This document shows positions 1-45,634 of a DNA stretch of 45,634 nt, one piece after another (positions within the stretch are counted from its first letter, which is position 1; each line of letters starts with the position of its first letter). Source of the stretch: a virus. Location: IMG/VR virus record IMGVR_UViG_3300043410_001254, positions 1 through 45,634 of that record; one strand, 5' to 3'. The notes under the pieces are model-generated. The model saw only the letters and a program-made list of their open reading frames with translations, had not been told where the DNA came from and ran no database searches. The translations under genes were made by a program, and so were the position numbers.

Positions 1-68
1 CATTTGCCTTCTGTTGCTTCATCGTGTTCGTGTCCGCAGACTACGCAAATATGTACTACTTCGCTCAT
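1..68 (-). CDS. Rubredoxin, partial (N-terminus only)
   Basis: The gene runs off the left edge, so only 22 residues are visible. They contain CVVCG followed by an acidic stretch, which matches the first iron-binding knuckle of rubredoxins; the second CxxC knuckle must lie outside the window. Rubredoxins hold one iron with four cysteines and shuttle single electrons, often to rubrerythrin. The ATG (68-66) overlaps the stop of the upstream rubrerythrin gene as ATGA, so the two are probably translated together. The fold is inferred from the motif and the neighbour; another small CxxC protein is possible. Confidence 0.65.
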   Translation of the reverse strand, partial: MSEVVHICVVCGHEHDEATEGK

Positions 69-517
69 TTTACACTCTCCCAAACTTGTTGATATGCCTC
101 AGCGTGACGCTGTTCTACTTTCTTTAGTGCATGAAAACGCTTCTCTGCTTTAGCGAGAACTGCCTCGAATTGCTCAGCGTGTTCTTTACTCTCGGCTGTT
201 TGTAGACGAGCTTCTAGTAAGGCTTCATCATTACCTTCACGCTCGGCTTCTTCTTCCATACGTGGATACATTTCTGTAAACTCGTGGGTCTCGCCTTCGA
301 TAGCTAACTCTAAGCAGTGCTTCACATCTGGCTTACCAATGAGTAGTTCAAGGTGTCCCCATGCGTGTAGCAATTCTTGGTCAGCAGTATGCTCGAAGTG
401 CTTAGCAACATCTTCAAAGCCCTGCGCTCTTGCTAGTTTTGCGAAATAACGATACTTAGTATGGGCTTGCGATTCACCAGCGAACGCAGCCTCTAAGTTT
501 TTGATTGTGATTGACAT
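65..517 (-). CDS. Rubrerythrin (di-iron domain only)
   Basis: Di-iron four-helix-bundle protein of the rubrerythrin family, which reduces hydrogen peroxide in the cytoplasm. All seven expected iron ligands can be placed: E15, the pair E48/H51 (ELLH), E76/E79 (EGETHE), and E109/H113 (ESKEH). At 150 residues it lacks the C-terminal rubredoxin domain of classical rubrerythrins; a separate rubredoxin gene follows with an ATGA overlap and may supply that function. A strong host-type promoter lies just upstream (544-572), and AAAGGAAC precedes the ATG. It may protect the infected cell or the viral metal enzymes from oxidative damage; that role is inference. Confidence 0.9.
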   Translation of the reverse strand: MSITIKNLEAAFAGESQAHTKYRYFAKLARAQGFEDVAKHFEHTADQELLHAWGHLELLIGKPDVKHCLELAIEGETHEFTEMYPRMEEEAEREGNDEALLEARLQTAESKEHAEQFEAVLAKAEKRFHALKKVEQRHAEAYQQVWESVK

Positions 518-543
518 AATAGTTCCTTTCTATGTATGTTACT

Positions 544-572
544 ATTGTAATAGTATTTACACAAGAAGTCAA
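544..572 (-). promoter_or_regulatory. Sigma70-type early promoter of rubrerythrin
   Basis: On the minus strand: TTGACT (572-567), 17-base spacer, TACAAT (549-544). It is well placed about 25 bases before the rubrerythrin start. Confidence 0.8.
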
Positions 573-631
573 CGCAAAAACCGCTTTTTTGACGAATATA
601 TTTTTATCGCTCCGATAGATAGAAACTAATA

Positions 632-649
632 AGGGACCCGTAGGTCCCT
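632..649 (-). terminator. Hairpin downstream of the zinc-ribbon gene
   Basis: AGGGACC-cgta-GGTCCCT inverted repeat just after the stop at 655, followed on the minus strand by a weak T stretch (TTATTAG). A hairpin with the same stem (GGGACC/GGTCCC) recurs at 37891-37910. Confidence 0.55.
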
Positions 650-654
650 CTATG

Positions 655-1605
655 TTATGCGAAGATTTCTAATGCGGTACCACATTCCGAACAAAACTTA
701 GCAGTTGCTTTATTTTGTTTACCGCATGTGATGCACTTGGGCTTCTTCTTTACGGTCACTGCTTCCATTACTGGACGATTGTCGGGAGTCTCGCCCAACA
801 ACTTCAACACAATGGTATGCTTCTGTGATTCAAGCGCACCGATAGTAGTGGTTTGAAACTTCTGGTCACTACGACTGCCTGGTACAGTGATACCCACATC
901 GTTAGCGGGCATCCAGTCCATAGTAGCCTGACCATCATGTGCGGCCTGTGCCGAGATATTCATGCTATTGAGTGTAGCACTAGTCGCACTAGCAGCCGCT
1001 GCCTTTGTTGCCTCACCCTTTGAGTAATCAACTCCACGTAGAACGCCGCCGACATTCATCTGTGAGATACTGCCACTTGCTGTTAATGAGAAGCGATCAC
1101 CAGTACTACCGCTAACACCAGCGTTAGTAGTAGCGTAGAATGAATCACCTCCAGTACTAGCACGATATTCAGCGTACTTCGTCCAGTGATCATTCACGCC
1201 ACCAGCGATGCTACTGCGCCATAAGGTATCGCTGATGTTGATGACAGGTCGAGGTAGTTCGTACTGAAATTCAATACGGACAAGACCGTCTTCTAGTTTG
1301 ATACCACGAGGACCGTCTTCGATTGCCTTGATGCGTTCGATGAACTTGAGTTTGTTACCAGCGGAAAGATTGCCGTTTGCGATTGAACGCTCTAAGTTAA
1401 TTTCTTGTCCTGCGTTAATGACAAGGCCACCTTCTACGATGTTTGTGCCATCGATGAAGACGTTTACTAGTGCTCGTTGGGTGTGGAGATTTTTTAGTAG
1501 TACTGAGTACTCTGATCCAAATGGCACATATACAGTGTCTTTGAATTCACGCAATAAGCGTCCGTTTGCCTTTATGGTGGCGACCATTTTATTATGATAC
1601 ATCAT
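655..1605 (-). CDS. Conserved phage-type protein with C-terminal zinc ribbon
   Basis: 316 residues. The first ~100 residues form a beta-rich region (MVATIKANGRLLREF..., FIDGTNIVEGGLVI), the middle (~130-225) is rich in Gly, Ser, Thr and Ala, and the last ~30 residues carry two CxxC pairs (CITCGKQ...FCSECG), a zinc ribbon. No enzyme motif is visible. AAAAGGA precedes the double ATG at 1605. A virion or assembly role is possible from the composition, but this is a guess. No clear promoter is seen; the leader holds two hairpins (1621-1686). Confidence 0.8.
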   Translation of the reverse strand: MMYHNKMVATIKANGRLLREFKDTVYVPFGSEYSVLLKNLHTQRALVNVFIDGTNIVEGGLVINAGQEINLERSIANGNLSAGNKLKFIERIKAIEDGPRGIKLEDGLVRIEFQYELPRPVINISDTLWRSSIAGGVNDHWTKYAEYRASTGGDSFYATTNAGVSGSTGDRFSLTASGSISQMNVGGVLRGVDYSKGEATKAAAASATSATLNSMNISAQAAHDGQATMDWMPANDVGITVPGSRSDQKFQTTTIGALESQKHTIVLKLLGETPDNRPVMEAVTVKKKPKCITCGKQNKATAKFCSECGTALEIFA

Positions 1606-1620
1606 AATTTTCCTTTTAAA

Positions 1621-1686
1621 CCGGCCTCTGTCAGAGCCGCAAATATTTTAAGACAGAAAGGTGAATGTTGACCTATTCAACATTCA
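1621..1686 (-). other. Intergenic region with two inverted repeats
   Basis: A perfect 10-base stem TGAATGTTGA/TCAACATTCA with a 5-base loop (1662-1686) lies just past the GIY-YIG stop. A second GC-rich repeat (1621-1638, CGGCCTCTG/CAGAGCCG) sits directly before the ribosome-binding site of the next gene. Neither has a T tract, so these look more like RNA-processing or operator elements than terminators. Confidence 0.5.
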
Positions 1687-1701
1687 GCAATCGATGTGAA
1701 A

Positions 1702-2208
1702 TTATTTATCTTGTGTTTGTTCTGCTAGTAATTTTGTTGCCTTCTTTTCTGCCTGTAAGCGCATGGACTCAATTCTTCTCTGCTCACGCTCTTCAGGCGT
1801 GAAATCGCCTCTAAGTTTTTGAACTCTCAGTCCGAGAACTTTTCTTTTTCCCTTGACTGTGTATTTTACATCTTCTTCTATGTTTGAGAACTTATCGAAC
1901 GAACTACGTTCCTCTGATGGGTATATTCTTGCTTCTTGTGGTAGTAAGCTAAACACTTTCCATGCTTCGTGCTTAGTGAACTCAAACCATTCGCCGTTTA
2001 TTTTGCTATTGGCATATAACTCATGAAGTGCTTTCTCAGCATCATGTCTGTTGTGCGTTTTCCATACACCGATGATTTGAACTTTGAACGGAAGTAATAT
2101 TCCTAAGTCACTTACTCGAACTTCCGGTGTTTTAGATTTTCCAATCTTATACCAGCCAAACAGCGGTGATCCGATGAAGTAAACGTAACCTTCGTCTCTA
2201 GTATTCAT
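1702..2208 (-). CDS. GIY-YIG nuclease-fold protein (T5orf172/MUG113 type)
   Basis: 168 residues. The N-terminal ~90 residues fit the T5orf172 branch of the GIY-YIG fold: GYVYFI at the start, YKIGKSKTPEVRVSDL with the conserved Arg, the HNRHDAEKALHELY helix, and NGEWFEF with the Glu that binds metal in this fold. The C-terminal half is charged and helical. Such proteins are common in large phages, mostly without a proven role; DNA cleavage or repair is possible. It lies 6 bases after the upstream small zinc protein and is probably co-transcribed from the promoter at 2470-2498. Confidence 0.85.
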   Translation of the reverse strand: MNTRDEGYVYFIGSPLFGWYKIGKSKTPEVRVSDLGILLPFKVQIIGVWKTHNRHDAEKALHELYANSKINGEWFEFTKHEAWKVFSLLPQEARIYPSEERSSFDKFSNIEEDVKYTVKGKRKVLGLRVQKLRGDFTPEEREQRRIESMRLQAEKKATKLLAEQTQDK

Positions 2209-2214
2209 AGTGAT

Positions 2215-2463
2215 TTATGCGTATGAGCCGTGATTTTCTATTGTCACTTCGCTCTTTGCTCCGCATACCGCACATTGATTCCAGTGTTCTGTATAACTAG
2301 TATTCAGGTAATCACCGCTGTAATAGTGGTCCTTGCGCTCAATCCTGTCATGAGGGCAATTGGCGAGAATAGCATTACGCTCGGCATTTAAATCTGCAAA
2401 GCGCTTACGTACCCTCTCTATCCGTTTATCTACTTTAGCGAGTTGTTGTTCAAATTCTGTCAT
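2215..2463 (-). CDS. Small coiled-coil/zinc-finger protein
   Basis: 82 residues: an N-terminal charged helix (residues ~1-35, likely coiled coil), then CPH and, about 35 residues on, CAVCG, which could bind one zinc. Function unknown. Only six bases separate the promoter -10 element from the ATG and no Shine-Dalgarno sequence is present, so its mRNA is predicted to be leaderless. Confidence 0.75.
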   Translation of the reverse strand: MTEFEQQLAKVDKRIERVRKRFADLNAERNAILANCPHDRIERKDHYYSGDYLNTSYTEHWNQCAVCGAKSEVTIENHGSYA

Positions 2464-2469
2464 GCTACT

Positions 2470-2498
2470 ATTATCTCATAACAGAACACGGAGGTCAA
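2470..2498 (-). promoter_or_regulatory. Sigma70-type promoter predicted to give a leaderless mRNA
   Basis: TTGACC (2498-2493), 17-base spacer, GATAAT (2475-2470), then six bases to the ATG at 2463. The expected start point falls on or next to the A of the ATG. The -35 element abuts the stop codon of the upstream gene (2500). Confidence 0.75.
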
Positions 2499-2499
2499 C

Positions 2500-2655
2500 T
2501 TATTTGGATGAACAGTTTTTACAGGGTGCGCTACGCTTAGTATCACAATTAGAACACGGCTTATGGAACATCCAATTACGTGATAGATACACTACCTCGT
2601 GTTTACCTGGCTTATCATCGCTACACTGCTTTTGCTTAGATTGGATCACTGGCAT
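2500..2655 (-). CDS. Small cysteine-rich protein (51 aa)
   Basis: 51 codons behind a strong GGAGG six bases before the ATG. The C-terminus has CSNCD and CKNCSSK, giving two CxxC pairs for zinc, with a further Cys at residue 11. Rich in Lys. Function unknown. It ends one base before the -35 element of the next gene, which supports it as a real gene in tightly packed DNA. Confidence 0.75.
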   Translation of the reverse strand: MPVIQSKQKQCSDDKPGKHEVVYLSRNWMFHKPCSNCDTKRSAPCKNCSSK

Positions 2656-2713
2656 AATATGCCTCCTTGTCTATATACAACGCCGTAGCCTGACGTTGCG
2701 TTGACACGGACAT

Positions 2714-2741
2714 AAAAAAAGCACCCGAAGGTGCTTTTTTT
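2714..2741. terminator. Strong bidirectional Rho-independent terminator
   Basis: GCACC-cgaa-GGTGC stem flanked by a run of A on one side and seven T on the other, so it works in both directions. On the minus strand the loop is TTCG closed by C-G, a very stable tetraloop. It ends the DUF4337 transcript. Confidence 0.9.
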
Positions 2742-2755
2742 GGATCAATCCATGC

Positions 2756-3319
2756 TTAGAAGAACAAGAATAGACCGTTTAGACTTAGTACTAGACCGAC
2801 GGCTGCTACACCAAAACTAGCCCAGAACATTGCCATACTAACTGCCAGAATAGAGGCTGATAGAACAACGATAGCTAGCTGATACGCGGTACTAGCATAA
2901 CCGATCCATGGTGAACCTTTCTTAGCTTCTTCACGTGTAGCTTCCATAGCACGAGCTTCGGCCATGATTTCCTTCTTATCACTATCCATGCGCTCTTTTT
3001 CAGCCATGAACTCTGCTTTTAACTTAGGGTCAGTAGTAGTCTTTGCCGCTAGTTCATAACTAACACCACGACCTGCTTTGGCCTGATACTGCGCCCACTT
3101 ATTGTTAGCGCCTAGTGTGTTAGTTAGTACAGTACTAGATAGCTTGCCGCCGTACCAACTATTCACTGCTAGTAGCAAGGCGAATACGGAGATAACCATA
3201 CCAGCCTTATCTTTGATTTTTGCTTCACGCTCGGAGCGTGAGCCAACTGGTGCCTTAGGAGCATCCGCATCTTTAGGTTGCTTGTTTACTAGATTTAGTA
3301 CTTGGTCGATTAGTGCCAT
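2756..3319 (-). CDS. DUF4337-like membrane protein
   Basis: 187 residues with three hydrophobic segments: one near residues 40-55 (MVISVFALLLAVNSW) and two near the C-terminus (~145-187). Between them is the NNKWAQYQAKAGR motif, which matches the NKWxYYQAKSxK signature of DUF4337 proteins, followed by a charged helix. Inner-membrane location is predicted; the family's function is unknown. AAGGAACC precedes the ATG and a T4-type late promoter lies at 3342-3353, so expression should be late. Confidence 0.8.
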   Translation of the reverse strand: MALIDQVLNLVNKQPKDADAPKAPVGSRSEREAKIKDKAGMVISVFALLLAVNSWYGGKLSSTVLTNTLGANNKWAQYQAKAGRGVSYELAAKTTTDPKLKAEFMAEKERMDSDKKEIMAEARAMEATREEAKKGSPWIGYASTAYQLAIVVLSASILAVSMAMFWASFGVAAVGLVLSLNGLFLFF

Positions 3320-3341
3320 GTTTAGGGTTCCTTATAATAGT

Positions 3342-3353
3342 CTAGTATTTATC
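3342..3353 (-). promoter_or_regulatory. T4-like late promoter
   Basis: Minus strand GATAAATACTAG, matching the TATAAATA late consensus, about 25 bases before the DUF4337 ATG. It starts right after the stop of the small membrane protein. Confidence 0.8.
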
Positions 3354-3354
3354 T

Positions 3355-3498
3355 TTAATGGTTCTTAAACCACCACCACAGAGCAAACATAGTTAGTCCT
3401 CCAATAAGGGTAAAGAACGACACAATAATCAGTATCGCTTTAAACAATCCACGTCTCTCTAACCATCCTAACCACCATATAATTTCGTTTGTTGTCAT
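3355..3498 (-). CDS. Small single-pass membrane protein (47 aa)
   Basis: Short gene with one long hydrophobic segment (FKAILIIVSFFTLIGGL) flanked by an Arg-Arg-containing N-terminal part and a C-terminal WWWFKNH. Its ATG overlaps the upstream stop as ATGA, which indicates translational coupling. CAGGACG precedes the start. Function unknown; small phage membrane proteins of this kind often act on the host envelope. Confidence 0.7.
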   Translation of the reverse strand: MTTNEIIWWLGWLERRGLFKAILIIVSFFTLIGGLTMFALWWWFKNH

Positions 3499-4277
3499 CG
3501 TCCTGTCCACACTTTTGGTGCGGCCTCTAATCTTCTTTGTTCTTCTGTTTTCGGTATCATACCGGTTCCTAGATGCGGATACTTTTCAATTCTGTCGTGT
3601 ACTACCCACACCATAGCTAGACCTATAACTGCTGCCGAGAGTACCCCACTGATACCGAGTACTATTTCTACATATAACTTTTGCATACGATTTTTACGGC
3701 GAACTCTGGCAGCCTCGTCAGCCTTCATCTTTTTAGCAACTAATACTTGTTGCTCAGCACCCATCTCCTTCATCATTGCTTCTACTTCTGTGTATAGGGC
3801 GCCGAGTTCAGGAGGCGATTGATAGACCATAAGTTCACGTAAGTCAACTGTCATTTGTTCTAGCTGTTTACGCATTAAGATACGCTGTAGGGCACGTTTA
3901 CCTAAGGAAGCATCACCCGTATATACTTCATTTTTAGCTCTACGTTCTTCTTCATCAAACACCGCTATACACTTATAGTAGTTGTCGTAGTAAGCGCCCA
4001 GGTGCTCACCTATCTCCTGATAGATGCCAGTATGATGACCTTCATTAGCCTTCTTGTTGAGTTCGATAACGTTATTCTTTTCACGTATGAACTGATTGCG
4101 TTGTTCAACAGTGGCTGGCTTGTCGGGTGGGTGTAGTTTGTGAAACTGCTCGTCTAGGTCTTTAAGCACGTCCTTAACCTCTCCCGCGGCACCTTTTATG
4201 TCCTTGTAGAGTTTACAGCCTGCTTTAACAGCACTGACAGCACCGTTAGCAAGAGCAAAGAGCGTTACTGGATCCAC
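3495..4277 (-). CDS. Helical protein with C-terminal membrane anchor
   Basis: 260 residues, mostly charged helices, with a short hydrophobic N-terminus (LFALANGAVSAVKAG) and one clear transmembrane segment near residues 205-228 (VLGISGVLSAAVIGLAMVWVV). The start is GTG (4277-4275) with AAAGGAG six bases upstream. A late-type promoter (TAAATACTAG) lies at 4311-4321. No known domain is recognised; it may be a late protein anchored in the inner membrane or in the virion. Confidence 0.75.
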   Translation of the reverse strand: MDPVTLFALANGAVSAVKAGCKLYKDIKGAAGEVKDVLKDLDEQFHKLHPPDKPATVEQRNQFIREKNNVIELNKKANEGHHTGIYQEIGEHLGAYYDNYYKCIAVFDEEERRAKNEVYTGDASLGKRALQRILMRKQLEQMTVDLRELMVYQSPPELGALYTEVEAMMKEMGAEQQVLVAKKMKADEAARVRRKNRMQKLYVEIVLGISGVLSAAVIGLAMVWVVHDRIEKYPHLGTGMIPKTEEQRRLEAAPKVWTGR

Positions 4278-4310
4278 CTATGACTCCTTTTATAGTTATT
4301 TTTATGGTCA

Positions 4311-4324
4311 CTAGTATTTAGTTG
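4311..4324 (-). promoter_or_regulatory. Late-type promoter for the 3495-4277 gene
   Basis: Minus strand AACTAAATACTAG; the TAAATACTAG core is identical to that of the late promoter at 3342-3353. Confidence 0.6.
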
Positions 4325-4361
4325 ATTTTGCTCAAAAAATATTGAGATAGTTGTCTTGGAT

Positions 4362-4403
4362 GATAAATAGTCGCTTTCTTTGAACCGCCCCACCAAATAA
4401 ATA
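4362..4403 (+). promoter_or_regulatory. Two tandem late promoters
   Basis: GATAAATAGTC (from 4362) and AATAAATAGTTG (from 4396), 34 bases apart, both ahead of the secreted repeat protein at 4448. They are divergent from the late promoter at 4311-4324. Confidence 0.65.
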
Positions 4404-4447
4404 GTTGAGGTAATCTCGACATATAAAAATAACAACAAGGAGCGAAG

Positions 4448-5821
4448 ATGAAACCAACACTAACCAAGGTGGCTATCTTGGTCGGGCTTCTATACCCATG
4501 CTTAGCCACATCTCAAACATACGATAGTCAATCGTTAGTTAATACTAACAGCACTAGTACGTCTACCAGTACAATAAACAACGTCAATACCGGTACCAGT
4601 ACTATCAACAATAACACCGCTGTTACCTCTACTAACGTAAACACTAACAACAACATCAATAGCGGCACCCAGACTATTAACAACAACAACGTTAATACTG
4701 GTACTATGACCTATAACAATAATAACGCTACTACCTCGACTAATAGCAATACTAACGTTAATACAAACAACAACATCAATAGTGGCACACAAACGTTCAA
4801 TAACAACAACGTAAGTACGGCTACGACCACCACAACCAACAGCAATACTAACGTTAATACAAACAATAACATCAATAGTGGTACACAAACGTTCAATAAC
4901 AACAACGTAAGTACGGCCACATCTACAAACAGCAACACTAACGTTAATACGAACACAAACACTTCTACCAGTAATAACGTGAATGCTAACACTAACGTTA
5001 ATACAAATACCAACACTAGTACCAGTAACAACGTTAATACAAATACTAGTACAAGTAACAACGTGAATGCCAATACTAACGTCAACACTAGTACAAGTAC
5101 CAGTAACAACGTGAACACCAACGTTAATACTGGCACAATGACCTACAACAACAATAACGCTAGTACAAGTACATCAAATAACAACAACGTTAATACAAGT
5201 ACTAACAACAACGTTAACCAGAACATACAGAGTGGTAGTATTACTAACAATAATAACAACGTAAGTCAAAGCACAAGCACTAGCGCTAACACTAACGTTA
5301 ATCAAAATACTAGCGCTAGTACAAGCAATAACGTTAATCAAAACGTACAGACAGGTGACATGACTAACCGCAATATCAACACAACCGATATCACTCAGCG
5401 TGTTATTCAGCCGCCACCAACTGCTGTTGCGCCCGCTATGATGAGCGGCGGTAATGCTGACTTATGTACAACTGGTACTTCAGGCAGCGTACAAACTCAA
5501 ATCTTCGGTATTAGTAGCGGCGGCACAGTGCGTGATATGAACTGTGAACGCTTAAAGTTAAGTAAGACCTTATACGACATGGGCATGAAAGTTGCCGCTG
5601 TGTCTACAATGTGTCAAGATCGTCGTGTATTCGACGCTATGATGGCCGCTGGTACACCATGCCCATACGAAGGCATGATCGGCGCTCAAGCTAAAGCACA
5701 ATGGGACGCTAACCCTGACAAACTACCTAAAGTCGAAGAGGAAAAAACAGATGACACTTATAAGAAACTTGGTATCGGCACTCTGCTTGGTATCGTTATT
5801 CACAATCTGTTCAAGTTCTAA
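4448..5821 (+). CDS. Secreted Asn/Thr/Ser-repeat protein with conserved C-terminal domain
   Basis: 457 residues in three parts. Residues 1-23 are a Sec signal peptide ending near CLATSQ. Residues ~25-310 are almost only Asn, Thr, Ser and Val in degenerate repeats such as NVNTNNNINSGTQTFNNNN. Residues ~330-457 form a globular Cys-containing domain (DLCTTGTSG...NCERLKLSKTLYDMGMKVAAVSTMCQD) ending in a hydrophobic helix; I recall similar domains in T4-like virus proteins of unknown role. The repeats could form a beta-solenoid or amyloid-like fibre on the virion or cell surface. AAGGAG precedes the ATG. Its last 71 bases overlap the next gene in another frame. Confidence 0.85.
   Translation: MKPTLTKVAILVGLLYPCLATSQTYDSQSLVNTNSTSTSTSTINNVNTGTSTINNNTAVTSTNVNTNNNINSGTQTINNNNVNTGTMTYNNNNATTSTNSNTNVNTNNNINSGTQTFNNNNVSTATTTTTNSNTNVNTNNNINSGTQTFNNNNVSTATSTNSNTNVNTNTNTSTSNNVNANTNVNTNTNTSTSNNVNTNTSTSNNVNANTNVNTSTSTSNNVNTNVNTGTMTYNNNNASTSTSNNNNVNTSTNNNVNQNIQSGSITNNNNNVSQSTSTSANTNVNQNTSASTSNNVNQNVQTGDMTNRNINTTDITQRVIQPPPTAVAPAMMSGGNADLCTTGTSGSVQTQIFGISSGGTVRDMNCERLKLSKTLYDMGMKVAAVSTMCQDRRVFDAMMAAGTPCPYEGMIGAQAKAQWDANPDKLPKVEEEKTDDTYKKLGIGTLLGIVIHNLFKF
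4745..4916 (+). repeat. Near-identical 76-bp direct repeats
   Basis: 4745-4820 and 4841-4916 are nearly identical (two silent differences seen) and 96 bases apart, inside the Asn/Thr region. Shorter relatives such as AACAACGTTAATAC recur up to about 5360. They suggest growth and shrinkage by recombination. Confidence 0.8.
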
Positions 5822-7877
5822 AGCACAAACACTCGGCGCTGGTACTACTGGTAATCTAATGGTAGGCGCCTGGCAGGGCAATGCTATTAATAGTGGCTGG
5901 CAGGGTCAGATAAACTGGGCCCCGGATATGAGTAATGGTTACTCGAACTGGGCAACTAATAACGTGTTGTCTGGAAGAGAGTCCGTCAACGGCGTTTCTA
6001 TCGGCACATTTAGTCCATACTCTGTTAACTTCGGTAACAATATGTCTACTATCTGGCAGAACATCAATGTTAAGAATGCGTTGAATAGTACTCAGACGGG
6101 CTTACAAGTAAACGGATTCAGTTACTCTATGAACTGGAAGAACGGCAATAACTGGGACAACGCTATGACCGACCAGTTATATACGTTCGTTAATGTTATT
6201 GACGCTAACAACAGAACGATTGATAGTAAGAACTACAATCTAAGTTATCATACTGGCGAACGCTGGTGGTTCTCTTCATGGACAGATACGTTCAAGACGC
6301 CATACGCTGCCGATCAACTAAAAACCATTCAGTTCGGATTCACTGGTAAAGACAACAACGGTAACTGGTGGGGTTACTACGGCCCTGAGCTAGCTAACAT
6401 CAACTTTAGATTAAACTATTCTATCGACCCATGCGTTGCTAACCCTCTAGCACACTCTAATTGTAGTGGTTACAGCGCCGCTCTAGCAAAACTCTCTAGT
6501 CCCGTAAAATCTGCTACAACGACTGCTGGTGTACCCGCGATTACATCATCTACAGGTACATCAACATTTACTGGTGTACGTGATAGTACAAATACTAACT
6601 ATACTGCTACTAGTGTGGGCGGTGGTACATTATCTACTACCGGCACATTTCGCATCAACGACGGCTTACCACAAGCAACTCGTGATAGTATTCAAGCATC
6701 TTCTAGTACTACAAATACTATAACACAAACAACAAACACTACAGTAACAGGTAGTAGTACTAATATAACCGGCACTAGTAGTACTAGTGCACAAACAGAT
6801 ACTACAAATACCAGTGGTACTACCACAAACACAACTCAAGCAACTACGACACAAACAACACAAACTACTGATCTAGTACAAACGGCATCTCAGGCACCGA
6901 TCGCCAGTACTCAAGTAAGTAATCAGTCGGCCACAAGAGCAGTTGTTCCTGTGGTAGCTGTCGCCGCTCAATCTATTCGAGGTGCCGCTCAGTCACCTTC
7001 CATTCAAACACCAGGCTTTAATATGTACGGTGGTACCGCTGGATCCCCTCAGCCAGCGATTCAGTCATCGACACAATCATCAGCAGGACTTCAACCTCTA
7101 GCGGGTGCCCAAGTTATTACCGGCGTTCAATCTCCATCGATGCCTCAACAGCCTCAATCTCAATCAACGTATTCAGTAGTTGAGCAACAACCTTCTAATA
7201 CCGCTAATCAATCTGTCGTAGTGCCGTTTAGAATTGAACTAGTTAAGCAAGGCGGTAGCGGCGACGGTATCGCTGTGTTCGTTCCTCCAACCAGTTTCTC
7301 TATGCCAACAGAGAGTAGTCAGTCGAACCCTATGACTGCCTCATATGGATTCTCAAATAACCCGGTGTCTATCTCCGCTCGCAGTGAGTTCACAGAACAA
7401 ATGAGTACTCAACAAGTTCAACAGGAGCAACCACAGCAACAGCAGATTGCTATGTATCAACCTGTTAAAGCACAATCGATGACCGAGAGTAGACAAGCGG
7501 AAGTTCAACAGCAACCAACTTCAACTGCCGTGTCGCCAGTGGGCAGTAAGACTAACCCCGTTAGTGAAGCCATCGGCCCTAAAAAAGAAGTTGAGACCGC
7601 TATTGAAGTAAAAGTAGAAGTAGCTACAACAGTAAAGACTAATGTAGCACCGAATGAATTGTCTATGGGAATTGATACCTCTACTATACAGCCAGGTGCG
7701 CCTACCTTAGACAAATATATTAACGCATCTCTAGTTGATGCGCCGTTCTATAAAGTAGACACGATCTACAAAAATCAATTCGTTGTTGATAATGCTAGAG
7801 CCCAACGACTACTAGGCCGTGGCAGCGAATTAAAGTGGCAACAAATCGTTGATAGTCAATACAAAATAGGAGAGTAA
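5751..7877 (+). CDS. Large secreted protein with aromatic-rich N-domain and Thr/Gln-rich stalk
   Basis: 708 residues. Signal peptide ~1-25 with likely cleavage after SSKA. Residues ~30-225 form a Trp/Asn-rich domain (GAWQGNAINSGWQG, NWWGYYGPELANINF). Residues ~265-400 are Thr/Ser repeats, ~400-600 are Gln/Ser/Pro-rich, and a small C-terminal domain starts near 640. GAGGA lies ahead of the ATG, inside the 3' end of the previous gene, so the two frames overlap by 71 bases and are probably coupled. It may be a surface fibre or adhesin partner of the preceding protein; function is unproven. Confidence 0.85.
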   Translation: MTLIRNLVSALCLVSLFTICSSSKAQTLGAGTTGNLMVGAWQGNAINSGWQGQINWAPDMSNGYSNWATNNVLSGRESVNGVSIGTFSPYSVNFGNNMSTIWQNINVKNALNSTQTGLQVNGFSYSMNWKNGNNWDNAMTDQLYTFVNVIDANNRTIDSKNYNLSYHTGERWWFSSWTDTFKTPYAADQLKTIQFGFTGKDNNGNWWGYYGPELANINFRLNYSIDPCVANPLAHSNCSGYSAALAKLSSPVKSATTTAGVPAITSSTGTSTFTGVRDSTNTNYTATSVGGGTLSTTGTFRINDGLPQATRDSIQASSSTTNTITQTTNTTVTGSSTNITGTSSTSAQTDTTNTSGTTTNTTQATTTQTTQTTDLVQTASQAPIASTQVSNQSATRAVVPVVAVAAQSIRGAAQSPSIQTPGFNMYGGTAGSPQPAIQSSTQSSAGLQPLAGAQVITGVQSPSMPQQPQSQSTYSVVEQQPSNTANQSVVVPFRIELVKQGGSGDGIAVFVPPTSFSMPTESSQSNPMTASYGFSNNPVSISARSEFTEQMSTQQVQQEQPQQQQIAMYQPVKAQSMTESRQAEVQQQPTSTAVSPVGSKTNPVSEAIGPKKEVETAIEVKVEVATTVKTNVAPNELSMGIDTSTIQPGAPTLDKYINASLVDAPFYKVDTIYKNQFVVDNARAQRLLGRGSELKWQQIVDSQYKIGE

Positions 7878-7900
7878 ATGTTCGAGTTCTACAAAGATTA

Positions 7901-7908
7901 CATAAATA
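7901..7908 (+). promoter_or_regulatory. Late promoter inside the upstream reading frame
   Basis: CATAAATAATAG lies between the first in-frame ATG (7878) and the likely true start of the homing endonuclease (7926), so it would make an mRNA that encodes only the shorter protein. Confidence 0.5.
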
Positions 7909-7925
7909 ATAGTATGGAGACTACT

Positions 7926-8639
7926 ATGATTTACTTGTATCTAAAAGAACATAAACAGACTGGCATGAAGTACTTGGGACAAACTAAAAGAGACCCGTTC
8001 AAATACAAAGGTTCTGGTAAGTACTGGCGACGACACATCAAAGCACATGGCAATGATGTGACTACTACTATTCTAGGCGAGTACAGTAATAATGAAGAAC
8101 TTAGAAAAGCAGGCGAGTATTACTCACAGTTATGGGACATAGTAGATAGCGACGAGTGGGCCAATCTCAGACCGGAAACTGGAGATGGTGGCGGTGACCC
8201 AAGACTATGTGAGGCGTATCAAACAAAATGGAAAGAGGGAGTATTCGGTAGAAGTGGCGAAAACAATCCAAACTTCGGTAGAACAATGAGTGACGAGAAT
8301 AAAAAAGCGATGAGGGAGGGTTGGGAGAAACGTCTGAGGGAAGGTCACGCTCCATGGAACGCAGGTATGACTTACGATGAGAGTATGCTTGAACGACTAA
8401 GAGTTCCACATCCTAAGGCAAAAGGCTCAACTCAAACAAAAGAACACATCGATGCTAGAAGTAAAGCACTAAGAGGGCGAGTACCAGGCTTCGTTGGTAA
8501 AGAGCATACTAATGAGACTAAACAGGCTCAGAGGGAAGCAGCATTACGTAGACCAAAGAAACAATGTACACATTGTAATAAGACGGTCGCAGTAAACATT
8601 TATTCACGCTTCCACGGTGATAAATGTAAACACAAATAA
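7926..8639 (+). CDS. GIY-YIG homing endonuclease (SegA-like)
   Basis: Free-standing homing endonuclease. The GIY-YIG module begins right at the chosen start (MIYLYLKEHKQTG...YLGQT), and a NUMOD3 DNA-binding motif follows (GENNPNFGRTMSDENKKAM) with relatives further on. The last ~25 residues form a zinc finger (CTHCNK...HGDKC) typical of T4 seg enzymes. I place the start at 7926 because the domain begins there and GGAG lies six bases upstream; the frame is open to an ATG at 7878, which touches the previous stop. Such enzymes cut related phage genomes lacking the gene and spread by repair. Confidence 0.9.
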   Translation: MIYLYLKEHKQTGMKYLGQTKRDPFKYKGSGKYWRRHIKAHGNDVTTTILGEYSNNEELRKAGEYYSQLWDIVDSDEWANLRPETGDGGGDPRLCEAYQTKWKEGVFGRSGENNPNFGRTMSDENKKAMREGWEKRLREGHAPWNAGMTYDESMLERLRVPHPKAKGSTQTKEHIDARSKALRGRVPGFVGKEHTNETKQAQREAALRRPKKQCTHCNKTVAVNIYSRFHGDKCKHK

Positions 8640-8650
8640 AGGAAAATAAA

Positions 8651-9184
8651 ATGGCAGAAGATAATAAGAACCTTGATGAAAAGGTCGATCAGTTAGAAGA
8701 CGCAGCAAAGAAGTACGCAAGTAAAGATACAGTTATCTCAATTGGAGGGTATGAATTTACACCAGCTAAGTTGATGGTGGCATTTACTATTGTTAGTGGT
8801 GTGATAGGAACATTGTATTCCGGGTTCGAAGTCTACAAAGACTATATGAGTATGAAAAAACGTATCGCTGAATATGTAGCACCTGATCTCAGCGTATTCG
8901 ATAAGCGACTAGCAGTAATCGAAGAAAACTCACAAAAAGCTACCGACTATACTCGTGATATCAAAAACGACTTGAAACAAGACGTTCGAAGACTAGAGAC
9001 TGTAGTAGAGGGCGTAGAGCGGTCACAAAAGCAAAGTGCCCGTGAAATTGACCAGCAGGTTCGTGAAGTTCAGCAAGAATTACGCAAAAATGGCAAAGAA
9101 ACTGACCAGGCCATCAAGCAAGTCCAGCGTGAAGTCGATAGTAAGATACAGAAAGCTATAGATAATCCCCTGGCTGGAAAGTAA
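8651..9184 (+). CDS. Membrane-anchored coiled-coil protein
   Basis: 177 residues: an acidic helical N-terminus, one transmembrane segment near residues 37-58 (LMVAFTIVSGVIGTLYSGFEV), then about 110 residues of charged heptad-like helix ending in QVQREVDSKIQK. AAAGGAAAATAAA precedes the ATG. No enzyme motif. It resembles the 113-residue protein at 9573 in plan; both may be structural or spanin-like factors, but neither has a clear signature. Confidence 0.75.
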   Translation: MAEDNKNLDEKVDQLEDAAKKYASKDTVISIGGYEFTPAKLMVAFTIVSGVIGTLYSGFEVYKDYMSMKKRIAEYVAPDLSVFDKRLAVIEENSQKATDYTRDIKNDLKQDVRRLETVVEGVERSQKQSAREIDQQVREVQQELRKNGKETDQAIKQVQREVDSKIQKAIDNPLAGK

Positions 9185-9188
9185 TTGA

Positions 9189-9196
9189 GATAAATA
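9189..9196 (+). promoter_or_regulatory. T4-like late promoter
   Basis: GATAAATACTTC, 18 bases before the ATG at 9215, with AAAGGAAC between for ribosome binding. Confidence 0.8.
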
Positions 9197-9214
9197 CTTC
9201 ATAAAGGAACATTT

Positions 9215-9571
9215 ATGAAAATCAGCGAAATTACTAACGAGGGCATTATTGGTAAGACTATTGGCGGCGCTATAGGCGGCGGTCTATCTGGTATAGGTGG
9301 TACAATCGGCGGTGGCGCCATGTTAGGACCAGCCGGTGCCGTCGCAGGTGGCGCACTAGGCGGATACCACGGCATGAAGTTAGGCGCTGATGTAGGTGAT
9401 GCTATCGGTGATTGGGTCAGTGATGCTTTTTCTAGTGCTCTACAAGCATTAGGCGGAGATAAGAAGAAGGCAGCAATGAAGGTAGCACAGGATGCCAAGT
9501 CTCAAGTAAAGAATGAGGAAGAATACAAAGCTGTTATGGATCGACTTAAAAAAGTAGGGATGATTAAATAA
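9215..9571 (+). CDS. Glycine-zipper protein with capsid-targeting-like leader
   Basis: 118 residues. The first ten (MKISEITNEG) match the leader shared by several proteins in this block. Residues ~12-75 are a glycine-zipper region (GGAIGGGLSGIGG...GGALGGYHGMKLGADVGDAIG) able to insert in membranes. The rest is a basic helix. A late promoter and AAAGGAAC precede it. A packaged protein that acts on the host membrane at injection is one idea; the sequence does not prove it. Confidence 0.75.
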   Translation: MKISEITNEGIIGKTIGGAIGGGLSGIGGTIGGGAMLGPAGAVAGGALGGYHGMKLGADVGDAIGDWVSDAFSSALQALGGDKKKAAMKVAQDAKSQVKNEEEYKAVMDRLKKVGMIK

Positions 9572-9572
9572 C

Positions 9573-9914
9573 ATGGATATCGTTGAAATTCTAAAAACTA
9601 TCAAAGAAGACTGGGCATTACTGGTCTTCTTCTTTACGCTGGGCGGTTTCTGGTGGCAAGGCAAGGCATGGTTCAAGAAGATCAACGAAACACTAACGCA
9701 GGTAGGCGCAGATCACGCTCAACAAAACAAGAGCTTAGCAGAATTACACATAAAAATAGATAACTTAGACGAACGAGTAGATAAGCTAGAACTAGCTACT
9801 ACTAGACTACATGAAGAGCTTCATGATGCCGAAGTTCAATTAGCGGTTCTACAGAGCCGTGATGTAAACGAAGATAAAGCAATTCGTCGCATCTCAAGAC
9901 GAAAAACCGGATAA
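9573..9914 (+). CDS. Membrane-anchored coiled-coil protein
   Basis: 113 residues: an N-terminal segment with a hydrophobic, Trp-rich stretch (WALLVFFFTLGGFWWQG, ~14-30), then a helix with heptad pattern (LHIKIDNLDERVDKLELATTRLHEEL). It begins two bases after the previous stop, so it is co-translated. Function unknown. Confidence 0.75.
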   Translation: MDIVEILKTIKEDWALLVFFFTLGGFWWQGKAWFKKINETLTQVGADHAQQNKSLAELHIKIDNLDERVDKLELATTRLHEELHDAEVQLAVLQSRDVNEDKAIRRISRRKTG

Positions 9915-9934
9915 TCCTCTCCATATCTAGTTGC

Positions 9935-9942
9935 GATAAATA
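9935..9942 (+). promoter_or_regulatory. Late promoter almost touching the start codon
   Basis: GATAAATACTAG with the ATG only seven bases after the motif (9950). In T4 the start point lies about six bases past TATAAATA, so the mRNA would have a leader of about two bases. Confidence 0.7.
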
Positions 9943-9949
9943 CTAGAAT

Positions 9950-10486
9950 ATGAGAGCTAAAGAAATCACCAAGAATCACTGGACACTATTAGTCAATGAT
10001 AGTGAGAAGCATCTATGGTCCGAGGACTTGATGAATCTAGTAAAAAACGCATATCAACATACGAACTTAGGTAGTTTCATCAACAGTGCTAGTGAAGTAC
10101 AGTCAAGTGACTGGGTAGCACTAGATTGGGACAGTGAGCCTGATATTGATTGTACGGTATTCTATCGCAGACCTCGTCAAGGCGAACAATGGGCTGGTTA
10201 CAAGATTCAGGGTATCGGTCATGACGGCAATAAAGAGTCTAAACAACGAGTAATCGCTCGTGTAAAGAACTTATTGAGTAAGAAGGGTGTATGGATCGAA
10301 AGTAGTGATGCTTTATCTCGCACACTAGGTAGATTAGGGCTACAACCCGTAACTGATGAGAGCGTACTGCACACATTATTCCCTGGTAGTGAACTACAAA
10401 TACTGAACAACGGTGAGTATCGTCGTAAAGCAGGCGGTCGATGGGTAACAGAACAGGTATTCGGTATACCTATTGTGGGGAAATAA
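9950..10486 (+). CDS. Conserved phage-type protein of unknown function
   Basis: 178 residues starting MRAKEITKN, a variant of the shared leader. The body is a compact domain with conserved-looking stretches (SSDWVALDWDSEPDIDCTVFYRRPR, here split: DWVALDWDSEPD and CTVFYRRPR; GIGHDGNKESKQRV). I recall similar proteins in T4-like viruses, without known role. No Shine-Dalgarno sequence is present; the late promoter lies immediately upstream. It ends directly at the next ATG (TAA-ATG). Confidence 0.75.
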   Translation: MRAKEITKNHWTLLVNDSEKHLWSEDLMNLVKNAYQHTNLGSFINSASEVQSSDWVALDWDSEPDIDCTVFYRRPRQGEQWAGYKIQGIGHDGNKESKQRVIARVKNLLSKKGVWIESSDALSRTLGRLGLQPVTDESVLHTLFPGSELQILNNGEYRRKAGGRWVTEQVFGIPIVGK

Positions 10487-11677
10487 ATGAGAGCGCAAGA
10501 ATTTTTAATTGAGTTATTTGACAGTGGTAAATCATATCAGTGGGTCACTAGAGACACTGATAAGGATATAGCCAGGTTTGTCGTTGGTGGCGTTCCCTAT
10601 ACATTTACAGCAGAGGCAGATGGCAATCCAGAAAATGGACACTGGGTGGTCGACTTCAAGGATGATACTGGTACTGATGAACATTCAAGATTTGGCCTTA
10701 CTGGAAGAGGTAACTCAGTGAGAGTCATGTCTATCGTTACTGATATAATGCGTGAGTTTATATCTAAGCACGGTAATAATATCAGATTCTTGGCTTTTCA
10801 AGCAGACGAAGACGAACCATCTAGATTATCTCTATATCTTAGAATAGCGAAACGCTTGTTGCCTAACTGGATACCTGATGGTAATAGTAAAATTTATTGG
10901 CTGTACAACCCCGAGTACGATGAACGACGAAATAATCTCGAAGAAGGCTGGAAAGACTGGGTTGCTGGCGGAGCAATGGCTCTAGGTGCCTTAGGCGCTC
11001 ATGGTGACGCAACCGCTGCCACTAAACATCAAATTAACAAGCCAGCTATCTCGCAACAAGCTAAAGCTCCTGCTAAACAAGCAGTGAAGCCAGGTAAGTT
11101 AGCACATCGAGTACAACAAGTTGCTGTACCAAAGAAGATTACTCCAGAAGAGAGTCGTGGCGGCCAAACACCAGAACAACTAAAAGCATACATTCAAGCG
11201 TGTGCTGAACGATATCTACCGGCAGAAGAAGTCGCTCGTTTCATGGGCGAAGTAGCACACGAGACCGCTAACTTCACTAGTATGGTAGAGAAGAACCCAG
11301 AGAAAAACATTAAGCACTACGGTAAGCGTGGCAACCCTCTTGGTAATAAAGACATGAACGATGCGTGGCGGTATATCGGCCGTGGTTACTTACAAATCAC
11401 AGGGAAATACAACTACAAGCATTTCGGTGACAAGATTAGACCAGGTCTAGGTGACGAACTATTAGCTAACCCTGACATGGCTATGCGTAAAGATGTGGCG
11501 GCTGCTTTAGCAGTCGTATACTGGCGTGAGCGTGTAGCTCCTAAAATGCAAGCTGGCGCCAATAGTAAAGAAATCGCAAAAGCAATCAACGGCAGAAAGC
11601 CTAAGGGATTAAAAAGTCGTGAAGAGAAGACAAAGCAAGTAGCGGCAGCAATGAATAAACAAAAGAGCGTAATATGA
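10487..11677 (+). CDS. GH19-type lytic enzyme fused to a phage N-terminal domain
   Basis: 396 residues. Residues 1-150 form an alpha/beta domain with a leader-like start (MRAQEFLIELF). L151-E-E-G154 starts a second leader-like segment (LEEGWKDWVAGGAMALGALG) with a hydrophobic stretch and an Ala/Lys/Pro linker. Residues ~225-396 are a glycoside hydrolase family 19 domain: GEVAHETANFTSM with the catalytic Glu, then RYIGRGYLQITGKYNY. This family cuts chitin or peptidoglycan; in phages it degrades the cell wall. The leader and the neighbours suggest a virion-borne lysin for entry rather than only a lysis endolysin. GGGGAAATAA precedes the ATG. Confidence 0.85.
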   Translation: MRAQEFLIELFDSGKSYQWVTRDTDKDIARFVVGGVPYTFTAEADGNPENGHWVVDFKDDTGTDEHSRFGLTGRGNSVRVMSIVTDIMREFISKHGNNIRFLAFQADEDEPSRLSLYLRIAKRLLPNWIPDGNSKIYWLYNPEYDERRNNLEEGWKDWVAGGAMALGALGAHGDATAATKHQINKPAISQQAKAPAKQAVKPGKLAHRVQQVAVPKKITPEESRGGQTPEQLKAYIQACAERYLPAEEVARFMGEVAHETANFTSMVEKNPEKNIKHYGKRGNPLGNKDMNDAWRYIGRGYLQITGKYNYKHFGDKIRPGLGDELLANPDMAMRKDVAAALAVVYWRERVAPKMQAGANSKEIAKAINGRKPKGLKSREEKTKQVAAAMNKQKSVI

Positions 11678-13842
11678 GATACCATGAAGTAAATGAACAA
11701 GTAGTAGACGAAGCACCAATGAACCCTAGAGCATTCGCTAAAAGTATCGAAGCTGGACAGAACAAGGGTGTTCAAGTAGGCTTCGAGTTTGAAGTTTGTA
11801 TCCCCAGTAACAGCGTCAAGCAGTGGAAGAATGAACCACAAGCACCTGAGCCAAATAGATTCAATCCCGCTGATGATTCATGGATTGAAGGCAAGACTAT
11901 CTCCGATTTATGGGCAGGCTTCACTAGATACGGCAGACGCGGTATCAGAGAAAACATCGAAGATTTGTTTAAGAACAAGGCAGCTACTGCTCGTGTTGTT
12001 GGCGGCTCTAATGTATGGACAGTGTATGGTAAATGGGTAGAGGATCAAGTTAAAGAATTTCAGCGCACACAAAAGAGTACTGTCATTAAGAAGATGAAAG
12101 AACTGTTTAAGAATCCAGTTCTAAAGGAAAAATTCACTGATCATAGCGGTAGACACGACAATAGCGCAGAAGATCAACGCACACTTAAAGATGTAGCACT
12201 CGAAGAACTCAAAGAGAAAACAGGCTTAGATTTCAGTGGCAAGATTAGCGCGGCTGAATTGAAACAAGCACTACCTGGCATTCGTGAGGCAATGAGTAGA
12301 ATGTATTATCGTACTCATGGTCCAGTTGATAGATTATTCATGAACGTTGCTGAGGCAGATATCGATGCTGTCAATCAATTTCGCTCAACTATTCAATCAC
12401 CTGGTCGATACGGTGACCCAGCAGCCGTCGAACAACACGCTCAAGTATTCTCACGATTCTGTAATGAAGTATACGGCACCGACAATCTAAAAGAATTGTT
12501 GAAAACTAAGTGGGCATTCCGTGGCAGAACAAACAACGCAACACCAGTACTAAAAGAAAAGCTATGGTACTTCGTTACACCAGAAGCAGAAGCACCAGAG
12601 TCACTACAACCACGCTATCGCTATCGTGATGATACACCATACAAAGATGGTGCTGATTTCTTGAAAGCTAATCTAAAAGATAGCTTCGGTGATAACATGG
12701 TAATCTTTACTGGCTATCACCAAGATACTAAGAAGTTAGATAGATGGTACATTGAACCGGATGGAAGTTTACGCCCTAGTAGTGGCGATTACTCAGCAGA
12801 AGTAGTATCACCGCCACTAAAAGCCAAGGACGCTATGTTCGCTCTAAAGAAGTTCTATGAACACGCCGCTGGTATGAAACTGTATACTAACGATTCGACG
12901 GGTTTACACATCAACGTTAGTATTCCTGATACCTTAGACGTACTCAAACTAGCACTATTCGTAGGTGATCAGCACGTACTAAAAACATTCGGTCGTGAGA
13001 ACAATCGCTATGCTAACAGTATCTTACAATCACTAAAGGGTAGAGCGGATAGAGTTAGTGGTACACCGGATGAAATGAAAGACGAACTCGCGGACATCGC
13101 ACAACGATTAAGCGGTGATCACTTCGCAACAGTAAACTTCAACGGTAAGTATGTATCATTTAGACACGCAGGCGGCGACTATCTATCAAAGTTAGGTGAG
13201 ATTACTAACACCGTTGGTCGCTTTATTCACGCCATGATTATTGCTAGTGACCCTAACATGTATCGTGATGAGTACATCAAAAAAGTAATATCATTAGTAG
13301 ACAAGACTAAAAAGCCAACCAATAATGATCCTAGAATGGATATCAGAACAAACGGCATCCCTGCTATCTCCATGGACTTTGTGTTATTCAAAGATGATAA
13401 CGGACAAGTAGAGAACGCAAGAAATAGTGTAGCCGCATGGTTGACTAATAATGTCGATGCTCAATTCTATCTAGTGCCATCTGACGGTTCAGCAGAGCGC
13501 TTAATGAGAGCTAACGGACTATCAGCGTCTACTCGTCAAGCCATTAGCGATGCTGGTGAAGCAGGTTGTGTACGTGCTATCGTATACCCAACTAACAGTC
13601 GTGAATTAGATACAGTTCGTCATGTCATCAGCCGCGATAACGGCAGCCCTGGTGTAGTGGGTTCACCCTTCGGTGTGTATGATGGCGGTACTAGATATAA
13701 CAGTGGTCGTCCTAAGGTAGCAGTTGGTGCTATGATGCCAATCAAACTATCCCGTAAAGATAAAGCCTTCGCACAAGCATATCGAGGTATTGCGGGTGGC
13801 GGCGAAACAAGTAGATTGCCTCTACCTGAATCTGACGAATAA
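11674..13842 (+). CDS. Amidoligase-like protein, copy 1
   Basis: 722 residues. After a leader (MRYHEVNEQVVDEAPM) comes VGFEFEVCIP, and near residues 360-440 WYIEPDGSLRPSSGDYSAE with VVSPPL and STGLHINVS. These are the GFExE, acidic, E-SPL and GxHxxV motifs of the amidoligase family (COOH-NH2 ligase fold), predicted to join carboxyl and amino groups using ATP. A helical insert (~60-330) and an extra C-terminal domain (~540-722) are present. It begins with an ATGA overlap after the lysin gene. Substrate unknown; peptide or cell-wall modification is possible. Confidence 0.8.
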   Translation: MRYHEVNEQVVDEAPMNPRAFAKSIEAGQNKGVQVGFEFEVCIPSNSVKQWKNEPQAPEPNRFNPADDSWIEGKTISDLWAGFTRYGRRGIRENIEDLFKNKAATARVVGGSNVWTVYGKWVEDQVKEFQRTQKSTVIKKMKELFKNPVLKEKFTDHSGRHDNSAEDQRTLKDVALEELKEKTGLDFSGKISAAELKQALPGIREAMSRMYYRTHGPVDRLFMNVAEADIDAVNQFRSTIQSPGRYGDPAAVEQHAQVFSRFCNEVYGTDNLKELLKTKWAFRGRTNNATPVLKEKLWYFVTPEAEAPESLQPRYRYRDDTPYKDGADFLKANLKDSFGDNMVIFTGYHQDTKKLDRWYIEPDGSLRPSSGDYSAEVVSPPLKAKDAMFALKKFYEHAAGMKLYTNDSTGLHINVSIPDTLDVLKLALFVGDQHVLKTFGRENNRYANSILQSLKGRADRVSGTPDEMKDELADIAQRLSGDHFATVNFNGKYVSFRHAGGDYLSKLGEITNTVGRFIHAMIIASDPNMYRDEYIKKVISLVDKTKKPTNNDPRMDIRTNGIPAISMDFVLFKDDNGQVENARNSVAAWLTNNVDAQFYLVPSDGSAERLMRANGLSASTRQAISDAGEAGCVRAIVYPTNSRELDTVRHVISRDNGSPGVVGSPFGVYDGGTRYNSGRPKVAVGAMMPIKLSRKDKAFAQAYRGIAGGGETSRLPLPESDE

Positions 13843-13845
13843 ATA
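13838..13845 (+). promoter_or_regulatory. Late promoter overlapping the gene junction
   Basis: AATAAATACAGC overlaps the stop of the first amidoligase gene and ends four bases before the next ATG (13850). The predicted mRNA would begin at the start codon itself. No Shine-Dalgarno sequence is present. Confidence 0.65.
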
Positions 13846-13849
13846 CAGC

Positions 13850-15745
13850 ATGAGATTCGACCAAATTATTCAAGAAGAACAGTTAGACGAAGCCCGTATG
13901 GGCCAGTCTGACCTAGACACATTCATCAATAGCCCAGAAGCACAAGGTATCAAAGCAGGCTTTGAAGCGGAACTATGCTTTGTTGGTAAAGGTGGCGGCG
14001 GTTATGATGATAACAGTTACCCAGAAGCAGACTACGATACTGACGAGCGCACTGGCGATATTGATGATATCTGTCTCTTCTTTCATGATGGTGACTACAA
14101 TGGCCGCCGCGATATTCAATCCTTACGTGAGTCGCTACAAGAAGCATACTGGGAGTGGCGGGATGAACAGCTGGGTGATGCCTGGCACGAAGTACGTGAA
14201 GAAGTAGTGCGTGAATATATTGAAGAAAATGATTACACAGAAGATGATGAAATCGAAGCATATCTAAGAGACCACTTAGATTTAGAAGACGAAAAAGTAG
14301 ATGCTATTCTTGCTAGTGGCCCAGAAGACAAAGAACTATATGCTATCTACTTAGAAGCTGTTGATTATGCCAAAGATCAACTAGATGAACTAGTCAAACA
14401 ATCACTAGATGACCAAGACCGTAGCTATGAACTTGCCCGTGAAGAGTGGGAAGAAGCTCATTCGGATGAGTACGATGAACGTGAATGGTTACGAAGTGCT
14501 GGCTTACGTTACATGAGTGATGTTGAGCGTGAGTATGATATTCAATGGCCACACTATACGCATCCAGAAGCAAATGAAGAGGGCTTCAATGAAGAAAACG
14601 CTACTCAATTAGCTGATAGCTTACAGAATGATTTGAATGTTGAGGTAGTTGTTGGCGGTGGCTATCACAGTGTCAAGCGTACTCCAACACGTTGGATTAT
14701 CGAAGCTGATAGTAGCTTAGAGGCAGACAGTGGTGATATGCCAGCAGAAATTATTTCACCTCCAATGCCACTTGGTGAATGTCTACGCAAGATTCAAGAG
14801 TTCTTTATGTGGGCTGATAGTGAAGAAGCATATAGTAATGAATCAACAGGCTTCCACGTAGGCGTATCACTACCTCACGTTGATGGTCGTGTAGATTTTG
14901 TGAAACTAGCCCTATTCTTAGGTGACCAGTATGTACTAGATCAGTTCGGTAGAAGTAGTAACTACTACTGTAAGAGCGCATTTGATAAAATCAAGAATTC
15001 AGCACACACCGCTAACGTAGAGTCAGCATTTGAATTGATGCGTAAGGGCCTAATCGAACTAGCAACTAAGACACTCAAGCAAACTAGTGGCCATGGCAAG
15101 TATACTTCAATCAACATGAAGAATGACTATGTAGAGTTCCGCTCAATGGGTGCTGAGTATCACACTAAAGTACCTGAGATTATTGGTATGGTCAAGCGTT
15201 ACGCTTATGCTATGCACATTGCTGCTCGTCCAGATTTATTCCGTGATGAGTATGCTAAGAAGCTATATAAGATGTTGTCTCGTACTGCTGATGAAGATAG
15301 TGTAGCACTATTCTCTCGTTTCAGTAGTGGCAACTTATCTAAACAGGAACTAGTAGCACAACTCAAGGGTAGAAATCAAGAGCGACAAGCCCTGAAGCAG
15401 CCTGCTAATCAAAACGCATGGCAAATCTTCAATCGTTCTAACAACAGTGTAGCTGCCGAGTTCATCGCATCTAACGAGAATGTTGCCCGTCAGAAATTCC
15501 ATGATTACTTACAACAGCGTTCTCTAAACCCACTGAACTATATGCTACGTAGGGCAGTTGAGCCACAGAACACTGGTCAATTTACCGGCGAGTGGAAACT
15601 AGTAAACGCTGAAGGCAGAGAAGTTTATCGCTTTGGTGGTGTCGGCAACAGTCAAGCAAGTGCTAACGAAGTAGCTTCTCGTTGGTTACGTAGTCAGGGC
15701 GTCATTGACAGTTCCGAATATGATGTTCTACCGGTTATGGCATAA
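13850..15745 (+). CDS. Amidoligase-like protein, copy 2
   Basis: 631 residues from the ATG at 13850. The leader MRFDQIIQEEQLDEARM parallels that of copy 1, and the same motifs follow in order: GFEAELCF (near 42), WIIEADSSLEADSGD, AEIISPPM and STGFHVGVSLP (near 300-360), then VKLALFLGDQYVL. Between them is a very acidic helical insert (~75-250) rich in Asp and Glu, unlike copy 1. The frame is open to 13790 inside the previous gene, but the leader match and promoter favour 13850. A diverged paralogue that may act on a different substrate or as a partner. Confidence 0.8.
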   Translation: MRFDQIIQEEQLDEARMGQSDLDTFINSPEAQGIKAGFEAELCFVGKGGGGYDDNSYPEADYDTDERTGDIDDICLFFHDGDYNGRRDIQSLRESLQEAYWEWRDEQLGDAWHEVREEVVREYIEENDYTEDDEIEAYLRDHLDLEDEKVDAILASGPEDKELYAIYLEAVDYAKDQLDELVKQSLDDQDRSYELAREEWEEAHSDEYDEREWLRSAGLRYMSDVEREYDIQWPHYTHPEANEEGFNEENATQLADSLQNDLNVEVVVGGGYHSVKRTPTRWIIEADSSLEADSGDMPAEIISPPMPLGECLRKIQEFFMWADSEEAYSNESTGFHVGVSLPHVDGRVDFVKLALFLGDQYVLDQFGRSSNYYCKSAFDKIKNSAHTANVESAFELMRKGLIELATKTLKQTSGHGKYTSINMKNDYVEFRSMGAEYHTKVPEIIGMVKRYAYAMHIAARPDLFRDEYAKKLYKMLSRTADEDSVALFSRFSSGNLSKQELVAQLKGRNQERQALKQPANQNAWQIFNRSNNSVAAEFIASNENVARQKFHDYLQQRSLNPLNYMLRRAVEPQNTGQFTGEWKLVNAEGREVYRFGGVGNSQASANEVASRWLRSQGVIDSSEYDVLPVMA

Positions 15746-15763
15746 CAGTTTATCCAAATGCTA

Positions 15764-15791
15764 TTGACTGCCATATAATAAGTGCTATACT
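15764..15791 (+). promoter_or_regulatory. Sigma70-type promoter predicted to give a leaderless mRNA
   Basis: TTGACT (15764), 16-base spacer, TATACT (15786-15791), then six bases to the ATG at 15798. It is one of the few host-type promoters on the plus strand. Confidence 0.75.
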
Positions 15792-15797
15792 AATACT

Positions 15798-15986
15798 ATG
15801 TCGAAACTAAGACCAACGGCGCCAGAATTTACTTACGAGGTTATTACTCAAGAGGATCCGGAAACTGGCGATCTAATTCTACCAATACCACCAGAACTTA
15901 TGCGTGAAATGGGCTGGAAAGAAGGTGACGAACTTAGCTTTGACCAAGACGACCAAGGTCGTTGGGTTATTAGTAAAAAACCATGA
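15798..15986 (+). CDS. AbrB/MazE-like DNA-binding protein
   Basis: 62 residues. The second half (LILPIPPELMREMGWKEGDELSF... split: PIPPELMREMGWKEGDEL then WVISKKP) fits the swapped-hairpin AbrB/SpoVT/MazE fold, with the usual IPxEL..LGWKxGDxL pattern. Such proteins dimerise and bind promoter DNA, as regulators or antitoxins. No toxin gene is next to it. Its host-type promoter implies early expression, so it could repress early promoters. It overlaps the next ATG by ATGA. Confidence 0.85.
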   Translation: MSKLRPTAPEFTYEVITQEDPETGDLILPIPPELMREMGWKEGDELSFDQDDQGRWVISKKP

Positions 15987-16399
15987 GCTTCGTCTATACA
16001 ACACATCCATCTATAACATCATCAGCTACCATCTCGGTATCAGGTATTCAACCTACCAGTTCCATCACAACAACCAGTAGCGCACTCAACAATAGTTATA
16101 TTACTATATCTGGCTCAAATGGCATGAGCTACGATGACTTTAAACCAAATACTCTACACGTAAGAGGTAAATCTGAATTTGAAGATGACGCTAACTTCTC
16201 AGGCAACGTCACAATCGATGGTGTAAACTTAGCTCAATCTATCAAAAACATAGAAGCAAGACTAAATATTCTTCGTCCTAATCACAATCTTGAGAGTGAG
16301 TGGGATGAATTACGTGAGCTTGGCGAACGATATCGCCAATTAGAACGGGATATGCTGGAGAAATTGGCTCTGGTAGATACCCTGAAAAAGAAGTACTAA
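15983..16399 (+). CDS. Probable virion-associated protein with fibre-like and coiled-coil parts
   Basis: 138 residues: a Ser/Thr-rich N-terminus (~1-45), a short beta segment with NTLHVRGKSEFEDDANFSGN and VTIDGV as seen in phage fibre proteins, then a helical C-terminus (IKNIEARLNILRPNHNLE, WDELRELGERYRQLERDM). Coupled to the AbrB-like gene by ATGA. Its role is unknown; chaperone or connector of fibres is possible. Confidence 0.7.
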   Translation: MSFVYTTHPSITSSATISVSGIQPTSSITTTSSALNNSYITISGSNGMSYDDFKPNTLHVRGKSEFEDDANFSGNVTIDGVNLAQSIKNIEARLNILRPNHNLESEWDELRELGERYRQLERDMLEKLALVDTLKKKY

Positions 16400-16409
16400 A
16401 GAGGAAACG

Positions 16410-16433
16410 ATGAAAGAAACAGCCAATGGCTAA
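16410..16433 (+). promoter_or_regulatory. 7-codon leader reading frame overlapping infA
   Basis: GAGGAAACG precedes an ATG that encodes only MKETANG and stops at TAA (16431-16433), eight bases inside infA. The best ribosome-binding site in the region serves this mini-frame, not the infA ATG. It could feed ribosomes into infA by coupling or act as a sensor of initiation efficiency. Confidence 0.5.
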
Positions 16434-16644
16434 AGAAGACGTTATCACCATCGATGGTGAAATTGTAGAGGTTCTACCTAACACAATGTTCAGAGTGAAA
16501 TTACCTAACTTTGAAAAGCCTATATTAGCCACAATCTCTGGCAAAATGCGAAAGAACAACATTAAAGTTCTCGCAGGCGATACAGTCGAAATAGAAATGT
16601 CACCGTACGATATGAATCGCGGTCGCATCTCTCGTCGTAGATAA
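16426..16644 (+). CDS. infA: Translation initiation factor IF-1
   Basis: 72 residues, the exact usual length of bacterial IF-1, a single OB-fold. Near-universal motifs are present: MAKED at the start, [41 protein letters not shown]-1 binds the ribosomal A site, helps IF-2 and IF-3, and influences start selection, including on mRNAs without leaders. A phage copy is rare. Its own ATG has only a weak upstream purine stretch (AAAGAAA), and a 7-codon frame with a good GAGGA site overlaps its start, so coupling is likely. It lies downstream of the AbrB-like gene's early-type promoter and is followed by a hairpin at 16658. Confidence 0.95.
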
Positions 16645-16657
16645 TATACGCATATTT

Positions 16658-16687
16658 AATAACGGTCACCCAATGGTGACTGTTATT
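16658..16687 (+). terminator. Long hairpin after infA
   Basis: AATAAC-G-GTCACC, loop caat, GGTGAC-T-GTTATT: a 13-pair stem with one G-T pair, shortly after the infA stop. The T run is inside the stem, so termination is likely but not certain. Confidence 0.7.
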
Positions 16688-16704
16688 GCTTGTCCGCTAT
16701 CCAC

Positions 16705-16712
16705 GATAAATA
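16705..16712 (+). promoter_or_regulatory. T4-like late promoter
   Basis: GATAAATAATAC, 18 bases before the ATG at 16731, with AAGGA as ribosome-binding site between them. Confidence 0.8.
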
Positions 16713-16730
16713 ATACATCAAGGACATCCT

Positions 16731-17291
16731 ATGAAAATAAATGACATTATGAATGAAGGTCGCTGGGACCGCCGTGACGCATATCAGCGTGATTATGACA
16801 GTAGCGTAAGTGGCTTTGGTCGTGGTCACCGTGACATGGACGATGAGGCAAACTTACTGTATATCTATCGTGATGGTAGAGTAATGCAACGCATGGTAGG
16901 CAACCACGAAGAGCGACAGGCACGTAGGGAAGGTTATCGTGATACACCAGAGCAAGCACTAAAACTACACAATATCATTCGTAGTAAGTTCGACCCTAAG
17001 AAGTGGGTACAGAAACAAGGCGAGAAGTGGGTACAAGTACACCCATTCGGTAAGCCAGAACTAGAAGAAGCCGAAGTTGATATGGAAGAGCCACAACAGG
17101 AAGCACCAGCAATCAGATATGGTATGCCTGGCTTCGATGACCGTGAGCAACCCGTACAAGAGACTATCGTAAAGAAGGGTGATGAGTACGAGGTTCAATC
17201 TAAGAGTGGTAAGAACCTAGGCCGTAGCGATACCAAAGCTGGCGCAGTTAAACGCCTAGGCCAAGTCGAGTGGTTTAAGAAGCACAAGTGA
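16731..17291 (+). CDS. Leader-bearing putative internal virion protein
   Basis: 186 residues starting with MKINDIMNEG, the shared leader. The body is very hydrophilic and charged: Arg/Asp-rich (RWDRRDAYQRDYD), a middle domain with a Lys/Trp stretch (KKWVQKQGEKWVQVHPFG), an acidic linker, and a basic end (SGKNLGRSDTKAGAVKRLG). No catalytic motif seen. By analogy with T4 internal proteins, it may be packed with the DNA and injected; this is inference from the leader. Confidence 0.75.
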   Translation: MKINDIMNEGRWDRRDAYQRDYDSSVSGFGRGHRDMDDEANLLYIYRDGRVMQRMVGNHEERQARREGYRDTPEQALKLHNIIRSKFDPKKWVQKQGEKWVQVHPFGKPELEEAEVDMEEPQQEAPAIRYGMPGFDDREQPVQETIVKKGDEYEVQSKSGKNLGRSDTKAGAVKRLGQVEWFKKHK

Positions 17292-17292
17292 T

Positions 17293-18153
17293 ATGAAAAT
17301 AAATGAAATATTAACAGAGGGCAGTGATGAGCGTAAACAGGCGGCTCTATGGGCACAAATCACTAAGCACGAACAGGCGGCTAAGAAATCTAAAGACCTA
17401 AAGCAACAACATCACTTAAAGATGGCTGACCAATTGCGTAGTCAGTTGAAGACTAACGATGATATCGAAGAAGGTTGGAAAGATACTGCTACATTACTTG
17501 GCGCACCAGTCGTTGCTGGAGCATTAGCAGTTGGCGCTCAGCACATCGATGACCAGAAGCCTCATGTCCAGGTAGGCGGACAAAATGCGATGATTGTTCA
17601 ATATGATTCTAGTCGTATTCCTGACAATGCTATGATGCTTAAAGGCGCTGATGGTAAGATGTATCGAGTATGGCAACAATCAGGCAAGGGCATGAACAAA
17701 ATGACGTTAGCATCACCAGCTCACCCTCTAAAAGAATTTGCCTCGGATGATGGCGATGACCGCCCTAAGTTTATTCCTTGGGTAGACTTTATCGAAGGTG
17801 TCAAGGGTATCGTAGGTAAGGAATTTGAATGTGTAGAGAACGTTGTTAAGTCTACAATCAAAGCCCGTTTTGTCCCACATGATCCAATGGAGTTTGGACC
17901 AACAATGCTTTACTCATACTATGAGACTAGAGCAGGCGGCCGTAATAAGGGCGCTGTGAGTACACGTGGTAGTATTCAAGTTGGTAATTATTATCCAAAC
18001 ACATCTGGTTTAGGTGACAGAAATTTCATAACTGGCTTCAATTTATTGAAGGGTCACCCGTTCGAACGTCACTTTGATTTGACACCTGAAAACATCAGTA
18101 AGATTGCCTCAATCATCTTGGGTAATACTAAGGGTGCTTACAAGATGCCTTAA
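17293..18153 (+). CDS. Leader-bearing putative internal virion protein with EEGWKD segment
   Basis: 286 residues starting with MKINEILTEG, a perfect match to the shared leader. A basic helix follows, then I58-EEGWKDTATLLG and a hydrophobic stretch that repeats the segment in the GH19 protein at 10487. The C-terminal ~130 residues form a separate domain (FIPWVDFIEGVKGIVGKEF, GSIQVGNYYPNTSG). It follows the previous gene by one base and is closed by a strong terminator at 18171. Function unknown; possibly processed at the LTE and IEE sites by a head protease. Confidence 0.75.
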   Translation: MKINEILTEGSDERKQAALWAQITKHEQAAKKSKDLKQQHHLKMADQLRSQLKTNDDIEEGWKDTATLLGAPVVAGALAVGAQHIDDQKPHVQVGGQNAMIVQYDSSRIPDNAMMLKGADGKMYRVWQQSGKGMNKMTLASPAHPLKEFASDDGDDRPKFIPWVDFIEGVKGIVGKEFECVENVVKSTIKARFVPHDPMEFGPTMLYSYYETRAGGRNKGAVSTRGSIQVGNYYPNTSGLGDRNFITGFNLLKGHPFERHFDLTPENISKIASIILGNTKGAYKMP

Positions 18154-18170
18154 TAGGTATCTCAATATAG

Positions 18171-18196
18171 AAAAAGGCTCCCTGAGGAGCCTTTTT
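18171..18196. terminator. Bidirectional Rho-independent terminator
   Basis: A-run, GGCTCC stem, CTGA loop, GGAGCC, then five T. It separates the late plus-strand block from the convergent minus-strand early genes. Confidence 0.9.
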
Positions 18197-18437
18197 ACTT
18201 TCTAACACGATGATACTTTGATTTGGGTTTTTGATTAAACTCGCTATCAACATAGTACTGAATCAGTCTACGTTGTATCATGGTAATCAGGTCACCCTGC
18301 TCGTCATCTATGATGAATCGAACAGGGCAATCTTTCCATGTACGATTCGCATTGAACTCTGCGAACCACCGACGATGCTCTACATTGTAAGCATCAAACT
18401 TGACCCATGGTCTGCCGTGGTAGGCAAGTAAACTCAT
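18195..18437 (-). CDS. Small unknown protein (80 aa)
   Basis: 80 residues with an aromatic N-terminal half (HGRPWVKFDAYNVEHRRWF) and a basic C-terminus (KPKSKYHRVRK). No motif recognised. The ATG lies two bases after the stop of the upstream gene, in the same early operon. Confidence 0.65.
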   Translation of the reverse strand: MSLLAYHGRPWVKFDAYNVEHRRWFAEFNANRTWKDCPVRFIIDDEQGDLITMIQRRLIQYYVDSEFNQKPKSKYHRVRK

Positions 18438-18439
18438 GC

Positions 18440-18886
18440 TTACTCGGCTACCGTTTCTGCGGCCAAAGCGGCTGCTACGATTTGCTCAGCGGTAACATTC
18501 TTTTTAGCACGAGACTTGATTGAGTCGAGGCTGATATCTTTAGCCTTGACTTTAGGTGCTTTAGGAGTCTTAGGAGTGCGAGGAGCTTTTGGTGATTTAG
18601 AACCAAGTGTCTCGCTAATTAATGCTTGGTCAGCGGCGGACTGAAAGTCGGCATGAGCGGCCAAGAACTTACAGGCGTCTTCTTTAGACATTGGTGATGG
18701 CAACTCTACGAAGTCTACACGCTGTGGTGCTAGACATTGTTCGGAAGGTTTGTGCCAAATCTTCTTGGGATTATTCAACATTTTGACCAAACGAATTAGG
18801 TCAGTGCCGAAACGAACTTTCTCAACAGTAACAGAACCGGCAGAGTGTTTAGTTAGGCCGGCAACGGTGAAGAGCTTTGAAGTCAT
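18440..18886 (-). CDS. Unknown early protein with Pro/Lys-rich linker
   Basis: 148 residues. The first ~90 form a small domain (TSKLFTVAGLTKHSAG..., VRFGTDLIRLVKML) with a VELPSPMSKEDACKFL helix; then a KSPKAPRTPKTPKAPKVKAK linker that resembles DNA-binding tails; then a short Ala-rich helix. Preceded by AAAGGAAAACTT and a long leader (~80 bases) with a conserved hairpin, behind a strong host-type promoter. Expected to be expressed early. Function unknown. Confidence 0.75.
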   Translation of the reverse strand: MTSKLFTVAGLTKHSAGSVTVEKVRFGTDLIRLVKMLNNPKKIWHKPSEQCLAPQRVDFVELPSPMSKEDACKFLAAHADFQSAADQALISETLGSKSPKAPRTPKTPKAPKVKAKDISLDSIKSRAKKNVTAEQIVAAALAAETVAE

Positions 18887-18923
18887 AAGTTTTCCTTTAA
18901 GAAAAATACCCGGGGATTTGATA

Positions 18924-18954
18924 GTTGAGGTGAAGCCGGGACATTCAACTCAAC
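18924..18954 (-). promoter_or_regulatory. Leader hairpin shared with the DUF262-HNH gene
   Basis: Plus-strand arms GTTGAGGTGAA (18924-18934) and TTCAACTCAAC (18944-18954). In the mRNA this gives a 6+4 pair stem with one internal mismatch. Nearly the same arms occur at 20787-20812. Confidence 0.55.
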
Positions 18955-18964
18955 TTGTTTATCT

Positions 18965-18993
18965 ATTGTAACAGGAATGGCAGTCATTGTCAA
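18965..18993 (-). promoter_or_regulatory. Sigma70-type early promoter
   Basis: TTGACA (18993-18988), 17-base spacer ending CCTGT, TACAAT (18970-18965). Confidence 0.85.
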
Positions 18994-19018
18994 CCGTTTT
19001 CTGCTACGAGGTGATCCA

Positions 19019-19198
19019 TTATTTCAGTTTAGTTGCTTTCATCATAAAGACTTGATGGGCGAACATTTCCGTTCCGTTGAGTTTGGATCGTTGTCCGCCA
19101 CGGTTACTTACTGATCCTTTAATGTTGGGCCAGGTACGCTCAGATTTGCGTGGGGCTTTGTATTCACACATGGTGATTTTAACAGCGGTAGTAGTCAT
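19019..19198 (-). CDS. Small basic protein (59 aa)
   Basis: 59 residues, rich in Lys, Arg and Thr (MTTTAVKITMCEYKAPRKSE, then SVSNRGGQRSKLNGTEM). AAAGGAACTGAA precedes the ATG and a strong early promoter lies at 19234-19262. No known domain; small basic early proteins in phages often bind host enzymes or nucleic acids. Confidence 0.75.
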   Translation of the reverse strand: MTTTAVKITMCEYKAPRKSERTWPNIKGSVSNRGGQRSKLNGTEMFAHQVFMMKATKLK

Positions 19199-19233
19199 TT
19201 CAGTTCCTTTGCTTTATCAGTTTCAATACAAGT

Positions 19234-19262
19234 ATTGTAGCAGGTATTCCATTTATTGTCAA
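19234..19262 (-). promoter_or_regulatory. Early promoter with 14-bp palindrome
   Basis: TTGACA (19262-19257), 17-base spacer, TACAAT (19239-19234). The -10 element runs into CAATACTTGTATTG, a palindrome also found at the promoters at 23952 and 25295. Confidence 0.85.
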
Positions 19263-19277
19263 ATTTTGGGCAATAAA

Positions 19278-19297
19278 AAGCCACCCGAAGGTGGCTT
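19278..19297 (-). terminator. Terminator of the DUF262-HNH gene
   Basis: Minus-strand stem AAGCCACC/GGTGGCTT with a TTCG loop, then TTTTTATTG. It sits between the stop at 19316 and the promoter of the next gene. Confidence 0.85.
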
Positions 19298-19315
19298 AAA
19301 AGTAGTACTTATGGT

Positions 19316-20728
19316 TTAAGCCATAACTTTATTACTTTTGTTTCTGTTATAGCTTTTGAGAACCATTTTCAGATTGTGCTTTTCAGTGATACCACCGGCA
19401 TCAATTCCCAACTCATGGGGAATCGTATGGTCACATTCCATGTCCTCAAACGCGGCCTCTACGCCAGTAGCCGCACACTTACCTTCTTGTTCTCGGTACA
19501 GTTGTTCACGCATTTTCAATGATGCTGTGCGGATAGGGTCTTTAATTTTGAAGTATTCTTTTAGGTCAAGTTTACTCAAAATCATTTGGACTGGGAACAT
19601 GAGTGTGGCATAATCATAACGATACTCGTTCAAGTTCTTAGAAAACTTCTCACCAATCGTTTGATTGCCGTCGTAGTTACGTGAGTCAAAGCCATTCCAT
19701 ACGAATTGCTTTGAGTAGTTGTCAATGATATCATCATAGATAGCACGAACTGCTACATAGAAGTCATAGTCGGTATGACCTGTATCTGTCCTGAAGGAGA
19801 TAGTATTGCCATATTCGTTTAGCATATGATAGCGCAAACGCACAAACAAGTTAGCTTCCTTCACTGGCATTTTAGATACGCCAGGGAAGTGACGGTTACG
19901 ACACTTTGCCATCTTTTCGATGAATGTCAAGATACCATGAACGTGAGTTGCCGCCTTATCTACGATAGCTTCACTTGGGTTAGAATCGTATAGGTGATCC
20001 AAGTGACCGTGGTCAGTAGTGACTACATTACCTTGTCCATTGATGTAGTACAGGAACAAACGAGCGACCCATTCTTCTTGAGCCAAACCATTGTTGTTAA
20101 AGCCAACATATGAATAGTTGAACTTGACAGCACTCTTGCCTACTTTAACTTCATACTTGAACAGATTATGGCAGTTTTCATCAAAACCATCAACCTCACG
20201 AACTGTACAGCGAATTGCGTTTGCTAACGGTGTGTCGCCAGCCGCGTTTCGATTCTCTTGTTCGTTTACTTGGGTAGATTTATTCAAATCACGGAAAATC
20301 TTTGCCTTCTGACGGCCTGAAAGATTTTCATAGATACACATTGGAATCTCAATATCATAGAACTCTTCCTGTTCTGCTTTAGAGAAGTCCTTGAAATATT
20401 TGTATTTGCCTTTGCTGACCTCAATTTTGAACTGATTGTCAACGAAGCCTAGAATAGCACGTTTGCGGTGACCACCGTCAATACTTTCATACTCATAAGC
20501 GAATTCATAATCACCACCGTCATTTGCGGGAAGATGATTTAGTGTGATTTGTCCGGTGCTTTGACCGCCGTCATGTAGCATTGATTCGACAATCTCAATG
20601 TATTTTTTATTGTCACCTCGAGAGAGGCCACGAGCCAGTCGCTGATGTACTGGGTTGGTGTCGATTTTAGATTGACTGTTTACGAGAGTGCGAACGGTCC
20701 ATGGGAGGTAGCTATACTTTTTAGCCAT
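19316..20728 (-). CDS. DUF262/ParB-like protein with C-terminal HNH nuclease
   Basis: 470 residues. The N-terminal part (~20-240) has the DUF262 layout: ESIDGGHRKRAIL in place of the DGQQR loop, and RDLNKSTQVNEQENRNA. The C-terminal ~70 residues are an HNH nuclease: CAATGVEAAF, MECDHTIPHELGI and HNLKMVLKSYNRNK. DUF262-HNH fusions include GmrS/GmrD-type enzymes that cut modified DNA. In a phage it could degrade host DNA, exclude rivals, or help DNA traffic. A ~120-base leader with a hairpin and a strong early promoter precede it; AAAGGAAATC is the ribosome-binding site. Confidence 0.85.
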   Translation of the reverse strand: MAKKYSYLPWTVRTLVNSQSKIDTNPVHQRLARGLSRGDNKKYIEIVESMLHDGGQSTGQITLNHLPANDGGDYEFAYEYESIDGGHRKRAILGFVDNQFKIEVSKGKYKYFKDFSKAEQEEFYDIEIPMCIYENLSGRQKAKIFRDLNKSTQVNEQENRNAAGDTPLANAIRCTVREVDGFDENCHNLFKYEVKVGKSAVKFNYSYVGFNNNGLAQEEWVARLFLYYINGQGNVVTTDHGHLDHLYDSNPSEAIVDKAATHVHGILTFIEKMAKCRNRHFPGVSKMPVKEANLFVRLRYHMLNEYGNTISFRTDTGHTDYDFYVAVRAIYDDIIDNYSKQFVWNGFDSRNYDGNQTIGEKFSKNLNEYRYDYATLMFPVQMILSKLDLKEYFKIKDPIRTASLKMREQLYREQEGKCAATGVEAAFEDMECDHTIPHELGIDAGGITEKHNLKMVLKSYNRNKSNKVMA

Positions 20729-20786
20729 TTTGATTTCCTTTGTAAAATATTAAATCACGCTGATAACCCTGTGTCATCAGAATGAT

Positions 20787-20812
20787 GTTGAGATGAACTT
20801 CACTTCAACTCA
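20787..20812 (-). promoter_or_regulatory. Leader hairpin shared with the 18440 gene
   Basis: Plus-strand arms GTTGAGATGAA (20787-20797) and TTCAACTCA (20804-20812). The mRNA folds into UGAG-u-UGAA ... UUCA-u-CUCA, the same shape as at 18924-18954. Confidence 0.55.
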
Positions 20813-20849
20813 GCCAGAGAGGGGTGTATTTTCTCTAGCTGATGGATGT

Positions 20850-20878
20850 ATTGTACAAGGATTTTTCTTTAATGTCAA
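20850..20878 (-). promoter_or_regulatory. Sigma70-type early promoter
   Basis: TTGACA (20878-20873), 17-base spacer, TACAAT (20855-20850). It lies about 120 bases before the DUF262-HNH ATG, giving an unusually long leader for this genome. Confidence 0.85.
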
Positions 20879-20901
20879 CTATTCCGTCAACCAAAATTAT
20901 T

Positions 20902-21993
20902 TTATTTGTCAAAAGAGAACAAACTAGGATTACCGAACGGATTGTAACCCTTACCAGTGACTACATTCCCGAACAAACCGTTGATGTTGTTGATCCATGC
21001 CGCCTTACTGTGCTTAGCTTTAGTAGCCTCAGAGATAGCAACACGGTCAGCATAAGTTAATGAGTTGAATGTGTTTACCGCATTGATAACATCTTGCTTA
21101 GTAGAAGATTTCTTCAATTTAGTCACGTGTGATGGACTAGCCGCAATCGCCTCACTTGCGTGTTTGTTGGAGCTATCGGTTAGTAGAATCGTTGGTACAC
21201 CGTGACTCAATGATTCTAATGCTGTGATGCCCCATGATTCGAGCGCCCAGGTTGACGCAAAACTACCAGACTGTGCTACATACTTCATGTTCTCACTATG
21301 CGCTAACCCGTACTGAGTATGCTGTGGTGGTTGCCAGTTTGCGTTCTTCTCTACATAATCGTTGTGTTCGTCCGACTTATATTTCTGTGGCTTACTTGTT
21401 AGTACAAGTGATGACAAGTCACTACCTTCTAGTTTCTTGTGGATCCAGAAAGGATCTTTAGATGCAATGTTTCTACCGATAGTAGATAGGTTATATAAGA
21501 CTTCTTCGTTCGGTGCCGCATTCTCGTCAGCAAACGCAGGATTAACAAATCCCTGAATGTTCTTTAGTGAACGATTGTGTAGTCGAAGACAGTTTTCATC
21601 ATAGAAGTCTAGTTGATTCTGACTGACAAAGTAAAGTTCAACACCTGCGTCCATCATCTTTAGTAGGCCTTCGCAAGTTCCCTGTAGCATCATCGTGCGT
21701 TCCAATGGCTCATGGTGAATATGGATAAGTTTGATGCCATACTTTAGTAGACCATTAGAGAGTGAGGTGTTAGCGGCGTTTGTTAAGATAACATCGGGTT
21801 GATGTTCTTCTACCCAGTCACGGATAATTGTGCTGGCGTCTTTAGATAGGCGCTCGTCTTTGGGGATAGGTACTGGTATGATGCCAGGAATGTTTTGATA
21901 CAGGAGTTGTTGGAAGCGTTCAATACCCCCGAGAACGACACTACTATCTAGGGTGTGGCCACGTAGACTTACATACGGTAATAGAATTTTCAT
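20902..21993 (-). CDS. Glycosyltransferase, GT4-like (GT-B fold)
   Basis: 363 residues. The N-terminus has VVLGGIERFQQLL, the donor-side GG-E-R motif of GT4 enzymes, and the C-terminal half has STWALESWGITALESLSHGVPTI (in parts: ESWGITALESLSHGVPTIL), the usual nucleotide-sugar site. It should transfer a sugar from a nucleotide donor. Phage targets include modified bases in viral DNA, cell-surface glycans and virion proteins; no base-modifying partner is seen here. There is no Shine-Dalgarno sequence, and the promoter puts the mRNA start at the ATG. Confidence 0.85.
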   Translation of the reverse strand: MKILLPYVSLRGHTLDSSVVLGGIERFQQLLYQNIPGIIPVPIPKDERLSKDASTIIRDWVEEHQPDVILTNAANTSLSNGLLKYGIKLIHIHHEPLERTMMLQGTCEGLLKMMDAGVELYFVSQNQLDFYDENCLRLHNRSLKNIQGFVNPAFADENAAPNEEVLYNLSTIGRNIASKDPFWIHKKLEGSDLSSLVLTSKPQKYKSDEHNDYVEKNANWQPPQHTQYGLAHSENMKYVAQSGSFASTWALESWGITALESLSHGVPTILLTDSSNKHASEAIAASPSHVTKLKKSSTKQDVINAVNTFNSLTYADRVAISEATKAKHSKAAWINNINGLFGNVVTGKGYNPFGNPSLFSFDK

Positions 21994-21998
21994 AAATA
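21991..21998 (+). promoter_or_regulatory. Late promoter for the 22045 gene
   Basis: Plus-strand CATAAATACTATT. Its first three bases are the complement of the glycosyltransferase start codon, so it overlaps the divergent gene and its early promoter. Confidence 0.65.
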
Positions 21999-22000
21999 CT

Positions 22001-22028
22001 ATTATATCATTACTACTCGTAATGTCAA
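22001..22028 (-). promoter_or_regulatory. Sigma70-type promoter of the glycosyltransferase, leaderless
   Basis: TTGACA (22028-22023), 16-base spacer, TATAAT (22006-22001), seven bases to the ATG (21993). Both elements are perfect matches to consensus. Confidence 0.85.
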
Positions 22029-22044
22029 CTGTTTTGGAAATAAA

Positions 22045-23199
22045 ATGAATATTAATGAAGTAACTAGATCCAATCTAAGAGCACTATCTAGAGGACCTGA
22101 AATTGACAGTCACCACGATGAACTTTCTCCTGAACGTGATGATATCAGAACGAGAACTCAATACGCCGGCACTAGAGGTTCTGGAGCTACTGGTTATTCT
22201 GATTTATCAGACAAAGATTTATATAACAATCATCCTAGATACCCATCACACAGAGGTATAACAGGTGACTTTAAGAATTTCGCTGAGAAATTTTTTGATG
22301 AGGCAAAAACTAGAGGATATAAACCAGAGGTAGTCGTAGATAACTATGGATATAATCTTATAGTAAGAACAAACAATGGCGTCATGGTTTCTATTGCTGG
22401 CAATGCCGGCTCTAGCTTACCTAAGAAGTTTAGAGCATACTTATCTAAAACAGACAACAAAGAATTGAATAAGAAAAAAGAAGAATTATATGCGACACTA
22501 AGAGAAGTGTATGGTCTACCAGATAACGCCTTCACACAAAACGGCAGAGAATATTTTATGGACACTGGCAAGCCTTCATTGACACTTACCGGGAGTAACG
22601 CAAAAGAAAAATTAGATAGCTTCTTTAAGTTACTGCCCCACATTGAGAATATGGGTAAAGTGGCATATAGAGCGGCTGGCGGATCATCCAAAGAACTAGT
22701 TAGTAGAGTTAGCACACCAGCTAGATACTATATAGGCGCCGCCTCATTGATTTTCATCGCTACTCGATTTGGTCTACCGCATTTAATGCCAAGAGGCGAC
22801 GGTGATTCTGGCACATTCGATATCAAAAATGAATTCATCACTGTCGGCATCACTGATGCTGGTTATGCTGATTACGAAGCTGGTCGACCACCGTACTACG
22901 AACACGCCGTTCCAGTAAATGTCATTAAGAAGGCTGCTATTGAAATGGTTAAAGAAAACAAGAGTGGCAAATTAATGGATGAAGAATTGATTATGAAAAT
23001 CGCAACCATGATTAAAAGAAATCTATTGATTGTGCGTACTGGTCACGCAGAAAGTGCTGAGATGGACAAAACACACCAGCAGACTATGCCAGAACCATGG
23101 GACCCGTTGACGGGTGACCCACTAAAGAGATTCACTGACCTAAGTATTAAAGTTCATCCAATTGGCGGCGGCAAAAGACTTCGTGAATCATCAAAGTAA
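22045..23199 (+). CDS. Leader-bearing protein of unknown function
   Basis: 384 residues starting with MNINEVTRSN, close to the shared leader. A hydrophilic N-terminal part (~1-70) is followed by an alpha/beta region (YKPEVVVDNYGYNLIVRTN), a hydrophobic helix near 230-245 (YIGAASLIFIATRFGLP) and a charged C-terminus. Late promoter at 21991-21998 and GGAAATAAA before the ATG. It is probably a virion protein expressed late; no domain recognised. Confidence 0.75.
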   Translation: MNINEVTRSNLRALSRGPEIDSHHDELSPERDDIRTRTQYAGTRGSGATGYSDLSDKDLYNNHPRYPSHRGITGDFKNFAEKFFDEAKTRGYKPEVVVDNYGYNLIVRTNNGVMVSIAGNAGSSLPKKFRAYLSKTDNKELNKKKEELYATLREVYGLPDNAFTQNGREYFMDTGKPSLTLTGSNAKEKLDSFFKLLPHIENMGKVAYRAAGGSSKELVSRVSTPARYYIGAASLIFIATRFGLPHLMPRGDGDSGTFDIKNEFITVGITDAGYADYEAGRPPYYEHAVPVNVIKKAAIEMVKENKSGKLMDEELIMKIATMIKRNLLIVRTGHAESAEMDKTHQQTMPEPWDPLTGDPLKRFTDLSIKVHPIGGGKRLRESSK

Positions 23200-23200
23200 A

Positions 23201-23221
23201 AAAGGAGCCAGTGGCTCCTTT
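23201..23221. terminator. Bidirectional terminator hairpin
   Basis: AAAGGAGCC-agt-GGCTCCTTT directly after the stop at 23199. It also overlaps the end of the convergent gene at 23220. Confidence 0.85.
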
Positions 23222-23390
23222 ATTCTTTACTACGAGCCTCATCAGCCGCTACCTGTAGTTCAAAGTTGACCTCGTCAATATCAAACTCGGGTTCATCTAC
23301 AACGATATACTGAACCGGTGATACTCCCAAGTCAGCAATATTCCCTGTCTCTAATTCCAGGCCAGTGACCAAATCTTTAATGCGTCCCAT
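23220..23390 (-). CDS. Small acidic protein (56 aa)
   Basis: 56 residues, acidic in the second half (VDEPEFDIDEVNFELQVAAD). Its ATG follows the upstream stop with no gap (TAA-ATG), and GGAGAATAA serves as ribosome-binding site. Function unknown. Confidence 0.7.
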   Translation of the reverse strand: MGRIKDLVTGLELETGNIADLGVSPVQYIVVDEPEFDIDEVNFELQVAADEARSKE

Positions 23391-23669
23391 TTATTCTCCT
23401 AGAGTAGTTAGCATTGCGGCAGGTACTTTCCAGCGTCCGGTGGCGGTACTTACCGTAGCGAATTTCAGTGCCATCTTTTCAACACGACCAGTCACAACTT
23501 GACCGGTGCGTGAGTTTGTGAATTTTACATTAGTACCCACTACCAGTGAGCGGCGATTAGTTTGCGTGATTTGACTCCGAGCGAACCTGATAGCATCCGC
23601 AATCTTGTTCAATTCGTCATTAGTGAGATTACCAGCAACGATTTCACGGGTGATAGTAGCAACAGACAT
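23391..23669 (-). CDS. Small KOW/SH3-like domain protein
   Basis: 92 residues: a helical N-terminus (LTNDELNKIADAIRFARSQI) and a beta-barrel-like C-terminus (LVVGTNVKFTNSRTGQVVTG, then RVEKMALKFATV). The pattern is that of small conserved proteins common in T4-like viruses, with a likely nucleic-acid-binding SH3/KOW fold. AAGGAGACCTA before the ATG. Early operon. Confidence 0.75.
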   Translation of the reverse strand: MSVATITREIVAGNLTNDELNKIADAIRFARSQITQTNRRSLVVGTNVKFTNSRTGQVVTGRVEKMALKFATVSTATGRWKVPAAMLTTLGE

Positions 23670-23678
23670 TAGGTCTCC

Positions 23679-23921
23679 TTAAGCGAGGTTGAGTTGAACA
23701 GGCATACCTTCCCAGGTACCAGCAAGACCAACAGCACATTGGCCAGCCGCACCAGTACCAGAGCGGGTGAATTCTAGGGCATCAAGCGCCTTTTGTGTAG
23801 CGGCGTTACATTTCATAAAGTCACCAACACCGGCACGAATCTGTTTGGCGGTAGCATAGAACGACACTTCGCCAACAATAACACGAAAACGCTGGGTTTG
23901 TTTGAATCGCTTGATAGACAT
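23679..23921 (-). CDS. Small unknown early protein (80 aa)
   Basis: 80 residues, first gene of the early operon 23921-23220. Basic N-terminus (SIKRFKQTQRFRVIVGEVSF), Ala/Gly-rich C-terminus. CGGAGCATCAA precedes the ATG; promoter at 23952-23980. No motif recognised. Confidence 0.7.
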   Translation of the reverse strand: MSIKRFKQTQRFRVIVGEVSFYATAKQIRAGVGDFMKCNAATQKALDALEFTRSGTGAAGQCAVGLAGTWEGMPVQLNLA

Positions 23922-23951
23922 TTGATGCTCCGTTTAAGTTTCAATACAAGT

Positions 23952-23980
23952 ATTGTAGCAGGTTTCCGATTTAATGTCAA
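23952..23980 (-). promoter_or_regulatory. Early promoter with 14-bp palindrome
   Basis: TTGACA (23980-23975), 17-base spacer, TACAAT (23957-23952), then the shared CAATACTTGTATTG palindrome and GAAAC. Confidence 0.85.
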
Positions 23981-23981
23981 A

Positions 23982-24347
23982 TTATCGGCGCATATTGGCC
24001 AAGTCTACCGCATCTTGCTCACGGAACACGGGCACGGCATTAGACTTATGTAGCTGGCCAATGCCCAGCATTTCGGTACCAGTGTACATGGTCACGGGCT
24101 TCGCAGTAGCCACTCCCATACCATCACCACGACTAGGAATAGCACGACCAGTTTCGCGGCCCGAAGGCGCCGATAGTTTGTATGTCCATGCTTCATTTGA
24201 CTTTACCTTCACAGCAGGCGCCCACTTAGCATTGAGTGCGTCCCATGCGGCATCGTTCTCACGAGCCAGACGAGCAGCCTCGGCAGACTTATAGGTGCGC
24301 TTTTTACGTGGCTTCATTGATCCACCACGATTGATTATCTGTGTCAT
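23982..24347 (-). CDS. Small basic unknown protein
   Basis: 121 residues from the ATG at 24347, which follows the upstream stop by one base with GAGG six bases before it. A second ATG at 24317 (MKPRKKRTYKSAEAARLA) has GGTGGA before it and is an alternative. Basic N-terminus, helix, then Gly/Pro-rich tail. No domain recognised. Confidence 0.7.
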   Translation of the reverse strand: MTQIINRGGSMKPRKKRTYKSAEAARLARENDAAWDALNAKWAPAVKVKSNEAWTYKLSAPSGRETGRAIPSRGDGMGVATAKPVTMYTGTEMLGIGQLHKSNAVPVFREQDAVDLANMRR

Positions 24348-24348
24348 A

Positions 24349-24513
24349 TTACGCCTCGTAAGAGCGGTTACGGTGTTTGTCGTTGCGCTTATAAGCCTTA
24401 GCTTTAGCTACTCGTTTAGCACGATACGGACCGTCACGATCCAGCATCGCCTGAGCCACCATGTCACGCGGTTTGACTGATTTTAATGTAAAACTAATCA
24501 CTTCACGCTTCAT
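24349..24513 (-). CDS. Small highly basic protein (54 aa)
   Basis: 54 residues, very rich in Lys and Arg in the second half (YRAKRVAKAKAYKRNDKHRN). Strong GAAGGAGACGCC site and a perfect early promoter upstream. It is likely to bind nucleic acid or an acidic host protein; that is inferred from charge only. Coupled to the next gene. Confidence 0.75.
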   Translation of the reverse strand: MKREVISFTLKSVKPRDMVAQAMLDRDGPYRAKRVAKAKAYKRNDKHRNRSYEA

Positions 24514-24541
24514 GGCGTCTCCTTCCTAAACAACTAGATAT

Positions 24542-24570
24542 ATTATAACACAGATGGTATTTATTGTCAA
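24542..24570 (-). promoter_or_regulatory. Sigma70-type early promoter, perfect consensus
   Basis: TTGACA (24570-24565), 17-base spacer starting ATAAAT, TATAAT (24547-24542). Confidence 0.9.
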
Positions 24571-24573
24571 ATC

Positions 24574-24786
24574 TTAGAATCGTATCACCTGGCTAGGACC
24601 GCTCCATTGCGGAATAGTGATGCTTCCAAATGCTGAGAAATCAAAAGACAGAGTGTCACTATCCTTACTAGGTCGGCCATTCTTTTTAACTTCTGGTTCT
24701 GTTAATAGATTCTCGGTATTACCGTAGTGAATAAGGCCAGTTTTAGTAGGGATAATACGACCGCCTGTTGAAGATTGGATTGTCAT
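24574..24786 (-). CDS. Small unknown early protein (70 aa)
   Basis: 70 residues with no recognised motif (MTIQSSTGGRIIPTKTG..., FGSITIPQWSGPSQVIRF). It has its own perfect early promoter at 24815-24843; AAGGCC precedes the ATG. Confidence 0.7.
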   Translation of the reverse strand: MTIQSSTGGRIIPTKTGLIHYGNTENLLTEPEVKKNGRPSKDSDTLSFDFSAFGSITIPQWSGPSQVIRF

Positions 24787-24814
24787 TGTAGGCCTTGTTT
24801 GTTAGTGTGGGTTA

Positions 24815-24843
24815 ATTATAGCAGGAGGGTGATTTATTGTCAA
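24815..24843 (-). promoter_or_regulatory. Sigma70-type early promoter, perfect consensus
   Basis: TTGACA (24843-24838), 17-base spacer ATAAATCACCCTCCTGC, TATAAT (24820-24815). The spacer is nearly identical to that of the promoter at 31909. Confidence 0.9.
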
Positions 24844-24844
24844 A

Positions 24845-25264
24845 TTATTCGACAGTGTATGGCTTTTTCCAAGAACCGATATTCACATCTACATACCAGC
24901 CCACATCAAAGTAATCTGATTGAATATCGGAGTTATCGTGATTGCCGCGGTTCATTACGGCGAACACTTCCGTGAGGAACTTGAGTGCGTTGCCGTTGAA
25001 ATGCTCCTTGAACCAGTAAGGATTGACGTCCAGGCTCTTATGTTTACGAATGTATTCCACCTGGTCATCGGACATACGACGGCCAATAGAGGTGGAATTA
25101 GTAGAGATAAAGTTCTCAATAAAATCAATACGACCAGACTTAATATTGAGTACAAAAGTACTATGATTGCGGACTGCTAGGGAGCCTTTAACTTTGTACT
25201 TTTTGAGAATTGCCTTGACCAGTGGTGCCAGTTCTGTTTTGCGCTCTTGGTTGAAGTAAGCCAT
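24845..25264 (-). CDS. Conserved early phage-type protein of unknown function
   Basis: 139 residues from the ATG at 25264, chosen because GGGAAACGAA precedes it; a weaker ATG at 25276 adds four residues. Features: KKYKVKGSLAVRNHSTFVLN, SGRIDFIENF, and a C-terminal NHDNSDIQSDYFDVGWYVDV. I recall similar proteins in many large phages and plasmids without a known role. The HxD-rich end could bind metal. Confidence 0.8.
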   Translation of the reverse strand: MAYFNQERKTELAPLVKAILKKYKVKGSLAVRNHSTFVLNIKSGRIDFIENFISTNSTSIGRRMSDDQVEYIRKHKSLDVNPYWFKEHFNGNALKFLTEVFAVMNRGNHDNSDIQSDYFDVGWYVDVNIGSWKKPYTVE

Positions 25265-25294
25265 TTCGTTTCCCATTTAAGTTTCAATACAAGT

Positions 25295-25323
25295 ATTGTA
25301 ACTGGTATCTTATTTTCTGTCAA
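25295..25323 (-). promoter_or_regulatory. Early promoter with 14-bp palindrome
   Basis: TTGACA (25323-25318), 17-base spacer, TACAAT (25300-25295), then CAATACTTGTATTG and GAAAC as at 19234 and 23952. Confidence 0.85.
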
Positions 25324-25334
25324 ATCTTCGAGTC

Positions 25335-25342
25335 GATAAGTA
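25335..25342 (+). promoter_or_regulatory. Late-promoter-like GATAAGTA next to a start codon
   Basis: GATAAGTAACAC ends directly before the ATG at 25347; one base differs from GATAAATA. The predicted mRNA would begin at the ATG. No Shine-Dalgarno sequence. Confidence 0.45.
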
Positions 25343-25346
25343 ACAC

Positions 25347-26828
25347 ATGATTGTACTTTTCAACGATAGTCCATTTTATCCTAACCGCAGTGTAGGTGTA
25401 TACAGAATAGCAACAGTTCTTCGCAGAGCCGGTTGTGAAGTAGAAGTGATTGATTTTTTAAGAGCATGGGAGTTAGATGGTCCTAAACAGTTCTTCAAAT
25501 ACTTAGACACTATCAAAGAAGTAGAATGGTGGGGATTCAGTAGCAAGTTCCCACTGACACCTGGTTTGATAATGGGTTCAACCCTACAAACAAAACTAGG
25601 TCAATCGGATGCTTTCTATTCATTTTCAACTAAAGAGTTTGAACAACGCTTAATCAATTACATCAGAGGTAGAAATGGCACGATTGTTGTAGGTGGTCCT
25701 AATGCTTACCCACTAAGAAAAGTAATACCAGCTACTCACGCTGATATCTTATGTGATGGTTATGCTGACAATGGTGTACTTGCTATCCATGACCACATTA
25801 TCAATCGTGGCCCACTAGTGTACGAGTGTGAAGGCTCATTCAAGATAGTAGATTGTAACAAAGACTACGGTGATATCGATTTGTCTAACATCGATGTTGA
25901 CTACGATAACACTGACTTCATTGGTTCTGACGAAATGTTCCCTGTTGAAATCACTAGAGGATGTATCTTCCAGTGTGCGTTCTGTACTCATACTCATACG
26001 GGCAAGAAAGCAGGTACGTACATTCGTAGTAAAGAGAGTATCAAAAAGGATATTGTCGACCGATACGAAAAGTACGGTAGCTTACAGTTCTCATTTGTCG
26101 ATGATACATTCAACGACAGTATCGAAAAGATGGAGATGATTGCCGAGATTCGTAGAGAGACTGACATACCATTCAAGTTCTGGAGTTACGGCAGACTAGA
26201 CTTACTACGCTCTCAACCTCGCATGGTTGAATTGATTGGTGAGACTGGATGGAGTAGTGTTACATTCGGTGTAGAAACATTCAATCGTAGCAGTGGTAAA
26301 GCAATCGGTAAAGGTGCTGACCCACAAAAGTTAAAAGACTTCCTCATCAAACTCAGAGAAACATATCCTGAGTTATTAGTTAGAGTGAACATTATCATTG
26401 GCTTACCTGATGATACTGAGGAGAGTGCGACAGATACAGTTCAATGGTTCTTAGACAATCCTGGAGTAGCAGATAAGGTGTCAATCAAGCCACTCGGTAT
26501 TTCTGAACGAGGCAGTAGACGAATCATTGGTAAGATTGGTGAGAACATTGCTCACTATGGCTACAAGGAACTACCAGAGAAGAGTACTCAGAATATATCA
26601 GCGCAGACAATCAACTGGGTCAATAAGAATTCCATGACACAGGAAGATGCTACTCGGATAGCAAAGAGATTACGCAATCTAATCAAGCAGGATCATAACA
26701 AGACCTCTATCCATTCTATGGGCCGTGGTATGATGGTAAGCGAAGATGGCGAGTCTAAGATATCAGAAGAAGACAAGCAACGAATTGTTGCTTATCTCAG
26801 AGCCAAGAAGCAATCAAGAGGGATTTAA
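25347..26828 (+). CDS. B12-binding-type radical SAM enzyme
   Basis: 493 residues. Residues ~1-160 resemble the cobalamin-binding domain of class B radical SAM enzymes (VVGGPNAYPLRKVIP). The iron-sulfur motif is C206-x3-C210-x2-C213 (GCIFQCAFC), followed by FVDDTFNDS, the VTFGVETFN motif and IIIGLPDDTEE, typical of the radical SAM barrel. Such enzymes use S-adenosylmethionine and a radical to methylate or rearrange substrates. Substrate unknown. It stands alone on this strand, tail-to-tail with the asparagine-synthase-like gene (stop codons share TTAA). Confidence 0.9.
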   Translation: MIVLFNDSPFYPNRSVGVYRIATVLRRAGCEVEVIDFLRAWELDGPKQFFKYLDTIKEVEWWGFSSKFPLTPGLIMGSTLQTKLGQSDAFYSFSTKEFEQRLINYIRGRNGTIVVGGPNAYPLRKVIPATHADILCDGYADNGVLAIHDHIINRGPLVYECEGSFKIVDCNKDYGDIDLSNIDVDYDNTDFIGSDEMFPVEITRGCIFQCAFCTHTHTGKKAGTYIRSKESIKKDIVDRYEKYGSLQFSFVDDTFNDSIEKMEMIAEIRRETDIPFKFWSYGRLDLLRSQPRMVELIGETGWSSVTFGVETFNRSSGKAIGKGADPQKLKDFLIKLRETYPELLVRVNIIIGLPDDTEESATDTVQWFLDNPGVADKVSIKPLGISERGSRRIIGKIGENIAHYGYKELPEKSTQNISAQTINWVNKNSMTQEDATRIAKRLRNLIKQDHNKTSIHSMGRGMMVSEDGESKISEEDKQRIVAYLRAKKQSRGI

Positions 26829-28060
26829 TACATTGGCCAGTCTATCTTGTAGTTTGATAGGTGGTGCTCATAATAACTCTTATCTGCTGTTAGGCGATAA
26901 ATCTTGTTGTAGTTTTCATCAAGGCCAATAGGATGTTCCTGTGAGTGTGCTACTAAATTATTTAGACTTTCTAATTTAGTCTTGAAATGAAACTGCCAAT
27001 CATTCTTTGTTAATTCATATATGTATTGACGTTGTGTGTGCTTATAGCTTTTGATAGTGTTACGAATCTTAGTGCCGTTATTGTTATTGACCATACTCCA
27101 TTGTTGTATCTCATGGCCGTTAAACCAATTCACTGATTTATCTAGTGACTCACGTACTGGTATAGTATTGTTATAAAACATACTACAGCGCACACTACAA
27201 TGTAAGTACTTGACATTGAAGATTAGCCACCAAAAGAAGTCATGTAAACTATTCACTGGTATGTTTTGGGTATTGATGTTGTGTACATACTTAGAATAGA
27301 GTAGAGATCCGAACTTATAATCATTCTTTCCCTGTAGAAACTTGATGATAATTTCTCTGTATCTACTGTAGTGTACGTCACCATCTGAGATTTTATCTCT
27401 AATAGCTAATAAATTTGATCTTACCTCCGGACTGAAATCCTTGATAAGACTATTGTAAGAATGATATAACTGTAGTCCTAGATGAGTACCGAAAATAGCA
27501 TCCCCCTCGTCACCGGTTATAGGTTGCCAACCATCAGTTATTAATCTATCATATCGTTGTGTGACACTATCGAACACTGTGAATTTATTATGAATAAATC
27601 TGGTGTAAAAATCATAATTCTCTAATAGGGAATGGACACTGGCATTTACTGCTACTGATTGTTGTTCTTCTTTATTTAAGTTTTTAATCAATGCTGTCAT
27701 AATAGCAGTACTGTCCATGCCGCCACTGAATAGTACAACAAATTTTTCACCTTTGTGGATTCTTGCTTTAATCTCCAGTGCTCTACGATCCATAACATCA
27801 GAGAAACTCAAACTAAAGTTTGGATCATATGTTGGCATCACAAAGTCAGGAATCATCTTGGAAGGCCATGGCAAACTCCATTCTCCCTCATTCCGAGAAA
27901 TAAATCTATTGTCTCCGAACCTCTCTGCTACATAGAACATGAATCTAGAATCATAAGACATATCAGCGAGTATTTCTGTCCAAAATGATCTACCAAAACT
28001 GATAGCCATGGCGCCCTCAAAGCGAATATTCTGATAAAAAAGAGCAGTATCTAAATTCAT
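26825..28060 (-). CDS. Asparagine-synthase-like ATP pyrophosphatase (no glutaminase domain)
   Basis: 411 residues. VVLFSGGMDSTAIMTALI near residue 111 is the PP-loop that binds ATP, and TGDEGDAIFG near 180 matches the second asparagine-synthase motif. The N-terminal glutaminase domain is absent, so it cannot release ammonia from glutamine itself; it may use free ammonia or an amine, as in cyclases and amide-forming enzymes. The gene is richer in A and T than its neighbours, suggesting recent transfer. Coupled (ATGA) to the unknown gene upstream. Confidence 0.8.
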   Translation of the reverse strand: MNLDTALFYQNIRFEGAMAISFGRSFWTEILADMSYDSRFMFYVAERFGDNRFISRNEGEWSLPWPSKMIPDFVMPTYDPNFSLSFSDVMDRRALEIKARIHKGEKFVVLFSGGMDSTAIMTALIKNLNKEEQQSVAVNASVHSLLENYDFYTRFIHNKFTVFDSVTQRYDRLITDGWQPITGDEGDAIFGTHLGLQLYHSYNSLIKDFSPEVRSNLLAIRDKISDGDVHYSRYREIIIKFLQGKNDYKFGSLLYSKYVHNINTQNIPVNSLHDFFWWLIFNVKYLHCSVRCSMFYNNTIPVRESLDKSVNWFNGHEIQQWSMVNNNNGTKIRNTIKSYKHTQRQYIYELTKNDWQFHFKTKLESLNNLVAHSQEHPIGLDENYNKIYRLTADKSYYEHHLSNYKIDWPMY

Positions 28061-28731
28061 CTTACTAATACTTCGCGGATTTTATCACGTATTTCTAACA
28101 TTCTTTTTGAATCGGAATTATTCCATATTCCCTCAATATTATTCTTTGCTTCTTCTATTGAATTACTAACATACATTACTCTCTTTAACTCATTTAAGAT
28201 TCCCTCGTCGTACATGCTATTATCATAACGAGAAGTTTTACCATTAATGATCTCGGGATCAAAAAATTCATCTGAGAAAGTTTTAGTGTCGAACTCAGCA
28301 CCAAATAATTTGAATATATGAATGAAAGTCATTTGTTCATGGACAAAATCAGTGTATTCTTTCAACTTTGATATCATTTTTTCTGTCTCTGGTTCATCTA
28401 TATCTTTCACTGGTCCAACAAATGTGAACTGAAGTGGGTTTTCAATAATTCTAGTGATTGGTGTTTGACCCTTAACTAGAATAGGTGAGCCTGATTTGTT
28501 TGAACCTGATTTATCAAAAATCATATATTCCATACAATTAAGATTGTTCATACCATTCGTGTTGTTTGGAGTAGCATAAACAACCGTAGCAATCTTAGAT
28601 GATAGAATATTTGCTGTTTCAAAAGTGATATTGATATCTACATCATCTACCAGCAAAAATCTATCAATGATTGACGCATAGATTACATTCTTTCGTCTTG
28701 CGCCAGTGTTATCAAAATAAAATGGGTTCAT
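28057..28731 (-). CDS. Unknown protein, partner of the AsnB-like gene
   Basis: 224 residues, A/T-rich, no recognised motif. Mixed alpha/beta start (RRKNVIYASIIDRFLLVDDV), ATPNNTNGMNNLNCMEYM in the middle, helical C-terminus. It overlaps both neighbours by ATGA, so it is translated in step with the ATP-pyrophosphatase-like protein and may supply its substrate or partner; this is inference from layout. Confidence 0.7.
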   Translation of the reverse strand: MNPFYFDNTGARRKNVIYASIIDRFLLVDDVDINITFETANILSSKIATVVYATPNNTNGMNNLNCMEYMIFDKSGSNKSGSPILVKGQTPITRIIENPLQFTFVGPVKDIDEPETEKMISKLKEYTDFVHEQMTFIHIFKLFGAEFDTKTFSDEFFDPEIINGKTSRYDNSMYDEGILNELKRVMYVSNSIEEAKNNIEGIWNNSDSKRMLEIRDKIREVLVR

Positions 28732-28979
28732 ACTGTTACTCGGGTCTTACTAGGCTTAACAATGTTCAGTATCATTCGACGGCATGCTTCTACTTGCTCG
28801 TCATCTTCCTTCAAGTCATGCTCTTGTAAGACTTCTAAACATTGTTCTAATTCGGTAGTCTCTGTTGGTGTGTTGTAGTCACTGACTTCAACTACGGTCA
28901 TTAAACAGAAGCCGAAGAAAAGTAGGACAAAAATCCATACTTTTCTACGTTCATTGCTTTGTAGTTCGTTTATGTCCAT
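28728..28979 (-). CDS. Small membrane protein (83 aa)
   Basis: One transmembrane segment near residues 14-32 (VWIFVLLFFGFCLMTVVEV) and an acidic C-terminal part with two Cys (LEQCLEV, EACRRM). Coupled to both neighbours. Function unknown. Confidence 0.7.
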   Translation of the reverse strand: MDINELQSNERRKVWIFVLLFFGFCLMTVVEVSDYNTPTETTELEQCLEVLQEHDLKEDDEQVEACRRMILNIVKPSKTRVTV

Positions 28980-29806
28980 AGGGCGTGTCGAACCTTAACT
29001 AATCGAATCATCATTTGTTCGTCTTCACGTTCGTATTGTGCTTCAATTTTATGTAACATTTTCAACGAACGATTACTCATCTTCTTGAGTTCAGGTGTAG
29101 TCTTACTGCCGAATAGTCGACCGTCGTTGAGTTCACGTTGACGTTCACAGTACTCGCTCCAGCCACTTGCTTCATGTGGATCAGGACGAAGAGGGCGAAC
29201 TTCGGTCCACCACTTGTACAAGTCATACACTTCACGGGCACGAACGGCTTGTGGTGTAGGCTTGCCAACTTTATCGGCGGGGATATCTTGATCAGGATAT
29301 TCCCGATCGAGTGTCAACTCCATTTGCCACTTCAAATTATCGATACCGGCTTGAGGACAACGCCATAGACGCATATTCCACCAACCGAATCTCCACCATG
29401 GCGCTTTGTACTTAGGACGATCCTCCGCATTCCAAGCAAGATGCCACCAGGCTAGCTCCACTTCAACAAAATCAACCAGCTCATTGAATAAGCAAGGCAA
29501 AAAGCGGTTCCCCACGTCACACCACTGGCCAGGTTTAATATCCCGGGAATGAGCGGTAAGACTATGAGTACGAGAAATAAAACGGTTATTGACATAATAT
29601 TTAATTGCGTAAAGTAAATCTACCGGAGCATAGATGTATCGCTGAAGGTGATCGAGACCTTCTTCTGCTAACCAGTGACGAACAGGATACTTCTTTTTTG
29701 CTTCGGTTTCCCAATCGTGCCATTCATCACTAGTACCACATTCAAGTTTAGGTGTACCACGAAGCCAGTCAGCAAACTTAGAGCAAGTCCAGTAATGATT
29801 ACGCAT
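28970..29806 (-). CDS. Conserved phage-type protein, Trp-rich
   Basis: 278 residues from the ATG at 29806, which lies one base after the stop of the Bax-inhibitor gene with GGTGGGGAC ahead; a GTG at 29821 inside that gene is less likely. Unusually rich in Trp and His (MRNHYWTCSKFADWLRGTP; WWRFGWWNMRLWRCPQAG). No catalytic motif recognised. I recall similar proteins in T4-like viruses without a known role. Confidence 0.8.
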   Translation of the reverse strand: MRNHYWTCSKFADWLRGTPKLECGTSDEWHDWETEAKKKYPVRHWLAEEGLDHLQRYIYAPVDLLYAIKYYVNNRFISRTHSLTAHSRDIKPGQWCDVGNRFLPCLFNELVDFVEVELAWWHLAWNAEDRPKYKAPWWRFGWWNMRLWRCPQAGIDNLKWQMELTLDREYPDQDIPADKVGKPTPQAVRAREVYDLYKWWTEVRPLRPDPHEASGWSEYCERQRELNDGRLFGSKTTPELKKMSNRSLKMLHKIEAQYEREDEQMMIRLVKVRHALWT

Positions 29807-29807
29807 T

Positions 29808-30494
29808 TCAGTCGTCCCCACCAGGTGCTACGCCAATGATTTGTAGCAAGTTAACAAAGATATTGATAAAGTCAAGATACAGGTTAAGTGCGCCCATGAT
29901 TTCGATGGCATAGTCATCGCCTTCCATGAGTTGTTCACGAATAGTTTGTGTATCGTAAGCAGTGAATCCCAAGAAGATAACAATAGCAATAGCACTGATG
30001 ACCATTTGAAAGATGGTACTGCCGATAAAGATATTGATAATACTAGCAATGATGATAGCGATTAGAGCAATGAATAAGAGTGGACCAAGTTCGGTCAAGT
30101 CTCGCTTAGTAAAGTAACCAACGATACTCATTGTGCCGAATAAGACAGCGGCACCCATGAATGCGGTAAATATACTACCTAGTGAGAATGTAACAAAGAT
30201 AGAACTCAGTGCTACACCCATAAGAGCGGAGAAGCCAGAGAGTACGGCAAATGCTCCGCCGAATCCAATGCCTGAACTAATAAGCGCTGGTACCATAAAC
30301 GAGAAGCCTAAGATGCCGATGAAGAGTGCGATTTGTACCCAGCCCTGTGTGAGTACTGCCATTGCGGCTGGTGAAGTGCCTAGTGTGTAACTAACAATCA
30401 TACTGATGATAGTTGCGATAGCCATGTGACTATACACACGAGCCATAGCGTTGTTAATGTCGCTAGCGGTTCTACTGAGAGTTTCTGTAAACAT
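29808..30494 (-). CDS. Bax inhibitor-1 (TMBIM/YccA) family membrane protein
   Basis: 228 residues from the ATG at 30494 (AAAGGAAAAACT before it), with seven hydrophobic segments and the family's C-terminal FLGFTAYDTQTIRE motif, where acidic residues act as a pH-sensing proton pair. The family forms calcium-leak channels; bacterial YccA inhibits the membrane protease FtsH. A phage copy could guard viral or host membrane proteins from FtsH, which would fit a virus that carries its own Clp system; this is inference. Own promoter at 30553-30581. Confidence 0.9.
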   Translation of the reverse strand: MFTETLSRTASDINNAMARVYSHMAIATIISMIVSYTLGTSPAAMAVLTQGWVQIALFIGILGFSFMVPALISSGIGFGGAFAVLSGFSALMGVALSSIFVTFSLGSIFTAFMGAAVLFGTMSIVGYFTKRDLTELGPLLFIALIAIIIASIINIFIGSTIFQMVISAIAIVIFLGFTAYDTQTIREQLMEGDDYAIEIMGALNLYLDFINIFVNLLQIIGVAPGGDD

Positions 30495-30504
30495 AGTTTT
30501 TCCT

Positions 30505-30657
30505 TTAAAGAATAAATGAGACGCCGACCGCAATCAGCGTTAGGTAGGTAACATTATACAACACCGCGTGGTTATTGTAAATGATTTCGGACATACTCCG
30601 CCCGTGGCGGTGTGGACAATCTCTGCCCTGTCGGCAGTCGTTATTACAGCAGGTCAT
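30505..30657 (-). CDS. Small Cys-rich membrane protein (50 aa)
   Basis: 50 residues: N-terminal Cys cluster (MTCCNNDCRQGRDCPHRHGR), then a hydrophobic tail (VLYNVTYLTLIAVGVSFIL). The ATG overlaps the upstream stop as ATGA, and AGGAG lies ten bases before. Similar CNxGRDCxC mini-proteins occur in phages. It contains the promoter of the next gene within its coding region. Confidence 0.75.
   Translation of the reverse strand: MTCCNNDCRQGRDCPHRHGRSMSEIIYNNHAVLYNVTYLTLIAVGVSFIL
30553..30581 (-). promoter_or_regulatory. Internal sigma70-type promoter of the Bax-inhibitor gene
   Basis: TTTACA (30581-30576), 17-base spacer, TATAAT (30558-30553), within the small Cys-rich gene. Confidence 0.65.
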
Positions 30658-31028
30658 ACTACGCATACTCCTGCGATAATGATGTAGATGAACTGGTGTG
30701 CCATCTGGTCTAGACCAAGATGATTCCAGAATTTAGGATCAGTCATATCACGGCAACCCCAATTCATTTTTGCCCAGTCAATGTGGTAGTGCGTGACCGC
30801 ATCAAAGATGGCCATAATTAAGGCAAAGAACCAGTATGATAAACCAAATACCATACTAAGCACAATGAATGTGCCTAGTCCGTGTGAACCAGCATGGATA
30901 AGACCACCTGGATGACCGTATGTACCCTTGTTGCGCCACTGATACTCGACCTGTAGCGGGAAGTCAACTACATAATGTTTGACTTGTAGCACCATGAGTA
31001 CTAAGAGTGCGATTAGGTTATTGTCCAT
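30654..31028 (-). CDS. DUF3307-like membrane protein
   Basis: 124 residues, three to four hydrophobic segments. The His/Asp pattern of the family is present: VKHYVVDFPLQ, HAGSHGLGTF, DAVTHYHIDW and LDQMAHQ. These residues probably bind metal in the membrane plane; function unknown. Starts a few bases after the previous gene in the operon (AAGGAGCAATC). Confidence 0.8.
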   Translation of the reverse strand: MDNNLIALLVLMVLQVKHYVVDFPLQVEYQWRNKGTYGHPGGLIHAGSHGLGTFIVLSMVFGLSYWFFALIMAIFDAVTHYHIDWAKMNWGCRDMTDPKFWNHLGLDQMAHQFIYIIIAGVCVV

Positions 31029-31037
31029 GATTGCTCC

Positions 31038-31274
31038 TTATTTGAGTGGCTTGATTTGTTTATGGGTCATAAACAGGATATTCTTAACTACACCGGCTTC
31101 CATGATGGGCAAGTCAAGATGTACAGAGATACGAGGATGGGCACCATCAGGACAACTATCATTGCCGACAGTGCCGCGAATAGGAATCTTACCCCAGTGT
31201 CCTTGAACTCGGTCGCCGATTTGATACTTGGCTACATATGCTGTCCGTTCAAAATAATCTTTTAAGTTGCTCAT
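31038..31274 (-). CDS. Small SH3/KOW-like protein (78 aa)
   Basis: 78 residues. YQIGDRVQGHWGKIPIRGTV resembles the first strands of a KOW/SH3 barrel as in ribosome- or RNA-binding factors. Coupled to the deaminase gene by ATGA. Function unknown. Confidence 0.65.
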   Translation of the reverse strand: MSNLKDYFERTAYVAKYQIGDRVQGHWGKIPIRGTVGNDSCPDGAHPRISVHLDLPIMEAGVVKNILFMTHKQIKPLK

Positions 31275-31579
31275 GTGTGCTCAATGTGTTTAATGCCTGA
31301 TGCCTTAATTGCTGACTCGCAAACTGGACAGGGCTTTGCTAATAGGAGGTCTCCGTTACGACCAATTCTGTATACTTCAATCTTGTGTGCCTTGGAGAGG
31401 TCACGACATCTAACAATAGCGGCGATTTCAGCATGTAAGAATTGTTTCTCTGGAAGTCCCACCTTGTTAGCATATTTAGCTTGAAGCGGATGAGTTTTAA
31501 CATAACTGTTTTTACCGATAGAGAGAACCTTGCCTCGCTTGTCGTAGATAATAGCAGTGATATCTTGGAGTGAACTCAT
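31271..31579 (-). CDS. Short cytidine-deaminase-fold protein
   Basis: 102 residues from the ATG at 31579 (ATGA overlap with the upstream gene). Zinc-dependent deaminase motifs: H49-A-E51 (catalytic Glu) and PCPVC near 86-90 with two zinc cysteines. The protein ends only about ten residues after PCPVC (KASGIKHIEHT), so it is a minimal version lacking the last strands and helices of dCMP deaminase. It may act on free nucleotides or on nucleic acid; unproven. Confidence 0.8.
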   Translation of the reverse strand: MSSLQDITAIIYDKRGKVLSIGKNSYVKTHPLQAKYANKVGLPEKQFLHAEIAAIVRCRDLSKAHKIEVYRIGRNGDLLLAKPCPVCESAIKASGIKHIEHT

Positions 31580-31884
31580 TTGTAGAGTACGCCTAATTTG
31601 TCGCAAGCGTACATCTTTAATTCATGGTCACAGTCAAAGTAGTAGCCACGCTCAATCATATCTAGCGTGTACCACTTGTTGAACATGAATGCTAGAATTA
31701 GTTGAACGAACGGAATCAGTGGACCACTAAGCACAAAGATGATAAAGTGATACAGAGCATAGCGGTAGTGTCCGCGAAGCAGTGGTACGAAAAAACCGAA
31801 GAAGAGATAGGTCCATGAGAAGCCGACGAAGCCGTCCTTGTAGATGCCATTCCTAGTGTGACGCATTTGTACGGTGATTGCCAT
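31576..31884 (-). CDS. DUF2628-like membrane protein
   Basis: 102 residues, two to three hydrophobic segments. FVGFSWTYLFFGFFVPLLRG resembles the FSWxxxFFGxxxxxxRGD motif of DUF2628-like phage and bacterial proteins; YTLDMIERGYYF follows. First gene of the long minus-strand operon, behind a perfect promoter. AAAAGGAATTCT precedes the ATG. Function unknown. Confidence 0.75.
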   Translation of the reverse strand: MAITVQMRHTRNGIYKDGFVGFSWTYLFFGFFVPLLRGHYRYALYHFIIFVLSGPLIPFVQLILAFMFNKWYTLDMIERGYYFDCDHELKMYACDKLGVLYK

Positions 31885-31908
31885 AGAATTCCTTTTAAGT
31901 ATATGTAT

Positions 31909-31937
31909 ATTATAGCAGGAAGGTGATTTATTGTCAA
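31909..31937 (-). promoter_or_regulatory. Sigma70-type early promoter of the 31.9-26.8 kb operon
   Basis: TTGACA (31937-31932), 17-base spacer ATAAATCACCTTCCTGC, TATAAT (31914-31909). All following genes down to 26825 overlap or nearly touch. Confidence 0.9.
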
Positions 31938-31938
31938 A

Positions 31939-32394
31939 TTATTCGTCGTGGGAGAACCATCTGGCCTTAATCTGACGCAGAATCTCAATAACTTCCTCAT
32001 CAGTCAACTCATGGTCCATAGTCTCGTCTAGAGAATTGATTGACCACTCGTCATTCTCAACATCATACCAGGCATAGACACACACCTCATCGGCTGGTCG
32101 GTGAATCAAACACCATGGAGACAATTCGTGAGGTGGGAACTCAAAGTCTTCGGTGCCGCTATCACGGTGAATAAACACGCAATAAGATTCCATGTTCTTA
32201 TTACCACGCTCCACATAGCGATACTCACCGTTCTCGTCTTCGTCTTCTAGGTCACCGTGACCATCAAATATGATTTTGACTGCGGGAATATCACTAATGT
32301 CTTCACCAATCTCTAGGTTATCACGGTCGATCCATGCTACATCTAGTAGCGATTGAACTACCTCATAGTACAAGTCGTAATCTAGTTCTTCCAT
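31939..32394 (-). CDS. Acidic unknown protein
   Basis: 151 residues from the ATG at 32394, which overlaps the stop of the MaoC gene (TAATG). Very acidic, with HGDLEDEDENGEYRYV in the middle and a helical end (LTDEEVIEILRQIKARW). No motif recognised. Last gene of the ClpP operon. Confidence 0.7.
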   Translation of the reverse strand: MEELDYDLYYEVVQSLLDVAWIDRDNLEIGEDISDIPAVKIIFDGHGDLEDEDENGEYRYVERGNKNMESYCVFIHRDSGTEDFEFPPHELSPWCLIHRPADEVCVYAWYDVENDEWSINSLDETMDHELTDEEVIEILRQIKARWFSHDE

Positions 32395-32813
32395 TATTTC
32401 ACCCAATGAGTTATAAATTCAGCAACAACTGCTGGCTTCTCCACACCTTCAATCTCAACTGTAAATTCAAAGTGAATGTTAGTGCCCGAACCCTTGTCTT
32501 CAATATCAAGTAGTTTGATGTGAGCACGAACACGACTATCGACAGGAATTGGTGACATAAATCGCACCCGATTGTATCCATAGTTTAGTGTGCGTGACGG
32601 ACGAGCGAGTGGTAGTTGTGGCTTCAATGAACGCAACCATTGGGGAAAGAATCCCACAATCATTAGTGCGTGTGCTAATGTCTTACCACCCGTCTTCTCG
32701 ATATCCACATGGATCCATTGATTGTCGCCAGTTAATTCGGCGAACCCGTTAATCATGTCCTGAGTGATTGTTCGCCAGTCGCTTGTGCCGACCATATCGC
32801 CTTTATTCAACAT
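32394..32813 (-). CDS. MaoC/NodN-type hotdog hydratase
   Basis: 139 residues, one hotdog domain. The family's catalytic pair is present as D30 and H35 in FAELTGDNQWIHVD, and TLAHALMIVGFFP matches the hydratase helix. Members add water to trans-2-enoyl-CoA to give (R)-3-hydroxyacyl-CoA. It sits in the ClpP operon, overlapping the small membrane gene upstream. The product would suit the FabG-like dehydrogenase at 36264; whether they share a pathway is inference. Confidence 0.85.
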   Translation of the reverse strand: MLNKGDMVGTSDWRTITQDMINGFAELTGDNQWIHVDIEKTGGKTLAHALMIVGFFPQWLRSLKPQLPLARPSRTLNYGYNRVRFMSPIPVDSRVRAHIKLLDIEDKGSGTNIHFEFTVEIEGVEKPAVVAEFITHWVK

Positions 32814-32988
32814 CTTTTTCTTTCTTTAATGCTCGGTTAATAAGCAAAAATATTAGCACACTTTCAATTATGAACCATGTGACTAGTCCAACAGTGAGAC
32901 TGGCAGTCTTACTACCCGCTATCATACCAATCAATACTGAAAAGGCTAATATGAGTATCAGTGTCTGCCAGAAATCACGGCCGCTCAT
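32803..32988 (-). CDS. Small membrane protein (61 aa)
   Basis: Two hydrophobic segments (FWQTLILILAFSVLIGMIAG and LVTWFIIESVLIFLLI) and a basic/acidic tail. The ATG at 32988 follows the ClpP stop by one base with GGAGAGAG ahead. Function unknown; position suggests a link to the protease. Confidence 0.7.
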   Translation of the reverse strand: MSGRDFWQTLILILAFSVLIGMIAGSKTASLTVGLVTWFIIESVLIFLLINRALKKEKDVE

Positions 32989-32989
32989 A

Positions 32990-33610
32990 TCACTCTCTCC
33001 GCTCAATCACGCGGTCAGCCAAGCCCCACTGAACTGCTTCTTCGGCTGATAGGAATGTGTCGAACTTCATAGCTGAGAACATTTCTTCGTAGGTTTTACC
33101 GGCAGTGTTGTGCTTGACATACAACTTGGTAAGTACTTCATTGACACGCTGAGATTCTTCAAACGAACGCTTAGCATCTTCGAATTGTAGTTCTTGTACA
33201 TGAACGCTACCCTTGGTGCCGGGCGTACCAGAACTAACACGGTGAATCATAGTACGACTCTGTGGCAGTACCAAACGCTTACCGGCAGTGCCAGCTTGTG
33301 CCAAGAATGAGCCCATAGAACACGCTTGACCCATAACGATAGTTGATACATCACACTTGATGAACTGCATGGTATCATAGATTGATAGACCAGCACTAAC
33401 ACTACCACCAGGTGAGTTAATGTAGAAGTTGATATCCTTATCCGGATTCTCGGCCTCTAAGAATAGCAACTGTGCTACGATAACAGATGCCGAACGCTCG
33501 TTAACATCATCATGTAGCATAACTACACGGTCACGAAGTAGACGGGAATAAATGTCGTAAGAACGCTCACCTTTAGAGGTTTGCTCGACTACCATTGGGA
33601 TTAAACTCAT
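32990..33610 (-). CDS. clpP: ClpP protease subunit, copy 1
   Basis: 206 residues, the usual ClpP length. The serine-protease triad is complete: Ser in [14 protein letters not shown], His in [10 protein letters not shown], Asp in [38 protein letters not shown] forms the oxyanion and active-site strand. ClpP forms a 14-subunit chamber fed by ClpX or ClpA. The ATG overlaps the stop of the second ClpP gene (ATGA), so the two subunits are made together and may form mixed rings. Confidence 0.95.
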
Positions 33611-34230
33611 TTTACTTTCACTTTCTTTGCGGTTGGTTTTTGGGTTTGTGGTTGATTAGGATACGCAATCTTATCACAGATGCCTAGTTTGAGTGCTTCG
33701 TTAGCATCTAGCCAACGGTCTTGCGCGGGTAGTAAGAACTCTTTGATTTTAGCATCGCTTAGATGCGTACAGCTACGATAGTGTTCGAGCATACGCTTTT
33801 GTGTTAGGTCATACTCACGCACTGTTGCGAATAGTTCGTGCGCTTTGCCCTCGTTTGCCCATGAGAACTGATGAGAGAGAATAGATGTGTTCGGTGTCAA
33901 TACACGACGACCTTTAGTGCCGGTCATAAAGATTAGTAAGCCACTTGATGCGATTTGACCTAGGCCGACCGTTTTGATTGGGATGTTGCTTGAACGCATC
34001 ACATCGATAAGAGCGAATGCTGAGGCTAATTCACCACCCTCACTACAAATCATTAACAGTAACTCTTGCTTACGTTCGGCAACTGGTACTACATAGTTTT
34101 GTTCAAGGATCCATTCGATGACAGGCGCAATACTATCCGCATCAACTTCGTCCATGAATACATACATACCACAGTCTTGTAGTGATGGCAGACCGCCGCC
34201 ACCCTTATCGCCAATATCGTCACTTGCCAT
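33607..34230 (-). CDS. ClpP-like protease subunit, copy 2
   Basis: 207 residues from the ATG at 34230 (AAGGACACCT before it). Diverged ClpP fold: [18 protein letters not shown], Ser in [14 protein letters not shown], His in [10 protein letters not shown], and Asp in [13 protein letters not shown], so the triad seems intact. The C-terminus is a Lys/Pro/Gln tail. The frame is open to 34314; an ATG at 34251 lies seven bases after the promoter -10 element and would be leaderless. Being so unlike copy 1, it may give a hetero-oligomer with altered docking or specificity. Confidence 0.9.
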
Positions 34231-34258
34231 AGGTGTCCTTGTTTTAGTCATAGAGTCT

Positions 34259-34287
34259 ATTATACACGAGACAGAATGAAAACACAA
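34259..34287 (-). promoter_or_regulatory. Promoter of the ClpP operon
   Basis: TTGTGT (34287-34282), 17-base spacer, TATAAT (34264-34259), seven bases before an in-frame ATG (34251). The -35 is weak. Confidence 0.65.
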
Positions 34288-34324
34288 GTCTTTTTGGAGA
34301 AATATTTTGACCAAATGCGAGGGG

Positions 34325-34332
34325 TCTAAATA
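34325..34332 (+). promoter_or_regulatory. Late-type promoter
   Basis: TCTAAATATTAC, about 30 bases before the ATG at 34362, with AAGGAGAAATAAA between. Confidence 0.6.
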
Positions 34333-34361
34333 TTACTAGTTCAACCTTAAGGAGAAATAAA

Positions 34362-34700
34362 ATGGAACTATTCATCGGAATCGCGGCTATCGTCATCATT
34401 GGCGCAGTCATCTATGTTCGCAACAATCGTGCGGAAGTGGAACGTGCTGAGGCAGCGGCATTTACTGCGGCGGGTGAGCCGCCAGCAACTGTTGTGGTGC
34501 CTGTCACCGAATCTGCAACTGTTGTGGTAGAAGGAGCTGGCGCAGTAACTATACCAGCTAAGTCAGCAAAGAAAAAGGCACCAGCAAAAAAGCCATCTGC
34601 CAAGAAAACTTCTACTACCCAAGCTACTAAGCCTAAAGCAACAAAAGCACCTGCTAAGCCACGTGCCAAGAAGCCAGCCGCTATTAAAGCTCCAAAGTAA
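34362..34700 (+). CDS. Membrane-anchored protein with histone-H1-like tail
   Basis: 112 residues. Residues 1-22 are a transmembrane segment (MELFIGIAAIVIIGAVIYV), then a short Val/Thr-rich part, then from ~66 a Lys/Ala/Pro/Thr tail (KSAKKKAPAKKPSAKKTS) like eukaryotic H1 and bacterial H1-like proteins. It could tether DNA to the membrane or be a virion protein. AAGGAGAAATAAA precedes the ATG; late promoter and a strong terminator frame it as a single-gene unit. Confidence 0.8.
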   Translation: MELFIGIAAIVIIGAVIYVRNNRAEVERAEAAAFTAAGEPPATVVVPVTESATVVVEGAGAVTIPAKSAKKKAPAKKPSAKKTSTTQATKPKATKAPAKPRAKKPAAIKAPK

Positions 34701-34718
34701 TTGGTTTAACCAATCAAT

Positions 34719-34746
34719 AAAAAACCGGCCTTTGTGCCGGTTTTTT
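34719..34746 (+). terminator. Strong Rho-independent terminator
   Basis: A-run, CCGGC stem with a CTTTGT loop, GCCGG, then six T. Next to it TTGGTTtaACCAA (34701-34713) forms another small hairpin. Confidence 0.9.
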
Positions 34747-34765
34747 ATTACATCATTACCATCAA

Positions 34766-34773
34766 AATAAATA
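34766..34773 (+). promoter_or_regulatory. Late promoter of the ligase-dehydrogenase-BKACE operon
   Basis: AATAAATAATC, seven bases before the ATG at 34781. No TTGACA-type promoter is seen upstream, and a strong terminator separates it from the previous gene, so this is the only visible promoter of the operon. The predicted leader is about two bases long. Confidence 0.7.
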
Positions 34774-34780
34774 ATCAACT

Positions 34781-36256
34781 ATGCTAAGAGAAGTAGACAA
34801 AGACTTAAAGTTCGAAGAGAACAAATTTAGGAATAAAGTTGCGATAATTGACTATCACGATAATCCTCTTGGTATACCGCGATCAATTACCTTCAGACAA
34901 CTATCATTTTATAATAGTTCTGTTGCTAGAAAATTACTATCATCTGGTTACAAAGAGGGAGATAGAATAGCAATCGTGGGCCTAAATTCATTTAAATTTG
35001 TAGCAGTGTATCTAGGTGCCAGATTAGCTGGAATGACTCCTGTGGTTATTAACCACAAGTTATCAAAATCACAAATAGAACATGTTATCAATCACAGTGA
35101 ATCAAAATTGGTATTTCATGATGATGAGTTCTTATCTTTACTGCCTGATTCTATAGACAAAGTTAACTTTAATAAATTTGATAGATGGGTTGAATTTAGA
35201 ACTGAAGTTATGAGATATGAATATGATGGTGAAAGGCTAGCTCTTATGCTCTATACTAGTGGTTCAACGGGTTCACCGAAATGTGTTGCTATAAAAACAA
35301 AAAACAGAATATGGGGTGTAAAAAGTTTAACTGGATATCCTGTCACCGCACGATCAATCCTAGCTCAACCATTAAGTCATATTAATGGATTAAATGCTCT
35401 TGAAGCTAGTCTAATGAATAAGTCTTCGATTGTTATTACTCCAAAATTTTCAGTTGAATCGTATCGACATGCCATTTTTGATAGTAACGTATCTCGTGTT
35501 GTTGCTATTCCTCCGATGATGGCCATGCTATTAGAGGATGAAAAAAATATGCATGATATGAAACATTCAAATGTCAAACTAGTCACTCTATCCGGGGCTC
35601 CTACTAGTGAAGGTTTGTATGATAGAATAGCAAAAGCTTTCCCTCAGGCGGTAGTTCGTGTTGCTTATGGTATGAGTGAGATAGGGCCTGGAGTATTTAC
35701 CATTCATAAGACACTACCTACACCTAAATTATCAGTCGGAATACAACGTGATGATCTTCAATACAAAATGATTGATGATGTCTTATGGATTAAAACTCCA
35801 GGATTATTCAGTGGGTATTACAAAGATTCAGAGAAAACACGTTCCGTGTACGATGACGATGGATTCTTCAACACCCGAGATAAATTTAGAATAGATGAAA
35901 ATGGATTCTACTTCTTTATTGGTCGTGCTGATGATATGTTTGTTAGTGGTGGTGAGAATATCTATCCTGGCGAGGTGGAGGAGATTCTTAACAGTCATCC
36001 ATGTGTTAGAGAATCTTGTGTTATTAGTTTAGAAGATGACATCAAAGGCACAAAGGCATATGCTTTTGTCATTATGGATGGCGAAGCAACGGAAAAGGAA
36101 ATCATGGATTACTATGCCACACATGGACCAGCCTATCAAATTCCTCGTAGAATCTGGCCACTCGAAAGATTTCCACTAACACACATTAGTAAAGTAGATA
36201 AGCGAGAGTTAGTTGAACTCGCTAAAAAATTATTAGAAGACTCAGAGGAACAATAA
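34781..36256 (+). CDS. AMP-forming acid/acyl-CoA ligase
   Basis: 491 residues, full-length ANL-superfamily adenylating enzyme. Motifs in order: LMLYTSGSTGSPK (P-loop, ~156), RVAYGMSEIGPG (A5), FFNTRDKFRI (the usual TGD is TRD; Asp kept), FFIGRADDMFVSGGENIYPGEVE (hinge), and HISKVDKREL with the catalytic Lys near the end. It should activate a carboxylic acid with ATP and transfer it to CoA or another thiol. A/T-rich compared with its neighbours, suggesting acquisition. First gene of a three-gene late operon. Confidence 0.9.
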   Translation: MLREVDKDLKFEENKFRNKVAIIDYHDNPLGIPRSITFRQLSFYNSSVARKLLSSGYKEGDRIAIVGLNSFKFVAVYLGARLAGMTPVVINHKLSKSQIEHVINHSESKLVFHDDEFLSLLPDSIDKVNFNKFDRWVEFRTEVMRYEYDGERLALMLYTSGSTGSPKCVAIKTKNRIWGVKSLTGYPVTARSILAQPLSHINGLNALEASLMNKSSIVITPKFSVESYRHAIFDSNVSRVVAIPPMMAMLLEDEKNMHDMKHSNVKLVTLSGAPTSEGLYDRIAKAFPQAVVRVAYGMSEIGPGVFTIHKTLPTPKLSVGIQRDDLQYKMIDDVLWIKTPGLFSGYYKDSEKTRSVYDDDGFFNTRDKFRIDENGFYFFIGRADDMFVSGGENIYPGEVEEILNSHPCVRESCVISLEDDIKGTKAYAFVIMDGEATEKEIMDYYATHGPAYQIPRRIWPLERFPLTHISKVDKRELVELAKKLLEDSEEQ

Positions 36257-36263
36257 GTAAGAT

Positions 36264-37025
36264 ATGAATACTTTCTCAAGACTACAAAATTTAAGCGGTA
36301 AAGCGGCTGTCATCACTGGTGTCGCGGGGCAAGTTGGCTTTGCTACGGCTATTAGATTGGCCGAACAGCAATGTAGAATAATTGGTATTGTTAGAAGCAA
36401 AGAGCAAGAAGCAATAGACAGATTTACTACATTACCAAATCAACACCTTAACCATCAGGTACTTGTTGCTGATGTGACTGACTCTAGTACACTAGAAGCG
36501 ATTCGTAGTAAAATAGATCGCTGTGATATTCTAGTGAATAGTGCTGGTATCACCAAGAATATCTTTCCTGAATTCACAGATCAGCTAACAGATGAGATTT
36601 TCGATTCAATCGTTACTACTAACTTACGAGGTACATGGGCATGTATTCGAACATTCTTGCCTCTACTTCGTGCTACAGGCGACGGGTTGATTGTAAATGT
36701 ATCGAGTACATCTGCCGAACGTAGTGGCAGAGGTAACGTAGCATATGCCGCTTCTAAGGGTGGGGTGAATATCATGACAAAGACATTGAGTCGAGTACTT
36801 GCTCCAGATGGCGTTCGCATCGTCGCGGTGGCTCCAGGATTTCTAGAGGAATCTACAAGCGGCGTTCAGAAGAGTAAAGCAATGACTGAGAAACAAGCGG
36901 CGAGTGTACCGATTGGCCGTATTGGGTATGGCGATGACATCGCTAGTACAATAGAAGCTCTATGTACCCATATTCGTTATGCTAACGGGAGCATTATTTT
37001 AGTTGATGGAGGCAGAACAGTATGA
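36264..37025 (+). CDS. Short-chain dehydrogenase/reductase (FabG-like)
   Basis: 253 residues, classical SDR. Nucleotide-binding TGVAGQVG near residue 18, NSAGITKN, catalytic Ser in IVNVSSTSAE, and YAASKGG with the catalytic Tyr and Lys near 160; the end ANGSIILVDGG is typical of FabG relatives. It should interconvert a 3-hydroxy and 3-keto acyl group using NAD(P). It starts seven bases after the ligase and ends in an ATGA overlap with BKACE. Confidence 0.9.
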   Translation: MNTFSRLQNLSGKAAVITGVAGQVGFATAIRLAEQQCRIIGIVRSKEQEAIDRFTTLPNQHLNHQVLVADVTDSSTLEAIRSKIDRCDILVNSAGITKNIFPEFTDQLTDEIFDSIVTTNLRGTWACIRTFLPLLRATGDGLIVNVSSTSAERSGRGNVAYAASKGGVNIMTKTLSRVLAPDGVRIVAVAPGFLEESTSGVQKSKAMTEKQAASVPIGRIGYGDDIASTIEALCTHIRYANGSIILVDGGRTV

Positions 37026-37888
37026 AGACGATTCTTACTTGCGCTATTACAGGCGCCGGAACTACTCCAGAACAAACACCATATCTACCAATTACACCAC
37101 AGCAAATAGCGCAATCGGCATTAGAGGCTGCCGATGCTGGCGCAGCCGTTGTACACATTCACGTTAGAGACTTAGTAACAGGTAGACCATCTATGAATTT
37201 GGACTACTACAAAGAAACCTTAGATATTATCAAGGCTAAGAACACTGATGTGCTAATCAACCTAACAACTGGTCCGGGCAGTACCGGTCCTGCTGATGTT
37301 GTATTTGGTAACAAGTATCCTAACTTTCAACCAGCTGAGAATCGTACTCGTCATGTCGTAGCACTTAAACCTGATATCTGTTCACTAGATTTGAATACAA
37401 TGAATCGTGGACCTAAGCAGATTACAGTAAACACTATTGATACTTGTCGTCAGATGATTAAGCTAGTTCAGGCAGCTGGAGTTAAGCCTGAACTGGAAAT
37501 CTTTGATAGTGGTGATATGGCTATTGCTAAAATGTTTATTGAAGATGGTACACTTACTGGCACCCCTCTATGGCAAATTGCTACTGGTGTTAAATGGGGC
37601 TGGATAGGCACACCTGGTACCCTAGAGTACGCTAAGTCATTACTGCCTCGTGATGCTATTTGGTATGCGTTCGGCACAGGTGCGGCCGAAATGCCATTCG
37701 TTGCCCTATCTACAATCAGTGGCGGTCATGCTCGTGTAGGTTTAGAAGACAATATTTACTTAGAGAAGGGTGTATTAGCAAAGACTAACGCCGAGTTAGT
37801 AGGAAAGGCAGTACGAATTATAAGAGAACTGGGTAATGAACCGGCCACTCCTAGTGAAGCAAGACAAATATTACAGTTGGGCAAATAA
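37022..37888 (+). CDS. Beta-keto acid cleavage enzyme (BKACE, DUF849)
   Basis: 288 residues, full length for the family. Zinc ligands H45 and H47 lie in VVHIHVRD, followed by INLTTGPG, ELEIFDSGDM and the C-terminal GLEDNIYL with the third-ligand Glu. BKACEs condense a beta-keto acid with acetyl-CoA and split it into acetoacetate and a new acyl-CoA; the first known case is 3-keto-5-aminohexanoate in lysine fermentation. The dehydrogenase before it could make the keto acid, and the ligase could handle the CoA ester. Last gene of the operon, followed by a hairpin terminator. Confidence 0.92.
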   Translation: MKTILTCAITGAGTTPEQTPYLPITPQQIAQSALEAADAGAAVVHIHVRDLVTGRPSMNLDYYKETLDIIKAKNTDVLINLTTGPGSTGPADVVFGNKYPNFQPAENRTRHVVALKPDICSLDLNTMNRGPKQITVNTIDTCRQMIKLVQAAGVKPELEIFDSGDMAIAKMFIEDGTLTGTPLWQIATGVKWGWIGTPGTLEYAKSLLPRDAIWYAFGTGAAEMPFVALSTISGGHARVGLEDNIYLEKGVLAKTNAELVGKAVRIIRELGNEPATPSEARQILQLGK

Positions 37889-37890
37889 AT

Positions 37891-37910
37891 AAGGGACCGC
37901 AAGGTCCCTT
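37891..37910. terminator. Hairpin terminator between convergent genes
   Basis: AAGGGACC-gcaa-GGTCCCTT, stem like that at 632-649. It lies between BKACE and the end of clpS and may serve both strands. Confidence 0.7.
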
Positions 37911-37930
37911 ATCGTTGTCTCCTCGAACTA

Positions 37931-38230
37931 TTATTCAGATTCGATTTTTACTTTTAGTGGATAGCCTTGATTCTGGGCATCAAGTGTTACCTCAATACCC
38001 TTCTGCTCGGCAATCTCGTGAGGTAGTACGGCCACAACAGCACTACCACTTACATGAATCTCCTGTGTAATATCGATAGCACTAGATTCAGTGTGGTCGA
38101 AATAGTCTACCAGGCTACTGACAACGAAATCCATCGTTGTTACATCATCATTTAGATAGATGACTTTGTACATCTTTGGATTACGAAGTTTTAAATTTGG
38201 TTTGATTGTTACTTTTGTTGCTGTGGACAT
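37931..38230 (-). CDS. clpS: ClpS N-end-rule adaptor
   Basis: 99 residues. Core matches ClpS: MYKVIYLNDDVTTMDFVV with the NDD and Met that hold the N-terminal residue of the substrate, EIHVSGSAVVAVL with the pocket His, HEIAEQKG, and GYPLKVKIE. In bacteria ClpS brings proteins with bulky N-terminal residues to ClpA. No ClpA is encoded here, so it may serve the host ClpAP or bind the viral ClpX. GGAGGAAGT precedes the ATG; the promoter is a perfect early one overlapping a late-type element. Confidence 0.92.
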   Translation of the reverse strand: MSTATKVTIKPNLKLRNPKMYKVIYLNDDVTTMDFVVSSLVDYFDHTESSAIDITQEIHVSGSAVVAVLPHEIAEQKGIEVTLDAQNQGYPLKVKIESE

Positions 38231-38252
38231 ACTTCCTCCATTGTTATAATAA

Positions 38253-38286
38253 TATTTATTATACTATCAATTAAACTTGATGTCAA
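38253..38286 (-). promoter_or_regulatory. Overlapping early and late promoters of clpS
   Basis: TTGACA (38286-38281), 17-base spacer, TATAAT (38263-38258); the -10 runs into AATAAATA (38260-38253), a late-type element. The -35 lies in the last codons of hsp20. Confidence 0.75.
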
Positions 38287-38707
38287 TGCTCTTTGGAGCA
38301 TGACTTTCCGGAACAATTCGCTTGAGGCCGATACTGAGTATGCCGTTCTCGACTTTTGCTCCTTGAACTTCCACATGCTCAGCAAGAGTGAATTCCTTTT
38401 TAAAAGAACGATCACTAATGCCTTTGTGTAGATATTCAACTGGCACATCGAGTTGTGGTTTCTCGCCGGTAATGGTCAAGATGTTGCGGGCAACTTCAAT
38501 GCCAACCTCACCTTCGCCAAAACCAGAGACTGCTAACTGAATCACAAAGTCATCCTCGTCTAACTTAATAATGTTATATGGAGGATAGTTTGTCTGTTGT
38601 GACTCAGTTATACGCATCAATTCAGCCATCATGCCATCGAAGCCGATACCGAACTTGTGTACGGTAGGGATATCAAGTGCTCTGAGAGTTAGTGTACGAC
38701 CGGTCAT
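38267..38707 (-). CDS. Small heat-shock protein (Hsp20/IbpA type)
   Basis: 146 residues from the ATG at 38707; AAGGAGG at the end of dnaK serves as ribosome-binding site. Alpha-crystallin domain ~35-130: NYPPYNIIKLDEDDFVIQLA, ERS-type RSFKKEFTLAEHVEVQGA, ENGILSIGLKR, and a C-terminal PKSIDIKF with the IxI motif. It holds unfolded proteins for DnaK. Directly behind dnaK in the same transcript, an arrangement that suits joint action. Confidence 0.92.
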   Translation of the reverse strand: MTGRTLTLRALDIPTVHKFGIGFDGMMAELMRITESQQTNYPPYNIIKLDEDDFVIQLAVSGFGEGEVGIEVARNILTITGEKPQLDVPVEYLHKGISDRSFKKEFTLAEHVEVQGAKVENGILSIGLKRIVPESHAPKSIDIKFN

Positions 38708-38708
38708 C

Positions 38709-40595
38709 TTACACCTCCTTAACTTCGGCTTCAACTACGCCATCGTCTTTTGCTTTAGCAGATTCAGCGTCAGCGTCAGCTTGGGCTTTCTTGTTGATTT
38801 CAGCGTAGATAGGCGCGGCTGCTTCGTAGACTTTAGTAAGTGCGTTGTTGATAGCTTCTGGGTCTTCACCCTTCATTGCTTGCTCTAGGGCACTGACAGC
38901 ATCATCAAAGTTAGCACGGTCTTCGTCACTAATCGTTTCTTCTGCCGCATCACGCTTGAGGTTAGCTAGTGCGCCCTCTGCTTGATTACGTGCTTCGATT
39001 AGTGTGCGTTGCTTCTTATCAGCTTCGGCATTTAACTCAGCGTCTTTGACCATTTGCTCGATTTCAGCATCAGTCAAGCCACTATCTGATTTGATAGTGA
39101 TGTTGTTTGCTTTGCCAGTGCCCTTGTCTGTAGCACTAATCTTCATAATGCCGTTAGCGTCGATATCGAATGTAACTTCAATCTGTGGTTGACCACGACG
39201 AGCGGGTGCGATACCATCTAGTTTGAACTCGCCTAGAAGTTTGTTGTACTTGAACAACTCACGCTCACCCTGTGCTACTTTGATATCAACTGCTGGTTGA
39301 TTGTCTTCGGCAGTAGAGAATGTTTGTGACTTCTTGGTAGGGATAGTAGTGTTCTTCTCAATCATCTTAGAGAATACACCGCCCATAGTTTCGATACCTA
39401 GCGATAGTGGGGTAACGTCAAGTAGTAGAACGTCGGTACGATCACCTGCTAGTACACTACCTTGAATAGCGGCACCTGCGGCAACTGCTTCGTCTGGGTT
39501 AACATCCTTACGTGGTGCTTTACCGAACAACTTCTCAACTGCTTCTTGTACCTTAGGCATACGGGTCTGACCACCGACCAAGATAACTTCGTCAATGTCA
39601 CTGTTACTTACGCCAGCATCCTTCATAGCAGTGCGGCATGGTGCTAGTGAACGCTCGATTAGTTCGTCAACTAGTGATTCGAACTTAGCACGAGTTAGCT
39701 TCACGTTGAGGTGCTTAGGACCACTAGCGTCTGCTGTAACATATGGTAGGTTAACGTCAGTCTGTTGAGAAGATGATAGTTCAATCTTGGCCTTCTCAGC
39801 CGCTTCTTTGAGGCGTTGTAGTGCGAGTACATCTTTACTCAAGTCTACACCACTTTCTTTCTTGAACTCAGTGATGAGATAATCCATGATACGTTGGTCG
39901 AAGTCTTCACCACCTAAGAAGGTGTCACCGTTTGTACTTAGAACTTCGATTTGCTTATCGCCGTCGATATCCGCGATTTCAATGATTGATACGTCGAATG
40001 TACCACCACCAAGGTCGTAAACAGCAACTTTGCGGTCACCTTTAGTAGCTTTATCAACGCCATACGCAAGAGCAGCCGCAGTAGGCTCGTTAATAATACG
40101 GAGTACTTCCAAGCCTGCGATTTTGCCAGCGTCCTTAGTCGCTTGTCTTTGGCTATCATTAAAGTACGCAGGTACTGTGATAACTGCCTGAGTAACTTCA
40201 TGTCCTAGATAATCCTCTGCTGTTTGTTTCATTTTACGTAACACTTCCGCACTGATTTGTGGAGGTGCTAGTTCTTTGTCTTGTGCTTTTACCCATGCGT
40301 CACCGTTCTTTGCTTCCATGATAGCATAAGGCATTAGGTCAATGTCCTTCTGTACCGCGTCTTCTTTGAACTTACGTCCAATTAGTCGCTTAGATGCGTA
40401 GATAGTGTTTTTGGGGTTTGTAACGCTCTGTCGTTTGGCTGATGCGCCAACTAAGATTTCGTCTGGTGTGTATGCTACGATACTAGGTGTGGTTCTTGCG
40501 CCTTCACTGTTCTCGATTACTTTGACTTGACCGTTTTCAATAACGGCTACACACGAATTTGTTGTACCGAGGTCGATACCGATTACTTTGCTCAT
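38709..40595 (-). CDS. dnaK: DnaK (Hsp70) chaperone
   Basis: 628 residues from the ATG at 40595 (AAGGAG before it), close to the normal ~640. [14 protein letters not shown], the linker [19 protein letters not shown], the substrate domain and a C-terminal EVKEV end (bacterial EEVXD-like) are all present; [11 protein letters not shown] and [10 protein letters not shown] are intact, so it should be active. The sequence resembles betaproteobacterial DnaK. No DnaJ or GrpE gene is in the window, so host co-chaperones would be used. A late promoter and a possible early one lie upstream, with a hairpin in the leader. Confidence 0.96.
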
Positions 40596-40624
40596 ATTTT
40601 TCTCCTTAAAAAGCAAGATTTTAA

Positions 40625-40647
40625 TTGTAGACCCGAAGCATCTACAA
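40625..40647 (-). promoter_or_regulatory. Leader hairpin of dnaK
   Basis: Stem TTGTAGA/TCTACAA; the minus-strand loop contains CTTCGG, a stable UUCG tetraloop. Just 30 bases before the dnaK ATG, it may protect the mRNA or act as a temperature-sensitive structure. Confidence 0.5.
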
Positions 40648-40650
40648 AAA

Positions 40651-40700
40651 TATTTATCCCTAGTATCAGGGATAATATGCTACTATTTTACAAGTAGCAA
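40651..40700 (-). promoter_or_regulatory. Late promoter and possible early promoter of dnaK
   Basis: GATAAATA (40658-40651) is a good late element. Further up, TTGCTA (40700-40695), 17 bases, TATTAT (40677-40672) could be a weak early promoter. ATCCCT/AGGGAT (40656-40673) forms an inverted repeat between the two. Confidence 0.6.
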
Positions 40701-41150
40701 TTCTAATTCTTCCAATACTGCTGATGATATGGACCGGATGCTTATAGCATTGACCCATTTATCACAGGTGTTCCCTACACTATGATAATATTTGCCTGGC
40801 GAGAATATAATCGCCTCACCTTCACGAATCACGACATCCTCAAATAACACGGCATTATCTTCTGTGAGAGTCGGCACACCATGTCTGCCGCTAGGAGCAC
40901 TTTGTGTACCAGTTAGTGATTTGTTCAGAGGATTGAATAGTTTCAGTGACAAGTCACCATGACCAACTGGACAGAATAGTATGGTCCATGGAATTTTAAT
41001 ATCTTCTGAATTTATATCACGATGAATTACTGTGGTAGAATATGGTGGTAACCAGGCTTGTAGAGTTGATACTTTATGACGTATTGACAATAAGCCCATC
41101 TCCGCTAACCAAGGATTCTGACTATCACCTTCAAATGAGGTAACTGTCAT
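40683..41150 (-). CDS. Putative cupin/2-oxoglutarate dioxygenase-fold protein
   Basis: 155 residues from the ATG at 41150 (CAGGTAATGAA before it); the frame is open to 41216 inside clpX. Metal-site pattern of double-stranded beta-helix enzymes: H-R-D in STTVIHRDINSED, and a distal His in SPGKYYHSVGN followed by WVNAISIRS with the Arg that binds 2-oxoglutarate in such oxygenases. It may hydroxylate a protein or small molecule. The assignment rests on these short motifs. Confidence 0.55.
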   Translation of the reverse strand: MTVTSFEGDSQNPWLAEMGLLSIRHKVSTLQAWLPPYSTTVIHRDINSEDIKIPWTILFCPVGHGDLSLKLFNPLNKSLTGTQSAPSGRHGVPTLTEDNAVLFEDVVIREGEAIIFSPGKYYHSVGNTCDKWVNAISIRSISSAVLEELELLLVK

Positions 41151-41178
41151 TTCATTACCTGGCCTAGGGCACAGATAA

Positions 41179-42417
41179 TTAACCGGCGGCAGATTTATTT
41201 TTCTTACTAGGAACATCTACTAACAATTCAGGAGTATCTACCAACGCTTTAGTGATGGTAATTTTCTTAATGCCACTGTTCTTGTACTGTTGTACGTGGT
41301 ACATATGATCCAGTAGCACACGCTCAATCTCACTGTGTAAGCCACGAGCGCCAGTCTTCATCTTCAAACAATTCTCTGCGATTTGCTCGATAGCATCGGC
41401 TGAGAACTCTAGTTCAATGTTGTCAAGACCCAAGAGGTAAACATACTGGGCGATATAACTGTTCTTTACATCGGTTAAGATTTGAATCAACTGTTCTTTA
41501 GACAACTCAGTGATGTGAACACGAGTAGTAAAACGGCCAGTGAATTCAGGAATCATGCCGAATGAAGTCAAGTCGTCTGGTGTCAACTTGCCCATGTACT
41601 GTTCTTTTTGCTTGGCTTTGTCTTTGAGTTTACTGTTGAAGCCAATGCCGTGTCCATCTTCACGACGGGCGATAATGTCTTCGATACCAACGAACGCACC
41701 GCCAGCGATAAACAGGATATCAGTAGTATCAACTTCAAGCATATCCGAGCCAGGGTTCTTACGACGGCCACTCTGTGGAATGCGGCAGTGTGTGCCTTCT
41801 ACCAACTTGAGTAGTGCTTGCTGTACACCTTCGCCACTAACATCACGAGTAATCGAAGTTGATTCCGACTTACGGGCAATCTTATCAATTTCGTCAATGA
41901 AGATAATACCGCGTTGTGCCCGCTCAATATCACCATCAGCGGCGGCTACCAACCTGACAATCATTGATTCAACATCATCGCCAACATAGCCAGCTTCCGT
42001 TAATGAAGTAGCATCAGCAACCACAAACGGAACATCCAAGTACTTAGCAACTGTTTTAGCAAGCAAGGTCTTACCGCTACCAGTTGGGCCTAGTACGAGT
42101 ACGTTGGCCTTCTGTACAGTTAGATTCTCTGACTTGTGATTGATACGCTTGTAATGGTTAGCAACTGCGACACTAAACACCATCTTAGCACGGTCTTGAC
42201 CAATGATATACTGGTCTAAGAACGCTTTGATATCATCGGGATATAGTGAACTCTCCTTAACAGCTTGGGCCATATCAGGATCGTCTTTAAGCAAGTCTGT
42301 ACATAGTTCAATACAGTCGCTACAGATAGCGGTGCCATCGCCAACGATAAGTTTCTTGACGACATCCTTATGCTTGCCGCAGAACGAACACTCTTTAATT
42401 TTGTGGATTTCACTCAT
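41179..42417 (-). CDS. clpX: ClpX AAA+ unfoldase
   Basis: 412 residues, about normal size. Zinc-binding domain with C10/C13 and C32/C35; Walker A GPTGSGKT at 110-117; pore loop AGYVGDD; Walker B IIFIDEIDKIA; sensor region and C-terminal domain present. The IGF loop that docks to ClpP is kept (HGIGFNSK). The RKH loop that helps select substrates reads RKN here (GRRKNPGSD). ClpX unfolds proteins and feeds them to ClpP. No Shine-Dalgarno sequence is seen; strong early promoter at 42449-42477. Confidence 0.96.
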   Translation of the reverse strand: MSEIHKIKECSFCGKHKDVVKKLIVGDGTAICSDCIELCTDLLKDDPDMAQAVKESSLYPDDIKAFLDQYIIGQDRAKMVFSVAVANHYKRINHKSENLTVQKANVLVLGPTGSGKTLLAKTVAKYLDVPFVVADATSLTEAGYVGDDVESMIVRLVAAADGDIERAQRGIIFIDEIDKIARKSESTSITRDVSGEGVQQALLKLVEGTHCRIPQSGRRKNPGSDMLEVDTTDILFIAGGAFVGIEDIIARREDGHGIGFNSKLKDKAKQKEQYMGKLTPDDLTSFGMIPEFTGRFTTRVHITELSKEQLIQILTDVKNSYIAQYVYLLGLDNIELEFSADAIEQIAENCLKMKTGARGLHSEIERVLLDHMYHVQQYKNSGIKKITITKALVDTPELLVDVPSKKNKSAAG

Positions 42418-42448
42418 GTATTTACTTATCTCTTTATTGTAATTGTGT

Positions 42449-42477
42449 ATTTTATCAGGGACATTCTACCCTGTCAA
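42449..42477 (-). promoter_or_regulatory. Sigma70-type promoter of clpX
   Basis: TTGACA (42477-42472), 17-base spacer, TAAAAT (42454-42449), lying in the last codons of the upstream gene. The spacer holds an inverted repeat CAGGG...CCCTG (42456-42473), a possible operator. GATAAGTAAATAC directly before the ATG also resembles a late element. Confidence 0.8.
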
Positions 42478-43501
42478 CAATTTTAGCATCCACTGAAGTG
42501 AATTTAGATACCCAATTGATGAACTTCTCGTCGCTCCAATTCCAATTAGGGCGATTAAGCATGGTGTATGTAATGTGTTTAGTCAGGTTACCATCCACAA
42601 TGAAGAATGAGCTATCGTTGTTGTAGAATCCAGTAAATTGTTCTACATCACGCTCAGCACTATTCCAGCAGTTTGTATATGGTTTACTTGGTCCATTGAA
42701 TGTTAATTTCATATTAACCTGTTTATTCAAGGCATTGATCCATGTCTGTTGAACAGTATTGCCCGACCAAACACCGCTGGTATTACTAAATCGTCCTGTG
42801 TAAACTTTTACACCATATCGACCATTAGTAGAATTCCATGTACCACTGCGAGTTCGCTCGATAACTTCCTCGAGTGCTGTCAAGTATTCTTTCGAGAATT
42901 TGATTTCGACCTTGGTTTCGAAGGCTAATATTCCATTATCACGAGTTACACGAGTACTTACAATTTTTAAGGAGTATGCGGCTCGTGGATAGTCACCCAA
43001 CACACGATTCATCATAGCCATACCGTCTTCATCAGCCTTACGTTTAGACTGATCTTTTTCCCAATCTTTGCGAATTTGATCACCGTCGATAGATGCACCT
43101 TGACCTTGTCCCATAGATAGCGCACGATTAGCAATCTTACTGTCACTAACCCATACATCTACAACTACTTTATTAGTGTTGCTACTAACTACCTTGTAGT
43201 CTTCTACCTGGCAACTACTGTAAGTCAATAAATCATCACGAGCAACACTATCTTTGGTGATTTCACGTTCACTTAGTACAACAGTACCGATTGCTTGCTC
43301 ACACGCACCAGCGAATGCCGCCCGACGAGCTTGAGTTTCATTTTTGCCGGTGCCCTCCATACGGACATAGTAAACATCTTTACTATTCTTTACTACCCAC
43401 TGACCGATACTTAGGGCGATACTACCAACAGTAGTGATGGGAGACTGTGCTTCTGCCACTAACGCAAATGACAGAAGCGCCACAGTAACGAGGCGCTTCA
43501 T
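42455..43501 (-). CDS. Secreted protein with LPP20/FlgT-like N-domain
   Basis: 348 residues. Signal peptide ~1-19 (MKRLVTVALLSFALVAEAQ). Residues ~45-130: RMEGTGKNETQARRAAFAGA with ACEQAIGTVV and SSCQVEDYKVV, a pattern seen in LPP20/FlgT-type periplasmic domains. The C-terminal half has four Trp-rich stretches (NRPNWNWSDEKFINWVSK). GGAGACTCTT before the ATG. Periplasmic in the host; role unknown. It shares an operon with the lipoprotein upstream. Confidence 0.75.
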   Translation of the reverse strand: MKRLVTVALLSFALVAEAQSPITTVGSIALSIGQWVVKNSKDVYYVRMEGTGKNETQARRAAFAGACEQAIGTVVLSEREITKDSVARDDLLTYSSCQVEDYKVVSSNTNKVVVDVWVSDSKIANRALSMGQGQGASIDGDQIRKDWEKDQSKRKADEDGMAMMNRVLGDYPRAAYSLKIVSTRVTRDNGILAFETKVEIKFSKEYLTALEEVIERTRSGTWNSTNGRYGVKVYTGRFSNTSGVWSGNTVQQTWINALNKQVNMKLTFNGPSKPYTNCWNSAERDVEQFTGFYNNDSSFFIVDGNLTKHITYTMLNRPNWNWSDEKFINWVSKFTSVDAKIVDRVECP

Positions 43502-43514
43502 AAGAGTCTCCTAA

Positions 43515-44162
43515 TTATTGACCGTTGTAAACTGTGTAGGCTTTCTTGGCCATGACTTGATTCTTCTTAGAACAGAAGACTACGGCCGTCATATCCTGAC
43601 CCTCTGCGCTGAACTTAGTGGTACAGCCCTGGAGCTTAGATGAGGCGAACTGACGAATAGTCTGAGACACACCATATGCGGTATTGTTATCGTTCTCACG
43701 ATAAGAAAGGTTCTTACTCTGAGTAGATTTTGCCTCGTTTTCAGTCATGGTGACCACATTCTCGGTGTCACCGTTGTCAGTCTTGAGACTATCTTTTGCC
43801 TTCTCAATGTTCTTGGCAATAGTAGTAGTGACGATATTGGAATCAATTTTCTCGTTCAGGTAATGAGCGATTTTGGCTTTAGCTTGCGCTTCGGCACGAA
43901 TCTTGGCAGTGTGTGCGTTAGCGCCAGTGCCGCCGAGCGCAGGTACAGTGACCGTAGCCTCGAATGATACGAACTCACATGATTCGTCACCACCGAACCA
44001 GGAACAGTTAGACTCGACTTTCAAGCCATCGTTAAAAGAAGTTTGAAGTTTTTGATTGCGAATTTGTTTATCGGGATTACTATTAAATCCACCGAAGGAG
44101 CCACAGGCAGTAAGAATGGAAATAGAGGCAACTGTTGCCAAGGTTTTGAGAGTGCGATTCAT
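43515..44162 (-). CDS. Lipoprotein of unknown function
   Basis: 215 residues. Lipobox ILTAC at residues 16-20 after a basic, hydrophobic signal, so the Cys should be lipidated. The mature part has a paired Cys motif (NCSWFGGDESCEF), a helical middle (AEAQAKAKIAHYLNEKID) and a C-terminal domain (KLQGCTTKFSAEGQDM). Gly at +2 after Cys suggests outer-membrane sorting. Perfect early promoter and CTAGGAG site. Early lipoproteins in phages can block superinfection; that is a possibility only. Confidence 0.8.
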   Translation of the reverse strand: MNRTLKTLATVASISILTACGSFGGFNSNPDKQIRNQKLQTSFNDGLKVESNCSWFGGDESCEFVSFEATVTVPALGGTGANAHTAKIRAEAQAKAKIAHYLNEKIDSNIVTTTIAKNIEKAKDSLKTDNGDTENVVTMTENEAKSTQSKNLSYRENDNNTAYGVSQTIRQFASSKLQGCTTKFSAEGQDMTAVVFCSKKNQVMAKKAYTVYNGQ

Positions 44163-44196
44163 GGATTTACTCCTAGAGTTGATTTACGATACTAGT

Positions 44197-44225
44197 AGTA
44201 TACTACAGTACCTAATTTATGTCAA
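44197..44225 (-). promoter_or_regulatory. Sigma70-type early promoter of the lipoprotein operon
   Basis: TTGACA (44225-44220), 17-base spacer, TATACT (44202-44197). Confidence 0.85.
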
Positions 44226-44243
44226 CTGCCAGTTGATCCAAAA

Positions 44244-45634
44244 TCACTGTTTATCCAAAAACTCGCGGATTGCCTCGTCTTCTGCCTCGGTTAACATTTC
44301 CGGTAAGTATTGATTATTGTTTAAGGCATCAATCATGTACTGGACATACGATTCTTCTTGTAAGTAGGAAGTATTCATATTTTTATTAACGTGGATCCAT
44401 TCACCACCATTGAACTTGAATAGACGATGTGGGCGATTGTCTACACGCATATAGAGGTCACCACTATATGCTTCATTTGGAAAGTCTGAACCAAATTTGA
44501 ATGAATTTGGAATCTTATCTCCTAACTGTAACACAACTTCTGGATTTGTAGTCTTCAATGACTCCAGACTTGTATATTTTCCATCGAATGTAACGTGACT
44601 CGATACTGCTGGATCGAACAGAGGAATTTCTCTGGTGACATTACGTGTTTCGATTGGCGTGATAGATTCAATCATCTGATCGACTTTATCTAAACTATCT
44701 GCTAGAGTAGGAGCAACAGCGTCAATCGTCTCTGTGCTATCAACTGATATCTTATCGAATTTTGATACTAATCTCTCATCATCATACACCGAAAGGTCTG
44801 GTTCAATCTTAGAATCAAATGTCTCAGTTTCTACAGGCTCAATACTAGGTCCATCAGTCTTTTCTACCACTTCTGGTTCAACCACATTTACCGTAATGGG
44901 CTGTTCTTCAACAATAAACTCCTCGTCTGCTTCCGGTTTAGTAGCAACCATAGGCTTAGTGTTAGAGAAGTGCGAGAATGGCCATGTCAGGTACGGATGC
45001 TTTTCTAGCATCGTTCTTGTGTCTTCTATCTCAACATCATCTTTATTATCGCCGCTAGTCTCACCGATGGCGTCTCCTTGAGTGTCGTCAGTGAGTTCGG
45101 CTGGGCCTTCACTGGCTTGTTCGGCTGCTTCACGGTCGAGTTGTTGGGCGTTTTCACGGGCTCTTTTGAAAAAATCTTCCACATCGTCCATCTTCTCCTG
45201 TTCTTGGCGCTCTTCCTCTTCCCTTTCCCAACGCATACTTTGCTGGGCGGCAAGAATGAGTACAAGCGCAAGTGGATCGAATACAGCCACAATCATAATG
45301 ATTACGAATCTGACTGCCTTTTCAAGTATATTAGTATCGGCATTCTCATCGTAGATAAGAGCCGCTATGTATTTGATAGGTCCTACTTCTGCTTCAATCT
45401 TACGGTTCTCGGCGGCGAGTGGAGCACGTTCCTCATTCAGTTGGGTAATCTTCTTTTGTTCGGCTTCGATTTCAGCAAGTAAACGACCACGCTCCTTTTG
45501 TTGTGACTTACGAATAGCAACTGCTTTAGCGGCACCATTCTCATCACTACTACGACTCATTAGCTGGTCGACGCCTTCGTCCATTTGCTTGAGTGCCTTA
45601 CGATTCATCTCGATGTTATCTTTAGAGATTTTGA
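44244..45634 (-). CDS. Large coiled-coil membrane protein, N-terminus missing
   Basis: At least 463 residues; the frame stays open through an internal ATG (45608) to the right edge, so the start is probably outside. N-terminal coiled coil (ERGRLLAEIEAEQKKITQL), then GPIKYIAALIY and a hydrophobic hairpin (AVRFVIIMIVAVFDPLALVL), then a charged region, a long acidic linker (~170-330) and a C-terminal domain (GDLYMRVDNRPHRLFKFNGG). I recall relatives in T4-like viruses with the same DPLALVL segment, function unknown. Probably an inner-membrane protein. Confidence 0.8.
   Translation of the reverse strand, partial: KISKDNIEMNRKALKQMDEGVDQLMSRSSDENGAAKAVAIRKSQQKERGRLLAEIEAEQKKITQLNEERAPLAAENRKIEAEVGPIKYIAALIYDENADTNILEKAVRFVIIMIVAVFDPLALVLILAAQQSMRWEREEEERQEQEKMDDVEDFFKRARENAQQLDREAAEQASEGPAELTDDTQGDAIGETSGDNKDDVEIEDTRTMLEKHPYLTWPFSHFSNTKPMVATKPEADEEFIVEEQPITVNVVEPEVVEKTDGPSIEPVETETFDSKIEPDLSVYDDERLVSKFDKISVDSTETIDAVAPTLADSLDKVDQMIESITPIETRNVTREIPLFDPAVSSHVTFDGKYTSLESLKTTNPEVVLQLGDKIPNSFKFGSDFPNEAYSGDLYMRVDNRPHRLFKFNGGEWIHVNKNMNTSYLQEESYVQYMIDALNNNQYLPEMLTEAEDEAIREFLDKQ

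Follow-up and report, generated by a model that had tools for sequence, protein, structure and literature searches.

The window analysed here, which comprises the whole of IMG/VR virus record IMGVR_UViG_3300043410_001254 (45,634 bp), belongs to a large aquatic phage carrying three consecutive genes for an acyl/aryl-CoA ligase-type enzyme (LIG), a short-chain dehydrogenase/reductase (SDR) and a beta-keto acid cleavage enzyme-type protein (BKACE). We consider it probable, with appreciable room for other readings, that these genes form a virus-specific accessory cassette whose three co-translated products turn a small acid into CoA thioesters.

Three enzymes with conserved active sites

All three genes lie on the plus strand, LIG and SDR being separated by 7 bp and SDR and BKACE overlapping by 4 bp. 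LIG (34781-36256, 491 aa) is an adenylate-forming enzyme of the ANL superfamily with both N- and C-terminal AMP-binding domains (PF00501, 1.3e-49; PF13193, 2.2e-12) and their signature motifs (YTSGSTGSPK, YGMSE, GRADDMFVSGGE and the C-terminal Lys); its nearest solved structures are MenE (5buq/5x8f). SDR (36264-37025, 253 aa; PF13561, 1.3e-42) is a FabG-like classical enzyme with the catalytic N-S-Y-K residues present (NSAG, Ser, YAASK). Its glycine motif TGxxxGxG reads TGVAGQVG, with Gln for the middle Gly, and several further viral SDRs also vary at this motif. Where strand beta-2 ends, Val-Arg is found in the window SDR and a hydrophobic residue followed by Arg in most viral SDRs, whereas their nearest bacterial partners have Asp-Arg. 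Loss of that Asp hints at use of NADP(H) by the viral enzymes and therefore possibly at reduction, the reverse of an oxidative reading.

BKACE (DUF849; 37022-37888, 288 aa) matches PF05853 from end to end (5.5e-92, 308 bits; residues 2-286 on profile positions 1-274 of 274). Like the canonical BKACE/Kce enzymes of the same family, it has intact Zn ligands (His45, His47 and Glu242) and catalytic Glu159, Arg238 and Asp243, all invariant in 15 of 15 viral sequences. It differs from them in scoring below the cut-off of the NCBIfam Kce model (239 versus 382 bits), so that it is not a Kce equivalog, and in having Phe at the site described as Tyr in canonical enzymes. The best-scoring solved relative is BsfD, a member of the family that C-acetylates instead of cleaving (PMC12871164). 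We rejected the Phe as a mark of BsfD-like chemistry, as the same Phe occurs in 104 of 104 bacterial relatives compared. Among the NCBIfam models listed, no curated cut-off was reached by LIG, SDR or BKACE, and the sequence therefore cannot name a substrate. The preliminary description of three intact enzymes in one unit holds, with the proviso of the variant SDR glycine motif, and the loss of active-site residues that it had named as a counter-indication was seen at none of the catalytic sites of the three proteins.

An accessory insert in a phage genome

The cassette is flanked on the left by two ClpP genes and a MaoC-like gene on the opposite strand, and on the right by ClpS, HSP20, DnaK and ClpX. 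A related phage locus, L015, encodes proteins 93% (ClpX), 83% (DnaK) and 81% (HSP20) identical to those of the window in the order ClpX-DnaK-HSP20-ClpS-hairpin-Lys/Ala-rich ORF-ClpP2-ClpP1, with LIG, SDR and BKACE absent and approximately 20 bp at the site of the window's 3.2 kb. LIG-SDR-BKACE is thus an accessory insert of about 3.2 kb with clean borders, running from the Lys/Ala-rich protein gene to the ClpS-side hairpin (34701-37888, annotated without strand), and not host DNA joined during assembly. This empty site and the many viral contigs that carry the cassette refute the host contamination that had been considered as an objection.

Other genes in the wider neighbourhood may be connected with the cassette. 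The MaoC-like hydratase/dehydratase (32394-32813, minus strand; PF01575, 5.8e-12), non-adjacent in the window, has homologues 3' of LIG-SDR-BKACE on the same strand in three related loci (L272, L283 and L286) and is a possible further pathway enzyme. Further away lies a gene for a PP-loop (SGGMDST) ATPase-like protein (26825-28060, minus strand), whose AlphaFold model gave weak PP-loop-type matches. Its homologue is found 3' of BKACE in L231 and L289, along with a homologue of the gene at 28057-28731, the product of which gave a poor model (pLDDT 40). PP-loop neighbours also occur in loci without the cassette.

Recurrence across related viruses

The suggested gene-cluster search in other large phages yielded viral loci encoding BKACE, 13 by a single-sequence search and 39 by a profile search, some being near-copies; at 95% identity, the viral BKACEs form 26 clusters, the window included. 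Gene order was counted over 40 loci (the 39 profile-scan loci and the window), several of which are near-copies. SDR lies directly 5' of BKACE in 32 of these, and separate genes in the order LIG-SDR-BKACE occur in 21. In a further three loci (L293, L294 and L295), LIG and SDR are fused in a single 721-aa ORF that overlaps the BKACE gene behind it by 4 bp; both domains of the L293 fusion were confirmed by Pfam. Five loci (L284, L287, L288, L290 and L292) retain BKACE but have no LIG or SDR in the vicinity. Compared with 77 viral loci centred on DctP and lacking BKACE, none of which has either gene, LIG is present in 11 of 21 BKACE loci (Fisher 3e-9) and SDR in 17 of 21 (Fisher 1e-15), P values that are optimistic owing to near-copies. 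The operon shares a 345-kb record (G694) with a T4-type gp23 major capsid gene, which assigns this cassette to the genome of a jumbo T4-like phage.

Some cassettes continue into additional genes: MaoC, 2OG-Fe(II) oxygenase and methyltransferase genes follow the operon in L283, and Rieske protein and PP-loop ATPase genes share one overlapping operon with the cassette in L231. The LIG genes of L007 and L014 were rejected as orthologues of the main viral LIG clade. Of 14 records searched, 11 carry DctP (PF03480), and each of these belongs to the 13 related records; DctP was confirmed in 384 viral loci, most without a nearby BKACE. Since the viral DctPs have no signal peptides and mostly occur without BKACE nearby, we rejected a TRAP transport link through DctP as evidence for the cassette. 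The viral TctC beside BKACE in L007 is weak as a candidate for the end of a captured operon, as TctC follows DctP in other phages too. A search of INPHARED yielded no BKACE match; its SDR and LIG matches appear, by record names and features, to be mostly bacterial contigs labelled as phage.

Evolutionary origin and selection

Phylogenetic analysis of the 26 viral BKACE clusters and 23 bacterial sequences, from which a misaligned long-branch bacterial row (L116) that was still included in a first tree had been omitted, places the viral BKACEs in one clade (SH-aLRT 99.7) that is sister to Burkholderiales sequences. The nearest bacterial BKACEs are 53-58% identical and come mostly from freshwater Burkholderiales and Variovorax, and most of their loci have SDR directly 5'. 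The window SDR is up to 48% identical to bacterial sequences, and the SDR tree is poorly resolved. In an SDR-only search of 301 bacterial genomes, all five matches under 1e-50 adjoin a BKACE gene, so SDR and BKACE appear to be orthologous as a pair. The seven viral LIGs form one clade (99), for which a search of 121 genomes found a single bacterial sister. We infer that the viral SDR-BKACE pair descends from a captured SDR-BKACE operon of Pseudomonadota, with freshwater Burkholderiales as the nearest relatives, and that the ligase would have joined it in the viral lineage.

BKACE evolves the slowest of the three, while LIG and SDR diverge faster: identities of LIG, SDR and BKACE are 55, 55 and 83% between L003 and L004, and 54, 52 and 84% between L231 and L237. 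The dN/dS of BKACE in these two pairs is 0.08 and 0.04, respectively; many other pairs are saturated at silent sites. The recurrent gene order, the 4-bp overlaps, the LIG-SDR fusion in L293-L295 and this strong purifying selection support LIG-SDR-BKACE as a functional unit, and suggest that these viruses have retained, and remodelled, a small acid pathway that depends on CoA.

Expression signals

The preliminary description placed the operon under a T4-type late promoter between terminators. No exact copy of the T4 late element TATAAATA occurs in the window (0 versus 3.2 expected from shuffles). Fifteen nucleotides 5' of the LIG ATG lies a late-promoter-like element, AATAAATA (34766-34773, plus strand), with one mismatch to TATAAATA. 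It is a variant of ATAAATA, the top-enriched 7-mer upstream of window genes (9 versus 0.58 expected, p about 1e-8), and among octamers preceding genes in related viral loci, motifs akin to ATAAATA show the strongest enrichment. Perfect copies of TATAAATA lie upstream of the operon in two relatives (-27 in L264 and -12 in L285), and TAAATA is found at -10 to -39 in several other related loci. At -15, AATAAATA would leave the LIG mRNA nearly leaderless. A late-type promoter for the operon is thus plausible, although it is not the textbook element and its spacing is awkward, and the operon may be expressed late. The description of this element as the only visible promoter was overstated, because a weak sigma-70-like site, ATTACA-17-AATAAT (9/12), overlaps AATAAATA.

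As for the terminators, the upstream one stands and the downstream one is doubtful. LIG is separated from the gene for the Lys/Ala-rich membrane protein by a terminator hairpin with a T-run, AAAAACCGGC-CTTTGT-GCCGGTTTTTT (34720-34746, plus strand), which can be read from the sequence; a simple terminator scan did not pick it up. Between the converging BKACE and ClpS genes lies a stable hairpin (37889-37912, annotated without strand; -21 kcal/mol, z -4.96) with no T-run on the plus strand, and the presence of a similar hairpin at the ClpS side of the L015 empty site indicates that it belongs to that side.

A candidate route from small acids to CoA thioesters

Enzymes of the SDR family interconvert hydroxyl and keto groups, those of the BKACE family move an acetyl group between acetyl-CoA and a beta-keto acid, and LIG-type enzymes activate acids with ATP and CoA. 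Reasoning from family membership, SDR would interconvert the 3-hydroxy and 3-keto forms of a short acid, the Zn-dependent BKACE would exchange acetyl between the keto acid and acetyl-CoA to yield acetoacetate and a new acyl-CoA, and LIG would re-activate a free acid at the expense of ATP and CoA, either the released acetoacetate or the substrate. The net effect would be conversion of a small hydroxy or keto acid into CoA thioesters during infection, which might feed energy or lipid metabolism or else a modification reaction. A genetically established precedent is deoxyribonate oxidation, in which an SDR-made beta-keto acid is cleaved by BKACE with acetyl-CoA; as its authors point out, a CoA-transferase or CoA-synthetase is next required to activate the acetoacetate (Price et al. 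2019, PMC6365646), a part that LIG could fill by analogy. Likened by gene types, the two systems share the SDR and BKACE logic; the window differs in having a ligase within the operon and, next to the cassette, no recognisable gene for a lactonase, an MFS transporter or a glycerate kinase.

Annotated bacterial operons have the layouts LysR-SDR-BKACE-substrate-binding protein and dioxygenase-SDR-BKACE-zinc dehydrogenase-cupin, and look catabolic. Operons of the LysR-SDR-BKACE-zinc dehydrogenase-cupin-TctC type in Burkholderiales and Rhizobiales have SDR directly 5' of BKACE, as in the window. Unlike the viral cassette, bacterial SDR-BKACE operons have no recognised ligase; the window in turn lacks their LysR, zinc dehydrogenase and cupin genes, and the viral BKACEs form a clade of their own. 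Together, the deoxyribonate precedent and these catabolic-looking operons make an acid pathway yielding CoA thioesters the best explanation. Dehydrocarnitine is not favoured as its substrate: the nearest bacterial BKACEs sit with SDR, and loci of apparent carnitine type, so judged from their gene layout by ORF sizes, fall in a separate clade.

Several observations run counter to this scheme. Members of the BKACE family can carry out other chemistry, as BsfD does (PMC12871164), the Val-Arg of the window SDR in place of the bacterial Asp-Arg hints against a simple oxidative reading, and a LIG-SDR fusion would suit handover at the CoA level from ligase to SDR rather than a step leading straight to BKACE. 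The five loci that have BKACE alone and the scores of LIG and SDR below all listed curated cut-offs also weigh against the scheme. The pathway might instead be biosynthetic, with BKACE supplying acetoacetate or a two-carbon-extended keto acid, LIG making the CoA ester and SDR reducing it with NADPH to a 3-hydroxyacyl-CoA, which MaoC may dehydrate, and the acyl group going on to serve as a modification of a glycan, a nucleic acid or another component of phage or host. The SDR cofactor site, the fusion and the extra genes of L283 and L231 make such an acyl-donating role a serious rival, and LIG and SDR diverge faster than BKACE as if products varied. The catabolic look of the bacterial operons, the absence of any identified acyltransferase and the presence of PP-loop neighbours in loci without the cassette weigh against it, and we regard it as possible but rather unlikely.

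In catabolism of deoxyribonate itself, SDR would be the 2-deoxy-D-ribonate dehydrogenase and BKACE the enzyme that cleaves ketodeoxyribonate, and the oxidised deoxyribose of degraded host DNA would be salvaged for its carbon. Among the papers searched, this is the sole pathway of SDR and BKACE that is genetically established (PMC6365646). The P. simiae SDR and BKACE have consecutive locus tags (PS417_07245/07250), and Amidohydro_2 genes, possible lactonases, lie near BKACE in L041 and L114. Neither a glycerate kinase nor a deoxyribose dehydrogenase was recognised beside the cassette, and lytic phages in general reuse deoxynucleotides, which leaves this identification improbable. Most improbable of all is that the genes are cargo of no benefit, whether selfish or newly captured, or that they stem from contamination of the assembly; a close relative (L015) does lack the cassette, but the selection and recurrence data already contradict this reading, given a dN/dS of 0.04-0.08, intact sites, retention in 26 BKACE clusters, conserved order and the LIG-SDR fusion.

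Implications for large phages

Phage metabolic genes are usually single and host-like, and are tied to photosynthesis, nucleotides or phosphate. The cassette belongs to this known class of auxiliary metabolic genes and, like the pmoC genes of large aquatic phages (PMC7674155), consists of host-like metabolic genes in a large genome; it differs in being a virus-clade-specific operon of three enzymes with a gene fusion, and a term search in the pmoC paper gave no CoA-ligase match. In agreement with the preliminary description, we found no account of a LIG-SDR-BKACE phage module in the literature searched, which covered few subscription journals, and the cassette is therefore likely, not proven, to be new.

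On a wider and more speculative reading, to which we lend slightly less credence than to the acyl-donating role, large phages would own an evolving small-molecule route, in which a ligase-SDR-BKACE core, sometimes with ligase and SDR fused, combines with enzymes of the MaoC, Fe-dependent oxygenase, methyltransferase, PP-loop and ATP-grasp types and with a leaderless DctP-like protein that binds carboxylates to make a CoA-activated acyl group that modifies phage or host molecules. A conserved three-enzyme keto-acid/CoA operon specific to a virus clade, with its viral gene fusion, would mean that large phages assemble and maintain carbon pathways of their own.

DctP homologues of large phages

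Homologues of the TRAP solute-binding protein DctP (PF03480) form a numerous family encoded by large phages. Matches occur in 384 viral loci, often with two copies per phage; members include the viral loci L003, L004, L006-L008, L014 and L154-L233 (for example, L006:8928-9899 and L231:7980-8936). The viral homologues lack a signal peptide, the N-terminus beginning directly as M..KIRW(V/L)(I/L)AHEP, and retain the GLAFTYSGGYR motif. Viral DctP is predicted to be a cytosolic carboxylate-binding protein. In several contigs its gene is split by TAATAAATG into two consecutive ORFs (L011:8907-9869, minus strand, and likewise L010, L012, L013 and L292). Either the binding protein is made from two cistrons there, or the gene has broken recently.

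A PP-loop ATPase-like gene and its neighbour, a member of the 28057 family (window 26825-28060 and 28057-28731), constitute a conserved phage pair, also found in loci L231, L289, L269, L285, L188, L216 and L219. In many phages this pair lies close to DctP, whether the beta-keto acid cleavage enzyme-type gene (BKACE) is present or absent.

Gene content and organization of the window phage

The phage also encodes a Bax1-I (BI-1-like) membrane protein (29808-30533; PF01027, 7e-49), and two large adjoining ORFs with weak Amidoligase_2 (PF12224) matches (11674-15745) sit downstream of a lysin-like gene. Upstream of nine window genes is ATAAATA(C), most commonly as GATAAATA instead of TATAAATA, a late-promoter-like motif of this phage.

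The phage Clp/chaperone block (32990-34314 and 37931-42417) comprises two ClpP, ClpS, HSP20, DnaK and ClpX. Its ClpS-ClpP interval, apparently a cargo site, varies among the related phage loci L015, L016 and L017.
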